Position numbers and translations under genes: made by a program
NCBI GenBank assembly: GCA_037200525.1
Contig: JBBCGG010000001.1
Span: forward strand, 707,526-771,525
Reading direction: 5' to 3'
DNA: 64,000 nt
Origin: Methylocella sp.
Lineage (GTDB): Bacteria; Pseudomonadota; Alphaproteobacteria; Rhizobiales; Beijerinckiaceae
Shown: piece by piece, positions 1-64,000 of the stretch
Numbering within the stretch: position 1 is the stretch's first letter
Layout of the letters: each line of letters opens with the position of its first letter
The notes under the pieces: generated by a model
Told to the model about the DNA's origin: nothing
Databases searched by the model: none
What the model saw: only the letters and a program-made list of their open reading frames with translations

Positions 1-7
1 CGCCGCC

Positions 8-1018
8 TTGCGCATAAACATCATCGGCGCCGGCGTTGCGGGCCTCACAACGGCGCTGGAGTTCGCGCGCGCGGGTTGCCGCGTCGAAATCATCGAACGC
101 CGCGAGGGACCAGGTCTTGGTTGCTCTTTCTTTGCAGGCGGCATGCTCGCGCCCTGGTGCGAGGCGGAAAGCGCGGAACAACTCGTCGTCGATCTCGGCA
201 TCGAATCGCTGCGCTATTGGACGCAAATTGTGCCTGTCGCCGTCAAGCGCGGCTCGCTGGTGCTGGCGCCCCCACGCGACCGGCCGGAGCTGACGCGCTT
301 TTCCCGCCGCACCAGCGAGTTCGAGCACATCGGCGCAGAAGAAATCGCGGCGCTTGAGCCCGATCTCGCCGGACGGTTCGACGAGGCGCTCTATTTTCCG
401 GGCGAAGCCCATCTCGATCCGCGCGCGGCGATTGCAGCGCTCGCGACGCGCCTCGGCGCAATGGACAATGTCGCGTTGCGTTATGGCATCGATGCGAGCG
501 GCCGCCGCGACGACGCAGATTGGGTCATTGACTGCCGCGGCTTGGAGGCGCGGGACACATTGGCGGATCTTCGCGGCGTCAAAGGCGAAATGCTCGTGCT
601 CGCGACATCCGAGATCAGCCTGGCGCGCCCGGTGCGGCTGATCCATCCGCGCTGCCCGGTCTACATTGTGCCGCGCGGCGACAGGCGCTTCATGATCGGG
701 GCGACGATGATCGAAAACGACGAGCCGGGCCGCATCACCGCGCGGGCAATGCTGGAGCTGCTTGGGGCGGCCTACGCCGTGCATCCGGCTTTCGGCGAGG
801 CGGAGATCGTCGAGACCGGGGCCGGCGTGCGTCCCGCCTTTGCCGACAATCTGCCGCGCATCCGGATCGAGGATCGCGTCATCTACGTTAATGGCCTTTT
901 CCGGCACGGATTTTTGCTGGCCCCCGCTCTGGCTCATCGGGCGGCCAAAATCGCGCTTGAGGGCGCAAGTTTTGCGGAGGTGATGGATGCAAATCCATGT
1001 CAACGGCAAACAGCTTGA
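8..1018 (+). CDS. thiO: Glycine oxidase / FAD-dependent amine oxidase ThiO
   Basis: A 336-aa flavoprotein of the DAO family. The ThiO role is to oxidise glycine to the imine used by ThiG for the thiazole ring of thiamine. The N-terminus carries the dinucleotide-binding motif GAGVAG (residues 7-12) followed by an acidic strand end (IIER). The C-terminal part shows the family pattern of a Gly-Arg-Pro-like stretch (GAGVRPAFADNLPRI) and a Gly-rich FAD contact (NGLFRHGFLLAPALA). The start is a TTG at the very edge of the window; the protein begins as family members do, so little or nothing is missing. Its 3' end overlaps thiS by 32 bp, which supports one thi operon. thiC/thiD, if present, lie to the left. 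Confidence 0.92.
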   Translation: MRINIIGAGVAGLTTALEFARAGCRVEIIERREGPGLGCSFFAGGMLAPWCEAESAEQLVVDLGIESLRYWTQIVPVAVKRGSLVLAPPRDRPELTRFSRRTSEFEHIGAEEIAALEPDLAGRFDEALYFPGEAHLDPRAAIAALATRLGAMDNVALRYGIDASGRRDDADWVIDCRGLEARDTLADLRGVKGEMLVLATSEISLARPVRLIHPRCPVYIVPRGDRRFMIGATMIENDEPGRITARAMLELLGAAYAVHPAFGEAEIVETGAGVRPAFADNLPRIRIEDRVIYVNGLFRHGFLLAPALAHRAAKIALEGASFAEVMDANPCQRQTA

Positions 1019-1184
1019 GGTCGCGGCGACAACGCTTGACGCGCTGCTTCACGAGCTCGACTTCGCGGATTCTCACATCGCGACCGCGCTGAACCAGAAT
1101 TTCGTGCGCAAGACGGACCGGCCGCAAACCCAGCTGAAAGACGGCGACGCGGTGGAAATTCTCAGCCCGCGTCAGGGTGGCTAA
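987..1184 (+). CDS. thiS: Sulfur carrier protein ThiS
   Basis: A 65-aa ubiquitin-like sulfur carrier. The sequence starts MQIHVNGKQ, shows the ThiS core ([11 protein letters not shown], later [16 protein letters not shown]) and ends in Gly-Gly, the tail that is adenylated and thiocarboxylated to deliver sulfur to ThiG. It begins inside the 3' end of thiO and ends two bases before thiG, so translation is probably coupled. Length and termini are normal for the family. Confidence 0.95.
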
Positions 1185-1186
1185 GA

Positions 1187-1984
1187 ATGGAGCCGGAAAC
1201 GCTCAACCTCTATGGCGTTCAGCTCGCTTCGCGCCTTGTCCTTGGCACAGCGCAATATCCCTCCCCCGCGATTCTGGCGCAAGCGATTGCGGCCGCGAAA
1301 GCCGAGATCGTGACGGCGTCGCTGCGGCGCGAATCAGGCGCGGGGCGCGCCGGCGAAAGTTTCTGGGCGCTGATCCGCGAACTTGGCGTGCGCGTGCTGC
1401 CCAACACCGCCGGATGCCGCACGGCGAAGGAGGCGGTGACGACGGCGCAGATGGCGCGCGAAGTATTCAATACGTCGTGGATCAAGCTCGAGGTCATCGG
1501 CGAGGAAGATACGCTGCAGCCCGATGTCTTTGGCCTCGTCGAGGCTGCCGGAACTTTGAGCCGCGACGGGTTCCAGGTGTTCCCCTACACGACCGAGGAT
1601 CTGGTGGTCGCAGAAAAGCTTCTCCGCGCTGGCTGCGAGGTTTTGATGCCTTGGGGCGCGCCGATCGGCACCGGGCGCGGCCTCAACAATCCTTATGGAT
1701 TGCGCACCTTGCGGGCGCATTTTCCTCAGACGCCGTTGATCGTCGATGCAGGCCTCGGCGCGCCATCGCATGCGGCGGCGGCGATGGAGCTTGGCTATGA
1801 CGCCATCCTGCTCAATACCGCAATCGCCAAGGCCGGCGATCCTGTCGCCATGGCCCGCGCGTTCGCCTTGGCGGTCGAGGCCGGACGGCTCGGCTTTCGC
1901 GCCGATCCGATGCAGCCGCGCGATATGGCGGCTCCGTCGACGCCGGTCATCGGGCAGGCTTTTACGGATTTGGCGCGTGCTTGA
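1187..1984 (+). CDS. thiG: Thiazole synthase ThiG
   Basis: A 265-aa TIM-barrel enzyme that joins DXP, dehydroglycine and ThiS-thiocarboxylate into the thiazole phosphate. The Schiff-base lysine is Lys100 in SWIKLEVIG; other family blocks are [27 protein letters not shown] and the phosphate-binding [18 protein letters not shown]. The ATG lies 2 bp after thiS. The 3' end overlaps the likely GTG start of thiE by 8 bp. Confidence 0.95.
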
Positions 1985-2579
1985 TCCCTTTTATATGATC
2001 GTCGACAGCGCCGCGTGGATCGGACGGCTGCTGCCTTGCGGCGTGCGCCTGGTGCAATTGCGCATCAAGGATGCGCCGGACGATGCAGTGCGCGCCGAGA
2101 TTGTCGCCGCCAAAGCGCTTTGCGAAGGTCACGGCGCGCAGCTCGTCGTCAATGACTATTGGGAAGCGGCGATCGACGCCGGCTGCGATTTCATCCATCT
2201 CGGCCAAAGCGATCTCGATACAGCTGATCTTCCCGCCATCCGCCGCGCCGGAATGAAGCTTGGGGTCTCAACCCATGACGAGGCCGAGCTTTCTCGCGCG
2301 CTTGAGACGAGGCCGGACTATATCGCGCTGGGGCCGATCTATCCGACGATTTTGAAACAAATGCCGTTCGGGCCGCAAGGCCTGCTGCGTATCGGCGAAT
2401 GGAAGAAGCGCATCGGCGAAATTCCGCTCGTCGGCATTGGCGGAATCAGCCTGGAGCGCGTGGCGGGGGTGCTAGAGGCCGGGGCCGACAGCGCCGCGGT
2501 CGTGACCGACATCACGCTCAACGCCGATCCAGAGCAGCGCACGCGCGATTGGGCGAAAGCTACTCGGGCGTATGCCTAG
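1977..2579 (+). CDS. thiE: Thiamine phosphate synthase ThiE
   Basis: About 200 aa. ThiE couples the thiazole phosphate with HMP-pyrophosphate to give thiamine phosphate. Visible blocks are [10 protein letters not shown] near the N-terminus, [24 protein letters not shown], the GVSTH strand, GPIYPT and VGIGGIS. I place the start at GTG 1977, inside the thiG stop region; ATG 1995 is an alternative. The open frame extends upstream to 1746 but that part lies inside thiG and is not ThiE-like. It is the last gene of thiO-thiS-thiG-thiE; the next gene is convergent. Confidence 0.9.
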
Positions 2580-2599
2580 CGGCAGGCGCCACCGTGGGC

Positions 2600-3526
2600 T
2601 TAATATAAAACCCGAACGCGCAGCTCCGTCTTGAAGTTGTAAACAGGATAGTCCTTGACGATTGGCACGCCGACTTCGAGCGAGACTTGAAGGGTGTTGG
2701 TCAACTTCGCGCCGACAAGGGCGTCGAATGGAAGAAACAGCCGACCCGTTTGACCGCTTACTGGAGCGCCGTAATTAATGCGGATGTCATTGCTCGGATA
2801 AAACGTCACGAACAGAGGGCCGGGCAAATCGATGTTGAGAGTTGGAGCAATCTGCGGCTCGCTGATTCTCCGCGCGTACGGCGAACCGGCGAAACTGATC
2901 GCGTAGCGCATCGCCGGAACGAAGGAGCCGTCAGCCCCTAATTCCGGCAGCAAATATCGGAAGCCAAAGCCAGGCGCGATCTGCCATTTCTCAGACCCAA
3001 GGTTCTCCGCCGCCGTCGGGGCGATGAGGCGCGCGCCAAAACCGAAAGCCATGCGTTCATTGATGGCGTGGGAGAGGATTCCTTGAACAAACGCGTCCCC
3101 AATTCCTGCATTATATTGCTGGGATGGGGAATCAAACGTCGTTTTCGTCCGGGCGACGAAAGGAACCTGAACCAGAGCGGCGAGCCTCCAGCCATCGTCA
3201 AGATTCAGCTTCCTGCTCAGTCGCAGCATCGTCGAGACGCGGTCGGTCCGGGACGCGTCGGTCAATGAGCTTTCAAATCGCGAACGCCATTCGAGACTGT
3301 TTTGCGGGCGGGTGATGTCGTGACCATTGTTATCGACATTTGAGTCGGGCGATTCCTCCTGCCCGTTCGCGGATTGGCTGATCGAGGCCTGCTCAGCGCT
3401 TCCATCTTGCGAGCCAGCGATCGCTCCCGCCGCCGAAGCGGTCACAATGACGCCGACCAGCCACGCAAGCGTCTGGAAGCGGAGAAGGAGACCGGAACGT
3501 TCGCCGTCGAGAGGCATCCGCATCAC
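2600..3526 (-). CDS. Outer-membrane beta-barrel protein (MetA-pathway/phenol-degradation transporter type)
   Basis: A 308-aa protein with an N-terminal hydrophobic export segment (LLLRFQTLAWLVGVIVTASAAGAIAG), a polar Gln/Ser-rich linker to about residue 75, and then alternating strands ending in an aromatic residue (ELRVRVLY), as in outer-membrane barrels. Blocks such as YNAGIGDAFVQG, FGFGARLIAPTA and the late FKTELRVRVLY resemble the transporter-like barrel family annotated as MetA-pathway of phenol degradation. Substrate cannot be read. It is convergent with thiE and apparently monocistronic. The family call is by pattern only. Confidence 0.6.
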   Translation of the reverse strand: MMRMPLDGERSGLLLRFQTLAWLVGVIVTASAAGAIAGSQDGSAEQASISQSANGQEESPDSNVDNNGHDITRPQNSLEWRSRFESSLTDASRTDRVSTMLRLSRKLNLDDGWRLAALVQVPFVARTKTTFDSPSQQYNAGIGDAFVQGILSHAINERMAFGFGARLIAPTAAENLGSEKWQIAPGFGFRYLLPELGADGSFVPAMRYAISFAGSPYARRISEPQIAPTLNIDLPGPLFVTFYPSNDIRINYGAPVSGQTGRLFLPFDALVGAKLTNTLQVSLEVGVPIVKDYPVYNFKTELRVRVLY

Positions 3527-3639
3527 GCCAGCCTCCGGTTCCGCGGTCGCCGCCGTCTCGTTTTCGCGAGCGTCGCGGCGACGGCGGGCTCGCCTGCACC
3601 CCGGCTGACGCCCCCATTCTGGATGGTCCTCGACAAGGA

Positions 3640-5391
3640 CTAACCGGAATCCGGCCGCCCCTCAATAGCGCTCGGCTGCTCCCGCCGTTTCTTCTCGACG
3701 TGGCGAAAGCTCCACTCAATCTCAAGACCGTCCTCGGTCACGCCATTGATGACGATTTGCGCGCATGGGCGGGGGCCATCCGGGGCGGCGAAGAATATGC
3801 TCTCTTCAATATCGACGCCGCCGCCGGCGGTCTCGAACAACCAGCGCCTGCCATTGGGCAACACGCAAAGCACGGCATGACCGTCTCGCACCCGTTTCAA
3901 GCGCACGCTCGGATGGATGTGGAAGCGCACGGCGAAAGGCAGCCGCTCGCTCGACCCAGCCGGCCCGGCGACGCGCAAGCGATCGGCCCCATCGAGCCTC
4001 TTGCCATCCTTGCGCAGCATAATGCGTCGCTGATGGATCAGACTGAAGCGGGGCTCATAGCCATTGTGGGCCATGACGAGCGTCGTCGCCGACGATTCGT
4101 CGCGACGTTCAACATCGACTTGATCCGGTCCCGAAACGATCGCATCGCCAAACCATTTGCGCAGGCCGGTATGAAAAGCGAAACGGCACGAGGAGGTGTC
4201 GTCGATCACAAGCGTCGAATGCGCCGCCGTCATGCGAGCGGATTCGCGCGCCGGGGCGCGATTGGCGTCAGGCGAGCCGCAATTCAGCACCAGCCGTTGC
4301 GCGCCAACAGAAAACTCGAAAGAGGCGCAGCCGGCGTGCGCTCGGCTGGAGAAAGCGGGCGGCGGCGGCCGGCCAGCGTCCATGATGAAAATCGCATCCT
4401 GCATCTCGATGCGCTGATAGCCCGAGTGCGGCGCGTTGGCGAGCGCGACGGCGCGGATATCGTCATAGGCAATTACGGTCGCGAGCTGTTCGGGCGCGGT
4501 GACGCCCATGCCGTTGAACAAGGCGAGCGTCCCATCGCCGTGCCGAAACAAGCGCAGCATAGGCATCATGCGATCAATCGCATTCAGCAGTTGCGCTGGA
4601 GGCTGCACGCCGCGCGCGGCGTAGGCTTGCCGCAAAGGCAACAGATCGAGAAGCAAATCGATCAAAGTTTGCGGATTGCGGCTGATATGTCCACCATCGG
4701 GCAGGATCTGCCGCTCTATCTCCTCGACGAGCAGCTTCCGGCTCCTTTGCAGAAGTTTTCCGGCGCCCTCCGCGCAAAGGCCAAGCTCTGCCAGCGCTAT
4801 CGCCACCACAAGGCGCTGCTCGCCAAGAAGGCCTTCCGCCATTTTGCGCTCGAGAAAAACCTGGGTTCGGCCGATTCCTTTCATGAAACGACGGTAGAAA
4901 ACGCGGTCGGCGCCCAGCAGAATGATCGGCGATTGCGAAAGCCAGGCAAGCAAGCGGCGGGCCGCAACGCGCGGCGCCCAGGCTGGGCTTTGGCTCGGTT
5001 TGCCGGACGCCGTCAGAAAATCTTCGACAAGAGCGCGCGCATTGGCTTTGGCGATGGCGGTGTCGGCGGCGCGCAAATGGCGCAGCCAGCTAAAGCTCGA
5101 CAGCGCTTGCGCCCAGGCCTCCGACCTCGGCTCCAGTTCGAAAGGCGAGCGGCCATGCGCATTAACGATTTGGCCGCCAAACGCAAAATAACCGGCATAA
5201 ATGTCGGCGGCGAGGGTCGGATCGCTGGTTCTTATATCCTGAGGCGCAATCAGCAGCCGCTCGGGCCGGCGTTGGCGCAAGCCGGAAATTGCGCGCCAGG
5301 GCGCGCCGAGACATCGCCAGAGGACAACGCCTCCCCGCGTGGCGAGATGCCCCGCCACACGCAACCGGTCCTTAAGAATCGCGCCGGCCAC
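3640..5391 (-). CDS. Heparinase II/III family protein
   Basis: A 583-aa protein. The N-terminal part is alpha-helical, as in the toroid domain of heparinase II/III lyases. The second half carries the family signature region GCASFEFSVGAQRLVLNCG followed by RMTAAHSTLVIDDTSSC, which contains the conserved His-Ser-Thr block. This protein type is commonly found beside rsmB in Rhizobiales, as here (130 bp downstream of rsmB on the same strand). Real polysaccharide-lyase activity is not shown, and a role in envelope polysaccharide is inference. A 761-residue open frame on the other strand is a GC-rich shadow. Confidence 0.85.
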   Translation of the reverse strand: MAGAILKDRLRVAGHLATRGGVVLWRCLGAPWRAISGLRQRRPERLLIAPQDIRTSDPTLAADIYAGYFAFGGQIVNAHGRSPFELEPRSEAWAQALSSFSWLRHLRAADTAIAKANARALVEDFLTASGKPSQSPAWAPRVAARRLLAWLSQSPIILLGADRVFYRRFMKGIGRTQVFLERKMAEGLLGEQRLVVAIALAELGLCAEGAGKLLQRSRKLLVEEIERQILPDGGHISRNPQTLIDLLLDLLPLRQAYAARGVQPPAQLLNAIDRMMPMLRLFRHGDGTLALFNGMGVTAPEQLATVIAYDDIRAVALANAPHSGYQRIEMQDAIFIMDAGRPPPPAFSSRAHAGCASFEFSVGAQRLVLNCGSPDANRAPARESARMTAAHSTLVIDDTSSCRFAFHTGLRKWFGDAIVSGPDQVDVERRDESSATTLVMAHNGYEPRFSLIHQRRIMLRKDGKRLDGADRLRVAGPAGSSERLPFAVRFHIHPSVRLKRVRDGHAVLCVLPNGRRWLFETAGGGVDIEESIFFAAPDGPRPCAQIVINGVTEDGLEIEWSFRHVEKKRREQPSAIEGRPDSG

Positions 5392-5520
5392 GAGTCTCGA
5401 CTCCTTGAGTTTTTGCGGCCGCCAAACATTCCGCGACGCTCAGGCGCGAGACGCTGCCCGCGAGCGAAGACGATCTGCGCTCAGAAGGTTAAGTTATCGC
5501 CGAAAATCCTCTCGGCTTTA

Positions 5521-6957
5521 TTAACCACGCCGGATCAACCGTGCAGCAAAAAATCCGTCGAGGCCGGAAAGTCGCGGATCAGACGCTGGAAGTTGCGACG
5601 GCAATGTCCGCAACTCCCCATTTTCGTTGATGATATCCGGGATGCCGCCAACTTCCTCGGATTCTATCGGCACGCGCATGACATCGGGGTTGCGGCGAAG
5701 CAGGGCGGCGATTTGCATTTCGCCTTCCTCCGGCTCGATCGAACAGGTGGAATAGACGATGAGGCCGCCCGGCCTCACAAGTTCGACCGCCTTGTCGAGC
5801 ATCCGCGCTTGCGTCGCGGCCAGCGCTGCGATGTCGCTGGGCTTTTTGATCCAGGCAATGTCGGGGTGACGCCGGATGGTTCCGGTCGAGAGACAGGGCG
5901 CATCGAGCAGGATCGCATCGAACGGATTGGCCTTGAGACTCACGACGTCGGAGACGATGACGTCAGCGTGAAGGCCCAGCCGTGAAAAATTGGCGGCGAG
6001 CCGCTTCAATCGCTCCGCCGAACGGTCGATCGCCGTGACTTCAGCGCCCGCGGCTGCAAGTTGCGCCGCTTTGCCGCCTGGAGCCGCGCAGAAATCAGCC
6101 ACCCGGACGCCCGGCCCCGCGCGCAGCAGCCGCGCCGGGAGCGCCGCCGCGGCGTCCTGAACCCACCATTCGCCCTCGTCAAAACCGGCGAGTTCCGTGA
6201 TCGATTCATGGGTCAAAAGGCGCAGCGAGCCGGTCGGCAAAACCACGCCGCCGAGCCGCTCGGCCCAAAGCGCCGGATCGGACTTGACCGTGAGGTCGAG
6301 CGTCGGCTCCTCGCGATTGGCGATGGCGATGGCGCGCGCCAACTCCTCGCCATAAAATTTGCGCCAGCGCACCGCCAGCCAAGGCGGCGTATCCTGGTCA
6401 AGCGGATCGCTTTCGGCCAAAATTTTATCGCGTCCGCGCGCAAGATTGCGCAGAACGCCGTTAATCACCCCAGCAAAGGGCGCGGTTTTGGCTTCAAGGC
6501 GCGTCGCGCGGACGGCGAGATCGACAGCGGCATGGTCAGGCACGTCGAGAAAGAGCAACTGCGCGGCCGCCACGATCAGGGTCCATTCGAGATGAGCCAC
6601 CTGTCGCGGCAGTCCCTTCTCCAGAAGCCCGCCGAGAGCCGACCGGATGGTGCCGAGCCGGCGTAGCGCGACGGTCACGATCGAACGCGTCAGGGCGATG
6701 TCGCGCGCGTCGAGGCCGCCCAGCCGGGCCGGGATCGCGCCGGGCGAGAAACAATCCTCAAGGGAATGGGCTTTGCCGACGATATCGCAAACGATGGCGG
6801 CGGCGGCGAGGCGAGCCGGGAGCCCGGGATGTTGCTCGGCCTCGAGTCTTTGAGCTGCTGCTGAGGCGATATGGCCTGGCCGATTGGTCGCAGTTTTAGA
6901 ATTCCGCCGGTGATCAACCGGCGGGCGCGGCGGTTCCTTCAAATTCAAGCTCCGCAA
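5521..6957 (-). CDS. rsmB: 16S rRNA m5C methyltransferase, RsmB/NOP family
   Basis: A 478-aa protein. Residues of roughly 35-170 form the NusB-like RNA-binding domain. Residues 230-478 form the SAM methyltransferase: VADFCAAPGGKAAQLA is the SAM-binding motif I, ILLDAPCLSTGTIRRHPDI holds the conserved DAPC, and VYSTCSIEPEEGE holds the TCS catalytic cysteine. The expected product is m5C967-type 16S rRNA. The first 30 or so residues are polar and poorly family-like, so the true start could be later. The heparinase-like gene follows on the same strand. Confidence 0.9.
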   Translation of the reverse strand: MRSLNLKEPPRPPVDHRRNSKTATNRPGHIASAAAQRLEAEQHPGLPARLAAAAIVCDIVGKAHSLEDCFSPGAIPARLGGLDARDIALTRSIVTVALRRLGTIRSALGGLLEKGLPRQVAHLEWTLIVAAAQLLFLDVPDHAAVDLAVRATRLEAKTAPFAGVINGVLRNLARGRDKILAESDPLDQDTPPWLAVRWRKFYGEELARAIAIANREEPTLDLTVKSDPALWAERLGGVVLPTGSLRLLTHESITELAGFDEGEWWVQDAAAALPARLLRAGPGVRVADFCAAPGGKAAQLAAAGAEVTAIDRSAERLKRLAANFSRLGLHADVIVSDVVSLKANPFDAILLDAPCLSTGTIRRHPDIAWIKKPSDIAALAATQARMLDKAVELVRPGGLIVYSTCSIEPEEGEMQIAALLRRNPDVMRVPIESEEVGGIPDIINENGELRTLPSQLPASDPRLSGLDGFFAARLIRRG

Positions 6958-7099
6958 CGAAAGGTTCGGCAGGGATTCGGAGATCGCAAGGCGCGGCGAC
7001 GAAACATGTGCATTTCTACCATGAATGGTTAAACTTTGCGCGAGCTTTTGTCCTTATCCAAAGGCTCACGAACCTCGTTGACGCCTGAAGGCGATTGCC

Positions 7100-7354
7100 A
7101 TGCAACGTTTGTCTGAACCAGAGAACCAGCCGAACGAGAAAGATTCGGCTGCAACGACGCAGGATCCGCGCAGCGCCGCCGGAGGCAAGGCTTTGTCGCC
7201 GGAAGCGCAGCGCGCTCTCGCCGAGGCGGAAGAACGTCGCCGCCTTAAAGCGAACCGGGACGAAACGCGACAAAAGGAGCTCAACGGCCGCGATGGTCCC
7301 GAGCCAGTGCGCTATGGCGATTGGGAAGTGAAGGGAATCGCAACCGACTTTTGA
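7100..7354 (+). CDS. DUF1674 / SDHAF4-type succinate dehydrogenase assembly factor
   Basis: An 84-aa soluble protein whose C-terminus carries the diagnostic DUF1674 block GPEPVRYGDWEVKGIATDF, preceded by a Lys/Glu/Arg-rich helix (ALAEAEERRRLKANRDE). In mitochondria the homologue SDHAF4 binds flavinylated SdhA during complex II assembly; the same role in bacteria is inferred. The start is ATG 7100 (a second ATG lies upstream in another frame). It is convergent with pheS, 40 bp away. Confidence 0.9.
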   Translation: MQRLSEPENQPNEKDSAATTQDPRSAAGGKALSPEAQRALAEAEERRRLKANRDETRQKELNGRDGPEPVRYGDWEVKGIATDF

Positions 7355-7394
7355 GGCGTTCTTTCGGAGATTTTACGCTTGAGTAAAACCTCCG

Positions 7395-8477
7395 TCATCC
7401 GCTCAAGCCCGCAATCAGACTTGGCAGATCGAGCGGACGAAACCCGTAATGCCGCAACCAGCGGATATCGGATTCAAAGAATGCTCGCAGGTCGGGCATG
7501 CCATATTTCAGCATTGCTATGCGATCGATGCCCATGCCCCAGGCGAAGCCCTGGTAGACGTCGGGGTCAAGACCGCAATTGCGCAAGACATTTGGATGCA
7601 CCATGCCGCAACCAAGGATTTCAAGCCAATCCTCACCCTCGCCGAATCTGATCTCGCCGTCCCTTCGCGAACATTGAATGTCGACTTCCATCGACGGTTC
7701 GGTGAATGGGAAATAGCTCGGCCGGAAGCGCATCTTAACTTCGGCCACCTCGAAGAAAGCCTTGCAGAATTCCTCGAGAATCCACTTCAAATGCCCAAGA
7801 TTCGCGGAGCGGTCGATGACGAGACCCTCCACCTGATGGAACATTGGCGTATGGGTCTGATCGGAATCGCAGCGATACGTGCGTCCGGGGCAAATCACCC
7901 GGATCGGCGGCTTTTGCGTCAACATGGTGCGAACCTGCACCGGACTCGTGTGGGTGCGCAAAACCTTGCGCTTACCCTCGGCGTCGGGATTGAAGAAGAA
8001 CGTGTCATGCATGTCGCGCGCGGGGTGATCCGGCGGAAAATTCAGCTTGGTGAAATTATAATCGTCGGTCTCGATATCCGGCCCTTCGGCGATCGAAAAT
8101 CCCATGTCGGCGAAAATCGCCGCCAGTTCATCCATGACCTGCGTGACCGGATGGATGCGGCCGAGCGCAATCCCGTCCGCTCGAGGCGGCAAGGTGACAT
8201 CCAATGTCTCGGCTTTGAGACGCGCTTCAATGGCGGCTTCCTTCAGGACCGCGCGTCGAGCCGCCAAGGCGGCCGCCACGCTGTCCTTCAGCGCATTGAT
8301 CGCCGCGCCCTGCGCCTTGCGGTCGTCCGGCCCCATTTTGCCAAGGCCTGAAAGAAGCTCCGAAATCGAGCCTTTTTTGCCAAGGGCCGCAACCCGCACG
8401 GCCTCAAGCGAAGCCTCATCGGGCGCGGCTGCGATTTCAGCCAGGATTTGAGTTTCTAGAGCGGTCAGATCGGACAT
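7395..8477 (-). CDS. pheS: Phenylalanine-tRNA ligase alpha subunit
   Basis: A 360-aa class II synthetase subunit. The N-terminal coiled coil is residues 1-90. Motif 2 and motif 3 regions are seen in [38 protein letters not shown] and the C-terminal [22 protein letters not shown]. PheS works as an alpha2-beta2 enzyme with PheT, but no pheT is present downstream: the neighbour is the convergent SDHAF4 gene, and an aminopeptidase P gene lies upstream. The usual pheS-pheT adjacency is therefore broken here. Confidence 0.96.
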
Positions 8478-8596
8478 TGTTCAAGGCAACTCGTTTGCGC
8501 GCGCAGAGGCGAGCAAGGCTTCTGCCACGCGGGCTGGTCCATGTCGAGGCTGCCGCATAAAGCGCCAAAGGGCGCGGGCCACCGGTCTCGGGCGGA

Positions 8597-10417
8597 TTAT
8601 TTGCGAATTCGTTTCGTCGCCTCGTTCAGCCACCGCCGCACGGCCGGCTCGACGAGCGGAGCGATTTCCTGCCGGACGCGCGCGTGATAGGCGTTGAGCC
8701 AGGCAATTTCCTCCGCGTTGAGGAGCCGGCGTTCGATCAACGCGAGATCGATCGGCGCCAGCGTGATCGTCTCGAAACCAAGCATCTCCCGTTCGCCGCC
8801 AGGAATTTCCCGCGGCTCGACGACGACCAAATTCTCGATCCGAATGCCCCAATGTCCGGCATAATAATAGCCGGGCTCATCGGACAGGATCATGCCAGGC
8901 TCCAACGCCGTCGCGCCGAGCTTCGATATGCGCTGCGGCCCTTCGTGCACCGACAGATAGGAGCCGACGCCGTGCCCCGTGCCATGATCGAAATCAAGAC
9001 CAGCCTGCCACAATGGCAGCCGCGCCAAGGCGTCGATTTGCGCGCCCGACGTACCTTTGGGGAACACGGCGCGGGCGATGGCGATATGGCCTTTGAGAAC
9101 GCGGGTGAAGCGATCGCGCATTTCCGCCGTTGGCCTGCCGACGGCGATGGTGCGCGTGATATCCGTCGTGCCGTCCTCGTACTGGCCGCCTGAATCGATC
9201 AGGAAAATGCCTCTGCCTATCCGCGCGTTGGACTTGACCGTCACCCGATAGTGGGGGATTGCGGCGTTCGCCCCGGCCGCAGAAATCGATGGAAACGACA
9301 CATCCTTCAGCTTGCGCGTTTCGCGCCGGAAGGTTTCGAGCGCCTGCGCCGCATCGATCTCGGATAATTTTCCGCTTGGCGCGTTTTCTGAAAACCAATG
9401 CAGAAACCGCGCAACGGCGACGCCATCCCGCTGTTGCGCCTGACGCGCTCCCGCCAACTCCGCGCTGTTTTTGCGCGCCTTCATCAAGGCGATCGGGTCG
9501 GTCCCGACATCGGAGACGCCGCCGGACTTTTTTACGATCTCGGTCAGTTTAGCCGGGGCCGTCGCGGCGTCGAACAATATGCGCTTGCCTTGGCGCCCAA
9601 GGTCTTCGAGGTCGCGTTCGAGCCGCTGCGGCTCTTCGAGGTCAGCTAGCGCGGAGAGCTTTTGAGGCAGGTCATCACCGATTTTGCGCGCATCCACATA
9701 AAGGCGCGGCTTGCCCTCTTTCAAGATCAAGGCATAGGCCAGCGGCAGCGGCGTGTGCGCCACGTCATGGCCGCGAATGTTGAAGACCCAGGCGACCGAA
9801 TGCGGATCGCTCACCACCAAGGCGTCATTGCCTGCAAGCGAAGACGCGACGCGGGCGAGCTTTTTGGCGGCGGCCTCCCCGGCGTGCTTGCGGGTATGCA
9901 GGCTGATCTTGCCAAGCGATGGCGCGGGGCGGTTGGTCCAGATCACATCGACCGGGTTTTGCTCGACGGCGACCAACTCCCCCTCCGCGATTTGGATCGA
10001 CTTGCTCAGACGTTCGATCTGGCCGGACGTGTGCAGCCAAGGGTCGTAGCCAATGCGGCTCCCCGAGCGGACATGATTTTCGAGCCACTTCGCGGGGCTG
10101 ATCTCCGCCAAGGCCACAGGCTGGAAGATCCCAACGTCAACTTGATCCTTGACCACAAGACTATAGCGCCCATCGACGAATATTGCGGCCTTATCGCGCA
10201 GCACGATGGCGAATCCAGCCGAACCCGTGAAACCGGTCAGCCAAGCGAGCCGCTCTTCAGATGACGCGACATACTCATTTTGGTGCTGGTCCGCGCGTGG
10301 GATGACAAAGCCATCAAGACCAAGCCGCTCCAGCTCGAGGCGCAAAGCCGCAACGCGAGCAGCGCTTTGGGACGCATCGGCCTGATCTTCAAAAGATTGA
10401 AAAAGACACTCGAACAT
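8597..10417 (-). CDS. Xaa-Pro aminopeptidase (aminopeptidase P, family M24B)
   Basis: A 606-aa protein made of two creatinase N-terminal-like domains (about 1-310) and a C-terminal pita-bread metallopeptidase domain. Metal ligands are visible: the two Asp in LIDSGGQYEDGTTDITRT, His in DHGTGHGVGSYLSVHEGP, and Glu in ILSDEPGYYYAGHWGIRIEN. This long form (about 600 aa) cleaves N-terminal residues before proline and resembles eukaryotic cytosolic APP. It is 119 bp upstream of pheS on the same strand. Confidence 0.93.
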   Translation of the reverse strand: MFECLFQSFEDQADASQSAARVAALRLELERLGLDGFVIPRADQHQNEYVASSEERLAWLTGFTGSAGFAIVLRDKAAIFVDGRYSLVVKDQVDVGIFQPVALAEISPAKWLENHVRSGSRIGYDPWLHTSGQIERLSKSIQIAEGELVAVEQNPVDVIWTNRPAPSLGKISLHTRKHAGEAAAKKLARVASSLAGNDALVVSDPHSVAWVFNIRGHDVAHTPLPLAYALILKEGKPRLYVDARKIGDDLPQKLSALADLEEPQRLERDLEDLGRQGKRILFDAATAPAKLTEIVKKSGGVSDVGTDPIALMKARKNSAELAGARQAQQRDGVAVARFLHWFSENAPSGKLSEIDAAQALETFRRETRKLKDVSFPSISAAGANAAIPHYRVTVKSNARIGRGIFLIDSGGQYEDGTTDITRTIAVGRPTAEMRDRFTRVLKGHIAIARAVFPKGTSGAQIDALARLPLWQAGLDFDHGTGHGVGSYLSVHEGPQRISKLGATALEPGMILSDEPGYYYAGHWGIRIENLVVVEPREIPGGEREMLGFETITLAPIDLALIERRLLNAEEIAWLNAYHARVRQEIAPLVEPAVRRWLNEATKRIRK

Positions 10418-10486
10418 GAAGCGAGACTAGAGCGAGTTTAGCTCAGCAGCAACCCGTCGCCGCGAATTCAGCCGCGGCGCGCGGCC

Positions 10487-10957
10487 TCAACTCACAACAT
10501 CGCCCGGCAGATCTTGGCACGGGTGGCCCGGCAAAACCTTGGCCGGCCAGCGCACATCGAAATCGCGAAGGCGCGCCTCGAGACATTCGACCTGGAGCCG
10601 CAGCGCGCAGGCCGCCGAGAAGATAAGCTCAACCTCTCCCGCCGGGGCGCCAGTCTCCTTGAAGCCGATGCTCAGAAGATTGAGGATGAGCGATTTGTCG
10701 CGCTGCGAAAACCCCGAACACGAGACCTTCAGAACGCGCTCGAAATGCACTCCGGTTCGGCAGCGCTCCCAGCTTCCCTTCGCGGCCTTTACCCAGTCGA
10801 ATCTCGCCCCGACAAACGCGAATTGCTTGGGGCCAGGCAAAAAAGCCATATCGCCGACGCTAATCAAGGCGTCCTGCAAATTGGCCGAGATAACCTCAAG
10901 GTCCTCGCAATCGAAGGCGACTAATCGAAGCGGCTCCGGCGTCGACGTCCCATTCAT
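10487..10957 (-). CDS. DUF2948 family protein
   Basis: About 156 aa, starting MNGTSTPEPLRLVAFDCEDLEVISANLQDALI, which is the typical beginning of DUF2948 proteins. I prefer the ATG at 10957 over the longer reading from 11005, because residues before it are not family-like. No function is known. In Rhizobiales this gene commonly follows murA, as it does here (77 bp after the murA stop, same strand), so it is probably co-transcribed with it. Confidence 0.85.
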   Translation of the reverse strand: MNGTSTPEPLRLVAFDCEDLEVISANLQDALISVGDMAFLPGPKQFAFVGARFDWVKAAKGSWERCRTGVHFERVLKVSCSGFSQRDKSLILNLLSIGFKETGAPAGEVELIFSAACALRLQVECLEARLRDFDVRWPAKVLPGHPCQDLPGDVVS

Positions 10958-11034
10958 CGCAATGCCCCGCGTAAAAGAAACTTGGCGCTGTTCGTCCTCC
11001 CTCAATTTAGGATGAGTTTCGGCCGGCGCCAGTG

Positions 11035-12333
11035 CTAGCCGGGATTTGCAATCCTCTCGATGATGGCGCCGCAGCCGCTGAGCTTATTTTCCAGATGTTC
11101 GAAGCCGCGATCGAGGTGATAGACCCTATTGACCATGGTCTCGCCCCGCGCCGCGAGGGCGGCGATGACAAGCGACACCGAAGCGCGCAGATCGGTCGCC
11201 ATGACGGGAGCGCCCTGGAGTTCGTCGACGCCTTCAACCACGGCGACATCGCCGTCAAGCCGAATATGGGCGCCAAGCCGCGCCAGTTCCTGAACATGCA
11301 TGAAGCGGTTTTCGAAAATCGTTTCAGTAATTCTGGAGCTGCCCTTGGCCTTGGTCATAAGAGCCATGAACTGGGCCTGCAAATCGGTCGGAAAGCCTGG
11401 GAATGGCGTCGTTGTGATATCGACCGGGAACAGCCCCGCGCCATTGCGCTGCACCCGAACCCCCTCGTTAGTGACGGAGACGTTAGCGCCGGCTTGTTCG
11501 ATGGCGTCGAGGGCGCTTTGCAAGCGGCCCGCCTCGGCGCCTTCCAGCATGACGTCGCCGCCGGCCATGGCGGCGGCGATTGCATAGGTGCCCGCTTCGA
11601 TGCGGTCCGGCAAGACTTTATGGCTCGCGCCCCCAAGGCTGCCGACGCCCTCGATCTCGACATTGGACTGGCCGGCCCCCTTGATTTTGGCGCCCATCTT
11701 TATGAGGCAATCGGCCAGATCGACGATTTCCGGCTCGCGCGCGGCGTTGACCAGCAAAGTGTGACCCTTGGCGAGGGAGGCCGCCATCAGCGCCGTGTGC
11801 GTGCCGCCGACCGTCACTTTGGGAAAATGGATCTCCCCCCCGATCAGGCCTTTCTGCGCTTTGGCATGAACATAGCCGGCCTCGATCTCGATACTGGCGC
11901 CGAGCTTTTCCAGCGCCATGAGGAGCAAATCGACCGGCCGCGTGCCAATGGCGCAGCCGCCCGGCAGCGACACTTTCGCTTCCCCCATGCGGGCAAGAAG
12001 CGGCGCAATCACCCAGAAACTCGCCCGCATTTTCGCGACGAGTTCGTAAGGGGCGGTCGTATCGACGATATTTCGCGCGGTCAGGTGGATCGCGCGGCTC
12101 GCATTTGGCGCGGCGCCTGGGCGGCGCCCGTCAATTGAATGATCAACGCCGTGGTGCCCTAGAATGCGCAACAGCATGCCGACGTCGGCGAGGCTCGGGA
12201 CATTGTCAAGAGTCAACGTCTCCGTGGTGAGGAGCGAGGCGATCATCAGCGGCAACGCCGCGTTTTTGGCGCCGGAAATGCGAATGACGCCATTCAGCGC
12301 TTGGCCGCCGACGATGCGAATACGATCCATCAA
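11035..12333 (-). CDS. murA: UDP-N-acetylglucosamine 1-carboxyvinyltransferase MurA
   Basis: A 432-aa EPSP-like enzyme that performs the first committed step of peptidoglycan precursor synthesis, transferring enolpyruvate from PEP to UDP-GlcNAc. The N-terminus shows the substrate block [22 protein letters not shown]. The loop [23 protein letters not shown] holds the catalytic cysteine that fosfomycin modifies (Cys in GGCAIG), so this MurA is of the ordinary Cys type. The C-terminal [19 protein letters not shown] is also typical. It lies between a short basic protein gene and DUF2948. Confidence 0.95.
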
Positions 12334-12357
12334 TCCCCCGCTTTCAACTCAATCACA

Positions 12358-12585
12358 TCAATTCCGGTCAACCGAGTCTTTGCCGGATGCGCCGACTGCG
12401 GCGGCGCTCGCTCCTTCATCGCCCGCAGCCTTGCGGTCGCGGCTTTGCGCTTTACGCCGACCAAGATTCGCGCGCAGCGCCGCGGCGAGACGCTGGCGTT
12501 CCGCATGCTTGCGCACGTTCATTTCGCTGGCGGAGGCATCCGCAGCGTCGCGCCGGTCCGGAGGATCAGCTTGAGAGCATCCCAT
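12358..12585 (-). CDS. Small basic conserved protein upstream of murA
   Basis: A 75-aa or shorter protein (internal ATG at 12522 gives 54 aa). The core KHAERQRLAAALRANLGRRKAQSRDRK is a strongly basic helix of a type I have seen as a small conserved hypothetical protein in Rhizobiales, often next to murA. The C-terminal tail is Gly/Ala/Ser-rich. Function is unknown. A weak purine-rich site precedes the first ATG. It is 24 bp upstream of murA on the same strand. Confidence 0.5.
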   Translation of the reverse strand: MGCSQADPPDRRDAADASASEMNVRKHAERQRLAAALRANLGRRKAQSRDRKAAGDEGASAAAVGASGKDSVDRN

Positions 12586-12772
12586 AACACTTTCCGTAAA
12601 TGTTTCATGAATTGGAGTATTTCATGAATTGAGCGAAGGCTCGGTGAATCGCGCCAAAGGCCGCGTTTCAGAAAAACTTCTAAAGCGCCGCGTCGGCGGA
12701 GACAAGGCTCAGGCTTGCCTATCCGGCGCTCCTATGGCAATACGCCACCCAATTGACCCCCGCTCGTCGAGG

Positions 12773-12847
12773 GCTGCGGTAGCTCAGTGGTAGAGCACTC
12801 CATTGGTAATGGAGAGGTCGACAGTTCAATCCTGTCTCGCAGCACCA
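12773..12847 (+). tRNA. tRNA-Thr (anticodon GGT)
   Basis: A 75-nt cloverleaf including an encoded CCA. The 7-bp acceptor stem GCTGCGG pairs with TCGCAGC (one G-T). The anticodon stem CTCCA/TGGAG encloses TTGGTAA, giving anticodon GGT. The T arm GACAG/CTGTC encloses GTTCAAT. It lies at the left edge of the accessory region, a common integration site, although I found no repeat of its 3' end further right. Confidence 0.95.
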
Positions 12848-12899
12848 GCGTTTTCAATGAGTTAGCGGAAGATTATAAATCCTCTAAATGTTCAATTGA

Positions 12900-13202
12900 A
12901 CATGTGAACCAGGAGGAGCAGCGAATATCGCTGCAGCAATCCTCTCTTATTCATTCCGAGGAGCATCAGGAAAGCGCTATCGCTACGCGCTGATTTCGGG
13001 CGTGAAGGCTGCCGATCTGCCGGCCGCACCCGGAATGTATATCGTCGCGTTCGGGCGCCCTTCGGACTCCGCGCCGGTTTATGTCGGGGAATCGCAGAAC
13101 GTCCGCAGCGCTTTCGAGCGATCGCAGCCTTGGCGTAAAGCGCGGGAAATCAGCGAAGAGGCCCTGTTTTTCCTGCGGCTGGACCTGAGCGACCCTGATT
13201 AG
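12900..13202 (+). pseudogene. GIY-YIG-like domain protein, probably truncated
   Basis: The open frame from 12900 reads through RYRYALISGVKAADL, then PGMYIVAFGRP...APVYVGESQNVRSAF, the pattern of a GIY-YIG nuclease-like N-terminal half (strand GMYIVA, strand VYVGES, then the helix with Arg). No ATG precedes it in frame; GTG 13002 is the first usual start and would begin just before the domain. A strong purine run (aggagga, 12911-12917) stands upstream. The frame stops at TAG 13200-13202, which is also the left target duplication of the adjacent IS relic. It is shorter than typical members, so I call it a fragment. Confidence 0.5.
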
Positions 13203-13540
13203 AGAGCTGGCTCGGCTTGTCTGAACAATGTGTCCGGTTTGATAAGTGGAATCCCTACCAGGTTCAGGCCGCCGCGATCTGCGGCAGCCGGTTGAAATAG
13301 GCCTGATCTGGCGTCTGCCGGTCAAGGCTCGAATGGGGTCTGCGAGAATTGTAGAAGCGAAGATAACTGGCGATCGAGGCGCGGGCCTTAATCGCGGCCA
13401 AGGCCACCTTCCCCTTGAAGGCCGGAGCGTGGTTCCGGCGGGGTCGTTTGCTCATCGTCTCTCCTGTGCTGCGGCCATTTTGACCGCTCTCAGGCAGAAA
13501 CTCCACTTATCCTGCTGTCCAGATTTGTAATGCCAGCTCT
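13203..13540 (-). mobile_element. Internally deleted IS3-family element (338 bp) with TAG target duplication
   Basis: Both ends carry AGAGCTGGC in inverted orientation (13203-13211 and 13532-13540), and the element is flanked by the direct repeat TAG (13200-13202 and 13541-13543). Inside, on the minus strand, the open frame 13264-13506 joins the first about 24 residues of an IS3-type OrfA (MSKRPRRNHAPAFKGKVALA) directly to the last about 35 residues of OrfB (SYLRFYNSRRPHSSLD and the AYFNRLP tail). The DDE catalytic core is therefore missing. It cannot move by itself but keeps its ends, so a full-length relative could mobilise it. Confidence 0.8.
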
Positions 13541-13803
13541 TAGAGTCCGTTACGCTTGTCATCACTTAGTGCAGCTTCCGCGCACAGGCCTATTGGTGTA
13601 TCAATCCCATGGCGATGCTGAAGCTCCGAAATGAAACGGGATAACGCGTCCCTTTAGAGAGAGGGAGATTTGTATGAGCTATAAGATTCTTTCTTTGGAC
13701 GGAGGAGGAACGTGGGCGCTTCTTCAGGCGATGGCGCTCGAGGATCTTTATCAAGGTTGTTCAGGGCATGAAATCTTGAGCAATTTTGATCTCGCCGTCG
13801 CTA

Positions 13804-14668
13804 GGCAGTAGTGACGAATTACCTGAGCATGATAGCAATAGCGGCGAGCAATACGAAGCCTCGGTAGTTTGCGAGGAGCTTGTCGTATCGGGTTGCGACG
13901 CGCCGGAACTGCTTCAGTTTATTGAAGAAACGCTCGACGAGATTGCGCTCCTTGTAGAGCGCCTTGTCGTAGGGGAGCGGCGCGCGGCGATTGGATTTTG
14001 ATGGGATCACCGGCTCAGCCTCACGCATAAGAACAGCCTTGCGCAAGTGATTGGCGTCATAACCTTTATCGGCGATGATCGCATCGGCCGCAAAGCCTTC
14101 GATCAGGGCGTGCGCTTTTGTGATGTCGTTGCGCTGCCCAGGTCCGAGAAGGAGCCGAACGGGGTTGCCGAGTGCGTCTGTCGCGGCGTGGATTTTGGTG
14201 CTCAAACCACCGCGAGAGCGGCCCAGGCCTTGGGCATCCGCCCCCCTTTGGCGATCCTTGCGCCGGCCGCGTGCTGATGGGCGCGCACGATTGTTGAGTC
14301 GATCATCAGCCATTCGAGATCGGCCTCGGCGGTGAATGCCTCAAGAAATCCGTCCAAGGCGCCGCGCTCGATCCAGCGATAGTAGCGGCGTTTCACCGCC
14401 TGATGGTCGCCGAAGCGTTCGGGCAGATCGCGCCAGCGGCCGCCCGAGCGGGCCATCCATAACAGCGCGTCGACGAAGCGTCGATTGTCGCAGCGCGGCC
14501 CGCGCTGGCCGGCTCTTCCGCCTGGCACAAGATCACAAAGCCGCTCCCATTGATCGTCTCGCAGCGCATCGACATCCCGAATCATCAAGGCTGATCTCCA
14601 AAAATCAGCCTTGAATCATGGAAAGATCCTCGCGAGAATCCCTCAAACGCCGAATTCGTCACCACGGC
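13804..14668 (-). mobile_element. IS5-family insertion sequence (865 bp), CTA target duplication
   Basis: The left end reads GGCAGTAGTGACGAATT and the reverse complement of the right end reads GGCCGTGGTGACGAATT, giving imperfect terminal inverted repeats of about 17 bp. Direct CTA repeats flank it (13801-13803 and 14669-14671). Size, transposase organisation and a 3-bp TNA duplication fit the IS5 family (IS427/IS1031-like). A 10-bp stem hairpin (about 14590-14618) lies just upstream of the transposase start, inside the element. Confidence 0.88.
13819..14588 (-). CDS. IS5-family transposase in two overlapping frames
   Basis: Two minus-strand frames, 14588-14202 (128 aa) and 14313-13819 (164 aa), overlap by 112 bp and together make one transposase. 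The first frame holds the DUF4096-like N-terminus (RDVDALRDDQWERLCDLVPG) and the first catalytic Asp (WLMIDSTIVRAH). The second holds the second Asp (IIADKGYDANHL) and the Glu in ERNLVERFFNKLKQFRR. IS427-type members normally join the two by frameshifting, so the split is probably normal rather than decay. Confidence 0.85.
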
Positions 14669-15701
14669 CTAACTCCGGCGGCAGCATTGTCCTTGCTGGT
14701 CTCGTTATGAATATGGCCCCAAGGGATATTCGCGAGTTCTTTGAAGACCAAGAAAAGCGAGAATCGATTTTCTACAAAAGGCCGCTTGAGACCCTGTCGT
14801 CTGGGATCCCAATTCTTCCCCGTTATATCGCGTCCGAAAAGCGCATCGGCCTGCAAAAGGCGATGGAGTCGTTGGGCGGGAACTTTACTCTTTCGCATTG
14901 GCCAAGTCGCCCTGGATGGCCGCGTGGCCCGAGCGGTAGTCGCGTTGGTGTTCTCATCGTGACTTTCGATTATGACCGCCTGCGTGAAGCCATGTTGCGT
15001 AGCTATGCGATATCTACGAGCGGCGCACTCCCCGACGAAATCGCTCTTTTCGACGCGGTACATGCATCCACGAATGCGCCCGTCACCTACTTCGACGCGC
15101 CAGCCTTGGTCGGCCGGAAACGTTACTGGGACGGCGCGATGGGCGCATATAACAATCCATTAATGGCCGGCGTCGTTGACGCTATATGCCTCGGAGTTCA
15201 GCCCAGCGAGATAGAGATCTTGTCACTCGGCACCGGGACGGTTCGATTAATCCCGTCCGACCTCGCCACTGCAGATACTCCTCCTGACCTTACAACAGCA
15301 AAGGTAAAGCCAAGCGTGTTGAGCGATATCGCTAGAGCTGCAGGTTGTATCACAGACGATCCCCCGGACGCAGCCACCTACACTGCCCATATCGTCCTCG
15401 GAAATGCTCCCGACAAAGTCGGACGAATTGTTCGATTGAGTCCACTTATCCAGCCGGTCAATAGGAACGGCGCTTGGACTTATCCGGACAGTCTGCCCCA
15501 ACCAATCTTCGACGCACTCTCAGAATTGGGTATGGACGCCTTGGAGGCGGAAGAGGTGAATTTGATTAAGGAATTGGGCGATGCGTGGATCAATCACGGT
15601 GCCCAGAATCAACCCCTTCGCATGAACGATGATCTCACATTGGCGCTGGGGGATGGGACCTACGCGATCGGCAAGCAAAGATGGCGAGCTATTGAGCGCG
15701 C

Positions 15702-15989
15702 ATGACGGTATTCCCTAGATATAACGCTTTGGGGCCGCTATGGACCCGCGAACATCGCCTGTTCTCTTTTCTGACGACCGAGGCGAACGATGTCGTCCGT
15801 CCGATCCACGCCAAGGCCATGCCGGTTATGCTCACGAGGCCAGAGGAATGGGACATTTGGCTCGATGGATCGCTCGACGAAGCGATTGCGCTTCAACGGC
15901 CTCTGCCGAACGAAAAGCTGAGGATCGTGGGAACAGGACAAAAGGCCGACGAGCGGGGTGGTCGATTCCAGCGCAAAGCTCATCCTTGA
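15702..15989 (+). pseudogene. C-terminal remnant of an SRAP (YedK/HMCES-type) protein
   Basis: A 95-aa frame whose core FLTTEANDVVRPIHAKAMPVML and PEEWDIWLD matches the C-terminal half of SOS response-associated peptidases, which crosslink to abasic sites in single-stranded DNA through a Cys2 residue. The N-terminal half, including that cysteine, is missing; the conserved His in PIHAKAMP is kept. It starts at an ATG overlapping the patatin stop (ATGA), so it may still be translated, but it cannot work as an SRAP enzyme. Confidence 0.7.
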
Positions 15990-16074
15990 TGATTTTCCAT
16001 TGCGTCGTCGCGAACTCCGTGAAGTCGCCGCGCCCGCAAGCGTAAAACGCTTAACGATTGAATATCGAATTCTT

Positions 16075-16779
16075 TTAGGCCGCAGAGGCTCCGCCAACCT
16101 CATTCCGACGGCGGCTTCGCCGTTTGCCCAGCGCGCGGTCAATCGCAGTCAAGACGAGACCAAGCGCGAAGAACACCCCGAGAAAAACTAGCGCGTTGAT
16201 GAAAACCCCAGGATAGCCCAATTTGGTGACGTCGATGAACGAATAAGGATAAATGCCAAAGACCGCGCCCCGCGCAATCGTATATACAAAGAAGAGCAGC
16301 GGATAAAGCAACCAGAGCGCCGGATCACCCCACGTCAGTCTCCCTTTGGACGTAAAGACTAACCAATATAAGACATAGAGAATCGGAATAGCATCGTGCA
16401 AAACACCGTCCGACACGAACTGCATCCCTCGCGACTTCGGCCCCCGCAGCAGCAGCTCAAAGACTACGCCGACCACGATGATATAAACGACCAACGCCGA
16501 TTGCACTCTTGGGCGCAACAGCAACGTCTCGGCCTGCGGCCGCGCGCAGGCAAGCGTCAGAACCAGCGCGACCAACAGATTGGTTTGGATCGAAAATAAA
16601 CTGAAGTAATTAACGAGATACGCGGCGATCGATGAATTTTTGGATACCGAATTTGAAAGACCGAGAATGATTTCGACGCCAAGGCCAAACCACGCCATCG
16701 CGGCGAGAACGCCCGCGAAGAACCGCTGAATGTCGGACGAAGGCGCGGCTTCAGGTGGCGTCAGCCCTGCAGTAACCAT
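16075..16779 (-). CDS. Pr6Pr family membrane protein
   Basis: A 234-aa integral membrane protein with about six hydrophobic segments, for example FAGVLAAMAWFGLGVEIILGL, VVYIIVVGVVFELLL, DAIPILYVLYWLVF and ALVFLGVFFALGLVLTAI. The motif NYFSLFSIQTNLLVALVL and the HDAIPILYVLYW / YPLLFFVYTIARG blocks match the Pr6Pr (FAR-17a/AIG1-like) family of unknown function. The C-terminus is basic (KRRSRRRNE). It is convergent with the SRAP remnant. Confidence 0.8.
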   Translation of the reverse strand: MVTAGLTPPEAAPSSDIQRFFAGVLAAMAWFGLGVEIILGLSNSVSKNSSIAAYLVNYFSLFSIQTNLLVALVLTLACARPQAETLLLRPRVQSALVVYIIVVGVVFELLLRGPKSRGMQFVSDGVLHDAIPILYVLYWLVFTSKGRLTWGDPALWLLYPLLFFVYTIARGAVFGIYPYSFIDVTKLGYPGVFINALVFLGVFFALGLVLTAIDRALGKRRSRRRNEVGGASAA

Positions 16780-17393
16780 GGTGATCTCCGTTAGAACTAG
16801 GTATTATTGCCGCCTAGCCGAATTATGAATTGTTCGTGCTTCATCTACCGCTCGCGGCTTTCATAGAGACCTTCAAGGTTACGAACCGATATCCCGCGGC
16901 GAGAGAATGACTACAGTCGTCATAATTCGCTGGGGATTTTCCTGTTGTTTTCGAGACGCGTTGAGATGGCGGTCTCCGCGTTTAGCGCGTATCTGTGATG
17001 CTGATTGATCATTCGCGATCGGTGCCGCGGTTTCCAGAGAGCAGAGGCCGGCTGTTGGTCTCTTCGCCCGGCGCACTAATTGACTTCGTCGAGTTTCCTG
17101 AAGCTGCAACACGGAAGCCCTGCGCGGGCATCTCTTGGATAAAGGAAACCCCCGCTCGCCGGCGTTTAAACAGCGGCGGGGGCAGTTCTCACTACCGGAT
17201 CACGATCGTTGGGCCTCGAAGAGAGTCTCATGCAAAGACATCAAGGGGGTGGCGAAACGGTCCGGCTCCCCGCAGGCATAAGCCCGCGATTTTGACCAGA
17301 CTGGAGCCGGCAGACCGCCCAGCCTAGTCGATCAACGCTTATGGAGCAGCGATGTTACGACGTGATTTCATTTGCGAAAAACACGCTCCGCGC
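16780..17393. other. Intergenic stretch, no gene recognised
   Basis: About 610 bp without a convincing gene. Short open frames on both strands have arbitrary composition. An inverted repeat with CCCCCGC/GCGGGGG arms lies at about 17148-17184 and could form a hairpin, but no T-run follows it. The stretch marks the left edge of the prophage-like cluster. Confidence 0.5.
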
Positions 17394-17984
17394 CTACTCG
17401 ATCTTCGCGGTCCACCTATGCCCGGTCGTCGTCGCTGTGACCGTAATCGCCTCGGTCGAGACCGGTCCCGTGCCCGTGCTATAAACCCCACAGGGGGCTA
17501 GCTCGATCGAGCCGCCTGCCGTCGTAGATGCAGCAGCCGTGAAGTTGATGAAGAGGCTCTCGGCCGTCGTGATATTTTGCGAAGCGGCTGTGCACGGATT
17601 CTCGATGAAGATCGTCATTCTAGCAGAGACCGACGCGACCAAAGTCTGAGAGGTGCCGCCCGTCGTTACCGCGCCGCTGCGATCCGTCAGCGTCTTCACG
17701 TTGGGGACGATAGTGACCGCAACAGCCTGAGCCAGCGGAGTTGCGCCACCCAGAGGCTGACTGATCGCGCCACCGCCGCCACCTCCTCCACCACCCGTGC
17801 AAGCGGCGCCGGTCTCGTCGATTACCGGAATGCCCTGACTACCCGGATTATAGATCGCCGGCAGAGAGTCGCATGAGGTGACAACGAACGCGCGCATTTG
17901 CGCATGAGCCGCAGCCGGCGCCAGCGCCAGCATCGCAAACAAAAGGACCTTGACCACCAATCTAGTCATTGCAGGCGTCCTCAT
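17394..17984 (-). CDS. Prophage-region exported protein, unknown function
   Basis: About 196 aa from ATG 17984, which overlaps the stop of the preceding gene as ATGA. A Sec signal peptide is clear (MTRLVVKVLLFAMLALAPAAAHAQ). The mature part has a run of nine glycines (TGGGGGGGGG), then Thr/Ser/Ala-rich beta-prone sequence and a late STEAITVTATTTGHRW, like a phage-encoded fibre or adsorption accessory domain. No family was recognised. It is the last gene of the minus-strand cluster. Confidence 0.5.
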   Translation of the reverse strand: MRTPAMTRLVVKVLLFAMLALAPAAAHAQMRAFVVTSCDSLPAIYNPGSQGIPVIDETGAACTGGGGGGGGGAISQPLGGATPLAQAVAVTIVPNVKTLTDRSGAVTTGGTSQTLVASVSARMTIFIENPCTAASQNITTAESLFINFTAAASTTAGGSIELAPCGVYSTGTGPVSTEAITVTATTTGHRWTAKIE

Positions 17985-18337
17985 TTTATGTGCGTCAGCA
18001 GCCAAGCGCCCACGCCGGACGCCAAACCCCCTCCAAGTCCACCCAGGAGCGAGTTTCGTATGTTCCGCGCGTCGGCGCCTTTGCGTTGGTTCTCGCTGGC
18101 TATGAGCTGATCGAGGTCCTCGCGCATATTCTCTACGGATTCAAAGCGATCGATGAGCGCTTCGAACTTCGCGACAAACCGCTCGAGATTGAGGGAAAGC
18201 TGGGCTAGCGGCTTAATCCCCTCTTCGAGATTTCTGATCCTGGCTTGGTTGTCCGATGTGAGTGCAACCATTTCTTTTTCCCACGTCCAGCGCTCGTTGA
18301 GCAGCCGGTGTTCACGATTTTCGCCTTCGTCCGCCAT
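17981..18337 (-). CDS. Coiled-coil protein with C-terminal membrane anchor (putative phage lysis accessory)
   Basis: A 118-aa protein. Residues about 1-90 are charged and heptad-like (LTSDNQARIRNLEEGIK, LNLERFVAKFEALIDRFESVENM). Residues 95-116 form one Gly-rich transmembrane helix (SLLGGLGGGLASGVGAWLLTH). This layout resembles XhlA-like or other phage lysis-associated proteins. It lies between the putative holin and an exported protein, with ATGA coupling to the latter. The assignment is by layout and context only. Confidence 0.45.
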   Translation of the reverse strand: MADEGENREHRLLNERWTWEKEMVALTSDNQARIRNLEEGIKPLAQLSLNLERFVAKFEALIDRFESVENMREDLDQLIASENQRKGADARNIRNSLLGGLGGGLASGVGAWLLTHIK

Positions 18338-18375
18338 TTCGAATTATCCCCTGAAAGCCTTCCTCGGCGAACTTC

Positions 18376-18828
18376 TTAGGTGGTCACGAGACCTGCGGCC
18401 GCCGGCGGCGCGGCGATCGGCGCGGGCGATACAACGACAGGCGCGGGATTGCTCTCGACGCTCGCCTGATAGGCGCCAATCGTGCTGAGGGCCAACGCCT
18501 TCACCTCATCGGGAGTGATGCCCAACTTCGCGACAACGGGCCCGGCATTAGCGATCGCGGCGTTAGCGACCCGCGCCACCTGCGGCGACTCGACGTTGAC
18601 GTTGATCGTCGAGAGCTTGTCGACGCCTTCGCCGACCATGCGATGCACTTCGTCCGCCATCGCCTTGCGCACGAGATCCATCTGCGAACTGGAGATCTGG
18701 ATCTTGAGATATTTACGCGCGAGATTCCCCACGGCGCCGAGTCCCGCGAGGATCACGACCGCCGCGACGTCCTGGATGGCGGGCTTCAGAAATTCAACGA
18801 CCGGCCCGATGCTTACGAGCGTGTTCAT
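18376..18828 (-). CDS. Putative phage holin (LLH-like)
   Basis: About 150 aa from ATG 18828, which overlaps the upstream stop as ATGA; the longer frame to 18936 lies inside the neighbour. One N-terminal hydrophobic segment (DVAAVVILAGLGAVGNLARKYL) is followed by QISSSQMDLVRKAMADEVHRMV and a Pro/Ala-rich tail. This matches the layout of LLH-type holins (TM, then a helix with QM...A...AV). Its place beside two lytic enzymes supports a lysis role. Confidence 0.5.
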   Translation of the reverse strand: MNTLVSIGPVVEFLKPAIQDVAAVVILAGLGAVGNLARKYLKIQISSSQMDLVRKAMADEVHRMVGEGVDKLSTINVNVESPQVARVANAAIANAGPVVAKLGITPDEVKALALSTIGAYQASVESNPAPVVVSPAPIAAPPAAAGLVTT

Positions 18829-19288
18829 GTCAGCGTCTCCGTGGGATGGACGATGCTGCGCACATCCGCTTGGAGCATGAGCAGAACCGTAACAGGATCT
18901 ATGGCGTGGTAGCGTTTGGCGAGCGGGATGGGCCACCAGCCGCAGTGACGAAGCGAGTCGGCGATCGAGGCCGAGCAGATCAGTTTACGCGGATCATGCA
19001 GGCCGCCGTTGAACGTCGCGAACCCCAGAATGGCCTTCATGTCGTATTGCCAGCCGATGCGATATTCGAGGAAGGCCACCCAATGGGCGTACATTTCCGG
19101 CGTCATTTGAGATCGACGAAGATTTGTAACGTGTCCTCTGGCGCGTAGTCGCCGGGAAGGCGTTGCACGCCGCCTTGGGTCAGCGCCGCGATGATCGTGC
19201 CATCGGCCATCACCGCTTCGACGTGGCTCACCGCGGCCATATTGTCGAAGCGGATCAAGCGCGAAAAAAAGTCATCCTTCGTTGTCAC
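18825..19288 (-). CDS. Permuted papain-like (YiiX/NlpC-P60 type) phage hydrolase, split in two frames
   Basis: Two frames make up what looks like one hydrolase. The first (19288-19103, GTG start, 61 aa) has the histidine part SHVEAVMADGTIIAALTQGGV. The second (19106-18825, 93 aa) has the cysteine part GLHDPRKLICSASIADSLRHCG. In the permuted family the order His then Cys in one chain is normal, with a GKPYD-like motif between (here RIGWQYDMKAILGF). The frames overlap by 4 bp (ATGA) after a CTCAAATGA sequence. Either a frameshift has split the gene or translation is coupled to give two halves. Expected substrate is peptidoglycan or a lipid/peptide amide; this is inferred. Confidence 0.55.
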
Positions 19289-19336
19289 GAAGCGAATTCT
19301 TGCGGTGTTCGCGGGCGGAACGGGAACGATCAGCTC

Positions 19337-19909
19337 CTACTTGATCGGCGAAGCAGCGAGAGCCGCGAGCGAAGTTGCGCCCGTCAGGATCCCCGAGACG
19401 AGATCCTTCGCGGAGATGAGCTGGAAATTCGCGAGTGAGGAGCAACCGGCGACGATTGGCGAATTGGGCGACAGCGCGATTTCAAGATCCGTGATGATCT
19501 CGATATCCACGGCGAGGTGAATTTTCGGCATATCGCTAGCCACCGGGAGCGCCTGAACCTGCGCGACGAAGGCCTGAATTGGCGTCCAGCAAGCCGCCGT
19601 TATCGTATTTCCGGCGGCCTTGGCGACAGTCTGAGCCGCGGCCAAATCCGCGGCGGCGTCGCTCGTGACCCAAGCGCGAACCTTGTCGACCATTTGGTCA
19701 GGTGACTGGAGGCCGGTCTCGTTGAGGCCGAGCGGATCGAACGGCAGCGGGATCGGGAGCTTCGAAGTCGTCGCGGCGGCATCGCCATTCAAACCGAGCG
19801 GGTCGATCGGGAGCGGCAGCGGCAATTTCGCTTTCGAGGCGGCAAAGGAAGGCGACGCACAAACCAGAGCGGCGCAACAAATGGCGACAATCAAGCGAAA
19901 TCCACGCAT
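19337..19909 (-). CDS. Prophage-region exported protein with duplicated Pro-Leu motif
   Basis: About 190 aa from ATG 19909 (the frame extends upstream into the lysozyme gene, but the signal peptide MRGFRLIVAICCAALVCASPSFA decides the start). The mature N-terminus carries a near-perfect repeat, KLPLPLPIDPLGLN and KLPIPLPFDPLGLN, 20-odd residues apart. The rest is helical with TDLEIALSPNSPIVAGC and a hydrophobic LVSGILTGATSLAALAASPIK tail. No family recognised. The DPLGLN type repeat occurs in some phage-region proteins of Rhizobiales, from memory only. Confidence 0.5.
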   Translation of the reverse strand: MRGFRLIVAICCAALVCASPSFAASKAKLPLPLPIDPLGLNGDAAATTSKLPIPLPFDPLGLNETGLQSPDQMVDKVRAWVTSDAAADLAAAQTVAKAAGNTITAACWTPIQAFVAQVQALPVASDMPKIHLAVDIEIITDLEIALSPNSPIVAGCSSLANFQLISAKDLVSGILTGATSLAALAASPIK

Positions 19910-19950
19910 CGTTTTGGTTCCTTTCGTGAGGGGAAGAGCACGCGCGAGTC

Positions 19951-20385
19951 TCATGCGGCGACTCCCAAAAATTGCTCTCGCTCGGCTTCGCGGCGACCCT
20001 TCAACTCTGATGGGTGATCCCACATCAGGAAGGCATTCGCCGCGGCCTCTAAATTGCCGGCATTGATCATGTGGACGACGGTCGATCCGACGAAGCCATG
20101 CGCGCCGATGTTGAAGGCAAGCGAAACGCAAGCGTCGAACTGATCTTGGCTGATGCTAACGCGGATCGCCCGATTGACTGCGGCGATTTCCGGCGCGAGA
20201 TCGGTATGGAGGATTCGCATTTCCTCGTCGGGAGTGATGGTCATCCCGGCATGAACCGATGGCGGACTCGCGCGGCCCGTATGGCCGACGCCGATGGTCC
20301 AAATCCCGCGGCTGTCGCGATAGGCCTGGAGCCGCGATCCCTCGCGGGCGATCAAGGCCTGCAAGCCCTTTTCGGAAATGTCCAT
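19951..20385 (-). CDS. Phage-type lysozyme (endolysin, GH24)
   Basis: A 144-aa endolysin that would cleave the MurNAc-GlcNAc bond of peptidoglycan. The catalytic Glu is in LIAREGSRLQAYRDSRGIWTIGVGHT (REG), with the supporting Asp/Thr region in the same block. The C-terminal half shows QDQFDACVSLAFNIGAHGF, typical for GH24. No signal peptide is present, so it would need the neighbouring holin or another export route. Length is normal. Confidence 0.9.
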   Translation of the reverse strand: MDISEKGLQALIAREGSRLQAYRDSRGIWTIGVGHTGRASPPSVHAGMTITPDEEMRILHTDLAPEIAAVNRAIRVSISQDQFDACVSLAFNIGAHGFVGSTVVHMINAGNLEAAANAFLMWDHPSELKGRREAEREQFLGVAA

Positions 20386-20396
20386 TATTTCACCTA

Positions 20397-20843
20397 TTAA
20401 GGCTTATCGCCTTCGAGGATGTGCCAAGCCGGCGTCACAACGTCGACCGTGTAGACGACGCCGATTCGATCCTTGATCAGTTTGATTTCGTCGATCTTCA
20501 GAGGCTCTTCCGGGTGGGCGAAAATATTCCGCGCCAGTTCGCCGCGACGAACTTTCTCGGTGCCGGCCAAAGTCTCATCACCCCGTGTCGCGATCAGCAA
20601 TGCGTTGATCGCAACATCGCCCAACGTGATGAGCTTGCCCTCGACGCCAGGAATCGGCTTATTCGTCGTGGGATCGATCGGCGCGGGCTCGCGCAACTCG
20701 TCGCCGCGCGCGCCATGCAGCACGGCCTGGAACGGAATAACGCGGCCATCACCATCGGCGAATGCTGGTAATGACAGGGTCAAAGAGGATGCGATCGTCA
20801 TGCCGGATAGAAGGGTTGCAATTTTCATTTTGTACTCTTTCAT
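20397..20843 (-). CDS. Exported protein of unknown function (prophage region)
   Basis: A 148-aa protein with a Sec signal peptide (MKIATLLSGMTIASSLTLSLPAFA); ATG 20843 and ATG 20828 are both possible starts, the first overlapping the upstream stop as ATGA. The mature part (DGRVIPFQAVLHGARGDEL, VEGKLITLGDVAINALL, VVYTVDVVTPAWHILEG) looks like a small folded domain. I have a faint impression of a family found in phage regions but cannot name it. Confidence 0.5.
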   Translation of the reverse strand: MKEYKMKIATLLSGMTIASSLTLSLPAFADGDGRVIPFQAVLHGARGDELREPAPIDPTTNKPIPGVEGKLITLGDVAINALLIATRGDETLAGTEKVRRGELARNIFAHPEEPLKIDEIKLIKDRIGVVYTVDVVTPAWHILEGDKP

Positions 20844-21121
20844 TTGTGGAGATTGCCCAATGTGGATCTCAGGAATTCTGTATCTGGGGCAGCCTCTTGC
20901 CGTTTTGCCTCAGCGGCGGCGCGTCCCTTCCCGGCATCTATCGCGCTGATGATGTCGGCGCACTGCTCATAGCCAGGGTCATAGACAAATCCCTTGAAGG
21001 CATTCGTCTTGCCATGACGGACGCACAGCTCGTATGCCTTTTCGAGATCGTCATCTGCAGCCACAGCCATCGTTGAAAGACCTAAGCCAAGCACGCATGC
21101 AATAAAGGTTGTTTTGATCAT
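20840..21121 (-). CDS. Small exported protein with cysteine pair (prophage region)
   Basis: A 93-aa protein with signal peptide MIKTTFIACVLGLGLSTMAVAA. The mature 70 residues are helical with two cysteines (AYELCVRHG and YEQCADIIS) that could pair. The 3' end overlaps the next gene by 4 bp. Family unknown. It lies between the fibre-like gene and another exported protein, all on the same strand. Confidence 0.5.
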   Translation of the reverse strand: MIKTTFIACVLGLGLSTMAVAADDDLEKAYELCVRHGKTNAFKGFVYDPGYEQCADIISAIDAGKGRAAAEAKRQEAAPDTEFLRSTLGNLHK

Positions 21122-21136
21122 GATTGATCCCTTTGA

Positions 21137-22771
21137 TCAGTAAGATGGGATGAAGTGTTTGGCGCCGGTCGTGTCCAGAACCGTCAACCATTCTTTGATG
21201 GTCGTGCTGGCGCCGGTCGGTCCAAGGGACGTTATCGTCGTCGCTACAGTTCCATTTGCGGTGAAACTGGCGGCTGAAAGCTCAAGCGGGCTCAGTAAAT
21301 CAATGACGCCCGTCCCCTTGGCTCCAATCTCCAGGGTGACGTTGGCGTCGCCGCCAAAGCCCTGAGGCTCAAGGATAATGGGCGCGCCCGCTGCCGACGG
21401 CAGAAACTCAAACCCGTTGACGTCGATATTGCTCGTCGGAATTATTAGATTGATTCCGCCGCCGCCATTTTGGATGATTAATCCGTTATCGCCGATCGTG
21501 ATATCTTGGACAGAAGCAGCGTTATCGACTTCGAATGATAAGAATGCGCCAATGAGGTCTACAGTGCAGTTGGCGGGATAGGACGCGGTGTTGTCGCAAT
21601 ATTGCTGCTTGAATCGTGAGCCGCGTGGGAACTGCATGAGCGTTCCGCTTTGCCCCGGCGTCATACCGTCATTGCCCTGCAGCGCGTTGTATCCGGCAAA
21701 AATACCCTTCAGGAAAGTCGCGCCGTTGTTTTGAATACCTAGGGCTGCTCCAGCCGGTTGCGGAAGCGCGTCATACAGTCCCGTCTGCACATTGAGGCAA
21801 ATTTGCCCCGGCACCGTCAGGCATCCGCCACCACTCAGCAGCCTGAGTCCCGCGCTCCCGTGCCCGCTAGCAAACTCTAGATTGTACGAATCAAACCCGA
21901 CCGATCCACTTGTCCTAAAGTCCGTGATATTCCACTCGCCAACCGAGCAGCTCGCGGCGCCCGGATAGATCCGGCACTCGCCGTATTGAGCAAATGCTGC
22001 ATTCAGAGCGCTCGGTTTGTCATTAAAGCCGAAGAAAATCGCACCAAACGCCGAGCCGGTCGTATCCAGGGTCCTACCCGCACCGGTCACTCCGACACCC
22101 GAAGGGCCAGACTCCGCTAGCACATTTCCCACATTGCCAAAGGCGTATTTGCCCCCGGAAAATGGATTAGAGCCAAGAAAATCCCCCGTCGAGGGCACAA
22201 ACGCAGTGAGCTGCCCTTGAACAAACAGCGTGCCGGCGGCGACCGCCGCTCCGTTGATCGTTGGAGACGAAATCGTCGGAGATGAGATCTGCGGCGAAGG
22301 AATAGAAAATCCGCTCGGCAACGCTGTGATCGAGACGACATTGCCAGTTGATTCAGTCGGGTTGCCGAGAAGGCTATTCGCAGGGATTTGGCTGAGAAGG
22401 CCTAAAGGTAGGACGTTCGATCCGGTAATTGTCGGAGAAGGTATAATTAAACCACTCGGGAGCGTCTCACATGCTTGGACATCTCCTATCGCGCGGGTTG
22501 CATTGCAGAGAACGCTATTTGGATCAATTTGCGGAAGCTGCGAGAAAGAAAGTTGGCTAGGACCAATCATGGTAGCGGTTGAAACCGCCATGTTGGTCAA
22601 AATATCCCGTACGATAGCGGGCGTAATCTGACCGCTGTTGTTGTCGATCACCTCGCCATTAATAAGAGCGAGGATCTCAGACAGCGTCGACGGCGGCGGT
22701 GGCGGCGTCTGCGCCCAAGCAGCCGCGATTGAGCCGAGCGCGAGCGCGCCGGCGAGCAAGAATCTCTTCAT
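21137..22771 (-). CDS. Exported fibre-like protein of the prophage region
   Basis: A 544-aa protein with a clear signal peptide (MKRFLLAGALALGSIAAAWAQ) and a PPPPPS spacer. The mature chain has Ser/Thr/Ile repeats (ISSPTISSPTIN), many Gly-rich turns and beta-prone strands, and ends in EWLTVLDTTGAKHFIPSY, a C-terminal type I associate with phage-region proteins. Two repeated phrases (QLPQIDPNSVLCNATRAIGD and LLSQIPANSLLGNPTESTGN) match the chain of NSLLGN repeats of fibre-like proteins. A Sec signal on such a protein is unusual. Adsorption or surface display is inference. Confidence 0.55.
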   Translation of the reverse strand: MKRFLLAGALALGSIAAAWAQTPPPPPSTLSEILALINGEVIDNNSGQITPAIVRDILTNMAVSTATMIGPSQLSFSQLPQIDPNSVLCNATRAIGDVQACETLPSGLIIPSPTITGSNVLPLGLLSQIPANSLLGNPTESTGNVVSITALPSGFSIPSPQISSPTISSPTINGAAVAAGTLFVQGQLTAFVPSTGDFLGSNPFSGGKYAFGNVGNVLAESGPSGVGVTGAGRTLDTTGSAFGAIFFGFNDKPSALNAAFAQYGECRIYPGAASCSVGEWNITDFRTSGSVGFDSYNLEFASGHGSAGLRLLSGGGCLTVPGQICLNVQTGLYDALPQPAGAALGIQNNGATFLKGIFAGYNALQGNDGMTPGQSGTLMQFPRGSRFKQQYCDNTASYPANCTVDLIGAFLSFEVDNAASVQDITIGDNGLIIQNGGGGINLIIPTSNIDVNGFEFLPSAAGAPIILEPQGFGGDANVTLEIGAKGTGVIDLLSPLELSAASFTANGTVATTITSLGPTGASTTIKEWLTVLDTTGAKHFIPSY

Positions 22772-22783
22772 CTGGAAATTCCC

Positions 22784-23769
22784 TCAGGTCTTAATGATAA
22801 ACATCCAGGCGATGTTCTTCACGCGGGTTTCGGGGGCGCCCCCGGTGATCGGATTTCCCGTCACCGTCGCCGGCGTATTGGTCAACGAATTAACAAAGGT
22901 CGCCGCCCCGGTTTCCGACCCATTTGAAATGCTCGATCCGCCGACTACGGGATTTTGATTCAGACCCTGCGTATGCGGTCCAACAGCATCAGCTTGGGTC
23001 GATCCAAAGATGCGACCTGGATCGACGCCGGCGCCGTCATCCCAGCCGCGCGGGACAAGGCCTCGCGCATCGGGAAGATTAAATTCGCCCCCGATCCGCC
23101 ATAGGTAAATCCAATCGCGGCAAAGAGCTGCGGAAACGCTGTTGTCGTCAGGCTCGCGCCATTGCATTCCATCCAGCCGACAGGAACAGCCTGCATGGCC
23201 TGCATCTTGATGACGCCAGGCGCTTCGACCGGCGCTGGATTCAGCAAATTCCACTGGTTCGCCGTTGCATCGTAAATCAGTAGGCCCCAGAAGCCAGCGC
23301 CGGGAATGCTCCCCACTCGGAGTGGCTGTCCGCCCAATTGCGTGATTGCTATCGCGGGATTGGTATCTGCGGCCAATGTCGGAGTCGTCGTGGTATTTGC
23401 CGCTGTGAAGCGGAGAAGGATTTGCGTCCCGTTGATAAGGGGATTCGCCATTGCTGGAGCGAAGGTCGCCGTGATCACGTCGCTCGTTCCTGCGACGGTC
23501 CCCAAAACGGCAGCCGAATTACGGAGCTGCGTAAGTAAAAACCCAAAGCTGACCGCGTCGCCTGGGTTGACTGCCGACGCCAAGTCTTGAAGCGGGAAGC
23601 CTCCCATGTTGATGGGCGCCGTCGCCGGCGCCTGCCCATCGCGGGTCATACAATCCGAGAGGCCCTGAGCGATGTCTCCGTCCTGCGAATTTTGATCTTC
23701 CGCCGTCGCGGGGGTGTTGTCGACGAAGGTGATCAGCGGGGAGAAAACGCCCGATCCGTTGAAAGGCAT
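22784..23769 (-). pseudogene. Phage tail-collar fibre protein, frameshifted
   Basis: The first frame starts best at ATG 23769 (MPFNGSGVFSPL) and runs to FTYGGSGAN, a phage tail collar domain with MQAVPVGWMECNGASL. It then shifts into a wrong frame and ends at 22960. The expected continuation, FNLPDARGLVPRGWDDGAG...DAVGPHTQG, is found in another frame that stops at 22784 with a normal end (VKNIAWMFIIKT). The switch lies at a run of five C on the plus strand (23088-23092); one more base there would restore a single chain of about 328 aa. This may be decay or a base-call error. Confidence 0.75.
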
Positions 23770-23782
23770 GGTCAGATTCCAT

Positions 23783-23815
23783 AAAAAAAGCCGCCCTTGC
23801 AAGGCGGCTGTTTTG
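23783..23815 (-). terminator. Candidate intrinsic terminator upstream of the tail-collar gene
   Basis: On the minus strand a GC-rich hairpin (GCCGCC arms, 23790-23808) is followed by a run of seven T. It lies just upstream of the preferred start of the collar gene and inside the longer reading of that gene, which is one reason to take the later start. Confidence 0.55.
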
Positions 23816-23898
23816 TTGAGCGAGTAATCGGACTCGGCATAGTTCACGACTCAGGGTAGCCTTAGCCTCCGCCGGACATCCCCGGCAGGAGGTAGGCC

Positions 23899-24237
23899 AT
23901 GAAGAGATACATTTGCGTCACGATTTTTGCGCTTATGACTTCTGCGGCAAGCGCGCAGATGGTTGCCCCGGACCTAGTACCAGGAACTATTACTTTGGTT
24001 GATCGGGGTCACGGAAAGTACGATGTCACTCAATCTCTCGTATTTGCGGGCGAAACGCATATGAACGTTTTGTCGGTATGCCAAATGCAAACTTCCGTCA
24101 CCATTTTCGATACGACAGAAGAGCAGGCAAAAACTCAATTTCTTCCCAAGCTCATCTCAAATATCAAAGATTCGATGGATTGTTTGCAGCAAGTTAAGGA
24201 GCATCTAGAGAAGATACGGTCGGAAAGGGATCACTGA
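23899..24237 (+). CDS. Small exported protein, unknown function
   Basis: A 112-aa protein with signal peptide MKRYICVTIFALMTSAASAQ and a very good ribosome site (aggaggt, 8 bp before ATG). The mature part is mostly helix and strand (KYDVTQSLVFAGETHMNVLSVCQMQ...) with two cysteines and a charged C-terminus (KEHLEKIRSERDH). No family recognised. It is the only plus-strand gene in the prophage-like cluster and its end overlaps the convergent neighbour. Confidence 0.5.
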   Translation: MKRYICVTIFALMTSAASAQMVAPDLVPGTITLVDRGHGKYDVTQSLVFAGETHMNVLSVCQMQTSVTIFDTTEEQAKTQFLPKLISNIKDSMDCLQQVKEHLEKIRSERDH

Positions 24238-24473
24238 TCCTGCGGCAGAAGGTCGAAGCCTTCATCGCCCGTCCTACAATACAGGTAGGCCGACGAAGCA
24301 CCCATTGCTGGTGCGATAATCAAGCGCTCCCCAGCGGGACAGACGACTGTGACATGGTCGTTTCTCGTCCCATCTAGTGGCACTTCAGGAAAATGATCGT
24401 TTGCATAGTTGGCCCCAACTGCCGGACAGACGATTCCAATGAATGCGAAAGCACTCACGATTAAAGCGCGCAT
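24231..24473 (-). CDS. Small exported protein, unknown function
   Basis: An 80-aa protein with signal peptide MRALIVSAFAFIGIVCPAVGA. The mature part is about 60 residues with two cysteines (VVCPAGERL and YLYCRTGD), which could form one disulfide. Its 3' end overlaps the convergent plus-strand gene by 7 bp. No family recognised. Confidence 0.5.
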   Translation of the reverse strand: MRALIVSAFAFIGIVCPAVGANYANDHFPEVPLDGTRNDHVTVVCPAGERLIIAPAMGASSAYLYCRTGDEGFDLLPQDQ

Positions 24474-24489
24474 TTGAATCTCTTCCCAT

Positions 24490-24520
24490 TAAGAAAGCCA
24501 CCCTCACGGGTGGCTATTTG
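24490..24520 (-). terminator. Candidate hairpin terminator
   Basis: GCCACC and GGTGGC arms around a short loop (about 24496-24514) with A/T runs on both sides. On the minus strand the hairpin is followed by TTTCTT, upstream of the 80-aa exported protein gene. Confidence 0.45.
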
Positions 24521-24634
24521 GACTTTTGATATTCAGGCGTATTATTCGGCGCATTGCCGGCCGAGGTATTTTTCCATGCAAAAATTCGTTATCGCCGTCA
24601 TGGCCTGCCCCCATGGGGTGATCCAGTTTGAATG

Positions 24635-25501
24635 TTAGTGCATTGTCGGCCCTGGCGCTATTGCTGGCGTGGCGGGCGAAGCTGGTCCGGATTGCGAAGC
24701 CGGCCATTGCAGGGTCTCCGGGGCTGGCGGCTTGTAGCCCAGCGATGAGTGCGGGCGCACGGTGTTGTAGTGGCGTCGCCATCGCTCAATGACGACCTTC
24801 GCCTCCTTGAGAGTGTAGAAGATTTCACCATTCAAAAGCTCGTCGCGCAGCTTCGAGTTGAAGCTCTCGCAATAGCCGTTCTCCCAGGGACTGCCCGGCA
24901 TGATGTAGGCGGTCTTCGCGCCGACGGCGGCAATCCAGTCACGCAACGCCTTGGCGATGAACTCCGGGCCGTTGTCGGAACGAATGTGGATCGGAACCCC
25001 TCGCAAGATGAAGAGGTCCGAGAGAACGTCGATGACGTCCGCTGCCTTCAGCTGCCGGTTAATCCTGATCGCGATGCATTCGCGGGTAAATTCGTCGATG
25101 ATATTCAGCATGCGATATTTCCTGCCATCATGAGTGCGGTCCTCGACGAAGTCATAGGACCAGACGTGGTTGGGGCATTGCGGGCGCAGCCGGACGCACG
25201 AGCCGTCATTGAGCCAGAGACGCCCGCGCTTGGGTTGTCTGGCCGGAACTTTCAGCCCCTCGCGTCGCCAGATCCGCTCGACCCGTTTGACGTTGACCTT
25301 CCAGCCTCGCTCCCACAACATCGCCGTGATGCGGCGGTAGCCATAGCGGCCGTACTGGATGGCGAGCGCCGTGATGTCGGCGATCAATGCCGCTTCGTCA
25401 TCGGGCTTGGTCGGAACCTTGCGCTGCGTGGAGCGATGCTGACCGAGAACCCGGCAAGCGAACCGCTCGGAAACGCCATGTTCGGCGATCACATGCTCCA
25501 C
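24635..25501 (-). CDS. IS3-family transposase OrfB (DDE integrase domain)
   Basis: A 288-aa protein with the HTH_21-like stretch (ITALAIQYGRYGYRRITAML) and the rve integrase core. Catalytic residues are visible: Asp in VWSYDFVEDR, Asp in HIRSDNGPEF and Glu in WENGYCESFNSKLRDE. The C-terminus YNTVRPHSSLGYKPPAPE is typical. In this family OrfB is made mainly as an OrfAB fusion by -1 frameshift; the upstream frame stays open before ATG 25501. It appears intact. Confidence 0.92.
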   Translation of the reverse strand: MEHVIAEHGVSERFACRVLGQHRSTQRKVPTKPDDEAALIADITALAIQYGRYGYRRITAMLWERGWKVNVKRVERIWRREGLKVPARQPKRGRLWLNDGSCVRLRPQCPNHVWSYDFVEDRTHDGRKYRMLNIIDEFTRECIAIRINRQLKAADVIDVLSDLFILRGVPIHIRSDNGPEFIAKALRDWIAAVGAKTAYIMPGSPWENGYCESFNSKLRDELLNGEIFYTLKEAKVVIERWRRHYNTVRPHSSLGYKPPAPETLQWPASQSGPASPATPAIAPGPTMH

Positions 25502-25524
25502 GCAGGCGCGACGACGCGCGGAGC

Positions 25525-25803
25525 TCAGAAGTTTCCCGAGGCAGCCTCTTTCAGGATCAGCTTCTCAAGCGTCAAATCGGACACCGCTCGACGGAGCCGC
25601 GTATTCTCCGCCTCCAGCTCCTTCAGCCGCTTCACCTGATCGCCCTTCAGGCCGCCGTATTCCGACCGCCATCGATAGTATGTAACTTCCGTCACCCCTA
25701 TCGAGCGGATCGCCTCCGCGACCGGTCGCCCTTGCGCGCTAAGCACTTCGACTTGCCGTAGCTTCGCGACGATCTCTTCCGCCTTGTGTCTTTTCCTCGG
25801 CAT
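25525..25803 (-). CDS. IS3-family transposase OrfA (helix-turn-helix)
   Basis: A 92-aa protein from ATG 25803 (the longer frame to 25842 lies partly in the element end). HTH residues are VAEAIRSIGVTEVTYYRWRSEYGG, followed by a leucine-zipper-like LKELEAENTRLRRAVSDLTLEKLILKE used for multimer formation. It is immediately upstream of OrfB and intact. Confidence 0.9.
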   Translation of the reverse strand: MPRKRHKAEEIVAKLRQVEVLSAQGRPVAEAIRSIGVTEVTYYRWRSEYGGLKGDQVKRLKELEAENTRLRRAVSDLTLEKLILKEAASGNF

Positions 25804-26104
25804 TGCGCAGTCCTCCATCAGGCTCATAAGCCCATACTTCACGGAGGATCACTTTTCAGGGGGCAGACCAATCGCGCCTTGGCCCCCGATTACCCCGGCC
25901 CATTTCCGGGTTAGCATTCGAGCCGATAGGCCTCGTTATAACGTAGCGTAACGTTTAGCTCGTTTGCGACGAAAAGTAAATTTGAATCAATGGGTTGGCA
26001 GTTATTTACGGCTAAAGCGTTAGGGATCGTTATGCGTCCTTGACTAACGCGGCCATAGCGCATCTGCTAAGCTGAAGGGGAGCCGTGTTTAGAAGGACTG
26101 CGTC

Positions 26105-27037
26105 ATGCTGCGACACGCATTTCTGCGCGTTTGCGCCGCCGTCCCGACCTTACTGATCATCATCGCTCTGGCGTTCCTCTTGATGCGGCTCGCGCCAGGC
26201 GGCCCATTTGATTCCGAGCGGGCGCTCGACCCCGACATTGCGCGAAACCTCCGGCGAATCTATCGGCTCGACCTGCCCCTCATTCAGCAATTCTGGGTCT
26301 ATCTGCAAAGCCTCATGCGCGGCGATCTTGGCCCGAGCTTTCATTGGCGCGATTTCTCCGTCAACGAACTCTTCGCCCATGCCCTGCCGATTTCGATGCG
26401 GCTCGGCGGCGAGGCCATGCTGCTCGCTCTCATCGTCGGGGGAGTTTTGGGCATCGCTGGCGCCGCCTCGCGGCGCGGGCCCGGCGCATGGGCTGTCGAT
26501 GGCGCCGCGCTGCTCGGCGTCGTGTTGCCGCCTTTGGTGGTCGCGCCTCTCTTGCAGCTTGGCTTTGGCTTGAGCTTGCATGCCCTGCCGGTCGGCGGCT
26601 GGAACGACGGCGCGTGGCCCAATCAAATCCTGCCGGTCGCAACTCTCGCCCTGCCGCAAATCGCCGTGGTCGCGCGGCTGATGCAGGCGGTGCTGCGCGA
26701 TGTTCTGGCGGAGCCGCATATTCGCACCTTGCGCGCCTTTGGCCTGCCGGCGCGCCATATTTACGCGCATGCGCTGCGCGCCGCGATCCTGCCTGTCCTT
26801 TCATATCTTGGCCTTGCCGCCGCCAATATCCTGACCGGCTCGGTGATTGTCGAAACCATTTTCGGCATTCCCGGCATGGGCCGCTATTTCGTCGATGGCG
26901 CTCTTGGCCGCGATTATCCGCTGGTGATGGGGACGGTCGTCGTGGTGGCGGCGCTGGTGATCCTCTTCAACCTCATCGTCGATTTGACCCACGCCTGGCT
27001 CGATCCGCGATTGGCGGATCATGGGCGCGTTCAATGA
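26105..27037 (+). CDS. Peptide ABC transporter permease, YejB/OppB type
   Basis: A 310-aa inner-membrane permease. TM1 is RVCAAVPTLLIIIALAFLLMRLAPGGPF, as usual in DppB/OppB proteins. The EAA loop reads RTLRAFGLPARHIYAHALRAAILPVLSYLG and the C-terminal IFGIPGMGRYFVDGALGRDYPLVMGTVV is typical. Next comes an overlapping OppC-like gene (ATGA) and then a double ATPase gene. A substrate-binding protein gene, normally present in such operons, is not visible upstream; an IS3-family element lies 234 bp away. Confidence 0.9.
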   Translation: MLRHAFLRVCAAVPTLLIIIALAFLLMRLAPGGPFDSERALDPDIARNLRRIYRLDLPLIQQFWVYLQSLMRGDLGPSFHWRDFSVNELFAHALPISMRLGGEAMLLALIVGGVLGIAGAASRRGPGAWAVDGAALLGVVLPPLVVAPLLQLGFGLSLHALPVGGWNDGAWPNQILPVATLALPQIAVVARLMQAVLRDVLAEPHIRTLRAFGLPARHIYAHALRAAILPVLSYLGLAAANILTGSVIVETIFGIPGMGRYFVDGALGRDYPLVMGTVVVVAALVILFNLIVDLTHAWLDPRLADHGRVQ

Positions 27038-28134
27038 GCGGCGCTGCGCCGGAAATCTTAGGCGCCGCCTGGGCGCGGCCGAAATCTCTGCGCGTCAGCC
27101 TCGCCATTCTCGCGTTGATCGCGCTCGCCTGCATCATTGGGCCGCTTGTTTCGCCCCATCCCTATGATCGCGTCTATCGCGACTATGTTCTTGTCCCGCC
27201 ATCATCCGCGGCGCACCCTAAAGCGGACGAACTCGATGCGGCGCTTCAGGATGCTGTCCGGCGCATGTCGGCGCAGGTCGAGATCTCGGAGCGGCGCGGC
27301 GAAGCGCTCAACGTCACGCTCGTGAGCGAGAAACAGATCGACGCGCGGGCGTTGCGGGCCTTTGAGCGCTCGGATGTTTTCGGGATGCCCCGCATCGTCG
27401 AAACGCAGGAGGAGGGTCGTCGCCTGCGCATTGAGCTTCCATTGAAGCGCAATGTTTTCCTGTTCGGCGCCGACGCCAATGGGCGCGATCTTTTGACCCG
27501 CACCCTCATCGCCGGCCGCGTGTCGCTTGCGGTCGGCCTGCTCGCCTCCTTCGTCGCCCTCATTATTGGCGTCGCTTATGGCGCGGTCGCGGGCTATGCA
27601 GGCGGGCGCGTCGACGCCATGATGATGCGCCTCGTCGAGATTATTTACGCGCTTCCCTTCATCTTTTTTGTGATTGTCCTGGTGATGGTTTTCGGCCGCC
27701 ACTTTGCGCTGATCTTCCTGGCGATCGGCGCGGTCGAATGGCTCGATATGGCGAGGATCGTGCGGGGACAGACCTTGTCGCTTAAGCGCCGGGATTTTGT
27801 AGGCGCCGCCGAAGCCCTCGGGGCCAGCGCTCCGGCGATCATCTGGCGCCACATCATTCCGAACGCGGCCGGTCCGATCATCGCCTATCTCACGTTGCTG
27901 GTTCCCCGCGTCATTCTGCTCGAGAGCTTCGTCTCTTTCCTAGGTCTTGGCGTGCAAGAGCCTTTGGCGAGCTGGGGAGTCCTGATCGCCGACGGCGCTC
28001 GCAACATCCAGGGCTCGATTCATCTGCTGATTCTTCCGGCTGCCTTTCTCGGGCTGACGCTTGGCGCGCTGCAAAGCCTCGGTCAGGCGCTTGGCCAAAA
28101 GTTTGCCGGCTCCTCGGACAAAGGAAGCGGCTGA
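27034..28134 (+). CDS. Peptide ABC transporter permease, YejE/OppC type
   Basis: A 366-aa permease from ATG 27034, overlapping the previous stop by 4 bp. After TM1 (LRVSLAILALIALACIIGPLVSPHPYDR) come about 100 hydrophilic residues before the usual LFGADANGRDLLTRTLIAGRVSLAVGL block, longer than in standard OppC (about 300 aa total). The EAA loop is RDFVGAAEALGASAPAIIWRHIIPNAAGPI. The frame is open further upstream but that part lies inside the first permease gene. Confidence 0.9.
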   Translation: MSGAAPEILGAAWARPKSLRVSLAILALIALACIIGPLVSPHPYDRVYRDYVLVPPSSAAHPKADELDAALQDAVRRMSAQVEISERRGEALNVTLVSEKQIDARALRAFERSDVFGMPRIVETQEEGRRLRIELPLKRNVFLFGADANGRDLLTRTLIAGRVSLAVGLLASFVALIIGVAYGAVAGYAGGRVDAMMMRLVEIIYALPFIFFVIVLVMVFGRHFALIFLAIGAVEWLDMARIVRGQTLSLKRRDFVGAAEALGASAPAIIWRHIIPNAAGPIIAYLTLLVPRVILLESFVSFLGLGVQEPLASWGVLIADGARNIQGSIHLLILPAAFLGLTLGALQSLGQALGQKFAGSSDKGSG

Positions 28135-29721
28135 ATGGAGCACAAGCATGCGATCCTCGATTTTCGCGATCTCTGCGTCTCTTATGGGCCGACGGCTGTC
28201 GTCAAAAATGTGAGTTTCGCTTTGGCGCGAGGCGAGGTCGCAGCCATCGTCGGCGAGTCGGGTTCCGGAAAGAGCCAGACCGCGCTCGCCGCGTTAAAAT
28301 TGCTGGGGAGCGGGGCGACGGCGACGGGGGCGGTCGCTTTTGAGGGGATGAACCTTCTCACTCTTTCCGAGCGGCGGCTCAACATTATCAGAGGGCGCCG
28401 CATCGCCATGGTGTTTCAGGAGCCGATGTCGGCGCTCGACCCCTTGTTCACGGTCGGCGCGCAGATCAGCGCGATTCTTCGTCTTCAGGCAGGTTTTTCG
28501 CGTGCTGCGGCGACGGCCAGGGCCTAGGAACTCCTTGAGCTGGTTGGCATCTCCGAGCCGTGGCGGAGAATTCACGCCTATCCGCACGAATTGTCCGGCG
28601 GTCAGCGCCAGCGCGTCGCCATCGCCATGGCGATCTCCTGCAGCCCCGACGTACTGATCGCCGATGAGCCGACGACGGCGCTCGATGTAACGGTCGCCGC
28701 GCGCATTCTCGATCTGCTCGCCGAGCTTAAGCAAAGGCTAGGGATGGCGATGATTTTCATCAGCCATGATCTTGGCCTTGTGCGCCGTTTCGCCGACGCC
28801 ATCCATGTCATGGCGGCGGGCGAGATCGTTGAGAGCAGACCGGCCGCGGAGATTTTATCGCGGCCGCGACATGGCGCGACGCAACGACTGCTCGCCAGCG
28901 CGCCGCGACTTCCGCGACCCGAGGGGCCGGCTCCTGAGATACTCACCGCGAGAAACATCAATGTCCGCTTTCCGTTGCGCAGCGGCTGGTTTGCGGCAAA
29001 GCGCGAAATCAAGGCGGTCGATGACGTCAGCCTGACTCTGCGCCAAGGCCGCACCTTCGGCGTCGTCGGTGAATCCGGTTCAGGCAAATCGACCCTCGGC
29101 CGGGCCCTCCTAAAACTTGCTCCCGCGAGCGGAGCGATTCGTTTTGAGGATCGCGATCTCGCAAAGCTCGACGCCGCGGCGATGCGCGCCCTGCGGCGCT
29201 CGCTGCAACCGGTGTTCCAAGATCCGTATTCCTCCCTGTCGCCGCGCATGCGCATCGGGGACATTATCGGCGAGGGATTGCTCGTGCATGAACCGGCGAT
29301 GTCGCGGGAGGAGCGCGAGGAGCGCGTCGCCGCGGCCTTGGCGGAAGTTCGGCTCGATCCAAAGCTGCGCAATCGCCTTCCGCAGGCGCTTTCCGGGGGC
29401 CAAAGGCAGCGCATAGCCATCGCGCGGGCGATGATCCTTAAGCCGCGCCTTGTCGTGCTCGATGAGCCGACTTCGGCGCTCGACCGCTCCGTGCAGCACG
29501 AAATACCGGCGCTGCTCGAGACTTTGCAGGCGGCGCATGGGCTGACTTATGTCCTGATCAGCCACGGCCTCGCCGTGGTCGGCGCTATGGCCGATGAAAT
29601 CGCGGTCATGAAAGACGGCCGCATCATTGAGCGCGGATCGGCGGATGAGATCATGGAAAATCCGCGCGAGGCCTATACGCAGGCGCTCATCGCGGCGGCG
29701 TTTCGCACCGGGGATGCGTGA
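28135..29721 (+). pseudogene. Peptide ABC transporter double ATPase (YejF/OppDF type) with in-frame amber codon
   Basis: The frame would encode a 528-aa protein with two nucleotide-binding domains: NBD1 with [25 protein letters not shown] and [13 protein letters not shown]2 with [25 protein letters not shown] and [10 protein letters not shown]. Codon 131 (28525-28527) is TAG, between the Q-loop region and the signature of NBD1, where an ordinary sense codon is expected (ARA*ELLELVGISEPW). The frame is otherwise continuous. So the ATPase is probably truncated to 130 aa, or a re-start at ATG 28591 gives NBD2 with part of NBD1. It is 1 bp after the permease gene. Confidence 0.8.
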
Positions 29722-29875
29722 GGAGGGGGCGCAAATTACGTCGATGCGGCATGGGCGAGGCCGCGCCGATGTGCTATGCAATCGCCTTGTGCGACAGGCG
29801 GTCTCCAAGGCGTAAGCACGGCTTATCTTGCGACGAGCGCAGCTTTTCCCTCAACATCCAACGACAGGGTGGGAC

Positions 29876-32026
29876 ATGCTTTTTGACGGTCAGACCATCA
29901 AGGTTGAAGAGCTCGGCGAGGGGATCGTCGAGCTGCGCTTCGAGCGCGGGGCGGAAGCGGTCAACAAGCTCGACCGTTTAACCTTCAGTGAGTTGCGCCG
30001 CGCCATTGACGTCATCGCCGCAGCGCCTGGAATTAAGGGCGCTCTGATCACAAGCGCCAAGGACGCCTTCATCGTCGGCGCCGATATTTTCGAGTTCAGC
30101 CATATCTTCCGCCTCGAGCCCGCGGAGGTCGCCGCGTTTGTCGGGAGCAATAGCTCGATAATAACGGCGCTGAATGATTTGCCGATTCCAACGGTCGCCG
30201 CGATCAATGGCTTGGCTCTCGGCGGCGGACTCGAGGTCGCCCTCGCCGCCGACTACCGGGTCATGTCAAATACAGCGAAGATCGGCTTTCCAGAGATCCA
30301 CCTTGGCATTTTCCCGGGATATGGCGGCAGCGTTCGCCTGCCGCGCCTGATTGGCCTTGCGGAAAGCGCGCTATGGATTATTTCGGGCGCGCAGCAGGGA
30401 GCCGAGACGGCGCTGGCCCTTGGCGCCGTCGATGCCGTCGTTGCGCCGCAGGAGCTGCGCAAGGCTGCGATCGGCGCGCTTCAACAGGCGATTGCAAATC
30501 CCGATGAGTGGCGAGAGCGTCGCCGCGAATCGAAGGAAGGACTCGGCCTCACGCAGGAGGAGGTTCAGGATCTTCTCACCGGGGACGAAGTGACGGCGGC
30601 CAAAAGCTTGCCGAATTTCCCTGCGGCGCATGACGCCATCGCATTGCTGGTAGCCACCGCCGGCCTCGAGCGCGACGAGGCGCTGGCCTTGGAAACGGCG
30701 GCCTTCGCCAAGACGGCGAAGACGCAGGCCGCCGCCTCGCTGGTCACGATCTTCATCAATGAGCAGGCGGTGAAAAAGATCGCCAGACAATATGGGAAGA
30801 CGGCGGCGCCGGTGCGCAAAGCCGCCGTCATCGGGGCGGGCGTCATGGGCGGCGGCATCGCTTATCAGAGCGCCTCGCGCGGCGTTCCGATCATCCTCAA
30901 GGATATTTCGGACAAGGCGCTCGAACTCGGAATGTCGGAGGCGAAAAAGCTTCTCGACAAACAGGTTGAGCAGGGCCGGCTGAAGCAGAATAAGGCTAAT
31001 GCCATCATCGACGCGATCACGCCGAGCCTCGGTTTTGAAGGGTTCGACGCTGTCGATGTCGTCGTCGAGGCGATCGTTGAGAATCTCGCGGTGAAGACTG
31101 CGGTGCTGCGTGAGATCGAAGGGGCCGTCGGTGAGAAAACCATCCTCGCCTCGAATACGTCGTCCTTGCGGATCGGCGATCTGGCGCAGGGTCTACGGCG
31201 CCCGGAAAATTTCATTGGCATGCATTTTTTCAACCCCGTTCCCAAAATGTCGTTGGTCGAGGTGGTGCGCGGCCCCAAAACGTCGCAAGAGGCAGTCGCG
31301 ACCATTGTCGGTTACGCGGCTGCGATGGGCAAGACGCCGATCGTCGTTGGCGATTGTCCCGGCTTCGTCGTCAATCGCGCGCTGACGCCCTATCTCATCG
31401 CCTTTTTGCGCCTCGTTCATGACGGAGTCGATTTCGAGAGCATCGATAGGGCCATGGAAGGCTTCGATTGGCCGATGGGGCCAGCCTATCTAACCGACGT
31501 CATTGGCCTCGATATCACGCATCACGTCATCGAAATCGTCTCCACCGGTTTCTCCGGGCGCATGGAGGCTCCGCCCAATTCGGCGATCAACATTTTGTTG
31601 GCCGACAAGCGCCTCGGTCAAAAGAATGGCCGCGGCTTCTATCGCTACGTCAATGATCTGAAGGGCCGGCCGCGCAAGGAGATTGATCCCGCGGTCGATG
31701 CGCTTCTCGCATCTGGGCGGCCGGGCGCAAAAGCTTCGATCAGCGAGGCCGAGATCATCGAGCGCATGATGCTGCCGCTGATTTTGGAGGCTGCGCGTTG
31801 CCTTGAAGAAGGCGTCGTCGCATCGCCGGGCGAGGCGGACATGTGCCTCATCCACGGGCTTGGGCTGCCGCGCTATCTCGGCGGCGCGTTGAAATACGCC
31901 GATTATCTTGGGCTCAAGAACGTTGTCGAGCGCGCCGCCAAATGGGAGAGGCTTGGCGCGATCTATCATCCGAGCGAAAAATTCCTGGCGATGGCCGCAA
32001 AGGGCGAGGCTTTCTATCCGGGGTGA
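29876..32026 (+). CDS. fadB: Fatty acid oxidation alpha subunit FadB (enoyl-CoA hydratase / 3-hydroxyacyl-CoA dehydrogenase)
   Basis: About 716 aa from ATG 29876 (MLFDGQTIKVEELGEGIVEL), which aligns with the FadB start. The hydratase/isomerase domain (1-190) shows FIVGADIFEF, ALGGGLEVALAADYRV and FPEIHLGIFPGYGG with both active-site Glu. The dehydrogenase domain begins at AAVIGAGVMGGGIAYQSA (NAD motif) and holds NTSSL and GMHFFNPVPKMSLVEVV (catalytic His). The C-terminal domain is complete. The partner thiolase fadA is not adjacent: polA is convergent on the right. Confidence 0.92.
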   Translation: MLFDGQTIKVEELGEGIVELRFERGAEAVNKLDRLTFSELRRAIDVIAAAPGIKGALITSAKDAFIVGADIFEFSHIFRLEPAEVAAFVGSNSSIITALNDLPIPTVAAINGLALGGGLEVALAADYRVMSNTAKIGFPEIHLGIFPGYGGSVRLPRLIGLAESALWIISGAQQGAETALALGAVDAVVAPQELRKAAIGALQQAIANPDEWRERRRESKEGLGLTQEEVQDLLTGDEVTAAKSLPNFPAAHDAIALLVATAGLERDEALALETAAFAKTAKTQAAASLVTIFINEQAVKKIARQYGKTAAPVRKAAVIGAGVMGGGIAYQSASRGVPIILKDISDKALELGMSEAKKLLDKQVEQGRLKQNKANAIIDAITPSLGFEGFDAVDVVVEAIVENLAVKTAVLREIEGAVGEKTILASNTSSLRIGDLAQGLRRPENFIGMHFFNPVPKMSLVEVVRGPKTSQEAVATIVGYAAAMGKTPIVVGDCPGFVVNRALTPYLIAFLRLVHDGVDFESIDRAMEGFDWPMGPAYLTDVIGLDITHHVIEIVSTGFSGRMEAPPNSAINILLADKRLGQKNGRGFYRYVNDLKGRPRKEIDPAVDALLASGRPGAKASISEAEIIERMMLPLILEAARCLEEGVVASPGEADMCLIHGLGLPRYLGGALKYADYLGLKNVVERAAKWERLGAIYHPSEKFLAMAAKGEAFYPG

Positions 32027-32190
32027 GGTTGGCAATCTCGATTCGCGTCACACCTCGCGTCGCATTAAGTGCGGCATTGTCTATCTCGACCGTCCGCGCA
32101 GAAACCGTGTGCACGGTCGTCGCCGACGCCGCTGACGGAAAGTCCTAACGTCCGCTTGGGGGCTCCATCCGAGCGTCTGATCGGACTGAC

Positions 32191-35100
32191 CTAATGCGCC
32201 TCGTCCCAGTTCTGCGCGGCCTTGGCGTCGACCTGCAAGGGGACGGAGAGCTGCAACACAGGATGCGGCGCCTCGACCATTACCCTGCGCACCACTGCGA
32301 TAGTCGCCTCGACTTCAGCATCGGGAACCTCGAACACAAGCTCGTCGTGAACCTGCAACAGCATTTGCGCCGAAAGCTTCGCCCGCTCCAGCGCCGCATC
32401 CATCCGCACCATCGCGCGGCGGATGATGTCGGCGGCCGAGCCCTGGATTGGGGCGTTGATCGCGGCGCGCTCGTTGAAAGCGCGCTCCGAAGGATTTGAG
32501 GCGGTAATGCGCGGATAGTGGCATTTGCGGCCGAAAATCGTCGTGACATAGCCGTTTTCTCGCGCGGTCTTCTTTGTTGCGTCCATATAGGCGCGAATGT
32601 TGGGAAAGCGCTCGAAATATCGTTTGATGTAAGCGCCGGCCTCCTCGCGCGGAATAGCCAGCTGATTGGCGAGGCCAAAGGCCGAGATGCCGTAGATGAT
32701 GCCGAAATTGATCGCCTTGGCGCGGCGGCGCACATCGGAGGGCATGCCCTCGATCGCGACGCCAAACATTTCCGATGCGGTCATCGCATGAATGTCGAGA
32801 CCCTCGGCGAAAGCCGCCTTCAACTGCGGGATATCGGCGATATGGGCGAGCAGCCGCAACTCGATCTGCGAATAATCCGCCGAAACGAGCTTGTGGCCCG
32901 GCGCGGCGATGAAAGCCTTGCGGATCTTGCGTCCCGCCTCGTTGCGCACCGGAATATTCTGCAAATTCGGATCAGAAGAGGAGAGCCGCCCGGTGGTCGT
33001 CGCCGCCAAGGCGTATGAGGTGTGCACGCGCCCCGTCGAGGGATTGACGAAACTGGGCAAGGCGTCGGTATAGGTCGATTTCAGTTTGGAGAGCTGGCGC
33101 CAATCAAGGATGCGCGCGGCGAGCTCATTGCCTTGTTCCGCGAGATCTTCGAGCACTCCGGCCGCTGTCGACCAGGCTCCCGTCGCGGTTTTTTTGGCGC
33201 CGGAGAGACCCATTTTGCCGTATAAAATGTCGCCCAGTTGTTTCGGCGAGCCAAGGTTGAAGCTTTGGCCGGCCAGCTCGAAAATCGCCGCTTCCAACCG
33301 CGCCATATCCTGCGCGAATTCGCCTGAGAGTCGCGAGAGAATGGCGCGATCGATGGAAATGCCGCGCCGCTCCATGCGCGTCAAAACCTCGATCATCGGG
33401 CGCTCCAGCGTCTCGTAGACGGAGGTCATATGTTCGGCCGGCAGGCGCGGCTTCAACACGCGCCAGAGCCGCAGAGCGACGTCGGCGTCTTCCGCCGAAT
33501 ATTCGGTCGCTTTGTCGATGGGGACGCGGGCGAATCCGACGAAGGTGCGCCCGGAGCCCGCGACCTCGCCGAATTGGATCGGCTTGTGCCCGAGGTATTT
33601 CTCGGAGAGGACGTCCATTCCGTGATCGGTGCGGCCGGCGTCGAGAACGTAGGAGATCAGCAGCGTGTCTTCCGCCGGCGAAACGTCGATGCCGCGTTGC
33701 GAAAAAATCAGCCGGTCGAATTTCATGTTCTGCGCGATCTTCAAGACATTGGGAGCCTCGAGCAGCGGCTTCGACCGCGCCAGAACCTCGGCAATCGGCA
33801 ATTGGCCCGGCAAGACTTCGCCGCCGCCGAAAAGATCGCCTGCTCCTTCGCCCTTGTGGCGCAACGGAATGTAGCAAGCGCGGCCCGGCGTCGCGCACAT
33901 GGATATGCCGATGAGATCGGCTTGCATGGCGTCGAGCGAGGAGGTCTCGGTGTCGATCGAGACGGCGCCGGCTTCGATCGCCTCCGCGATATAAGCCTCG
34001 AGCCGTTCGAAGCTTGTGATGGTCTCATAGCTTTTGATGTCGAATTTGTCCGCGCGCGCCGCCGCGGCCCGCGCGGCGGCGAGATTGCCAGGCCCTGTGG
34101 CGATGATTTTTTGCGGCGCTTGCTCGCCATAACGGGCGTTGCGCTTTGGACCTTGCACGACTGCGCTTTCGTTCGATGGGGGCGCCTCGGTGGCTTCGCT
34201 TGAGGCCGATAGCGCAACGCCGTTGCGGCCGCGCCAGCCGGCTTGCCCTGCGAAAGCGGGATCAGGCTCAATCAAGGCCGCCTCGATCGCGTAGGCCTCC
34301 GCCGCCCGCTTCGTGATGGTGGTGAATTCCAGCGCCTTGAAGAAGGCGACCAATGTTTTGCCTTCGGGAGCCGCAAGCATGAAATCGTCGAGCGGCGTCT
34401 CGAGCGGAACGTCGCAGACGAGGGAGACGAGCTGCTTTGAGGTTCTGATTAGCGCGACGCTCTCTGGATCGGTGAGAATTTCGCGGCGCTTTGGCTGTTT
34501 GATTTCGCCCGCACGGGCGAGCAGCGTGTCGAGGTCGCCATATTCGCTGATGAGCTGCGCTGCGGTCTTGAGACCTATGCCTCGCGCGCCGGGGACATTA
34601 TCCGTCGAGTCTCCGGCCAGCGCCTGCACGTCGATCACTTTGTCGGGAGAGACGCCGAAATAGGTCAACACCTCCTCGACGCCAATGCGGCGCTCTTCGC
34701 GCGAGCCCTTCGCGCCGGCTTCCCCGGAGGCCGGATCATACATCGAGACTCCCGGCTCGATGAGCTGCATCAGATCCTTGTCGGCGGAGATGATCAAAAC
34801 GTCGGCGCCGCGTTCGCGCGCGGCGCGGGCATAGGTGGCGATGAGATCGTCGGCCTCAAAGCGGTCCTGCTCGACGGGCAAAAGACCAAAGGCGCGCACG
34901 GCGGCTCGCATCAAGGGGAATTGCGGGATTAGATCTTCGGGCGGCTCGGACCGATTGCCTTTGTAGGGCGGATAGATCTCTTTGCGGAAAGAGTTCTCGG
35001 ATTTATCGAAAATAATCGCGAGATGGGTCGGCTTGATCCCGGCCGCGCCCTCGCGCACGAATTGAAACAGTTTTGTGCAGAACAGCCGAACGGCTCCGGT

Positions 35101-35235
35101 CGGCAAGCCGTCGGAGCGATAATTATATTTTGCGTCCTGCCGGATCGACTGAAAATAGGCGCGAAATACGAAGGAGGATCCGTCGACCAGGAAAACATGG
35201 TCTCCCGCCTGGACGGGTTTTTGAGGAAACGACAT
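32191..35235 (-). CDS. polA: DNA polymerase I
   Basis: A 1014-aa family A polymerase from ATG 35235 (MSFPQKPVQAGDHVFLVDGSSF); the frame runs 45 codons further upstream without family similarity. The 5'-3' exonuclease is residues 1-300. The proofreading domain keeps its acidic motif (SIDTETSSLDAMQ). The polymerase domain shows motif A (SADYSQIELRLLAHI), motif B (RRRAKAINFGIIYGIS) and motif C (LLQVHDELVFEVP). It is longer than E. coli PolA (928 aa), mainly through the linker at about residues 340-430. Confidence 0.97.
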   Translation of the reverse strand: MSFPQKPVQAGDHVFLVDGSSFVFRAYFQSIRQDAKYNYRSDGLPTGAVRLFCTKLFQFVREGAAGIKPTHLAIIFDKSENSFRKEIYPPYKGNRSEPPEDLIPQFPLMRAAVRAFGLLPVEQDRFEADDLIATYARAARERGADVLIISADKDLMQLIEPGVSMYDPASGEAGAKGSREERRIGVEEVLTYFGVSPDKVIDVQALAGDSTDNVPGARGIGLKTAAQLISEYGDLDTLLARAGEIKQPKRREILTDPESVALIRTSKQLVSLVCDVPLETPLDDFMLAAPEGKTLVAFFKALEFTTITKRAAEAYAIEAALIEPDPAFAGQAGWRGRNGVALSASSEATEAPPSNESAVVQGPKRNARYGEQAPQKIIATGPGNLAAARAAAARADKFDIKSYETITSFERLEAYIAEAIEAGAVSIDTETSSLDAMQADLIGISMCATPGRACYIPLRHKGEGAGDLFGGGEVLPGQLPIAEVLARSKPLLEAPNVLKIAQNMKFDRLIFSQRGIDVSPAEDTLLISYVLDAGRTDHGMDVLSEKYLGHKPIQFGEVAGSGRTFVGFARVPIDKATEYSAEDADVALRLWRVLKPRLPAEHMTSVYETLERPMIEVLTRMERRGISIDRAILSRLSGEFAQDMARLEAAIFELAGQSFNLGSPKQLGDILYGKMGLSGAKKTATGAWSTAAGVLEDLAEQGNELAARILDWRQLSKLKSTYTDALPSFVNPSTGRVHTSYALAATTTGRLSSSDPNLQNIPVRNEAGRKIRKAFIAAPGHKLVSADYSQIELRLLAHIADIPQLKAAFAEGLDIHAMTASEMFGVAIEGMPSDVRRRAKAINFGIIYGISAFGLANQLAIPREEAGAYIKRYFERFPNIRAYMDATKKTARENGYVTTIFGRKCHYPRITASNPSERAFNERAAINAPIQGSAADIIRRAMVRMDAALERAKLSAQMLLQVHDELVFEVPDAEVEATIAVVRRVMVEAPHPVLQLSVPLQVDAKAAQNWDEAH

Positions 35236-35623
35236 GAGCGCGGCAATTTTCCCGATTGAAAGAGGCCGCCAGCATAGGCGCGCCGGACCGCGGATGCTAC
35301 TGCATCGGGCGCGGCGGGCTCTAGAAGGCGAGGAGGCGGATAAAAAAGAGGCCGCAAAAAGTCTATGCAACTAAAAAATGGTTCGATCGTTATGGTTCAC
35401 GGCGGGCGATGCGGCTGGCGTAGTTTGCATGGGCGCCTCAGCAATTTTGTAATATATCGTTACCTTTGTGAAATGTATGTCAGCGCTCTTTATGCTTCTT
35501 TCTCAGCCCATTCCTTCCTCCGCGAGGACGAGTTGTTTCAAAAAACTGTTATATAATTCGTTATCGACATTGCTTCGCTCCGGTTCGCAGGTTCGACCGC
35601 AGCCGCAGACCATTTCCTGAAAA
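35236..35623. other. Intergenic stretch upstream of the HWE kinase
   Basis: About 390 bp between divergent polA and the kinase gene. The right half is AT-richer than its surroundings (for example around 35450-35560), as expected for promoters. I see no clear gene, hairpin or operator. Confidence 0.5.
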
Positions 35624-37096
35624 ATGTTGGTGAAGTTGCTCAAGGACATGGATTTCGAGGCAATTTTCAAGAACCTTCCCACTCCCTCTATGGTGATGGA
35701 CGTGAATTTCGTGATCGTCGCCATGAACGAAGCCTATTTGAGGGTGATGTCGCGGGATCGGGAAAGCCTTATTGGCGTCGAGGTCTTCACCGCATTTCCC
35801 GCTGAAGGCGAAAGTCGCAGGATGTTGCAGGAGTCGTTCGAGCGCGTCCGCGACAAAGCCGTCGTTGACGTGATTCCCGTGCTGCCATACGCCATTCCCG
35901 GTAAGGACGGGTTCGAGCAGCGATCCTGGAGCTATACCCACGCGCCGATTCTCGGCGAGGACGGAAAGGTCGCCTTTGTGCTCCAGAATGCGCAAGACAT
36001 CTCAAATCTGTCGCAGACGCGTCAATTGCTTGATTTGCCAAAAGTCGAGACGCAGTCGCTCAAAGACGCGGTTTATCCCCGAATCGAAATGATTCAGGTC
36101 TTAAACCAGACGCTTTTGGCTACTGCGCATCATCTGCAACGTTTGTTCATGCAGGCGGCCAATTTCATGTGCGTTTTGCATGGGCCGGATCATGTGTTCG
36201 ACATCGCGAACCTCGCTTTTCGCGAGCTGGTCGGCGATCGCGATCTCCTAGGCAAGGCCGCGTGCGAGGCTGTTCCCGAGCTTGAAAGCCAGAATTACAT
36301 TCGAATTCTGGACGACGTCTTCAGCAGCGGCGAAGCCTTCGTCAGCCGCAAGATGCGGGTGCTTTTGCAAAGCAGCGAAGGCAAGATCGAAGAGCATTTT
36401 CTCGATATCGTTTGTCAGCCGATCCTCGGGGCCAAGGGCGAGGTCAGCGGGGTCTTCATCGAGGGGAGCGACGTCACGGATCATGTGCGGGCCGAGCAAC
36501 GGCAGGCGCTTCTCATTCGCGAGTTGCACCATCGCGTCAGAAACACGCTGGCGACCGTGCAAGGGGTGATGAACACGACCGCAAAGAGCTCCGCGACCAT
36601 CGAGGAATTCCAGGAAGCCTTCGCCGGGCGCATCGCTTCAATGGCGAAGACTCATGCGGTCATGACGGAGGAGCTGGATCAGTCAGTTTCATTCGCGCAT
36701 TTGCTGAATCAGGAGCTCAGCCATTATTGCGACAATGGCGGCCTTCGCATTCACCTTGCCGGGCCGGCCGTCGATCTGCCGTCGCAGATCGCGGTTCCGC
36801 TTGGCATGGCCGTTCACGAACTCACCACCAACGCCGCCAAATACGGCGCATTGGCCGGAGAGGAAGGGCGAATCGACATCACATGGAGTCTGACCGACAC
36901 TCCAAATGGCTCAGCGCTGCTGTGCGAATGGAATGAGACGGACGGTCCGACCGTCAAGCCGCCCTCGCGCGAGGGGTTCGGTTCGGTGCTGCTCAAGCGG
37001 GTGCTGTCGCAGCAGATCGGAGCCGAGGTGAAAGTCGCGTTCGAACCGGAAGGATTCCGGTTGCGGATGGTCGTCCCTCTGCGTTCAGACCGGTAG
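35624..37096 (+). CDS. PAS-domain sensor histidine kinase of the HWE family
   Basis: A 490-aa protein without membrane segments. Residues 1-130 are one PAS-like domain (MDFEAIFKNLPTPSMVMDVNF), and about 165-290 a second (ANFMCVLHGPDHVFDIANLAF to GVFIEGSDVTDHVRAE). The phosphoacceptor H box is LLIRELHHRVRNTLATVQ, and the ATP-binding N box is MAVHELTTNAAKYGALAG, both characteristic of HWE kinases. A Glu/Asp-rich GFGSVLLKR segment completes the domain. No response regulator is adjacent. HWE kinases in this group often act in general stress or light signalling; the input here cannot be read. Confidence 0.9.
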   Translation: MLVKLLKDMDFEAIFKNLPTPSMVMDVNFVIVAMNEAYLRVMSRDRESLIGVEVFTAFPAEGESRRMLQESFERVRDKAVVDVIPVLPYAIPGKDGFEQRSWSYTHAPILGEDGKVAFVLQNAQDISNLSQTRQLLDLPKVETQSLKDAVYPRIEMIQVLNQTLLATAHHLQRLFMQAANFMCVLHGPDHVFDIANLAFRELVGDRDLLGKAACEAVPELESQNYIRILDDVFSSGEAFVSRKMRVLLQSSEGKIEEHFLDIVCQPILGAKGEVSGVFIEGSDVTDHVRAEQRQALLIRELHHRVRNTLATVQGVMNTTAKSSATIEEFQEAFAGRIASMAKTHAVMTEELDQSVSFAHLLNQELSHYCDNGGLRIHLAGPAVDLPSQIAVPLGMAVHELTTNAAKYGALAGEEGRIDITWSLTDTPNGSALLCEWNETDGPTVKPPSREGFGSVLLKRVLSQQIGAEVKVAFEPEGFRLRMVVPLRSDR

Positions 37097-37255
37097 ACGC
37101 AGCTTGCGGAGAGCCGCTGATCGTTGAAGTCGCGACGGGTTTGAGGGTTCGGCATAAGAAAGCAAGAGTCGTTGACGCGCGAGGTCGCCAGCGCCCGTCA
37201 ACTTTTGTGCAACTGGACCGGCTAGAAGGCGACCGGCCCAGTGGGGTTAGGCTCG

Positions 37256-37909
37256 CTACTCGTGGTAGTGATGACCGTCCGGATGCCCTTCGCCTTCTTC
37301 GTGCGGGCCATTGCCATGCTCGTCGGCGTCTTCATCTTCGTCGTCATCGTTCGCGCCGGCAAAAGAATGAGCGGCGAGACCGTGCGGCTTGATGCCGTGC
37401 AAGAGGAAAGGCAGCCGATGTTTCTGCTCTTCTGCCAATGACGCGTAGAAAGGAGCGGCGGCGTCGGCGAGGGCTTTGAGCGTCTCGCCCTTCGCCAAAT
37501 CGTTCTCGCTCAACCGACGCAGCCAAGCGACCGCATCGGCGGGGCGAGGCTCCGTGCGCATTTTCTCATGTCGCGCCTGGGCGCTCTTTGCGCCATTGCG
37601 CAACGCCGTTTCGACGGCCGGCCAGAGCTTTTCCTGATCGGGAGTCAACTGCAATCCAGCATGCAGTCCGGCGAGATGCGCGTCGAAGAAGGCCGCGCGG
37701 TCGGCGGGCGAGAAATGCTCATGCACAGCGCCGCCCGTGGGACCGCCCATCTGCATGGAGCCGCCCATCGGGCCGCCGTGTTTTTCCATGCCAGCGGGCG
37801 GGGATGGGGGGGCGCCTGGCGGCGGTTGTTGCGCGTCTGCATTGAACGCGGCCAAGGAGAGGCCGGAGCCGAGCAGCGCGATCATCAAAAGGTGCAAGCG
37901 CGAATTCAT
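37256..37909 (-). CDS. Spy/CpxP-like periplasmic protein with His-rich acidic tail
   Basis: About 217 aa from ATG 37909, decided by the signal peptide (MNSRLHLLMIALLGSGLSLAAFNADA). A Pro/Gly/Met-rich segment (PPPGAPPSPPAGMEKHGGPM) precedes a helical LTXXQ-type domain (AGLQLTPDQEKLWPAVETALRN, ending FYASLAEEQKHRLPFL). The C-terminus is very acidic and then His-rich (NDDDEDEDADEHGNG...HPDGHHYHE), which suggests metal binding. Spy-type proteins are periplasmic chaperones; both roles here are inferred. Confidence 0.75.
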   Translation of the reverse strand: MNSRLHLLMIALLGSGLSLAAFNADAQQPPPGAPPSPPAGMEKHGGPMGGSMQMGGPTGGAVHEHFSPADRAAFFDAHLAGLHAGLQLTPDQEKLWPAVETALRNGAKSAQARHEKMRTEPRPADAVAWLRRLSENDLAKGETLKALADAAAPFYASLAEEQKHRLPFLLHGIKPHGLAAHSFAGANDDDEDEDADEHGNGPHEEGEGHPDGHHYHE

Positions 37910-38210
37910 GGTGGTTCTCCAATGACAGCGGACGCCATAATAGCGATTGCGGACGGGCGTTTCCATCAAGCTTTAGCCCTTTCCGGTCTTGCAAATGATT
38001 TATTTTTCGCTTTTGACCGCCGGCCAACGGTATGGCGCGCAAATTCCGACGAATTCTTGACCGTCGAGGCCGCTTGGTTCTTCAAATCAATGCCTGCCGC
38101 GAGTCCGGCGATCATTTCAAGATGGCGACATCGCTTTAACTCGAGTTCAACTGCTCTCAGGCAAACCTCTTCAACCTTTTTTTATTGTCCGACAGGAGTG
38201 GATCAGCGCC
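37910..38210. other. Divergent intergenic region
   Basis: About 300 bp between the divergent Spy-like and J-domain-like genes. A T-rich tract (cctttttttatt, about 38175) precedes the ribosome site aggagtgg of the right-hand gene. I recognise no regulatory motif. Confidence 0.45.
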
Positions 38211-38906
38211 ATGGTCCAGATGAAGAAGATCAACGCCGAAGCCTTTGGCGACATTCTGGCTGGCCTCGAGACAACTGTCCCGGACCTCTCTTCGCCAAGT
38301 CCTGCGAGGATAGACGCTTCATGGGTAGAGTCTTTGCAGACCGCGGCGTCGTTAAGAAAAAGCACTCGCGAATCGAGCGAACGATCGATCGCGCCTGAAC
38401 GAGCGTCAGACCCCGCGGAACCACTGCGGCGCAATCTTGGATCTATGGCATGGGGCTGGCGGAGCGGGATCAGCGCTCAGGCGTCGCCATCTGGCGATGA
38501 TTACGCAGAGGATGTCCTGGGTCTTGCAGAGCAAGCCATCGCCAACGAGGCGCAGGATCCGGCGGAGTCGCTCGATCCGCAGCCGGTGCATGGCTTGCGG
38601 CGGCTGTTCAGCCAAATTCCCTGGCGCTGGTGGCGCGGCGAGGGGAGGCTCGCGACAGCGGATGAGGAGCCGGACGCCGCGCCAAAGTTGCTTGCGCCAC
38701 GAACCGAAGACGAGCAGATTGCCGAGGAGCTTGGGTTGCGCGCCGATCTCGCCATCGGCGATCTCAAGCGCATCCGGCGCGACTTCGCCAAGAAAAATCA
38801 CCCGGACCGCTTTGAGCCCGCGCAGCGAGTCGCCGCCGCCCGCCGCATGAGCGTCGCCAATATGCTGATCGACCAGCGTTTGAAGAGAAAGCGCTCCGGG
38901 AATTAG
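38211..38906 (+). CDS. Protein with C-terminal J-domain-like segment
   Basis: A 231-aa protein. Residues 1-165 are acidic, Ser/Ala-rich and of low similarity to anything I know. The C-terminal 65 residues, ELGLRADLAIGDLKRIRRDFAKKNHPDRF..., have the layout of a J domain: helix II, the HPD tripeptide and helix III with RRMSVANMLIDQRLK. HPD is what stimulates DnaK-type chaperones. A good ribosome site (aggag) precedes ATG 38211. It is followed by serB. Confidence 0.75.
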   Translation: MVQMKKINAEAFGDILAGLETTVPDLSSPSPARIDASWVESLQTAASLRKSTRESSERSIAPERASDPAEPLRRNLGSMAWGWRSGISAQASPSGDDYAEDVLGLAEQAIANEAQDPAESLDPQPVHGLRRLFSQIPWRWWRGEGRLATADEEPDAAPKLLAPRTEDEQIAEELGLRADLAIGDLKRIRRDFAKKNHPDRFEPAQRVAAARRMSVANMLIDQRLKRKRSGN

Positions 38907-39036
38907 GCTTTGCGGCAAGTGGCGTGACTGCGGGCTTGCCGCAGTCTCCATCCTGCGTTGAAATAGAGGCGCACAATTTTACCGCTAGAATTCAGGATGG
39001 CGCCTGTTTGACGCGAGCTTCCCACGAGCCTCCCTG

Positions 39037-40020
39037 ATGACGCATGTCGCGACGCTTGTTTGCAATCAGGCTGCTCCGATCCTGACCGAGGGACTTTTGC
39101 GGCAGGCTGCGTCTGCATTGCCGCGGCCTCAGGGGACGCGATGGCTCGATGCAGGCGTCGCCGCCGATATTGTTTTCATACCTGCTGAAGGAACCGACGC
39201 CGCCGCCTTGACCGAGGAGGTTCGCGCCGCATTGGGGCGGGCCGAGGTCGACGTCATAATCCAGGAGGCGAGGGGGCGGCGTAAGAAGCTGCTGATCTCG
39301 GACATGGACTCGACCGTGATCGGCCAGGAATGCATCGACGAACTCGCAGCGGAAATCGGCTTGAGGCGGCATGTCGCCGCAATCACCGAACGCGCGATGC
39401 GTGGCGAGATCGCTTTCGAGCCGGCGTTGCGCGAGCGCGTCGCCCTCCTCAGAGGCTTGCATCCTGATATTGTGTTGCGGGTGATGAGCAGGACGATCAC
39501 ATTGACTCCAGGGGCCCGCAGTCTGGTTCAGACCATGCGCAGCCATGGCGCCCACACGGCGCTGGTCTCGGGCGGCTTCACGGTCTTCACGAAACTTATT
39601 GCAGACCGGATCGGTTTTAACGAGGACTACGCCAATCAACTGGCGCTCGATGCGGACGGATGTTTTAGCGGCGATATCCTCGAGCCGATTCTTGGGCGGG
39701 AAGCCAAGCGCGCGACTTTACGGCAATTGCGTTTGGAGCATGGTCTGTCGATTGATGAAACAATGGCTGTGGGCGATGGCGCCAATGATCTTGCGATGTT
39801 GCGCGAGGCGGGTCTTGGCGTTGCGTTTCGCGGCAAGCCGGCGGTCGCGGCCGCCATGCGCGCGCGCGTCGACTATGCCGATCTCACCGCATTGCTGTAC
39901 GCGCAAGGATATCGCCGCGATGAATTTGTCGAAGCGCGGGACGACATGCTGCTCGAAGCTAATTTGATCGACGGCGTCATTGACGCCGTCGAAGGTCGGA
40001 GTCCGGGCTTTATGCGCTGA
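39037..40020 (+). CDS. serB: Phosphoserine phosphatase SerB
   Basis: A 327-aa HAD-superfamily enzyme that releases serine from O-phosphoserine. The nucleophile motif is ISDMDSTVIGQEC (DMDST). Motif II is ALVSGGFTVF, motif III the Lys in LGREAKRATLRQL, and motif IV VGDGANDLAMLREAGLGVAF. The N-terminal 85 residues form the small ACT-like region usual in SerB. Together with serC and serA 3-6 kb to the right, nearly all of the phosphorylated serine pathway is in this window, but it is not a single operon. Confidence 0.94.
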   Translation: MTHVATLVCNQAAPILTEGLLRQAASALPRPQGTRWLDAGVAADIVFIPAEGTDAAALTEEVRAALGRAEVDVIIQEARGRRKKLLISDMDSTVIGQECIDELAAEIGLRRHVAAITERAMRGEIAFEPALRERVALLRGLHPDIVLRVMSRTITLTPGARSLVQTMRSHGAHTALVSGGFTVFTKLIADRIGFNEDYANQLALDADGCFSGDILEPILGREAKRATLRQLRLEHGLSIDETMAVGDGANDLAMLREAGLGVAFRGKPAVAAAMRARVDYADLTALLYAQGYRRDEFVEARDDMLLEANLIDGVIDAVEGRSPGFMR

Positions 40021-40022
40021 TG

Positions 40023-40409
40023 CTAGCGCCTGCCGTCGTGTCCGCCGCCGCGATGCACGCCGCCATGCACGCCGCCGCGGCCGCCATGCCAACCGGCACC
40101 GCCGGGACGACGACCATTATTCCAGCCGGGACGATTGTTCCAGCCACGCCAGCCTTGGGGTCCGCCCCAGCCCAAACCGCGCCGGAAGGCGAAGCCGCAC
40201 CAATACCAGCCGGGTCCCTGCCAACCATTGCCGTACCAGCAATAATTACGTCCGCCAAAGGCGAACTGAGCCTGTTCGAGCGGAAGCTCATTGTGGGCCA
40301 GCCCTTCGAGACTGGCGACGGGCGCCGCGGCGGCCGCCATCGCTCCGCCTGTCGCAGCTTCAGCCGCCATGAATGCGACCGCCGCTGTTATTGAGATCAA
40401 TCGACGCAT
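40023..40409 (-). CDS. Gly/Trp/His-rich small secreted protein, copy 1
   Basis: A 128-aa protein from ATG 40409 with signal peptide MRRLISITAAVAFMAAEAATGGAMAAA. The core GGRNYCWYGNGWQGPGWYWCGFAFRRGLGWGG is rich in aromatic residues and has two cysteines. The C-terminus is Gly/His/Arg-rich (GGRGGVHGGVHRGGGHDGRR). It is a tandem paralog of the next gene, with the same core and the same kind of tail. Proteins with this core are common in Rhizobiales as exported hypothetical proteins; function unknown. Confidence 0.75.
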   Translation of the reverse strand: MRRLISITAAVAFMAAEAATGGAMAAAAAPVASLEGLAHNELPLEQAQFAFGGRNYCWYGNGWQGPGWYWCGFAFRRGLGWGGPQGWRGWNNRPGWNNGRRPGGAGWHGGRGGVHGGVHRGGGHDGRR

Positions 40410-40467
40410 AAAATTCTCCTTGATGGTCTCCGCCCGAACGTTTCGTCGGAGACGCCAACTCATTTGC

Positions 40468-40506
40468 AAAAAAAAAGCGGCGAAAGATCGCCGCTGTCTT
40501 TTTAAT
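40468..40506 (-). terminator. Intrinsic terminator between the two Gly/Trp-rich paralogs
   Basis: AGCGGCG (40476-40482) and CGCCGCT (40489-40495) form a 7-bp stem with a 6-nt loop. On the minus strand it is followed by nine T (plus-strand A run 40468-40476). It lies downstream of the 140-aa copy and 58 bp upstream of the start of the 128-aa copy. Confidence 0.75.
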
Positions 40507-40611
40507 TTTGCGGCGGAGGCTCCAGAGACTGAGCCCGCCGCCGATGTATTTAACGTGAGAACCAATTGCTCGAAGCCTGGAGGCCTCGAGCCGCAACTTG
40601 ATTCGCTGGCG

Positions 40612-41034
40612 CTATCGGCGACCGCCGTGGAAACCGCCACCGCCATGGAAGCCGCCACCGTGGAAGCCGCCGCCATGCCAGCCGCCACCACCGCCATGCC
40701 AGCCGCCACCACCGCCATGCCAGCCGCCGCCACGCCAGCCGCCGCCACGCCAGCCGGCGCCGCCGCCCCAACCGCGCCAACCGTAGCCGCCGCCCCAGCC
40801 TAAGCCCGGACGCCACGCATAGCCGCACCAATACCAGCCGGGTCCCTGCCACGCATTGCCGTACCAGCAATAATTGCGTCCGCCCCAAAAATATTGCGCT
40901 TGCTCGAGGGGAAGAGCGCTATGGGCTACCGCATCCAAATCGGCGTTTGCCGCCGGCGCCGCCATGGCACCGCCGCCTAAGGCCTCGGCGGCCATGAATG
41001 CGACTGCTGCGGCTGTGGTCATCAATCGACGCAT
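40612..41034 (-). CDS. Gly/Trp/His-rich small secreted protein, copy 2
   Basis: A 140-aa protein with signal peptide MRRLMTTAAAVAFMAAEALGGGAMAAP. The core GGRNYCWYGNAWQGPGWYWCGYAWRPGLGWGG is nearly the same as in copy 1. The C-terminus is a run of WHGGG and FHGGG units (residues about 95-138) ending HGGRR, like a metal-binding or structural Gly/His repeat. It is upstream of copy 1 on the same strand and separated from it by a terminator. Confidence 0.75.
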   Translation of the reverse strand: MRRLMTTAAAVAFMAAEALGGGAMAAPAANADLDAVAHSALPLEQAQYFWGGRNYCWYGNAWQGPGWYWCGYAWRPGLGWGGGYGWRGWGGGAGWRGGGWRGGGWHGGGGGWHGGGGGWHGGGFHGGGFHGGGGFHGGRR

Positions 41035-41140
41035 ATATGCTCCTCCTCGCAGATATTGAACCGGGACGCTTTATAGGCCGATTCAGGCGATTCTGTCAGG
41101 CGCCACGGTTATTTGATTAACGCTTCCTTTGCTTTTCGGT

Positions 41141-42385
41141 TCAGCTGCGCCCGGCCATCTTTCGCGCGCGCTTGGCGAGCGTGCGCAACCGCAGCGCGTT
41201 GAGCTTGATGAAGCCCGCCGCATCGCGATGATCATAAGCCACGGCTCCCTCCTCGAACGTCACCAGATCCTGATCGTAGAGCGAATAGGGACTTGAGCGT
41301 CCGACGACGAAAGCCGAGCCTTTGTAAAGTTTCAAGCGCACGCGGCCCGTTACGAATTCCTGGCTTTTGTCGATCAGCGCCTGCAACATCTCGCGCTCCG
41401 GCGAAAACCAGAATCCGTTGTAGATGAGCTCGGCGTATTTGGGCGTCAGCTCGTCTTTCAGATGCGCCGCGCCGCGATCGAGGGTGATCGATTCGATGCC
41501 GCGATGCGCGGCATAAAGGATCGTGCCGCCTGGCGTTTCATACATGCCGCGGGACTTCATGCCGACAAAGCGATTTTCGACGAGATCGAGACGGCCGATG
41601 CCGTTGGCGCGGCCGAGCTCGTTCAGTTGCGCCAGCGCTGTCGCCGGCGACAATGCTTCGCCGTTGATCGCGACCGCGTCGCCCCGTTCGAAATCGATCT
41701 CGATGAAGGTCGGCTTGTCGGGCGCGTCCTCCGGATTGATTGTCCGCGAATAGACATAGTCAGGCACTTCCTGCGCTGGATCCTCCAGCACTTTCCCTTC
41801 GGAGGAGGCGTGCAGCAGATTGGCGTCGACCGAAAACGGCGCATCGCCGCGCTTGTCCTTGGCGATCGGTATTTGGTTCTGTTCGGCGAAAGCGAGCAAA
41901 GCTGTGCGCGAGGTCAAATCCCACTCCCGCCAGGGCGCGATAACCTTGATGTCGGGTTCGAGCGCGTAATAGGACAGCTCGAATCGCACCTGGTCATTGC
42001 CTTTGCCGGTGGCGCCGTGGGCGACTGCGTCGGCTCCCGTAAGCCTCGCGATCTCGATCTGCTTCTTGGCGATCAGCGGACGCGCTATCGACGTTCCGAG
42101 CAGATAGAGCCCCTCATACTGGGCGTTGGCGCGGAACATCGGGAAGACATACTCGCGGACGAATTCCTCGCGCAAATCTTCGATGAAGATATTCTGCGGC
42201 TTGACGCCAAGCAGGATCGCCTTGTCCCGCGCGGGAGAGATTTCCTCGCCCTGGCCAAGATCGGCGGTGAAGGTGACGACTTCGCAACCGTAAGTCGTCT
42301 GCAGCCATTTGAGGATGATCGACGTGTCGAGCCCTCCCGAATAGGCGAGAACGACTTTTTTGACGTCTGATCTTTGCTGCGGCAT
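41141..42385 (-). CDS. argG: Argininosuccinate synthase
   Basis: A 414-aa enzyme that joins citrulline and aspartate with ATP in arginine synthesis. The ATP pyrophosphatase P-loop is [18 protein letters not shown] near the N-terminus. Other blocks are [38 protein letters not shown] and [15 protein letters not shown]. Length and both ends are normal. It appears monocistronic, divergent from the 91-aa membrane protein gene. Confidence 0.97.
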
Positions 42386-42586
42386 TGGGAACTCTTTGGG
42401 CGGTTACAGGGAAGACAAGGACGCGCGACTATAGTGGCGACGCACGTCGGCGCAAGTTGGCTTTGCCGCCTGACCACGATGCCGGATTGAATCCGGGCGC
42501 AAAACCGCCATCTTTGAAGGCGCAGGGACGACCTTGCGCTTTTCCGAAAATCGGTGGGGACGACCTTGCCATGAGCCCTGGGGTTC

Positions 42587-42862
42587 GTGATGCCGTCTGA
42601 TTTTTATTCGCTTGCCGGCTTCGTCGGCGCTGCAATCGTCATCGCGGCGTTTTTCGCCAGTCAGCAAGGGATCGTCGGCTCGCGCGACCGTCGCTATCTC
42701 TTCGCCAATCTGCTTGGGGCGATTCTGATTCTCGTTTCGCTCTATTCGGAATGGAATTTTCCGGCGGCGCTCATCGAAGGATTCTGGGCGGCGATCAGCC
42801 TTTACGGCCTTGTGAAGCCAAAGTCGCGAACGGCGAGAAAACCTCAAACGATCAGAAATTAA
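42587..42862 (+). CDS. Small membrane protein, CBU_0592 family
   Basis: A 91-aa protein, starting at ATG 42590 or the in-frame GTG just before. It has three hydrophobic segments (FYSLAGFVGAAIVIAAFFASQQ, LFANLLGAILILVSLYSEWN, FPAALIEGFWAAISLYGLVK) and a basic tail. The pattern NLLGAILILVSLYSEWNFPAALIEGFWAAISLYGL is that of CBU_0592-type proteins; function unknown. It is divergent from argG. Confidence 0.7.
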   Translation: MMPSDFYSLAGFVGAAIVIAAFFASQQGIVGSRDRRYLFANLLGAILILVSLYSEWNFPAALIEGFWAAISLYGLVKPKSRTARKPQTIRN

Positions 42863-43036
42863 AAGCGAACTGCAGCGCCCCCTGATGGCGGCGGACAGAC
42901 CTGCATTCAAATCTTGGGAGAGGAGTCAGAGAATCGATTTCTTGACTGACAAGGTTGGCTGGCTTGGGTTTTTTGAAGCGCCGGTGTCTTAAGTTCGGAC
43001 GCAGCAAACCGCCACCTTGACGCCATGCCGACGGAG

Positions 43037-43094
43037 GCTTATCCAGATAAGCGGGACACCCTTCCCCAACGAAGGGCGCCCATCTGTAAGGATG
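43037..43094 (+). promoter_or_regulatory. Candidate serC leader RNA motif
   Basis: Three consecutive hairpins end directly at the serC start: GCTTAT/ATAAGC (43037-43052), CCCTTC/GAAGGG (43059-43076) and CATC/GATG (43081-43094). The last one contains the only purine run that could serve as the ribosome site. The serC RNA motif is a known alphaproteobacterial leader structure placed exactly upstream of serC. The match is by position and hairpin layout, not by a covariance model. Confidence 0.55.
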
Positions 43095-43103
43095 GCCATC
43101 ATG

Positions 43104-44276
43104 ATGACGACGATTCCCGCCGCGAAACCGGCGCGGCCAAATTTTTCCTGCGGCCCGACGGTCAAGCATCCGGGCTGGAGCCTCAAAAACCTCGAGAATG
43201 CGCCCTTTGGCCGCTCGCACCGCTCCGGCATCGGCAAATCCAAGCTGAAGCTCGCAATCGATCTCACCCGCGAAGTTTTGCAGGTCCCCGCCGACTATAG
43301 AATCGGGATCATCCCTGGTTCGGACACCGGCGCCGTCGAAGCCGCCTTGTGGTCGCTGCTTGGCCAGCGCGGGGTCGACGTGATCGCGTGGGAAGCCTTC
43401 AGCGAACATTGGGTCATTGACGTCGTAGAGCAGCTGCAACTGAAAAACACGCGCTCCATGGTGGCCGATTATGGCGAGATCGTCGATCTTTCGAGCCTTA
43501 ACTTCGATAATGACGTCGTTTTCGCCTGGAACGGAACGACGGCGGGCGTCAGCGTCCAAAATGGCGATTTTATCCCGGCCGACCGTAAGGGCCTGACGAT
43601 TTGCGATGCGACCTCCGCCGCTTTTGGCCAAAAGCTTGATTGGGCGAAGCTCGATGTCGTGACTTTCTCCTGGCAGAAAGTGCTCGGCGGCGAGGCTGCC
43701 CACGGGATGCTGATTCTCGGTCCGCGCGCGGTGGAGAGGCTGGAGACCTATACGCCAGCGTGGCCAATTCCCAAATTGTTTCGGCTGACCCACCAGGGCA
43801 AGTTGATAGAGAGCATTTTTGAAGGCGAGACGATCAATACGCCATCGATGCTCTGCGTCGAGGACTATATCGACGCCTTGAACTGGGCGAAATCGATCGG
43901 CGGCCTCGACGCGCTGACGAGGCGCGTCAGCGCCAATTCGAAAGCGCTCAGCGATTGGGTCGAGCGGACGCCTTGGATCGATTTCTTGGCGGCCGATCCG
44001 GCGATCAGATCAAATACCAGCATCTGCCTCAAGATCATCGACCCTGCCGTCGTCGCGCGCGGACGACGTGGCGAGGCGGAGTTTGCAAACGAGATGGTGA
44101 GCTTCCTCGCGGAGCAGGGCGCCGCTTATGACATCGGCTCTTATCGCGATGCGCCGCCTGGCCTGCGGATCTGGTGCGGCGCGACGGTGGACGCCAGCGA
44201 CCTTACGGCGCTGACGCGTTGGCTTGACTATGCCTATGCAATGGTCAAAGGCGCTTTTATGGATGAAGCCGCCTGA
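43104..44276 (+). CDS. serC: Phosphoserine aminotransferase SerC
   Basis: About 390 aa. Possible starts are ATG 43092, 43101 and 43104; I take 43104 (MTTIPAAKPARPNFSCGPTVKHPGW). It is the alphaproteobacterial-type phosphoserine transaminase. The PLP lysine is in VVTFSWQKVLGGEAAHGM, and other blocks are GIIPGSDTGAVEAALWSLLG and AWNGTTAGVSVQNGDF. It is the middle enzyme between serA and serB. serA follows on the same strand, 162 bp away. Confidence 0.95.
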   Translation: MTTIPAAKPARPNFSCGPTVKHPGWSLKNLENAPFGRSHRSGIGKSKLKLAIDLTREVLQVPADYRIGIIPGSDTGAVEAALWSLLGQRGVDVIAWEAFSEHWVIDVVEQLQLKNTRSMVADYGEIVDLSSLNFDNDVVFAWNGTTAGVSVQNGDFIPADRKGLTICDATSAAFGQKLDWAKLDVVTFSWQKVLGGEAAHGMLILGPRAVERLETYTPAWPIPKLFRLTHQGKLIESIFEGETINTPSMLCVEDYIDALNWAKSIGGLDALTRRVSANSKALSDWVERTPWIDFLAADPAIRSNTSICLKIIDPAVVARGRRGEAEFANEMVSFLAEQGAAYDIGSYRDAPPGLRIWCGATVDASDLTALTRWLDYAYAMVKGAFMDEAA

Positions 44277-44310
44277 AATTTTGATTTCGATCCAGTTTTA
44301 CTAGTTTTAC

Positions 44311-44340
44311 GGGCGTTCTCTCATGCATGAGAGAACGCCC
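44311..44340. repeat. Perfect 30-bp palindrome between serC and serA
   Basis: GGGCGTTCTCTCATG (44311-44325) is followed with no loop by its exact complement CATGAGAGAACGCCC (44326-44340). It could be a hairpin in the serC-serA transcript, an attenuator or terminator, or a binding site for a dimeric regulator. No run of T follows it, so a standard intrinsic terminator is not the obvious reading. Confidence 0.85.
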
Positions 44341-44438
44341 GCAGCATTTTGGGCTGCATTCTCGCGCCTTCGATGGCGGATTGGCTTGAAAACGGCGTTC
44401 GAATAGGCGCATTAGATCGACTGTCATTGGAGAAGCCC

Positions 44439-46025
44439 GTGCCTCCGCGCGTCCTCGTTTCAGATCCTCTTTCGCCCGCAGCGATCGCCATTTTCAAAGC
44501 GCGGGGCATGGAGGTCGACTTTCAGCCAGATCTCGGCAAGGACAAGCACGGGCTCGCCGCCGCAATCGGCGCATTCGATGGACTGGCCATCCGCTCGCGG
44601 ACAAAAGTCACCGCCAAAATCCTCGAGCGCGCAACCAATCTGAAGGTCATCGGCCGCGCCGGCATCGGCGTCGATAATGTCGATATTGCCGCCGCGACCG
44701 CCAAAGGCGTGATCGTGATGAACACGCCATTCGGCAATTCGATCACGACAGCCGAGCACGCGATTGGCCTGATGTTCGCGCTCGCCCGACATATCCCTGC
44801 CGCCGATGCATCCCTTAGGGCCGGAAAATGGGAGGAAAGCAGCTTTCTGGGCGTCGAGATCACCGGCAAGGTCCTCGGCGTGATCGGCTGCGGCAATGTC
44901 GGTTCGATCGTCGCCGATCGCGCTATTGGCCTCCGCATGCGGGTCATCGCATTCGATCCCTTCTTGTCGCCGGAACGCGCTTTCGACCTTGGCGTCGAGA
45001 AAGTTGAGCTCGAGGAGCTCCTCGCTCGCGCGGACATCATCACGCTGCATGCGCCCGTGACCCCGCAGACGAGGAATATTCTCTCGGCCGAAAATCTCGC
45101 CAAGACCAAAGACGGCGTTCTGATCATCAACACCGCGCGAGCTGGACTCGTCGATGAGATCGCGCTTCGCGCCCTGCTCGACGCGGGCCGCGTCGCCGGC
45201 GCCGCCGTCGATGTCTATGAAAAGGAGCCGGCGACCGAAAATCTGCTGTTTGGCCATCCAAACTCGGTCTGCACGCCCCATCTTGGGGCCTCGAGCAAGG
45301 AGGCGCAGGAAAATGTCGCGCTTCAGGTCGCCGAGCAAATGTCGGACTATTTGATGCGGGGCGCGATTTCGAATGCGGTCAACTTCCCCTCCATCACGGC
45401 GGAGGAGGCCCCGAAACTGAAGCCCTTCATCGCCCTGGCGGAGCGCCTTGGCTCCTTCGCCGGCCAGTTGGTCGACAGCAACATCAGGAAAGTCTCGATC
45501 ACCTATGAAGGCGAAGTCGCCGAACTGAAAACCAAGGCGCTGACGGCCTCGATGATCGCAGCGTTGCTGCGTCCGCTGCTGGCTGACGTCAACGTCGTTT
45601 CCGCGCCGGCCGTGGCCAAAGAGCGCGGCGTCGTCATTGACGAGGTGACGAGAGCCGCCGAGGCCGATTTTGAATCGATCATCACTCTATGCGTCGAGGC
45701 CGGAGCCTACGCCCGCTGCGTAGCCGGGACCGTGTTCAGCGACGGCGAGCCGCGAATCATCTCGATCAACGAAACCAAAATCGACGCGGCTGTCGGGCCG
45801 TCGATGATTTACGTCACCAATGAAGACAAGCCGGGCTTCATCGGCCGTTTCGCCAGCATTCTTGGCAACGCCGGCGTCAATATCGCCACCTTCGCCCTTG
45901 GCAGGGATCGCGAGGGCGGCTCATCCATGGCGCTCGTCGAGGTTGACGGGCCGGTCCCTGACAAGGTTCTCGCCGAGGTCAAATCATTGCCCGGCGTTAA
46001 AGAGGTCAAGGCGCTGACGTTCTGA
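44439..46025 (+). CDS. serA: D-3-phosphoglycerate dehydrogenase SerA
   Basis: About 528 aa from GTG 44439 (VPPRVLVSDPLSPAAIAIF), with a ggag ribosome site 6 bp upstream; a longer frame starts at TTG 44349 but has no family similarity. The NAD domain shows VLGVIGCGNVGSIVADRA; catalytic residues are in NTARAGLVDE and CTPHLGASSKEA. Then follow the intervening domain and a C-terminal ACT domain (DKPGFIGRFASILGNAGVNIATFALGRD), where serine feedback usually binds. First enzyme of serine synthesis. Confidence 0.96.
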   Translation: MPPRVLVSDPLSPAAIAIFKARGMEVDFQPDLGKDKHGLAAAIGAFDGLAIRSRTKVTAKILERATNLKVIGRAGIGVDNVDIAAATAKGVIVMNTPFGNSITTAEHAIGLMFALARHIPAADASLRAGKWEESSFLGVEITGKVLGVIGCGNVGSIVADRAIGLRMRVIAFDPFLSPERAFDLGVEKVELEELLARADIITLHAPVTPQTRNILSAENLAKTKDGVLIINTARAGLVDEIALRALLDAGRVAGAAVDVYEKEPATENLLFGHPNSVCTPHLGASSKEAQENVALQVAEQMSDYLMRGAISNAVNFPSITAEEAPKLKPFIALAERLGSFAGQLVDSNIRKVSITYEGEVAELKTKALTASMIAALLRPLLADVNVVSAPAVAKERGVVIDEVTRAAEADFESIITLCVEAGAYARCVAGTVFSDGEPRIISINETKIDAAVGPSMIYVTNEDKPGFIGRFASILGNAGVNIATFALGRDREGGSSMALVEVDGPVPDKVLAEVKSLPGVKEVKALTF

Positions 46026-46162
46026 CCTGATGCGCAGGGCCGCATTCCCCTGCGCCATTCGTCCTCGCGACGGAAATAAGTTCGCTTCTTTGCGCATCCG
46101 TTAATCATAAGGATGTTATAAGGTTATGTCCGAACTGCCTCCGCCGACAGAGAGACAGAGCC

Positions 46163-47545
46163 GTGCGGCTATGGTCGTCCATTCGCGCGTTGCACCTCGC
46201 GGGAGTCGCGGCGATGCAGTGCGGCGTCGCTTACGCGGATGATGACTGGACGAAGATCGCAGGTGGCTCCATCGTGTCGAGCGTTCCGGCGCTTGCGGAT
46301 TTCAAGAAGGCGCTTTTTGATTACGGCTATAATTTTCAGATAAATTATACCGGCGAGACCTTCGGCAATCCAACAGGCGGCGTCAAGCAGGGCGCGATCT
46401 ATGAAGGTCTTCTCGAAATGGCGGTCGATGGCGATCTTGAAAAGATCGCCGGCCTGAAAGGCGGAACCTTTCACGTCAATGCCTACCAAATTCATGGCGA
46501 AGGGTTGTCGACCAACAACATCGACAATTTTATGACTGTCAGCAGCATAGAGGCGAGGCATTCGACGAGGCTTTTCGAGCTTTGGTACGAGCAGCAGCTT
46601 TTCGACAACAAGGCGTCGATCCGCATCGGTCAAATGTCGGCGGACGCCGAATTCTTCGTCAGCGACCTTGGCGCCCTGTTTCTAAATGCGACCTTCGGCC
46701 TGCCGAATAAGTTCGCCGCGGATCTCCCGAGCGGCGGCCCTGCCTATCCGCTGGCGACGCCCGCCGTTCGCCTCAAAGTCACCCCGACAGATGCGCTGAC
46801 CTTCCTTCTCGCTGCGTTTAACGGAGACCCGTCCGGCGCCGGATTCAACGGTTTGCAGGAGATCGAGGATCTTTCAGGCATCAATTTTCGTCTACGCGAT
46901 CCGCCTCTGGTCTTGGGCGAGGCACAATTTAGATATTACCAAGACAAGGATTCGCAAGGACTGGCCGGGACGTTCAAACTCGGCGCGTGGTACCATTTCG
47001 GCGACTTCGATGACCTCCGCTTCGGCACGGACCATCTTTCACTGGCCAATCCGGCCAGCAACCACGCTCCAGTCGTCTACAGCGGCGATTACTCCCTTCA
47101 CGCCGGGATCGATCAGATGGTCTGGCGATCGTCCAAAGCCGATCCGACAAAAGGAATTGGCGTGTTCAGCCGCGTGTCGATAAGCCCGACGGTGCGCAAT
47201 CTCGTCAATTTTTATGCTGAAGCCGGCGTGACCTTCAATGGCCTTTGGGACGCAAGGCCAGACGACGTATTCGGCGTTGGGGTGACCTATCTGGGGATTT
47301 CGCCTGAGGCGACAGCGCTCGATATGGATGCGAATTTCTTTGCCGGGTCCGCCATGCCGGTCCGCGATTTCGAATCCGTCATCGAACTTACCTACCAGGC
47401 GCACATCGCGCCCGGTTGGAACATTCAGCCGGATTTTCAATATATTTTTCGCCCCGGCGCCGGCGCGGTCAATCCGGCAAACCCCGCCGCCGGCCGCATT
47501 CCAGATGCGGCGGTGTTTGGGCTGCGAACAACGTTCAAGTTTTAA
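46163..47545 (+). CDS. Carbohydrate-selective porin, OprB family
   Basis: A 460-aa outer-membrane barrel, GTG start. The N-terminal LHLAGVAAMQCGVAYA is a signal peptide. The chain shows OprB blocks: YGYNFQINYTGETFGNPTGGV, ELWYEQQLFDNKASIRIGQMSADAEF, RYYQDKDSQGLAGTFKLGAWYHFGDF, and the C-terminal IPDAAVFGLRTTFKF with the aromatic last residue expected for barrel assembly. The substrate is not visible. The next gene is also a porin-like barrel. Confidence 0.9.
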   Translation: MRLWSSIRALHLAGVAAMQCGVAYADDDWTKIAGGSIVSSVPALADFKKALFDYGYNFQINYTGETFGNPTGGVKQGAIYEGLLEMAVDGDLEKIAGLKGGTFHVNAYQIHGEGLSTNNIDNFMTVSSIEARHSTRLFELWYEQQLFDNKASIRIGQMSADAEFFVSDLGALFLNATFGLPNKFAADLPSGGPAYPLATPAVRLKVTPTDALTFLLAAFNGDPSGAGFNGLQEIEDLSGINFRLRDPPLVLGEAQFRYYQDKDSQGLAGTFKLGAWYHFGDFDDLRFGTDHLSLANPASNHAPVVYSGDYSLHAGIDQMVWRSSKADPTKGIGVFSRVSISPTVRNLVNFYAEAGVTFNGLWDARPDDVFGVGVTYLGISPEATALDMDANFFAGSAMPVRDFESVIELTYQAHIAPGWNIQPDFQYIFRPGAGAVNPANPAAGRIPDAAVFGLRTTFKF

Positions 47546-47979
47546 TCGAAGCTCTTTCGACTTCAATCCAATCGGGCATCGCGGGCGGCCGGTCCGATGC
47601 AACGCGGGCTTTCTTTTTGCGCGATGCCTCTGGAAGCGCATGCGCGCTGGCGCAAGTTGCGCAGTTTCGTGGACATTTATAGAATATTTATATGAAGTAT
47701 TAAAAATATTATATAATGCTTATATCAGTTAAAAATTGCGCATCCCCTTATATCGTTTTTATATAAGCATGAGTTATTCTTATACAATTTAGATCAATTC
47801 TGTATTCAAAATAGGCAGTGGCCTATAGGGAGTAAGCGATCTGCCATACCATTTAGCAAACTGTGGCGTCAGAGCATCGCACCAATAGAAAGCAAGTTGA
47901 AACATACAACTTAGATTGAATCTCGCCGCACGAGGTGTACTTTCGCCTACACCTGAAATCGCCTGTATAGGAGTCACTT
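47546..47979. other. AT-rich intergenic region upstream of the second porin
   Basis: About 430 bp. The part from about 47680 to 47810 is strongly AT-rich compared with the rest of the window, with GCTTATAT/ATATAAGC inverted motifs (about 47726 and 47760). No gene was found. It may be a promoter and protein-binding region for the porin, or a scar of foreign DNA. Confidence 0.6.
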
Positions 47980-49542
47980 ATGGCTGTTCAGCGAAGACCT
48001 TCCTTGCTGCCGGCGCTCTTCGCCGGCGCATTCCTCCTGAACACGGGGCAGTTTGCGCGCGCTGCGGATTTGCCCCTCGCCCCCGTCCCGTCGACGCAGG
48101 AAGAGCTCAACTTCTTCACCGCGTTTTATCACGCCTATGCCGACGAATGGGGCATGCCGTCCGCGCCTGCGACGCCCGGCGCGCCGCCCGTCGTGTCCCG
48201 GCGCCCGGCGCCCTTCCCGCCGCAGCCGGAAACGATTCCGCCCTATCCGTTCGCCGAGTGGCCGGCAGGCGGCATGGACTACATCGGCGCCGCAATTCCA
48301 AATGCGGTGGATAGCCCGCTGATGCATGCTCTCGATGCGACGCCCATCGGGAAACCGCTTGAGGATGCGCACATCCAGATTTATGGCTGGATCGACGCAG
48401 GCGGCAACGTGAGCACCGCGAAAACCGGTTATGCCGGCAACGCGCCAGCAGCCTATTCCTACACGCCAAATATTCTGCAGCTCGACCAGGCCGTCATGTA
48501 TGTCGAACGCGTCCCGGATACCGTGCAGCAGGACCATATCGACTGGGGCTTTCGCTTGAGCGGGTTCTACGGCGAAAACTATCGCTTTACGACCGCCCTT
48601 GGCGTCTTAAGCAACCAATTCGCGGTGCATAATCATTTCGCCGGCTGGGACGTGCCGATGGTCTATGGCGAACTTTATGTTCCGGGCGTGCTGGATGGGC
48701 TGGAATTCCGTCTTGGTCGGTATATCTCGGTGCCGGATATCGAGGCGCAGCTCGCGCCAAACAACTACATGTATTCGCACTCGATGACCTATGCCGTTGA
48801 TAACTTCACGAACACGGGTCTGCTCACCTCTCTGAAGGTGAACAAGAACTGGCTGTTGCAGTTTGGCCTCAGCGCCGGAACCGAGACCGTGCCGTGGAAT
48901 GCCAAGCAAGTCTCGCTTATTAACCCGACGACGGGCTTCCCGGGCTACCATGGCCAGAGGGATCCTGGCACGCAGCCGACTTTCACTGGCTGCGTCCAAT
49001 GGCAGAGCGATACCAACTACGACGCCCTTTATCTGTGCGCCAACGGCATCAACGACGGCCAGTGGGGCTACAACAACCTGCAATGGTGGGGTGGCACTTA
49101 TTATCACAAGTTCGACGACAAGTGGCACATCTCGGTCGAATCGTACTACATGTACGAGAAGAACGTCCCGAATAAGACTTTGGGGTTCGGCGCTACTCCG
49201 TTCGCTTTCCTAATTAACCCTCCGAACGAAGCTGTCTGCGCAGCCAACCAGATGTCCTGCACCGCGAGGGAATACGCAGCGCTTAGCTATCTGAACTACA
49301 GGTGGTCGGATATGGACAATCTGACCTGGCGCGCGGAATATTATAACGACCTCAATGGTCAGCGCACCGGCTTTGCAACTCAGTATGTCAACTTTGCCTT
49401 CGGCTGGCAGCATTGGTTCTCGCCTCAAGTCGAGATCCGTCCGGAAATCGCGTGGTATAATGCGCTGGACAAGCCGGCCTTCGACAACGGCACCAAGCAT
49501 GCGCTTACTATCGCCTCGATGGATTTGATCTGGCACTACTAA
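47980..49542 (+). CDS. Outer-membrane beta-barrel porin (BBP2-like)
   Basis: A 520-aa protein with signal peptide LLPALFAGAFLLNTGQFARAADLP. After a Pro-rich stretch (residues 55-85) the chain becomes barrel-like: IQIYGWIDAGGNVSTAKTGY, FRLSGFYGENYRFTTALGVL, LEFRLGRYISVPDIEAQLAPNNYMYSHSM and the C-terminal HALTIASMDLIWHY. The YGWIDAGGN and PDIEAQLAPNNY pattern is that of the outer-membrane family annotated BBP2 (putative beta-barrel porin). It sits upstream of the riboswitch, not downstream. Confidence 0.8.
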   Translation: MAVQRRPSLLPALFAGAFLLNTGQFARAADLPLAPVPSTQEELNFFTAFYHAYADEWGMPSAPATPGAPPVVSRRPAPFPPQPETIPPYPFAEWPAGGMDYIGAAIPNAVDSPLMHALDATPIGKPLEDAHIQIYGWIDAGGNVSTAKTGYAGNAPAAYSYTPNILQLDQAVMYVERVPDTVQQDHIDWGFRLSGFYGENYRFTTALGVLSNQFAVHNHFAGWDVPMVYGELYVPGVLDGLEFRLGRYISVPDIEAQLAPNNYMYSHSMTYAVDNFTNTGLLTSLKVNKNWLLQFGLSAGTETVPWNAKQVSLINPTTGFPGYHGQRDPGTQPTFTGCVQWQSDTNYDALYLCANGINDGQWGYNNLQWWGGTYYHKFDDKWHISVESYYMYEKNVPNKTLGFGATPFAFLINPPNEAVCAANQMSCTAREYAALSYLNYRWSDMDNLTWRAEYYNDLNGQRTGFATQYVNFAFGWQHWFSPQVEIRPEIAWYNALDKPAFDNGTKHALTIASMDLIWHY

Positions 49543-49849
49543 TCTCAAATCGGCGGATCTGCGAAAGCAGGTTCGCCAATTTTCTAAAGGGTCAATTTTC
49601 GCATCGTCCGATGCGACGGAGGCGGCGCGCAGCGAATGGACCTGCAGGCGCGCCGCAATTGCGACAGTCGCGCGCAAACTGGTCGCTGACGCGACCCTTG
49701 CGCTTCCAGGTATCCAAACCTAGCGTAATTTGCGGGACAAACTTCCTCCATAAAGTCCGTCCTTCGACGAGGGCACTTACAGCGCGAAGAGCAATCGAAT
49801 TTGCGACGGAAGTCACCGCGTCCGTTGACTATCGATTTCAAAGACGACA

Positions 49850-50065
49850 TGGTGATCGCGATGGTTCCCTTCGGGGATCAAAAGGGAACGCGGTGCGGCT
49901 TAACCGCCAATACCGTGGCTGCCCCCGCAACTGTAAGCGGCGAGCCGCGCGCCGATCATGCCACTGGGCAACCGGGAAGGCGGCGCAAGGCAGCAACCCG
50001 CGAGCCAGGAGACCTGCCATCAGCCGTGGTCACGCGCGAACGCATTGGGCGGGGTGTCTCGATGA
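49850..50065 (+). promoter_or_regulatory. Cobalamin (B12) riboswitch
   Basis: Canonical elements are visible in order: the peripheral hairpin GGTTCCCTTC...GAAGGGAAC-like region (49862-49889), CCCCGCAACTGTAA (about 49923-49936), GCCACTG (49960-49966), AACCGGGAAGG (49970-49980), and the B12 box AGCCAGGAGACCTGCC (50003-50018). A GC-rich segment with GGGTGTCTCG follows, where the kissing loop or regulatory hairpin normally lies. It precedes the 708-aa barrel gene by about 75 bp, so in its B12-bound form it should lower that gene's expression. Confidence 0.95.
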
Positions 50066-50139
50066 GAAATAGGTCTCTCGCCTGATTTGGGCGCGGGCCT
50101 GGGCTTAGTTCGCAGTGACCCCTCAGTTGCTGCGATGCG

Positions 50140-52266
50140 ATGATGGTAAATTATTTTTCGATACGGTCGCCTTCGCATCACTGGCGCTTGAGGCTGGCTT
50201 CCTCGGTCTTCGCGGCGGCGGCTGCCGCCCCTGTTATTGCGGCGAATTCCGTTCTCGCGGCGGATCTTCCGCGCGAGTCGTCATCGGCCCCCGCTTCGCC
50301 TGCCATCACTTGGACTGGTCTTTATCTTGGGGTGAATTCGGGAGCCTGGTTCTCTCCTGGCGCGCCAAGCTATCAAGCCATCGGCGGCTTCGATCTGTTC
50401 CCGAATGGAGGCGCGCCGAACGCTGGCTTCACCGGGGGCTTCCAGGGCGGGTACGATTATCAGATCGACAAGCTGCTGCTTGGCTTTGAAACCGATTTCA
50501 ATTATCTCGGCAATTGCCGCAGCGGCGCGTTCGCCGCTCCAGCGATCTTCGCGAACTTCGGCGGTTCTTACAGTCTATCAGGCAGTTGCTCGCACTATTT
50601 CGGCACGATGCGGGGCCGGATCGGCTATATTTACGATCGCGCGCTGTTCTATGCCACCGCAGGCATCGCCTATGGCGGCAACCGCGATCCGGGCTCGATC
50701 AATTTCAACCCGCCGGCTCCCGGCAATTTATTCACAACCGGCGCATCGAGTTCATCCCGACCCAAATACGTCTTTGGCGCTGGAATTGAATACGCCCTGA
50801 CCGACCATTGGTTCGCCAGAGCGGAATATCTCTACGTCAATCTTGGCCGCATCGATCAGACATTCGCGAATGGGGCGGGGCGCGGCTTTTTTTCGAGCTC
50901 CTACAGCGAGAATCACATTCTTCGGGTCGGGCTTGACTATAAATTCGGCGACTTTCCGTCATCGGTCCCGGCGCCAGCCCTCGCGGCGGCCGAGCCCGCC
51001 AAATCGGACGGCGACGCGCAGGCGGCGCCAGAGGCATATAATTTCCACGGCCAGGCAACCTATCTTCCGCAATATTACCCGACGTTCCAGGCGCCCTATT
51101 CGGGACCCCATAGCGTACCGCCAAATAGCCATGTCGAAGCAACTTTCACGGCGACGGCGTTTCTCGGCCTGGCTCTATGGCAGGGCGCTGCAATTTTTCT
51201 CAATCCCGAGGTCGATGAGGGCTTTGGCATTGGCGATGCGTTTGGCATCGCCGGGTTTCCGAACAATGAGGCTTTCAAAGTCGGCAGCACAGATCCGTAT
51301 GTGCGCATCCAGCGTTATTTTTTGCGCCAGACGGTCGGCCTCGGCGGGACGACCGAACCGGTTGAATCAGGGCAAAACCAACTCGCGGGATCAGTTGACG
51401 CTAATCGCCTGACATTCACGATCGGCAAATATGCGGTGACCGATATTTTCGACGACAATAAATATGCCCATGACGGCCGAAACGGTTTCATGAATTGGAC
51501 GACCAACACCATGGGCGCGTTCGATTTCGCAGCCGACGCCTGGGGCTATACTTACGGCTTGACCGCGGAATGGAGACAGGATTGGTGGACCGCGCGAGCC
51601 GGCGTTTTCCAATTGTCTTCCGTGCCCGCCGCCAATTCGATCGAACCCGAACTCTTCCGCCAATTCATGCCGGTAGTGGAATTCGAGGAGCGTCACGCGA
51701 TCCAGGAGCAGCCCGGCAAACTGAAGTTCCTTTTCTTTGCCGACGATGGCTTTATGGGCAGTTACAGTCAGGCCATCGCGGAAGCCGCGGCGGCAGGCGT
51801 GACGCCCGATATAACGTCGGTGCGGGCGCGTCGCGTCAAGGTTGGCGGCGGCGTCAATCTCGAACAGCAGATCACGCCAAGCCTTGGTCTTTTCGTGAGG
51901 CTGAGCGCAGCGAACGGCCAATATGAGACTTACGACTTCACCGAGGTCGAGCGCTCCGCCTCGGGCGGCGTCGTGATCAGCGGCGATTTATGGGGCAGAG
52001 ACAATGACCAGATCGGCGTCTCCGGCGTCCTCAACGGCATTTCCGCCGTGCATGCCCAATATCTCGCCGCGGGCGGGATCGGCGCCATTCTCGGCGACGG
52101 GGCCCTGTCCTATGGCGGGGAGCACATCTTTGAGACCTATTACAAATATGCAATTGCCGACGGGGTGAATGTCACCGCTGACTACCAATTCGTCGACAAC
52201 CCTGGCTACAATCAGGCCCGAGGCCCGATTTCGCTTTTTGCCTTGCGGTTCCATGCTGAGTTCTAA
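50140..52266 (+). CDS. Double-barrel outer-membrane protein (Omp25-like fused to OprB-like), B12-riboswitch controlled
   Basis: A 708-aa protein with signal peptide (RLASSVFAAAAAAPVIAANSVLAADLP). Residues about 50-276 are an Omp25/Omp31-type barrel: WTGLYLGVNSGAWFS, FQGGYDYQIDKLLLGFETDFNY, and the end ENHILRVGLDYKFG. After an Ala/Pro linker (277-295), residues about 298-708 are an OprB-like porin: YNFHGQATYLPQYYPTFQ, AFLGLALWQGAAIFLNPEVDEGFG, RLTFTIGKYAVTDIFDDNKY, and the end LFALRFHAEF. Each part has its own barrel-type ending. It lies directly behind the B12 riboswitch. A role in uptake of a cobalamin-related compound or cobalt is inference. Confidence 0.85.
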   Translation: MMVNYFSIRSPSHHWRLRLASSVFAAAAAAPVIAANSVLAADLPRESSSAPASPAITWTGLYLGVNSGAWFSPGAPSYQAIGGFDLFPNGGAPNAGFTGGFQGGYDYQIDKLLLGFETDFNYLGNCRSGAFAAPAIFANFGGSYSLSGSCSHYFGTMRGRIGYIYDRALFYATAGIAYGGNRDPGSINFNPPAPGNLFTTGASSSSRPKYVFGAGIEYALTDHWFARAEYLYVNLGRIDQTFANGAGRGFFSSSYSENHILRVGLDYKFGDFPSSVPAPALAAAEPAKSDGDAQAAPEAYNFHGQATYLPQYYPTFQAPYSGPHSVPPNSHVEATFTATAFLGLALWQGAAIFLNPEVDEGFGIGDAFGIAGFPNNEAFKVGSTDPYVRIQRYFLRQTVGLGGTTEPVESGQNQLAGSVDANRLTFTIGKYAVTDIFDDNKYAHDGRNGFMNWTTNTMGAFDFAADAWGYTYGLTAEWRQDWWTARAGVFQLSSVPAANSIEPELFRQFMPVVEFEERHAIQEQPGKLKFLFFADDGFMGSYSQAIAEAAAAGVTPDITSVRARRVKVGGGVNLEQQITPSLGLFVRLSAANGQYETYDFTEVERSASGGVVISGDLWGRDNDQIGVSGVLNGISAVHAQYLAAGGIGAILGDGALSYGGEHIFETYYKYAIADGVNVTADYQFVDNPGYNQARGPISLFALRFHAEF

Positions 52267-52570
52267 ATCGTCCGTGGAGCACGGAAAATTTATGGTTCAA
52301 CTATGCCGAAGATGGTCAATCCATATGGAATATTTATGCAATCTCGCAGCATATAGCGATTTTAGGCCCGCAACGTCGAGAGTTGCAGAATCATAAAATA
52401 AAGTGGCCTAAATTTGATTGTATTGTTGCCGAGCTTCTGTTTTTCGCCAGAATTCGAAGAGTTCTACCGCTCAAGCTCACAATAATTACAGCTTTGTCAT
52501 AAATTGGCGCGTCGACGGTTGCTATAAGGCTGTCTAGCCTCCGTCTAAACCTTTTTAGCTAAGTACCCTC
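52267..52570. other. Intergenic region upstream of the RND operon
   Basis: About 300 bp, AT-richer than the genes, between the double-barrel gene and the adaptor gene. No T-run hairpin is obvious. Its size and composition suggest that the RND operon has its own promoter, though read-through is possible. No known operator recognised. Confidence 0.5.
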
Positions 52571-53863
52571 ATGGAAACCGACGAAATGACCCGCTCTGAA
52601 AGCCAATCCGAAATCGCCGCGGAAGCGAAGTCGCCGACCGCGCCGGGCAAGGCTTTCGGTAAATCGCGCCAAAAACGATTGCCTATTCTTTTGTTCTTCG
52701 CGGCTTTGGCCGCAGCCGCTTATTTCTTCGGTCCCGCCGCATATCAGGCGATAATGCCGAAGCCAAAAACCGTCGCGGTCGCGGCGCGACCGGACGCCGC
52801 TGAGGCGCTTCCGGCCGACAGCGTTCGATTGTCGGAAAAACAACTGGCGGCGATCAAAGTCGCGCCGGTCGCCTATGCCGAGTTTCAGATCGAGAAATCT
52901 GCGACGGGCAGCATCGATTTCAACCAGGATATGGCGGTCCAGGTGTTTGCGCCCTATCAGGGCCGGATCAAGGATCTGTCCGCGAAGATCGGCGACAGGG
53001 TGAAGGCGGGCCAGACTCTTTATACGATCGACAGCACGGATCTCCTCCAGGCGGAATCGACGCTGATCCAGACCGCTGGCGTGCTGGACTTGGCGAACCG
53101 CTCCCTGGCTCGGAACGAGAAGCTCGTGAAGGCGGGCGGCGGCGCGCAGAAGGATCTCGACCAATCGGTTTCCGATCAGCAAACCGCCGAGGGTAATCTC
53201 AGAGCCGCGCGCGACGCCGTGCGTTACTTTGGCAAGACTGACGCCGAGATCGACCGCATCGTGGCCGACCGCCATGTCGACTCGACTTTGATCGTGCCGT
53301 CTCCCATTTCCGGCGAGATCACCGCCCGCAGCGCCGCTACCGGACTCTTCGTTCAGCCGGGCAATGCGCCGGCCCCTTATACGGTGGCGGATACTTCGAC
53401 TGTATGGATGAACTCCTTCGTCGTGGAGAGTGAAATCCCCGCTCTTAGCCTCGGCCAGCAAGTTGAAGCGCAAGTGCTGGCCTATCCAGATCGCGTCTTC
53501 GAAGGAAAAGTCACGACGCTTGGCGCGAGCGTCGATCCGGTCACCCGCCGCCTTCTGGTGCGATCGGAGATCAAAGATCCGGAAAACCTCCTGCGTCCCG
53601 GAATGTTCGCGACGTTCGTCATACGCACCGGCAAGTCGAGCCGTTCGATCGCTCTCCCGCCAGGCGGAGTAGTGCGTGAGGGAGACGGGACGATGTCGGC
53701 ATGGGTCACGGACGGCAAAGTGTTCACCAAGCGGACGGTCCGGCTCGGACTGCAGCAGAATGGTTACGATCAGGTCCTGGAAGGTCTTAAACCCGGCGAA
53801 CAGGCCGTGACCGATGGGGCGGTATTTCTGAGCAACATGCTTGCGGGCGGCGCGACCGACTAA
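52571..53863 (+). CDS. RND efflux periplasmic adaptor (CzcB/CusB-like)
   Basis: A 430-aa membrane-fusion protein. A single N-terminal TM (RLPILLFFAALAAAAYFFG) anchors it. The order is the usual one: FAPYQGRIKDLSAKIGDRVKAGQTLYTID lipoyl half, a helical hairpin (about 155-220), second lipoyl half VPSPISGEITARSAATGLFVQPG, then a beta-barrel domain (TVWMNSFVVESEIPALSLGQ) and membrane-proximal strands. Start at ATG 52571 or 52586. It is 56 bp before the pump gene. Confidence 0.9.
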   Translation: METDEMTRSESQSEIAAEAKSPTAPGKAFGKSRQKRLPILLFFAALAAAAYFFGPAAYQAIMPKPKTVAVAARPDAAEALPADSVRLSEKQLAAIKVAPVAYAEFQIEKSATGSIDFNQDMAVQVFAPYQGRIKDLSAKIGDRVKAGQTLYTIDSTDLLQAESTLIQTAGVLDLANRSLARNEKLVKAGGGAQKDLDQSVSDQQTAEGNLRAARDAVRYFGKTDAEIDRIVADRHVDSTLIVPSPISGEITARSAATGLFVQPGNAPAPYTVADTSTVWMNSFVVESEIPALSLGQQVEAQVLAYPDRVFEGKVTTLGASVDPVTRRLLVRSEIKDPENLLRPGMFATFVIRTGKSSRSIALPPGGVVREGDGTMSAWVTDGKVFTKRTVRLGLQQNGYDQVLEGLKPGEQAVTDGAVFLSNMLAGGATD

Positions 53864-53919
53864 GGTCCTTCTTAGACAAAAATCAATTAACGGAACCGGT
53901 TTCCTAAGCGAAGGCGCCA

Positions 53920-56900
53920 ATGATTAAAGCTGTGCTCGCATTCGGACTGACCCATCGCGCCATCGTCGTAATTGGCGCGGTGGTGTTCATGGCCGCCGGA
54001 TTATTCGCGTTTTCCAGGCTTAACATTGAGGCTTATCCCAATCCTGCGCCAGTGATTCTGGAAATCACCGCCCAGGCCCCCGGCCTGTCCGCAGAAGAAA
54101 TGGAGAAATATTACACGATTCCAATGGAGGTCGGTCTCTACCCGACCCCTGGCGTCGACACCATAAGGTCGACTTCATTCTACGGTCTGTCGTTCATTCG
54201 CGTGACCTTCAAATATGGCACGGACTTTTATTTTGCCTATACGCAGGCGGCGCTAAGCCTTCAGCAGAACGTCAATCTTCCGGGAAACCAGGTCGCTCAA
54301 ATCCAGCAGTCGAGCCTCGTCGGCGAGATCTATCGCTATCAAGTCGTCGGTCCCCCCCATTTCGGCTTGACTAACCTTCGCACGATCCAGGATTGGGTCG
54401 TCACGCGCCGCCTGCTGACCATCCCCGGCGTCGTTCAAATCAACAGCTGGGGAGGCACGACCAAGCAGTTCAACGTCGACGCCGATCTTCAAAAGCTTGA
54501 GGGCTTCAATGTAACTGTGCCCCAGCTCATTACCGCTATCGGCAACGCCAATATCAACGTGGGCGGCCGCGAAATCTCGATCGGGCAGCAGTCCGTGAAC
54601 ATTCGCGGCATCGGCTTGATCGATGACGGCGGCGGCGACGACGTCACCAAAGGTTACAAGTTTGACGACATCGAGAATATCGTCCTGACGCAATCCAACG
54701 GCGTTCCTGTTCAGATCAAGGATGTCGCGACCGTCTCGATTGGAAATGTTCCGAGGTTGGGCATCGCCGGTCGCGATCATGAAGATGACGTTACCGCAGC
54801 CATCGTGGTCATGGGCCGGACGCAGCACACTAATACTATTCTTCCCCGCGTCCAGGCCGAAGTCGAGAAGATCAACTCCGACGGCACACTGCCTCCGGGG
54901 GTCAAGATCGCCCCCTACTACGACCGCAGTTCTCTCGTGGGGGTCACTACCCATACGGTTCTGCACAATCTCGTATTCGGTTGCCTCCTCGTCTTCTTCA
55001 TCCAGTGGATCTTCCTTGGCGATTTGCGCAGCGCCATCATCGTCAGCATCAATATTCCATTCGCGCTTTTTTTCGCCATCATACTTCTGGTGCTGCAAGG
55101 CGAGGACGCAAATCTCTTGTCGCTGGGGGCGGTCGACTTCGGCATCATCGTGGACTCAGCGGTGATCTTGGTCGAAAACATATTTCGAAATTTCCAGGCG
55201 AGAAGACCAGAACGGCAGATGCTTTTGCAGCATTTGACCGAAGGATACTGGGGGGCGAACCCGACAAGTTCGCTGGGTTCGCAGGGAAGCAGCCTCAGAT
55301 GGAGCACGCGGCTGCGCTTGGTCTTCATCAGCGCGCTGCAGGTCGATCAGGCGGTGTTTTTTACCGCTGCGATCACTATCACGGCGTTCGTTCCCCTGTT
55401 TACGATGCAGGGCGTCGAGGGTCAGATATTCGGCCCGATGGCAAAAACGTATGGCTATGCGCTTGCGGGCGCGTTGATCGCGACGTTTACCGTCACGCCA
55501 GTCTTCGCCTCCCTGGTGCTGCCCGCCCGCATCGAAGAGACCGAGACGATCATCGTTCGGGGGCTGCGCTCCATCTACACCCCCGTCCTGAAATGGGGCC
55601 TCTCGCGTCTGCCGATCATCATCGGTCTGGGTTTGCTGTTTCTCCTCGCCAGCGGGTTCGCGGCGAGCAAACTCGGCAGCGAGTTCCTGCCTGCGCTTGA
55701 GGAAGGAAACTATTGGATCCGCGCCTCCATGCCGTCGACGATGTCCCTCAATTCGGGCACCGAGGCGACTTCGAAAATGCGTGAAATCCTGCTGCGGCAT
55801 CCGGAAATCATCACGGTGGTCTCCCAACACGGCCGTCCGGACAACGGCAGCGACGCCTCCGCCTTTTCCAATGTCGAGTTGTTTGCGCCGCTAAAGCCGC
55901 TCGACGAGTGGCCGGCCGGTTTGACCAAAGACCAACTTACCGAGCAGCTTCAGCAGGAGTTTGCCGAAGAACTGCCGGGAATTGGCTTCAACTTCTCGCA
56001 ATACATACAGGACAACGTCGAAGAGGCGCTTTCCGGCGTCAAAGGGGCGAACTCGGTCAAGGTGATCGGGCCGAATCTCAACACCCTTGAGACCTTGGCT
56101 GCGCAGGTCTCGGAACAAATGGTCAATGTTCACGGGGTCGAGGATCTCGGGACCTTCCATGTCATCGGCCAGCCAAACTTGAACATCAAGATCGATCGGG
56201 CCAAGGCGGCGCGATATGGTCTCAACACAGGGGACGTGAACTCGGTTATCCAGACCGCGATGAGCGGAAGCACCGCCACCACGGTTCTTGAAGGCGACCG
56301 CCAGTTCGGAGTCTCCGTTCGCCTGGATCCAAAATTCCGCGAGAGCATCGATGAAATCGGCAAAATCAAAGTGGCTTATTCGACGGGCAACGGAGCCAAC
56401 GCCTATATCCCGCTGAGCCAACTCGCCACCATCACCCTCGATACCGGCGCCGCATACATCTATCGCGAGCGCAGCGATCGTTACATACCGATCAAGTTCA
56501 GCGTGCGCGGCCGCGATCTCGGAAGCACTGTCGCCGAAGCGCAGGCCTTGGTCGCTAAAAACGTGAAGCTGCCGGCCGGGTACCGGATCATGTGGTCCGG
56601 GGAATTTGAGGACCTTGAGAACGCCAAGGCTCGGCTCACGGTGATCGTGCCGATCACTTTCCTGCTCATCCTTGTGCTTCTCTACACGTTGTTCAACTCC
56701 CTGCGCGACAGCCTGTTGTCGATGGCCGGCATACCGTTCGCCGTGGCCGGCGGCATTTTCGCGCTGTATTTTTCCGGCCAGCCCTTCAGCGTCTCCGCCG
56801 CTATCGGGTTCATTTCGCTGTTTGGCGTAGCGGTCATGGACGGCATCTTGAACATTACCTACTACCGCGAATTGAGGATTCGCGGCATGTCCATCGCCGA

Positions 56901-57255
56901 AGCCGTCTTCCGCGGATCGGAGCAGCGGATGCGGCCGATGTTGATGACGGCGCTTTCCGCCGGCGTCGGCTTGTTCCCTGCGGCCATCTCGCATGGCATT
57001 GGCAGTCAGGTGCAGCGACCGCTCGCCACGGTCGTTGTGGGCGGCATGACTATAGGGCCCGTCATGCTGCTGATCGTCGCGCCCGCGCTTCGCATGCTGT
57101 TCCTCAGGGGCGATGACAAAAAGCGCGGAGGCGACGGACGAACCAGAAACGGACGACAAAAGGGCGGGGCGCCGCAGCCCGGGGGGCGCGCGGAAGCGGA
57201 AAATCCGCATGAGGCAGGAGCGCTTGGAAACATCGCTCCGGAGCCCGGAGAGTGA
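53920..57255 (+). CDS. RND efflux pump, CzcA/CusA-like
   Basis: A 1111-aa inner-membrane pump. TM1 is HRAIVVIGAVVFMAAGLFAF, and the TM4 region carries GAVDFGIIVDSAVILVENIFR with the Asp, Asp and Glu used for proton relay in heavy-metal (HME) pumps. Periplasmic loops and the second half (GVKGANSVKVIGPNLNTLE, FGVAVMDGILNITYYRELRIRG) are complete. Between VENIFR and ALQVDQAVFF there are about 48 residues, including GYWGANPTSSLGSQGSS, longer than in CzcA as I remember it. The C-terminal tail is Gly/Arg-rich. The stop overlaps the next start by 4 bp. Confidence 0.9.
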   Translation: MIKAVLAFGLTHRAIVVIGAVVFMAAGLFAFSRLNIEAYPNPAPVILEITAQAPGLSAEEMEKYYTIPMEVGLYPTPGVDTIRSTSFYGLSFIRVTFKYGTDFYFAYTQAALSLQQNVNLPGNQVAQIQQSSLVGEIYRYQVVGPPHFGLTNLRTIQDWVVTRRLLTIPGVVQINSWGGTTKQFNVDADLQKLEGFNVTVPQLITAIGNANINVGGREISIGQQSVNIRGIGLIDDGGGDDVTKGYKFDDIENIVLTQSNGVPVQIKDVATVSIGNVPRLGIAGRDHEDDVTAAIVVMGRTQHTNTILPRVQAEVEKINSDGTLPPGVKIAPYYDRSSLVGVTTHTVLHNLVFGCLLVFFIQWIFLGDLRSAIIVSINIPFALFFAIILLVLQGEDANLLSLGAVDFGIIVDSAVILVENIFRNFQARRPERQMLLQHLTEGYWGANPTSSLGSQGSSLRWSTRLRLVFISALQVDQAVFFTAAITITAFVPLFTMQGVEGQIFGPMAKTYGYALAGALIATFTVTPVFASLVLPARIEETETIIVRGLRSIYTPVLKWGLSRLPIIIGLGLLFLLASGFAASKLGSEFLPALEEGNYWIRASMPSTMSLNSGTEATSKMREILLRHPEIITVVSQHGRPDNGSDASAFSNVELFAPLKPLDEWPAGLTKDQLTEQLQQEFAEELPGIGFNFSQYIQDNVEEALSGVKGANSVKVIGPNLNTLETLAAQVSEQMVNVHGVEDLGTFHVIGQPNLNIKIDRAKAARYGLNTGDVNSVIQTAMSGSTATTVLEGDRQFGVSVRLDPKFRESIDEIGKIKVAYSTGNGANAYIPLSQLATITLDTGAAYIYRERSDRYIPIKFSVRGRDLGSTVAEAQALVAKNVKLPAGYRIMWSGEFEDLENAKARLTVIVPITFLLILVLLYTLFNSLRDSLLSMAGIPFAVAGGIFALYFSGQPFSVSAAIGFISLFGVAVMDGILNITYYRELRIRGMSIAEAVFRGSEQRMRPMLMTALSAGVGLFPAAISHGIGSQVQRPLATVVVGGMTIGPVMLLIVAPALRMLFLRGDDKKRGGDGRTRNGRQKGGAPQPGGRAEAENPHEAGALGNIAPEPGE

Positions 57256-58814
57256 TGATGTTCTTTAGAGGGACCCTATTGCAATCAAACCGCAGAAGCG
57301 GCGCGGCGGCTTTTGCCGGAATGACGGCGGGCATGGCGTGCACCCTGTTGGCCGCTTGCGGGCCTGATTTTCAAAAGCCCGCGGCCCCGGACGTGACGCG
57401 ATTCACGCCGGAGCCTTTGGCGCATGACCTGGCCGGGTCCGGGAAGGCTGGCGGCCCGCAACATTTCGTCGAAGGCCTCGATATTCCCGGCCAATGGTGG
57501 GAGACGTTTCATTCGCGCGCGCTGAATGACCTGATTGAAGATTCGCTGAAGCATAATGCGGATTTGCAGGCGGCGCAGGCGGCCTTGCGCGTGGCCCATG
57601 AGACGGCGGAAGCCCAGAAAGGCGCTTTCTATCCACAGGTCAGCGGCAACTATAATGGCTTCCGCCAGAAGGTCGCCGGCGAGGTTTCGCCGCCGGGCGT
57701 AACGCCGTCCGACTTCTTCAGCCTGCATACGTTCGAGGTCGATGTATCCTACGCGCCAGACGTGTTCGGCTTGGTCCAAAAGCAGGTGGAATCGGCCGAA
57801 GCGCAAAGCGACGCGCAACGGTTTCAACTTGAAGCGACTTATCTGACCCTCACGTCCAATGTGGTTTTGGCGGCTATCCAGGAAGCCTCGCTGCGCTCGC
57901 AGATCGCCTCGACGGAAAAGATCATCGCCATCGAGAGCGACCTTTTGAAGCTGCTCCAGACTCAGAAGGGCTTGGGTCAGGTCGCCACTGCGGATGTGCT
58001 GGTGCAGGAGGCGGCCCTCGCGCAATCGCAGCAGACGCTTCCGCCGCTGCAAAAGCAGCTTGCTCAGCAGCGCGATCTTCTGACGGCGTTGGCGGGACGC
58101 TTTCCGAGCGATGAAGTCGCTGAAAAGTTTACGCTCGACTCCTTGCGGCTTCCGCGCGACCTGCCGGTCAGCTTGCCGTCGAAGACGGTGGAGCATCGCC
58201 CCGACGTGCAGGCCGCCGAGGCCAATATGCACTCGGCGAGCGCCGCCATTGGCGTTGCTATCGCCAATCGATTGCCAGTGATCAATTTGACCGCGAATGG
58301 AGGAACAAGCGCGTCCGCCTTCTCGCAGATTTTCCAGCCCCCGACTTACGCCTGGACCGTCGCCGGGAGCGTGTCAGAAACCATTTTCGACGGATTCTCC
58401 CTGTATCATAAGCAGAGAGCCGCCGAAGCCGCCTATGAGCAGGCCGACGCGCAATATCGAAGCACTGTCATCACCGCATTCCAGAACGTCGCCGATACTC
58501 TCCGCGCGCTCCAGGCCGACGCGCGCGGACTCCAGGCGGCGGTGAAAGCTGAGGACGCAGCGCTCAAAAGCCTGGATATCGTGCGAAAACAGGCGCAGCT
58601 CGGGCAAGTCAACAGCCTCGCCATTCTCAACGCGCAGCAAACCTACCTGCAATCGCTTCTCACCCGCGCGCAGGCGCAGGCCAATCGCTACTCAGACACA
58701 GCCGCTCTGTTCCAGGCGTTGGGAGGCGGCTGGTGGAATCGAACCGACGTGATCGCCTCCACCGCACCATGCAGATCTCCGCTATTCACTTTACCGACGG
58801 ATCCCTGCTTCTGA
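57252..58814 (+). CDS. RND outer-membrane factor (NodT/OprM family lipoprotein)
   Basis: A 520-aa TolC-like channel that completes the tripartite pump. The N-terminus ends in a lipobox (TLLAACGPDF, Cys about residue 35). Two repeats of the TolC fold are seen: NDLIEDSLKHNADLQAAQAALRVAHET... and VEHRPDVQAAEANMHSASAAIGVAIANRLPVINL. ATG 57252 overlaps the pump stop (coupled). The last residues (STAPCRSPLFTLPTDPCF) do not look family-like and may be a drifted tail. Confidence 0.92.
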   Translation: MMMFFRGTLLQSNRRSGAAAFAGMTAGMACTLLAACGPDFQKPAAPDVTRFTPEPLAHDLAGSGKAGGPQHFVEGLDIPGQWWETFHSRALNDLIEDSLKHNADLQAAQAALRVAHETAEAQKGAFYPQVSGNYNGFRQKVAGEVSPPGVTPSDFFSLHTFEVDVSYAPDVFGLVQKQVESAEAQSDAQRFQLEATYLTLTSNVVLAAIQEASLRSQIASTEKIIAIESDLLKLLQTQKGLGQVATADVLVQEAALAQSQQTLPPLQKQLAQQRDLLTALAGRFPSDEVAEKFTLDSLRLPRDLPVSLPSKTVEHRPDVQAAEANMHSASAAIGVAIANRLPVINLTANGGTSASAFSQIFQPPTYAWTVAGSVSETIFDGFSLYHKQRAAEAAYEQADAQYRSTVITAFQNVADTLRALQADARGLQAAVKAEDAALKSLDIVRKQAQLGQVNSLAILNAQQTYLQSLLTRAQAQANRYSDTAALFQALGGGWWNRTDVIASTAPCRSPLFTLPTDPCF

Positions 58815-58830
58815 AACTCTGATCCGGTCC

Positions 58831-59631
58831 TTACGCCGCTCCCGGCGCAATTGCCCGGGATCTTGCAGCAAGCTCGACAAGCGTCGCTCGGAAAGCCTCT
58901 GGGGTAAGAACCCGTTGCGGGAAGACAATGCGAGCCGTCTCATCGGCGCGGATGAGGTCGAGGCCATCGGGATCGATCCCCGATGCGATCCATTCATCGC
59001 CAGACCCGGCCTTGTTGCGTTTGTCCGCAAGTGCGACGGCATAAAGAGCGAGCGCATCTCGATGTTCTGCGTTCATGTGCGACAGCGCCCGCGTTTCAGC
59101 CGCGACAAGCGCATCCGCGCCCTCCAAAGAGGTGCCGATCGCTGCGACGGAAAAATTCCCGGTGCGGCCAAATCCGCCGTTGAGATGTGCGTGTTGAATC
59201 GCGATGCGCCAAAAAGAAAAATCAGCGAAATCGGCGTAAAGCGAAGATTTTGGATGCCGCGCCAGAAACCGTGCTTTGAGCGCGGCGCGATAGGCCGGAT
59301 CGTCGGCGCGCTCCGCGGTTCCCGCGATCGTCAGGCGTGGATGCGAAAGCGGGTCTCCTTCGCCGCTTTGTGTGAGCAGGAGAGAAGCGCGCGGATCGCG
59401 CTCGAGCTGGCGAGTATGCGCCGCGAGGCGAGACATCAATAGAATTGGACTGCCATCCGGCATGGTCGCGACATTGACGAGGCTGGCGAAAGGGGCGCCA
59501 TCTTGCGTCAGGGTCGCCAACGCGCCGGCGCGCACGCCGCGCAAAAGAAGCTTGGCCTCCGCCAAAGCGTCATAAGGCTCCGCCGCCGAGGCCGGCGGGC
59601 GCGATGAATCGCCGGATTGAGATTCGGGCAT
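58831..59631 (-). CDS. HugZ-like heme-utilisation protein (PNPOx fold plus DUF2470)
   Basis: About 266 aa from ATG 59631. Residues 20-160 form a split-barrel flavin-reductase/PNPOx-type domain (GALATLTQDGAPFASLVNVATMPDGSPILLMSRLAAHTRQLERDPRASLLL). The C-terminal DUF2470-like domain begins at ETRALSHMNAEHRDALALYAVAL. HugZ-type proteins bind or degrade heme in several Gram-negatives; this role is inferred. It is convergent with the RND operon. Confidence 0.85.
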   Translation of the reverse strand: MPESQSGDSSRPPASAAEPYDALAEAKLLLRGVRAGALATLTQDGAPFASLVNVATMPDGSPILLMSRLAAHTRQLERDPRASLLLTQSGEGDPLSHPRLTIAGTAERADDPAYRAALKARFLARHPKSSLYADFADFSFWRIAIQHAHLNGGFGRTGNFSVAAIGTSLEGADALVAAETRALSHMNAEHRDALALYAVALADKRNKAGSGDEWIASGIDPDGLDLIRADETARIVFPQRVLTPEAFRATLVELAARSRAIAPGAA

Positions 59632-59888
59632 GAACTTTGAGCTTTTCTGGCCAACCGCGAGGACTCCAGCCATACAGCCAATAAGAGCCTCAACCAAGTC
59701 TCGTTCAAAGCTACAGCGATCTCAATGGGCGCAGCGACGACGACAGGCGGCTGAAAGCTTCATGATGAAGCCGCAAAAAACAAAATGCCTATCACATCGA
59801 ATATAGAGCGCTTAGAAGCTATGCAGACGCACAAGCGCGCCCGCATAGCTCAATACAGCGCAAGCAGAGAAAATCCTACATTGGCGAT

Positions 59889-59966
59889 TCAATGCCAAAG
59901 AAAGTATATAAGGATAATCACCGGAATCGGCACGCCAACAAGCCAAAGCAGAATACCGCGTCCCAT
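59889..59966 (-). CDS. 25-aa hydrophobic membrane peptide
   Basis: A short frame on the minus strand with ATG 59966 and TGA 59889, preceded by a textbook ribosome site (AGGAG, 7 bp before the ATG). The product is Met-Gly-Arg-Gly followed by one hydrophobic helix, with a Pro-x-Pro kink (VGVPIPVIILI), and ends Phe-Leu-Trp-His. Similar tiny proteins occur in Rhizobiales, to my recollection. Too short for most gene finders. Function unknown. Confidence 0.55.
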   Translation of the reverse strand: MGRGILLWLVGVPIPVIILIYFLWH

Positions 59967-60161
59967 TGCTTTTCTCCTGAACGATTGCAAATCATGCGTC
60001 GTGAACGTATCGATATCATCGAAGTTCCGAGGGCATTGTCAGGAAAGCAATGCAGGCAGCGACCGACATTTTAACGCCGCGGCGTTTTTCTTAAGATCAG
60101 GCATTTATGGAAGAGAAGCAAAGAGCGCGATCAAACGAACGCGCTCTCATTTGCGAGCGCA

Positions 60162-60428
60162 TTAATGCACGCTCACCATTTCGAGTTCTTGTTGCATAGC
60201 GTTGGCGACCGCCGCATCGCGCGAGTCGGTTACGGCGATTGGCGAGCCGTCGGCCCCGAGCAGGGCGAACAGTTGCAAGCCCGGCTGTATGGCGGGAGCC
60301 GCCGGAAACAATCTGTTGACCTCTTCCGATCGCATGGCTTTCAAATAAGCAACGCGGCCGCCGCCCAAACTGGCGAGTTGCTGGTTGCTCAAGCGCACCG
60401 ATCCGCCATTGTCTGATTCATCTAACAT
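60162..60428 (-). CDS. DUF1150 family protein
   Basis: An 88-aa protein. The core GGGRVAYLKAMRSEEVNRLFP and GLQLFALLGADGSPIAVTDSRDAAVANA matches DUF1150, a small alphaproteobacterial family usually encoded beside an Hsp20-type gene, as here (26 bp apart, same strand). Function is not known; co-occurrence suggests a stress-related role. Confidence 0.85.
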   Translation of the reverse strand: MLDESDNGGSVRLSNQQLASLGGGRVAYLKAMRSEEVNRLFPAAPAIQPGLQLFALLGADGSPIAVTDSRDAAVANAMQQELEMVSVH

Positions 60429-60453
60429 GCCATTATCCTCGTTGTTGTTGATT

Positions 60454-60867
60454 TTAGGTTTGCTCAGGTTCCGGGGGCATCAGCTCCACGGAAAGAAGAC
60501 CATGATGAACGGTGGCTCGAGCGACTTGCATCGTCTCCGCGAAAAAGAAAACGCGCTGAAACTGCCTCGTCGCAATGCCTCGGTGGAGATGAAAGCGCTC
60601 CCTATCGTCTTTCTGGCGTCCCCGGATCAGAAGCTGCTCCCGTTCAACGATGATCTCGATTTGATTGGCGGCGAATCCAGCGACAGCCAGCGTAATGCGC
60701 AGGCGCGGCCCCTCTGAACCATTCTTCGCAATTCGCTCAATATTATAGGGCGGATAGCCGTCCGAACCGCCTCTAGCGGGCCTCGCTATGGCTCGCTCGA
60801 TCTCAGCGAACCCGAGCAGGAAAGGGGGATCCGAATTCGATGCGCGCGACATTTGCGAAGCTTTCAA
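60454..60867 (-). CDS. Hsp20 family small heat-shock protein (IbpA-like)
   Basis: A 137-aa protein of the alpha-crystallin type. The N-terminal GFAEIERAIARPARGGSDGYPPYNIERI leads to the conserved domain (LRITLAVAGFAANQIEIIVEREQLLIRGRQK, RFHLHRGIATRQFQRVFFFAE) and ends ATVHHGLLSVELM, the place of the A-x-x-x-n-GLL motif. It should hold unfolded proteins as oligomers. DUF1150 follows on the same strand. No ROSE-like leader could be recognised by eye. Confidence 0.88.
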   Translation of the reverse strand: MKASQMSRASNSDPPFLLGFAEIERAIARPARGGSDGYPPYNIERIAKNGSEGPRLRITLAVAGFAANQIEIIVEREQLLIRGRQKDDRERFHLHRGIATRQFQRVFFFAETMQVARATVHHGLLSVELMPPEPEQT

Positions 60868-61005
60868 AAGCCTTCGTCAGGAGGGACCCTCAAAGGCGTC
60901 CCGCGGCGTTCGCCGTCTCTTCGATATGGCGACAGTCGAAGCTGATTCAAGAGCGCAAGAAAAGCGATGACTTTCGCGCGGCGAACTGCGACGCCCAGAG
61001 ACTCA

Positions 61006-61034
61006 AAAAGCCCGGCGAAAGGCCGGGCTTTTTG
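61006..61034 (-). terminator. Bidirectional intrinsic terminator downstream of carD
   Basis: AAAAAGCCCGGC and GCCGGGCTTTTT form a 12-bp stem around a 5-nt loop (gaaag). It follows the carD stop by 30 bp and has a T-run on both strands. Confidence 0.9.
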
Positions 61035-61063
61035 ATGAGACGAATCTCAGGCGAACGAAAGGA

Positions 61064-62614
61064 CTATGCCGCTTCTTCGATTTCCGCGTCGTCGGCGTCG
61101 GCCTCGACCTCTTCGGCCTTGACGCCGCGACGGGGACCTTTTTGGAGTTGCGCTTCGATCGTCTTCAGCGACTCCGTCTCCGTCAGCTTTTGCACCACGA
61201 CAACCTCGCGCGCCATGCGGTCGAGCGCGGCCTCATAGAGCTGCCGTTCGGAATAGGATTGCTCCGGTTGCGCATCCGACCGATAGAGATCGCGCACTAC
61301 CTCCGCTATCGAGATCAAATCGCCTGAATTGATCTTGGCCTCATATTCCTGCGCCCTGCGCGACCACATTGTCCGCTTCACGCGCGCCCGGCCAGCCAAG
61401 GTATCGAGCGCCTTTTTCACCACATCGGCATCGGCGAGCTTACGCATTCCAACGCTGATGACTTTCGGCGTCGGCACTTTCAGAATCATCTTATCTTTGA
61501 CGAAGCTGATGACGAACAGCTCGAGCTTGAAGCCCGCGACTTCCTGCTCCTCGATCGCGACGATCTGGCCAACGCCATGTGCGGGATAAACGATATATTC
61601 ATTGGGCTTGAAACTGGGCTTCGCGCCGCTCGGAGCTTTGACCGGTTTGTTAACGAGAGGGCTGCTGTACTTGTCGGCAGGCTTCGGCTCGACTGGGGTT
61701 GCAACGGTTGCAACGACCGCTTCGGCAACCGGCGCCGCCACGGGGGCCGTCACAAGCGACGCCGGCGGCGGCGGAATCGTTGCAGCGGCGGCCAATTTGG
61801 CCGCCCGGCTGGCGACCGCGGTTTTGAACGCAGATTCCGACCGTGCGGCGGATGCGGGCGGTTTCACCGCTTTCACCGGTGAAGCTTTAACCGTTGAGTC
61901 GGTTGTGGCGGATTCCATGGATGTTTTTTTCTCGATTTTCTTTGTCACTATTTTTTGCTCACCTGCCCCTGGAGTGGAGTTCGAGGATATCTTGGCCAGC
62001 CCCGGGGTGGTTGCTGGGTCCGCGGATCGATGTTTCGCTCCGCGACCAAGAGTCGCTGCCTTGGCGGCAGGAGCCTTAGTCGCTTTGGCGACGGATTGAT
62101 TTGCCGACTTGCGCTTCGCGGCAGTGCGGGCGGTCTCAACATTGCGCTGCGCCGCCGCAGGTTTGACGGGCCGCGCGGTCGCCTCGACCTTGAGCGAGCG
62201 CCGCTTGCTCGCCGCTACAGCTTGACGCGAGGGCAAGGCTTTTGCGGCTTGGCCTTTGGCTCCCTTAACCGCGCTCGAAGATGTCTTCGCCGTGGAAGTC
62301 CGGGCGGACATTTTTACAGCAGGAGCCAGGACGCTCGATTTCGATTTCGCCTTGCTCGGCTCCGCACTTTTCGATGCCCTTGAAGCAGTTGCAGCGCTGA
62401 CGGTCTTTGATGTTTTCGCGCGCGGCGAACTCACATTGCTTGCGCTGCTCGCACCAGTTCGCTTCCGTGCGGAATCGGCGATGGTTTTTTTTGATTTAGC
62501 GCTAACGCTATCCTTGGACGGATTCGCTTTACGCACTCGTGTCTCAGCTCGCTCCACCGGATGCAGGGCGGCCTTTGTCTTCGATGACTTTACGGTCTTC
62601 TTGACGGACCTCAT
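61064..62614 (-). CDS. carD: CarD family transcriptional regulator with long histone-H1-like N-terminal extension
   Basis: 516 aa from ATG 62614 (a ggagc site lies 5 bp upstream; the frame is open to 62659). Residues 1-235 are Lys/Ala/Ser/Thr-rich with repeated SAKSKK, KASK and AAKA type units, like bacterial histone-H1-like or AlgP tails. Residues 235-325 are Ala/Pro/Val-rich. The last about 186 residues are a normal CarD/CdnL: FKPNEYIVYPAHGVGQIVAIEEQEVAGFKLELFVISF (RNA polymerase interaction), then a helical DNA-contacting half. CarD proteins are usually about 160-200 aa. The acidic end is EADADDAEIEEAA. Confidence 0.9.
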   Translation of the reverse strand: MRSVKKTVKSSKTKAALHPVERAETRVRKANPSKDSVSAKSKKTIADSARKRTGASSASNVSSPRAKTSKTVSAATASRASKSAEPSKAKSKSSVLAPAVKMSARTSTAKTSSSAVKGAKGQAAKALPSRQAVAASKRRSLKVEATARPVKPAAAQRNVETARTAAKRKSANQSVAKATKAPAAKAATLGRGAKHRSADPATTPGLAKISSNSTPGAGEQKIVTKKIEKKTSMESATTDSTVKASPVKAVKPPASAARSESAFKTAVASRAAKLAAAATIPPPPASLVTAPVAAPVAEAVVATVATPVEPKPADKYSSPLVNKPVKAPSGAKPSFKPNEYIVYPAHGVGQIVAIEEQEVAGFKLELFVISFVKDKMILKVPTPKVISVGMRKLADADVVKKALDTLAGRARVKRTMWSRRAQEYEAKINSGDLISIAEVVRDLYRSDAQPEQSYSERQLYEAALDRMAREVVVVQKLTETESLKTIEAQLQKGPRRGVKAEEVEADADDAEIEEAA

Positions 62615-63010
62615 AAGCGCTCCTTTTTGTTCCGCTTTGGAGACGGAACAGATCATCAACGGCGGATTGTAAAATCCACCGGTCAGAGACTCCGCAATTG
62701 AGCCATGGACAGGCGCAAGCGAGCCGCTCCTAATCGATGATCATCCAATTATGACGCATTTGCCCGAATGGGCCGAGGATTTGACCAGCGCAACGCACCA
62801 CAAATGTACGCCTTGGCGCTTTGTAAGCCGACCCACGACGCGGATGATAGATAACAGTCGCAAGCTTCTGTTTTTTGAAACTGTTATAAAGAACATAGCA
62901 CGAAAAACGGTGAAAATCAAAAGATTTGCGCTGCGGGCGGGCTGCACTCCGCAAAGAATTGCAAATCGCCGCAAAGGCCGTCGAGTCACTGCATTGGTCT
63001 GAACTTTATG
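62615..63010. other. Region upstream of carD, no gene recognised
   Basis: About 395 bp between carD and fdxA. It contains a hairpin-like GTTCCG/CGGAAC (about 62631-62651) and an AT-rich patch around 62870-62900, which may be the carD promoter. An 83-aa plus-strand frame (62751-63002) has no recognisable family. Confidence 0.45.
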
Positions 63011-63349
63011 TCAGTCGCCCTTCCCAGGATTGGCCGAAAAGGATTGTTCGAATTTACCCGGCTTACCGTTAAATTCCTCGGCATCAGCCGGCGGATCGCG
63101 CTTAATTGTCACATTTGGCCAAACCTGAGACATCTCATTGTTCAGCTGCAGCCATTTTTCAAGTCCGCGCTCAGTATCCGGCTTGATCGCCTCGGCCGGG
63201 CATTCAGGCTCGCAGACGCCGCAATCGATGCATTCATCCGGATTGATGACGAGCATATTCTCGCCTTCATAGAAGCAATCCACCGGGCAAACTTCAACGC
63301 AATCCATATACTTGCATCTTATGCAATTTTCCAGGACCACATAGGTCAT
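63011..63349 (-). CDS. fdxA: Seven-iron ferredoxin FdxA
   Basis: A 112-aa ferredoxin from the third ATG of ATGATGATG (63349), which best fits the AGGAG site. The first cluster motif is [18 protein letters not shown] and the second [19 protein letters not shown], the pattern of FdxA with a 3Fe-4S and a 4Fe-4S centre. The C-terminal [23 protein letters not shown] is also typical. It lies between the S4-protein gene and carD, all on the same strand. Confidence 0.95.
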
Positions 63350-63629
63350 CATCATGCTCCTTTGCACGCACGGCCTGCGAAACCTTTGGCGATGCAACAC
63401 GATGCTAGCGAGTTGCAACGCCTAGTCGGGTTCAGGGCAAAAGCATCACCCTCCGGTCGGCCGCGACCGCAACTCTTTGATCGATAAGTTGATTTCCCCG
63501 AGCTTATAAACGGGCTCGATCCACTAGCGCCTTTGTCACGTCTTAGCAAGGGATTCACAGCGGCGGCGCCGCGGTCCGCCGCGACAAATTGCGTCAGCGC
63601 GTCCCTGAAGCCAGCGCTTTGCATCGCAA

Positions 63630-63911
63630 TCATTTCTGCGCTGCAGCGCCTGAACTCAGATCCTCGAACAGAAGCCTGGCTTCTGGAAATGAGCCGCGCC
63701 GCGTCCCTGGATCCAGAATTTTCAAGACGCGAACCTGTTGCTCGAGCGCGATCGTTAGAACATCCCCAGGTCCGACAGCTTTGGCGGGGGCGTCGATTCG
63801 TCGCGCATTGATCCGCACATGGCCAGAGGCGACGAGGCGGGTCGCCAAGCTCCGAGATTTCACAACCCGGGCGAACCATAACCATTTGTCAAGCCGCTGT
63901 CTTTCGGCCAT
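63630..63911 (-). CDS. S4-domain RNA-binding protein (HslR/Hsp15-like)
   Basis: A 93-aa protein beginning MAERQRLDKWLWFARVVKSRSLATRLVASGHVRINARRID, a complete S4 RNA-binding domain. The C-terminus is short and ends SSGAAAQK. Hsp15 (HslR) binds stalled 50S subunits carrying peptidyl-tRNA in E. coli; the same role is inferred. It is upstream of fdxA and carD on the same strand. Confidence 0.9.
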   Translation of the reverse strand: MAERQRLDKWLWFARVVKSRSLATRLVASGHVRINARRIDAPAKAVGPGDVLTIALEQQVRVLKILDPGTRRGSFPEARLLFEDLSSGAAAQK

Positions 63912-64000
63912 GCCTTTCCTTCATAGTCGCGCTAATCCGCACGACTTATTCACTCCCTGCTGCATTTTCAAGCAAGCAGTCCGCCTTTTGAAAACGCCAA

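Follow-up and report, generated by a model that had tools for sequence, protein, structure and literature searches.

Introduction

Methylocella is a methane-eating bacterium, and cobalt is the metal at the centre of B12. In most cases a cobalamin riboswitch turns off genes of B12 supply once the vitamin is abundant, and BtuB, the outer-membrane protein found behind such a switch in several Methylocella genomes, is defined by a TonB plug domain and a 22-strand barrel. The same off-when-plentiful rule for supply genes appears in a 2021 review (PMC7689651), according to which a cobalt-specific outer-membrane receptor had yet to be confirmed. For another metal, the cited part of a study of Geobacter sulfurreducens predicts a FUR-controlled OprB porin before feoAB (PMC545781). 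Multi-barrel outer-membrane proteins have been proposed by Solan et al. 2021, as cited in an excerpt of PMC8592465.

Here we describe a locus in a 64,000-nucleotide stretch of a Methylocella sp. genome (assembly GCA_037200525.1, contig JBBCGG010000001.1), hereafter the window, which resembles each of these systems in part. Its riboswitch leader shares aptamer and expression platform with three Methylocella btuB leaders (88 per cent DNA identity), but it stands before the gene of a plugless porin instead of a TonB-dependent receptor, and the sequence 5′ of the aptamer is not conserved. The encoded protein is, like BtuB (TIGR01779), an outer-membrane protein under this leader, yet it lacks a plug or TonB-barrel match and has two predicted barrels of other families. 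Its C-terminal domain resembles the OprB/carbohydrate porins (PF04966; P. putida OprB, 4gey) by sequence and predicted fold; it differs from them in its fusion to an Omp25-like barrel, in its predicted B12 control and in the metal-transport genes near several homologues. As described in the cited part of the G. sulfurreducens study, that OprB is likewise a porin whose regulator is metal-related and whose proposed substrate is the metal itself, with iron and a protein repressor there versus B12 and a riboswitch here (PMC545781). Like the multi-barrel proteins of the excerpt, the window protein is predicted to have two barrels per chain (PMC8592465). A further parallel comes from Acetobacter and Novacetimonas, where a cobalamin riboswitch also lies directly 5′ of a PF04966 porin gene with probable cobalt transporter genes adjacent to it. 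That porin is single-barrel and of another OprB subfamily (23 per cent over 112 aa to the OprB part of the fusion), and its leaders align with the window leader only in stretches of 23–49 nt. Among the literature matches listed, no title or abstract opening described a B12-riboswitch-controlled OprB porin.

We give about an even chance to the reading that the window protein is a B12-repressed outer-membrane cobalt channel that took over btuB control. Sequence comparison gives good support for the regulatory origin, and we infer cobalt as the substrate from gene neighbourhoods and the parallel case.

The riboswitch and its target

The leader and the gene behind it consist of the following features, all on the + strand.

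49825..49853, +, promoter-like TTGACT - 17 nt - CATGGT, read by eye from the sequence
49845..50035, +, cobalamin riboswitch aptamer RF00174, covariance-model match
50029..50041, +, platform segment a (anti-sequestor), pairs with c; pairing across 15 leaders
50108..50119, +, platform segment c, pairs with a or d; pairing across 15 leaders
50126..50135, +, platform segment d, pairs with c so that the start region is sequestered; pairing across 15 leaders
50140..52266, +, two-barrel outer-membrane protein, 708 aa; ORF, Pfam, AlphaFold2, Foldseek
50317..50943, +, N-terminal Omp25/OmpA-like barrel, residues 60–268; Pfam, AlphaFold2
51037..52260, +, C-terminal OprB-like barrel, residues 300–707; Pfam, AlphaFold2, Foldseek

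The initial annotation had called a textbook B12 riboswitch in the 49850 region and named the porin gene as its target, and both calls hold. The aptamer at 49845–50035 (+) matches the full RF00174 covariance model (positions 1–189 of 189) with 118.8 bits against a gathering score of 31.5 (E 3.4e-29), and the gene at 50140–52266 comes next, its start codon 104 nt 3′ of the aptamer end. We rejected other genes as targets, given that this gene is the next one and the following operon begins 304 nt beyond it. Four RF00174 matches occur in the window genome, the window copy included; the others are one 5′ of metE, one 5′ of cobW and one that is broken (47.5 bits). Recent duplication of the switch at metE or cobW was also considered as the source of the window leader and rejected, as only the common core is shared (75 and 72 per cent over the aligned part).

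Two mutually exclusive helices make up the platform, and both pairings are intact in the window copy. Across 15 leaders, 97.6 per cent of cells are paired in the a:c helix (12–47 per cent in slid versions) and 99.4 per cent in the c:d helix (23–53 per cent in slid versions). Segment d ends 4 nt 5′ of the start codon, and the hairpin there is also present in the minimum free energy fold of the leader. Covariation is thin, with one two-sided change for each helix. The c:d pairing was reached in 65 of 500 shuffles and is thus not unusual by this control, because the alignment columns hardly vary; nor is the folding energy of the leader unusual taken alone (z = −0.34). From the mutually exclusive helices, the platform is predicted to be able to switch the start region. 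When adenosylcobalamin is scarce, a would pair with c, leaving d and the start codon free, and the porin would be made; when it is plentiful, c would pair with d and translation would stop. No strong Shine–Dalgarno sequence was seen near the start when the sequence was inspected by eye, and terminator-like sites were about as frequent as expected (5 observed, 4.0 expected).

The promoter-like pair sits where btuB leaders have similar boxes, and TTGAC is aligned at the same position in each of the six full leaders compared. A consensus promoter scan reported no promoter, this pair included. The other leaders are otherwise only 35–45 per cent identical to the window 5′ of the aptamer, so the promoter may be new instead of having moved with the leader.

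The protein is predicted to comprise a signal peptide (by inspection), an 8-stranded barrel, a linker and a 16-stranded OprB-type barrel. Pfam matches are OMP_b-brl at residues 48–269 (49.5 bits, cut-off 28.7), an overlapping OmpA_membrane at 108–270 (26.9 bits, cut-off 21) and OprB (PF04966) at 346–708 (119.2 bits, cut-off 22.9). An AlphaFold2 model built from an alignment of 28 sequences (mean pLDDT 78.7, pTM 0.64) has 8 long strands at residues 60–268 and 16 at 300–707, counted from the DSSP list with the short strands (3–5 residues) between them left out. A low-confidence linker (residues 272–293, pLDDT < 50) parts the two predicted sets. The best match among solved structures is OprB 4gey, through the C-terminal part (Foldseek E 4e-16; TM 0.72 by target length, 0.44 by query length), and a sequence search of the PDB returned a single chance-level match (E 0.7). 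The OprB part is a PF04966 member by sequence, and the 16-stranded, 4gey-like barrel is a prediction; we take the N-terminal 8-stranded barrel as accessory. The initial annotation's Omp25-like and OprB-like fusion is borne out by these matches and by a model with two predicted barrels. So is its statement that the protein is not of the BtuB type and carries no TonB plug: Pfam finds neither a Plug nor a TonB-barrel domain, and the predicted strands number 8 + 16.

A btuB leader in front of porin genes

Between 49858/49859 and 50135, the window leader is 88 per cent identical at the DNA level to the btuB leaders of three genomes of the genus (G144, which is Methylocella tundrae, G126 and G198) and 87 per cent identical to a leader that precedes an OprB gene in a fourth (G159). 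The homology to btuB spans aptamer and platform, with the junction at the start codon. In the platform the window is 75–79 per cent identical to the btuB leaders, compared with 81–91 per cent for G144, G198 and G126 among themselves; the btuB leader of G103 is equally distant (74–78 per cent). It is well supported, by sequence comparison, that the window leader, aptamer and platform up to the start codon, is a transplanted btuB leader. This origin, in a genome with no detected btuB, had not been foreseen in the initial annotation.

BtuB orthologues were found in seven of 15 genus genomes (E ≤ 5e-182), each behind RF00174. No orthologue was found in the window genome, where the best match is 31 per cent over ~170 aa (E 5.9e-9), and G159 gave no match. 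TIGR01779 scores are 231–286 bits in the seven BtuB genomes, 56.6 in the window genome and 34.3 in G159; the curated cut-off of 599.7 is reached by none, the seven included. The M. tundrae neighbour of btuB, a DUF7676 gene, is matched in six of the 15 genomes and in neither the window genome nor G159.

The G159 porin behind the btuB leader is of another type than the two-barrel protein. A porin of the G159 type (55 per cent over 195 aa) stands alone in the window, upstream of the riboswitch.

46163..47545, +, stand-alone OprB porin; Pfam, comparison with G159
47980..49542, +, BBP2 beta-barrel porin, upstream neighbour; Pfam

The G159 porin opens with about 15 btuB-like codons (local score 50 against G199, reached in 0 of 500 shuffles; 30 against G103, 1 of 500; 18 against G144, 67 of 500), so its junction differs from that in the window. 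In a CobW tree the window genome and G159 fall in different branches, so the leader was probably placed before an OprB-family porin on two separate occasions. Absence of btuB does not require such a porin: five further genomes (G172, G076, G040, G200, G201) carry RF00174 and lack a BtuB orthologue, and we saw no leader of this kind in them. For Methylocella, one leader before different genes of a single functional class in two genomes makes regulatory leader swapping traceable.

Fusion homologues and B12 control

The initial annotation regarded the locus as a candidate undescribed system and proposed a search for further B12 riboswitches before Omp25–OprB fusions. The two-barrel architecture also occurs outside this system. 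In each of the 29 loci retrieved from the bacterial family, homology begins at or before query residue 58 and runs to residue 708, covering both parts, and nine plasmid records cover at least 80 per cent of the 708-aa protein. The search for further switched fusions came back empty, with no cobalamin riboswitch at 33 loci or in 13 plasmid regions, so B12 control is not a trait of the family. Conversely, none of 130 cobalamin riboswitch loci sampled across the family, a sample without the window locus, precedes a porin of these types. Where a gene is listed for a fusion homologue, it is annotated as ‘carbohydrate porin’, a label that may be wrong for such proteins.

Cobalt as a candidate substrate

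The window genome holds an aerobic B12 synthesis cluster (CobW, CobN, CobG, CobI, CobJ, CobL-like, CobM, CobB and CobO-type genes together), MetE behind a B12 riboswitch, and cbtA. In Acetobacter pasteurianus (plasmid L336), RF00174 at 6360–6579 lies directly 5′ of an OprB porin gene (6698), as it does in Acetobacter sp. AC2005; in both, cbtB-cbtA, probable cobalt transporter genes, follow 3′ on the same strand. In Novacetimonas hansenii (plasmid L339), RF00174 at 3547–3778 precedes an OprB porin gene (3935); cbtBA is divergent there, and a gene for cobyric acid synthase lies close by. On plasmids, divalent or heavy-metal transport genes lie near homologues of the OprB part in seven of 11 annotated regions (two-barrel 3/6, single-barrel 4/5), a count for which the background rate is not clean. 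The 46163-type OprB had been meant as a control; metal transport genes lie near it in five of nine regions, so it cannot serve as a negative one.

The plugless OprB-type pore would pass Co2+, or a divalent-metal mix including Co2+, through the outer membrane, and CbtAB would then carry the Co2+ across the inner membrane for B12 synthesis. The initial annotation had left corrinoid, cobalt or B12 supply open as roles. A link to B12 supply is retained as the likely role, and within it cobalt fits better than a corrinoid because the host has the cob genes and a B12-switched OprB elsewhere adjoins cbtBA. More tentatively, cobalt may have a dedicated outer-membrane channel in the form of plugless OprB porins repressed by cobalamin riboswitches, arisen more than once in Alphaproteobacteria, with the two-barrel protein as the one in the window. 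The repeated origin is based on two porins under the btuB leader in Methylocella and another OprB subfamily with cbtBA in Acetobacteraceae. OprB porins under predicted B12 control, with cbtBA beside them in acetic acid bacteria, are named candidates for cobalt passage across the outer membrane, there as well as here.

It is unlikely, though worth weighing, that the leader was captured by accident, in a rearrangement after btuB loss that left an ordinary or metal-stress porin under B12 control without metabolic purpose. The leader does get copied and broken: the window genome holds a piece of 117 nt (96.6 per cent) that runs into an N-terminally cut alpha/beta-hydrolase frame, and one of ~116 nt (87 per cent) near a ribonucleotide reductase fragment. 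In M. tundrae, moreover, btuB is plasmid-borne and has integrase genes next to it, and the other fusion homologues examined are without B12 control. However, both full-leader captures in the genus hit PF04966 porins, and a second such capture by chance is unlikely with only nine PF04966 matches in the window genome (5.24 Mb, on the order of 5,000 genes, uncounted). The intact aptamer and platform helices, and the separate Acetobacteraceae case of riboswitch, OprB porin and cbtBA, also argue against accidental capture.

We consider it improbable that the porin stands in for BtuB and lets corrinoids such as cobalamin and cobinamide diffuse in without TonB. The btuB control of this porin and of the G159 porin, both in genomes with no detected BtuB, is what such a port would predict, but the pores of general and sugar porins are usually too narrow to pass cobalamin, the host has genes of its own for making the corrin ring, and the transporter that accompanies the Acetobacter porin is probably one for cobalt and not for corrinoids.

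Gene neighbourhoods

Downstream of the porin gene lies an operon of the heavy-metal RND type.

52571–53863, +, RND adaptor; TIGR01730, 150.5 bits, over cut-off
53920–57255, +, CusA/CzcA heavy-metal RND pump; TIGR00914, 849.7 bits, over cut-off
57252–58814, +, NodT-type outer-membrane factor; TIGR01845, 392.7 bits, over cut-off

Given the 304-nt gap, this operon (52571..58814) is probably a transcription unit apart from the porin gene. A porin that works with it in metal export or resistance, with B12 control tuning metal tolerance, is very improbable: the operon begins just 304 nt 3′ of the porin gene and similar RND genes lie near the homologues in L317 and L328, but it has its own TolC-type partner, an RND neighbour occurs in only three of 14 compared loci (window included), and cobalamin riboswitches usually switch supply genes off at plentiful B12.

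Across the same 14 loci, the fusion itself was clustered in 12, other gene clusters recur in at most five, and no conserved neighbour names a function. One neighbour cluster, present at three loci, resembles the hydrogenase small subunit, a possible link to hydrogenase or nickel.

The riboswitch and the fused porin

The window lies in a single 5.24-Mb contig of its source genome (G000), where RF00174, the cobalamin riboswitch model, has four matches: the window copy, one before metE, one before cobW and the cob cluster, and a damaged copy (47.5 bits). A 708-aa protein is encoded at 50140-52266, its start codon 104 nt past the window copy, which bears out the initial annotation of a B12 riboswitch ahead of a fused porin. 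The features of the leader and the fusion are:

49845-50035, + strand: full cobalamin riboswitch (RF00174, 118.8 bits; threshold 31.5)
50029-50041: expression platform segment a, can pair with c
50108-50119: platform segment c, pairs with a or d
50126-50135: platform segment d, just 5' of the start codon, can pair with c
Fusion residues 48-269 (N-terminal): Omp25/OmpA-like barrel domain, by family scan
Fusion residues 346-708 (C-terminal): OprB-family domain, by family scan

The domain scan of the 708-aa protein found no TonB plug. An AlphaFold2 model (28-sequence alignment; mean pLDDT 78.7, pTM 0.64) predicts eight long strands in residues 60-268 and sixteen in 300-707, counted by hand with short strands left out, and a low-confidence linker between them. 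Its closest solved structure is Pseudomonas putida OprB (4gey; TM 0.72 by target length). Domains and predicted strands thus agree with the earlier claim of two barrels without a plug. Twelve further loci in the source genome match the Omp25-like part, including a cluster of four at 2.215-2.220 Mb.

A leader shared with btuB

A DNA search with 49780-50140 gave matches at 88% identity in G144 (Methylocella tundrae), G198 and G126, at 87% in G159, and at 79% in G103. Each match begins near window position 49858-49860 and ends near 50135-50138. In G144, G126, G198 and G103 the next gene encodes a BtuB-type receptor; for the M. tundrae protein, TonB-B12 is the best NCBIfam match, under its cut-off. 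These leaders are 89-94% identical to the window in the aptamer and 74-79% in the platform, and homology ends at the start codon. Ahead of the aptamer, identity drops to 35-45% apart from one common TTGAC box, so the promoter need not have travelled with the leader.

Over fifteen leaders, including an aptamer-less piece from the source genome, 97.6% of a:c pairs and 99.4% of c:d pairs are kept, whereas slid versions keep 12-53%. These helices show few two-sided changes, and 65 of 500 shuffles equal c:d. Alternative pairing of this kind is typical of B12 switches that act on translation; the direction of switching in the window leader is what we infer.

Two fragments of the leader lie elsewhere in the source genome. 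The first (G000:C1:1586969-1587085; L017:1477-1593) is 117 nt long, 96.6% identical to window 49824-49940, and spans the promoter region and the riboswitch's first half before passing into an alpha/beta-hydrolase frame whose N-terminal end is cut off; it is probably a recent, broken copy. The second (G000:C1:5010750-5010868; L119:2751-2869) is 87% identical to window 50023-50138 over about 116 nt; it has the expression platform and the 5' end but neither aptamer nor gene, and adjoins a ribonucleotide reductase small chain fragment.

Porins behind the btuB leader in genomes with no btuB found

With M. tundrae BtuB as query, orthologues were found in seven of the fifteen genus genomes, each preceded by RF00174. 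None was found in the source genome, whose best match is 31% identical across about 170 aa; G159 gave no match, an absence weakened by its being a draft of about 310 contigs; the BtuB profile TIGR01779 is consistent with both results. For the DUF7676 gene that adjoins M. tundrae btuB, six of the fifteen genomes have a match; the source genome and G159 do not. In G159 the leader stands before a stand-alone OprB porin, truncated by the contig end, which shares 55% identity across 195 aa with the stand-alone porin at window 46163-47545 (the 46163 porin). Its first fifteen codons are btuB-like, scoring 50 against G199 (reached by 0/500 shuffles), 30 against G103 (1/500) and 18 against G144 (67/500). 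The fusion lacks such a start (27, 83 and 231 of 500 shuffles reached its score against G103, G199 and G144).

These comparisons support a regulatory takeover of the btuB leader by a porin. Because a CobW tree (twelve rows) groups the source genome with three others (support 94/93) and places G159 in another clade (100/98), two such events are likely; horizontal transfer is a possible alternative to two takeovers. A plasmid-borne btuB is a possible source of leader movement: on M. tundrae plasmid p2 (L314), btuB and its riboswitch lie beside integrase genes and a VapBC pair. Capture by a porin is not inevitable without btuB, since five genomes with RF00174 and no BtuB orthologue found (G172, G076, G040, G200, G201) have their strong riboswitches before cobW or, in one G040 case (L076), before a CbiM-type cobalt uptake gene. 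In G203 (77% complete) neither RF00174 nor a BtuB orthologue was found. Another M. tundrae plasmid riboswitch (L058) precedes a ribonucleotide reductase large-chain gene.

Rarity of the arrangement

Among 199 family genomes, 45 contain a match to the OprB part of the fusion, short and weak matches counted, and homology spans both barrels in all 29 fetched loci. A search for other B12-controlled fusions, suggested with the initial annotation, came back empty: RF00174 was found in 0/29 of these loci (L023-L051; L045, with only 41 nt upstream, is uninformative), 0/4 named stand-alone loci (L052-L055) and 0/13 plasmid regions with fusion homologues. We also surveyed riboswitch targets at 130 loci among the matches listed (89 family genomes searched, the window's own site left out). 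The adjacent gene was BtuB-like in 54, CobW-like in 25 and MetE-like in six (BLAST E at most 1e-5). In the remaining 45, where the scan covered the single largest ORF downstream, the Pfam families were mainly CbtA (10), ribonucleotide reductase (5), NicO (4), ABC (4) and TonB plug (4), with no OprB, BBP2 or OMP_b-brl among the best 25 of 26 families.

A parallel case in Acetobacteraceae

RF00174 preceded a porin in three of 27 plasmid regions scanned, all from Acetobacteraceae. In Acetobacter pasteurianus a riboswitch (95.5 bits) lies directly 5' of a porin, with 118 nt between, followed on the same strand by the probable cobalt transporter genes cbtB and cbtA; this layout recurs in Acetobacter sp. 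AC2005. In Novacetimonas hansenii the porin lies 156 nt after a 107.9-bit riboswitch, with divergent cbtBA and, nearby, a gene for cobyric acid synthase. Three Komagataeibacter regions with porin homologues had no RF00174 match. The Acetobacter porin is 35% identical over 439 aa to the 46163 porin, while the OprB part of the fusion matches it at only 23% across 112 aa, so the B12-controlled porins belong to different OprB subfamilies. Found among the intended controls, this case became the strongest support. Two more cobalamin riboswitches (L336 9601-9818 and 10629-10870) lie within 1.5 kb downstream of A. pasteurianus cbtA, upstream of small hypothetical genes.

A possible role in cobalt supply

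An NCBIfam scan of ten proteins of the source genome identified MetE, CobW, CobN, CobG, CobI, CobJ, CobM, CobB, both CobL halves (CbiE, CbiT) and cob(I)yrinic acid adenosyltransferase; cbtA was also found. The fused porin may be an outer-membrane step in cobalt supply for B12 synthesis, on which the coenzyme would exert negative feedback; its switching, channel function and cobalt substrate are what we infer. According to one review, cobalt crosses the outer membrane through porins or TonB-dependent transporters, with no cobalt-specific outer-membrane receptor confirmed (PMC7689651); an earlier prediction had iron passing through an OprB porin under FUR control (PMC545781). The components are of known kinds and the combination of B12 riboswitch and two-barrel porin appears to be new. 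No published description of a B12-riboswitch-controlled OprB porin was found in the literature searched, which mostly excluded subscription journals.

Fifteen plasmid records hold near-full matches to the fusion's OprB part. We read thirteen of these regions (seven two-barrel, six single-barrel; two without annotation), and seven of the eleven annotated ones carry a divalent or heavy-metal transport gene within the 7-12 kb read on each side. These are three of six two-barrel regions, from Afipia (CDF, FTR1), Bradyrhizobium (Nramp) and Methylobacterium organophilum (NRAMP, CusA/CzcA), and four of five single-barrel regions, from Massilia putida (DmeF for Co/Ni), Cupriavidus metallidurans (mgtA), Sphingomonas (mgtE, about 6 kb off) and Spirosoma (Nramp, NikM). 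C. taiwanensis (MgtC only), Methylosinus and two M. fujisawaense regions were not scored as metal-linked. Such neighbours hint at a metal substrate for the fusion and are suggestive only, as 46163-type porins, the intended control, were metal-linked in five of nine regions.

Other riboswitches were seen in passing. About 5 kb separate a manganese riboswitch (yybP-ykoY, 89 bits; L318 14023-14117) from the homologue in Massilia putida. In the window, a Guanidine-II riboswitch (42520-42568, 41.6 bits) lies just 5' of ORF 43017-44276, at whose start there is a serC leader (43049-43100, 67.2 bits).
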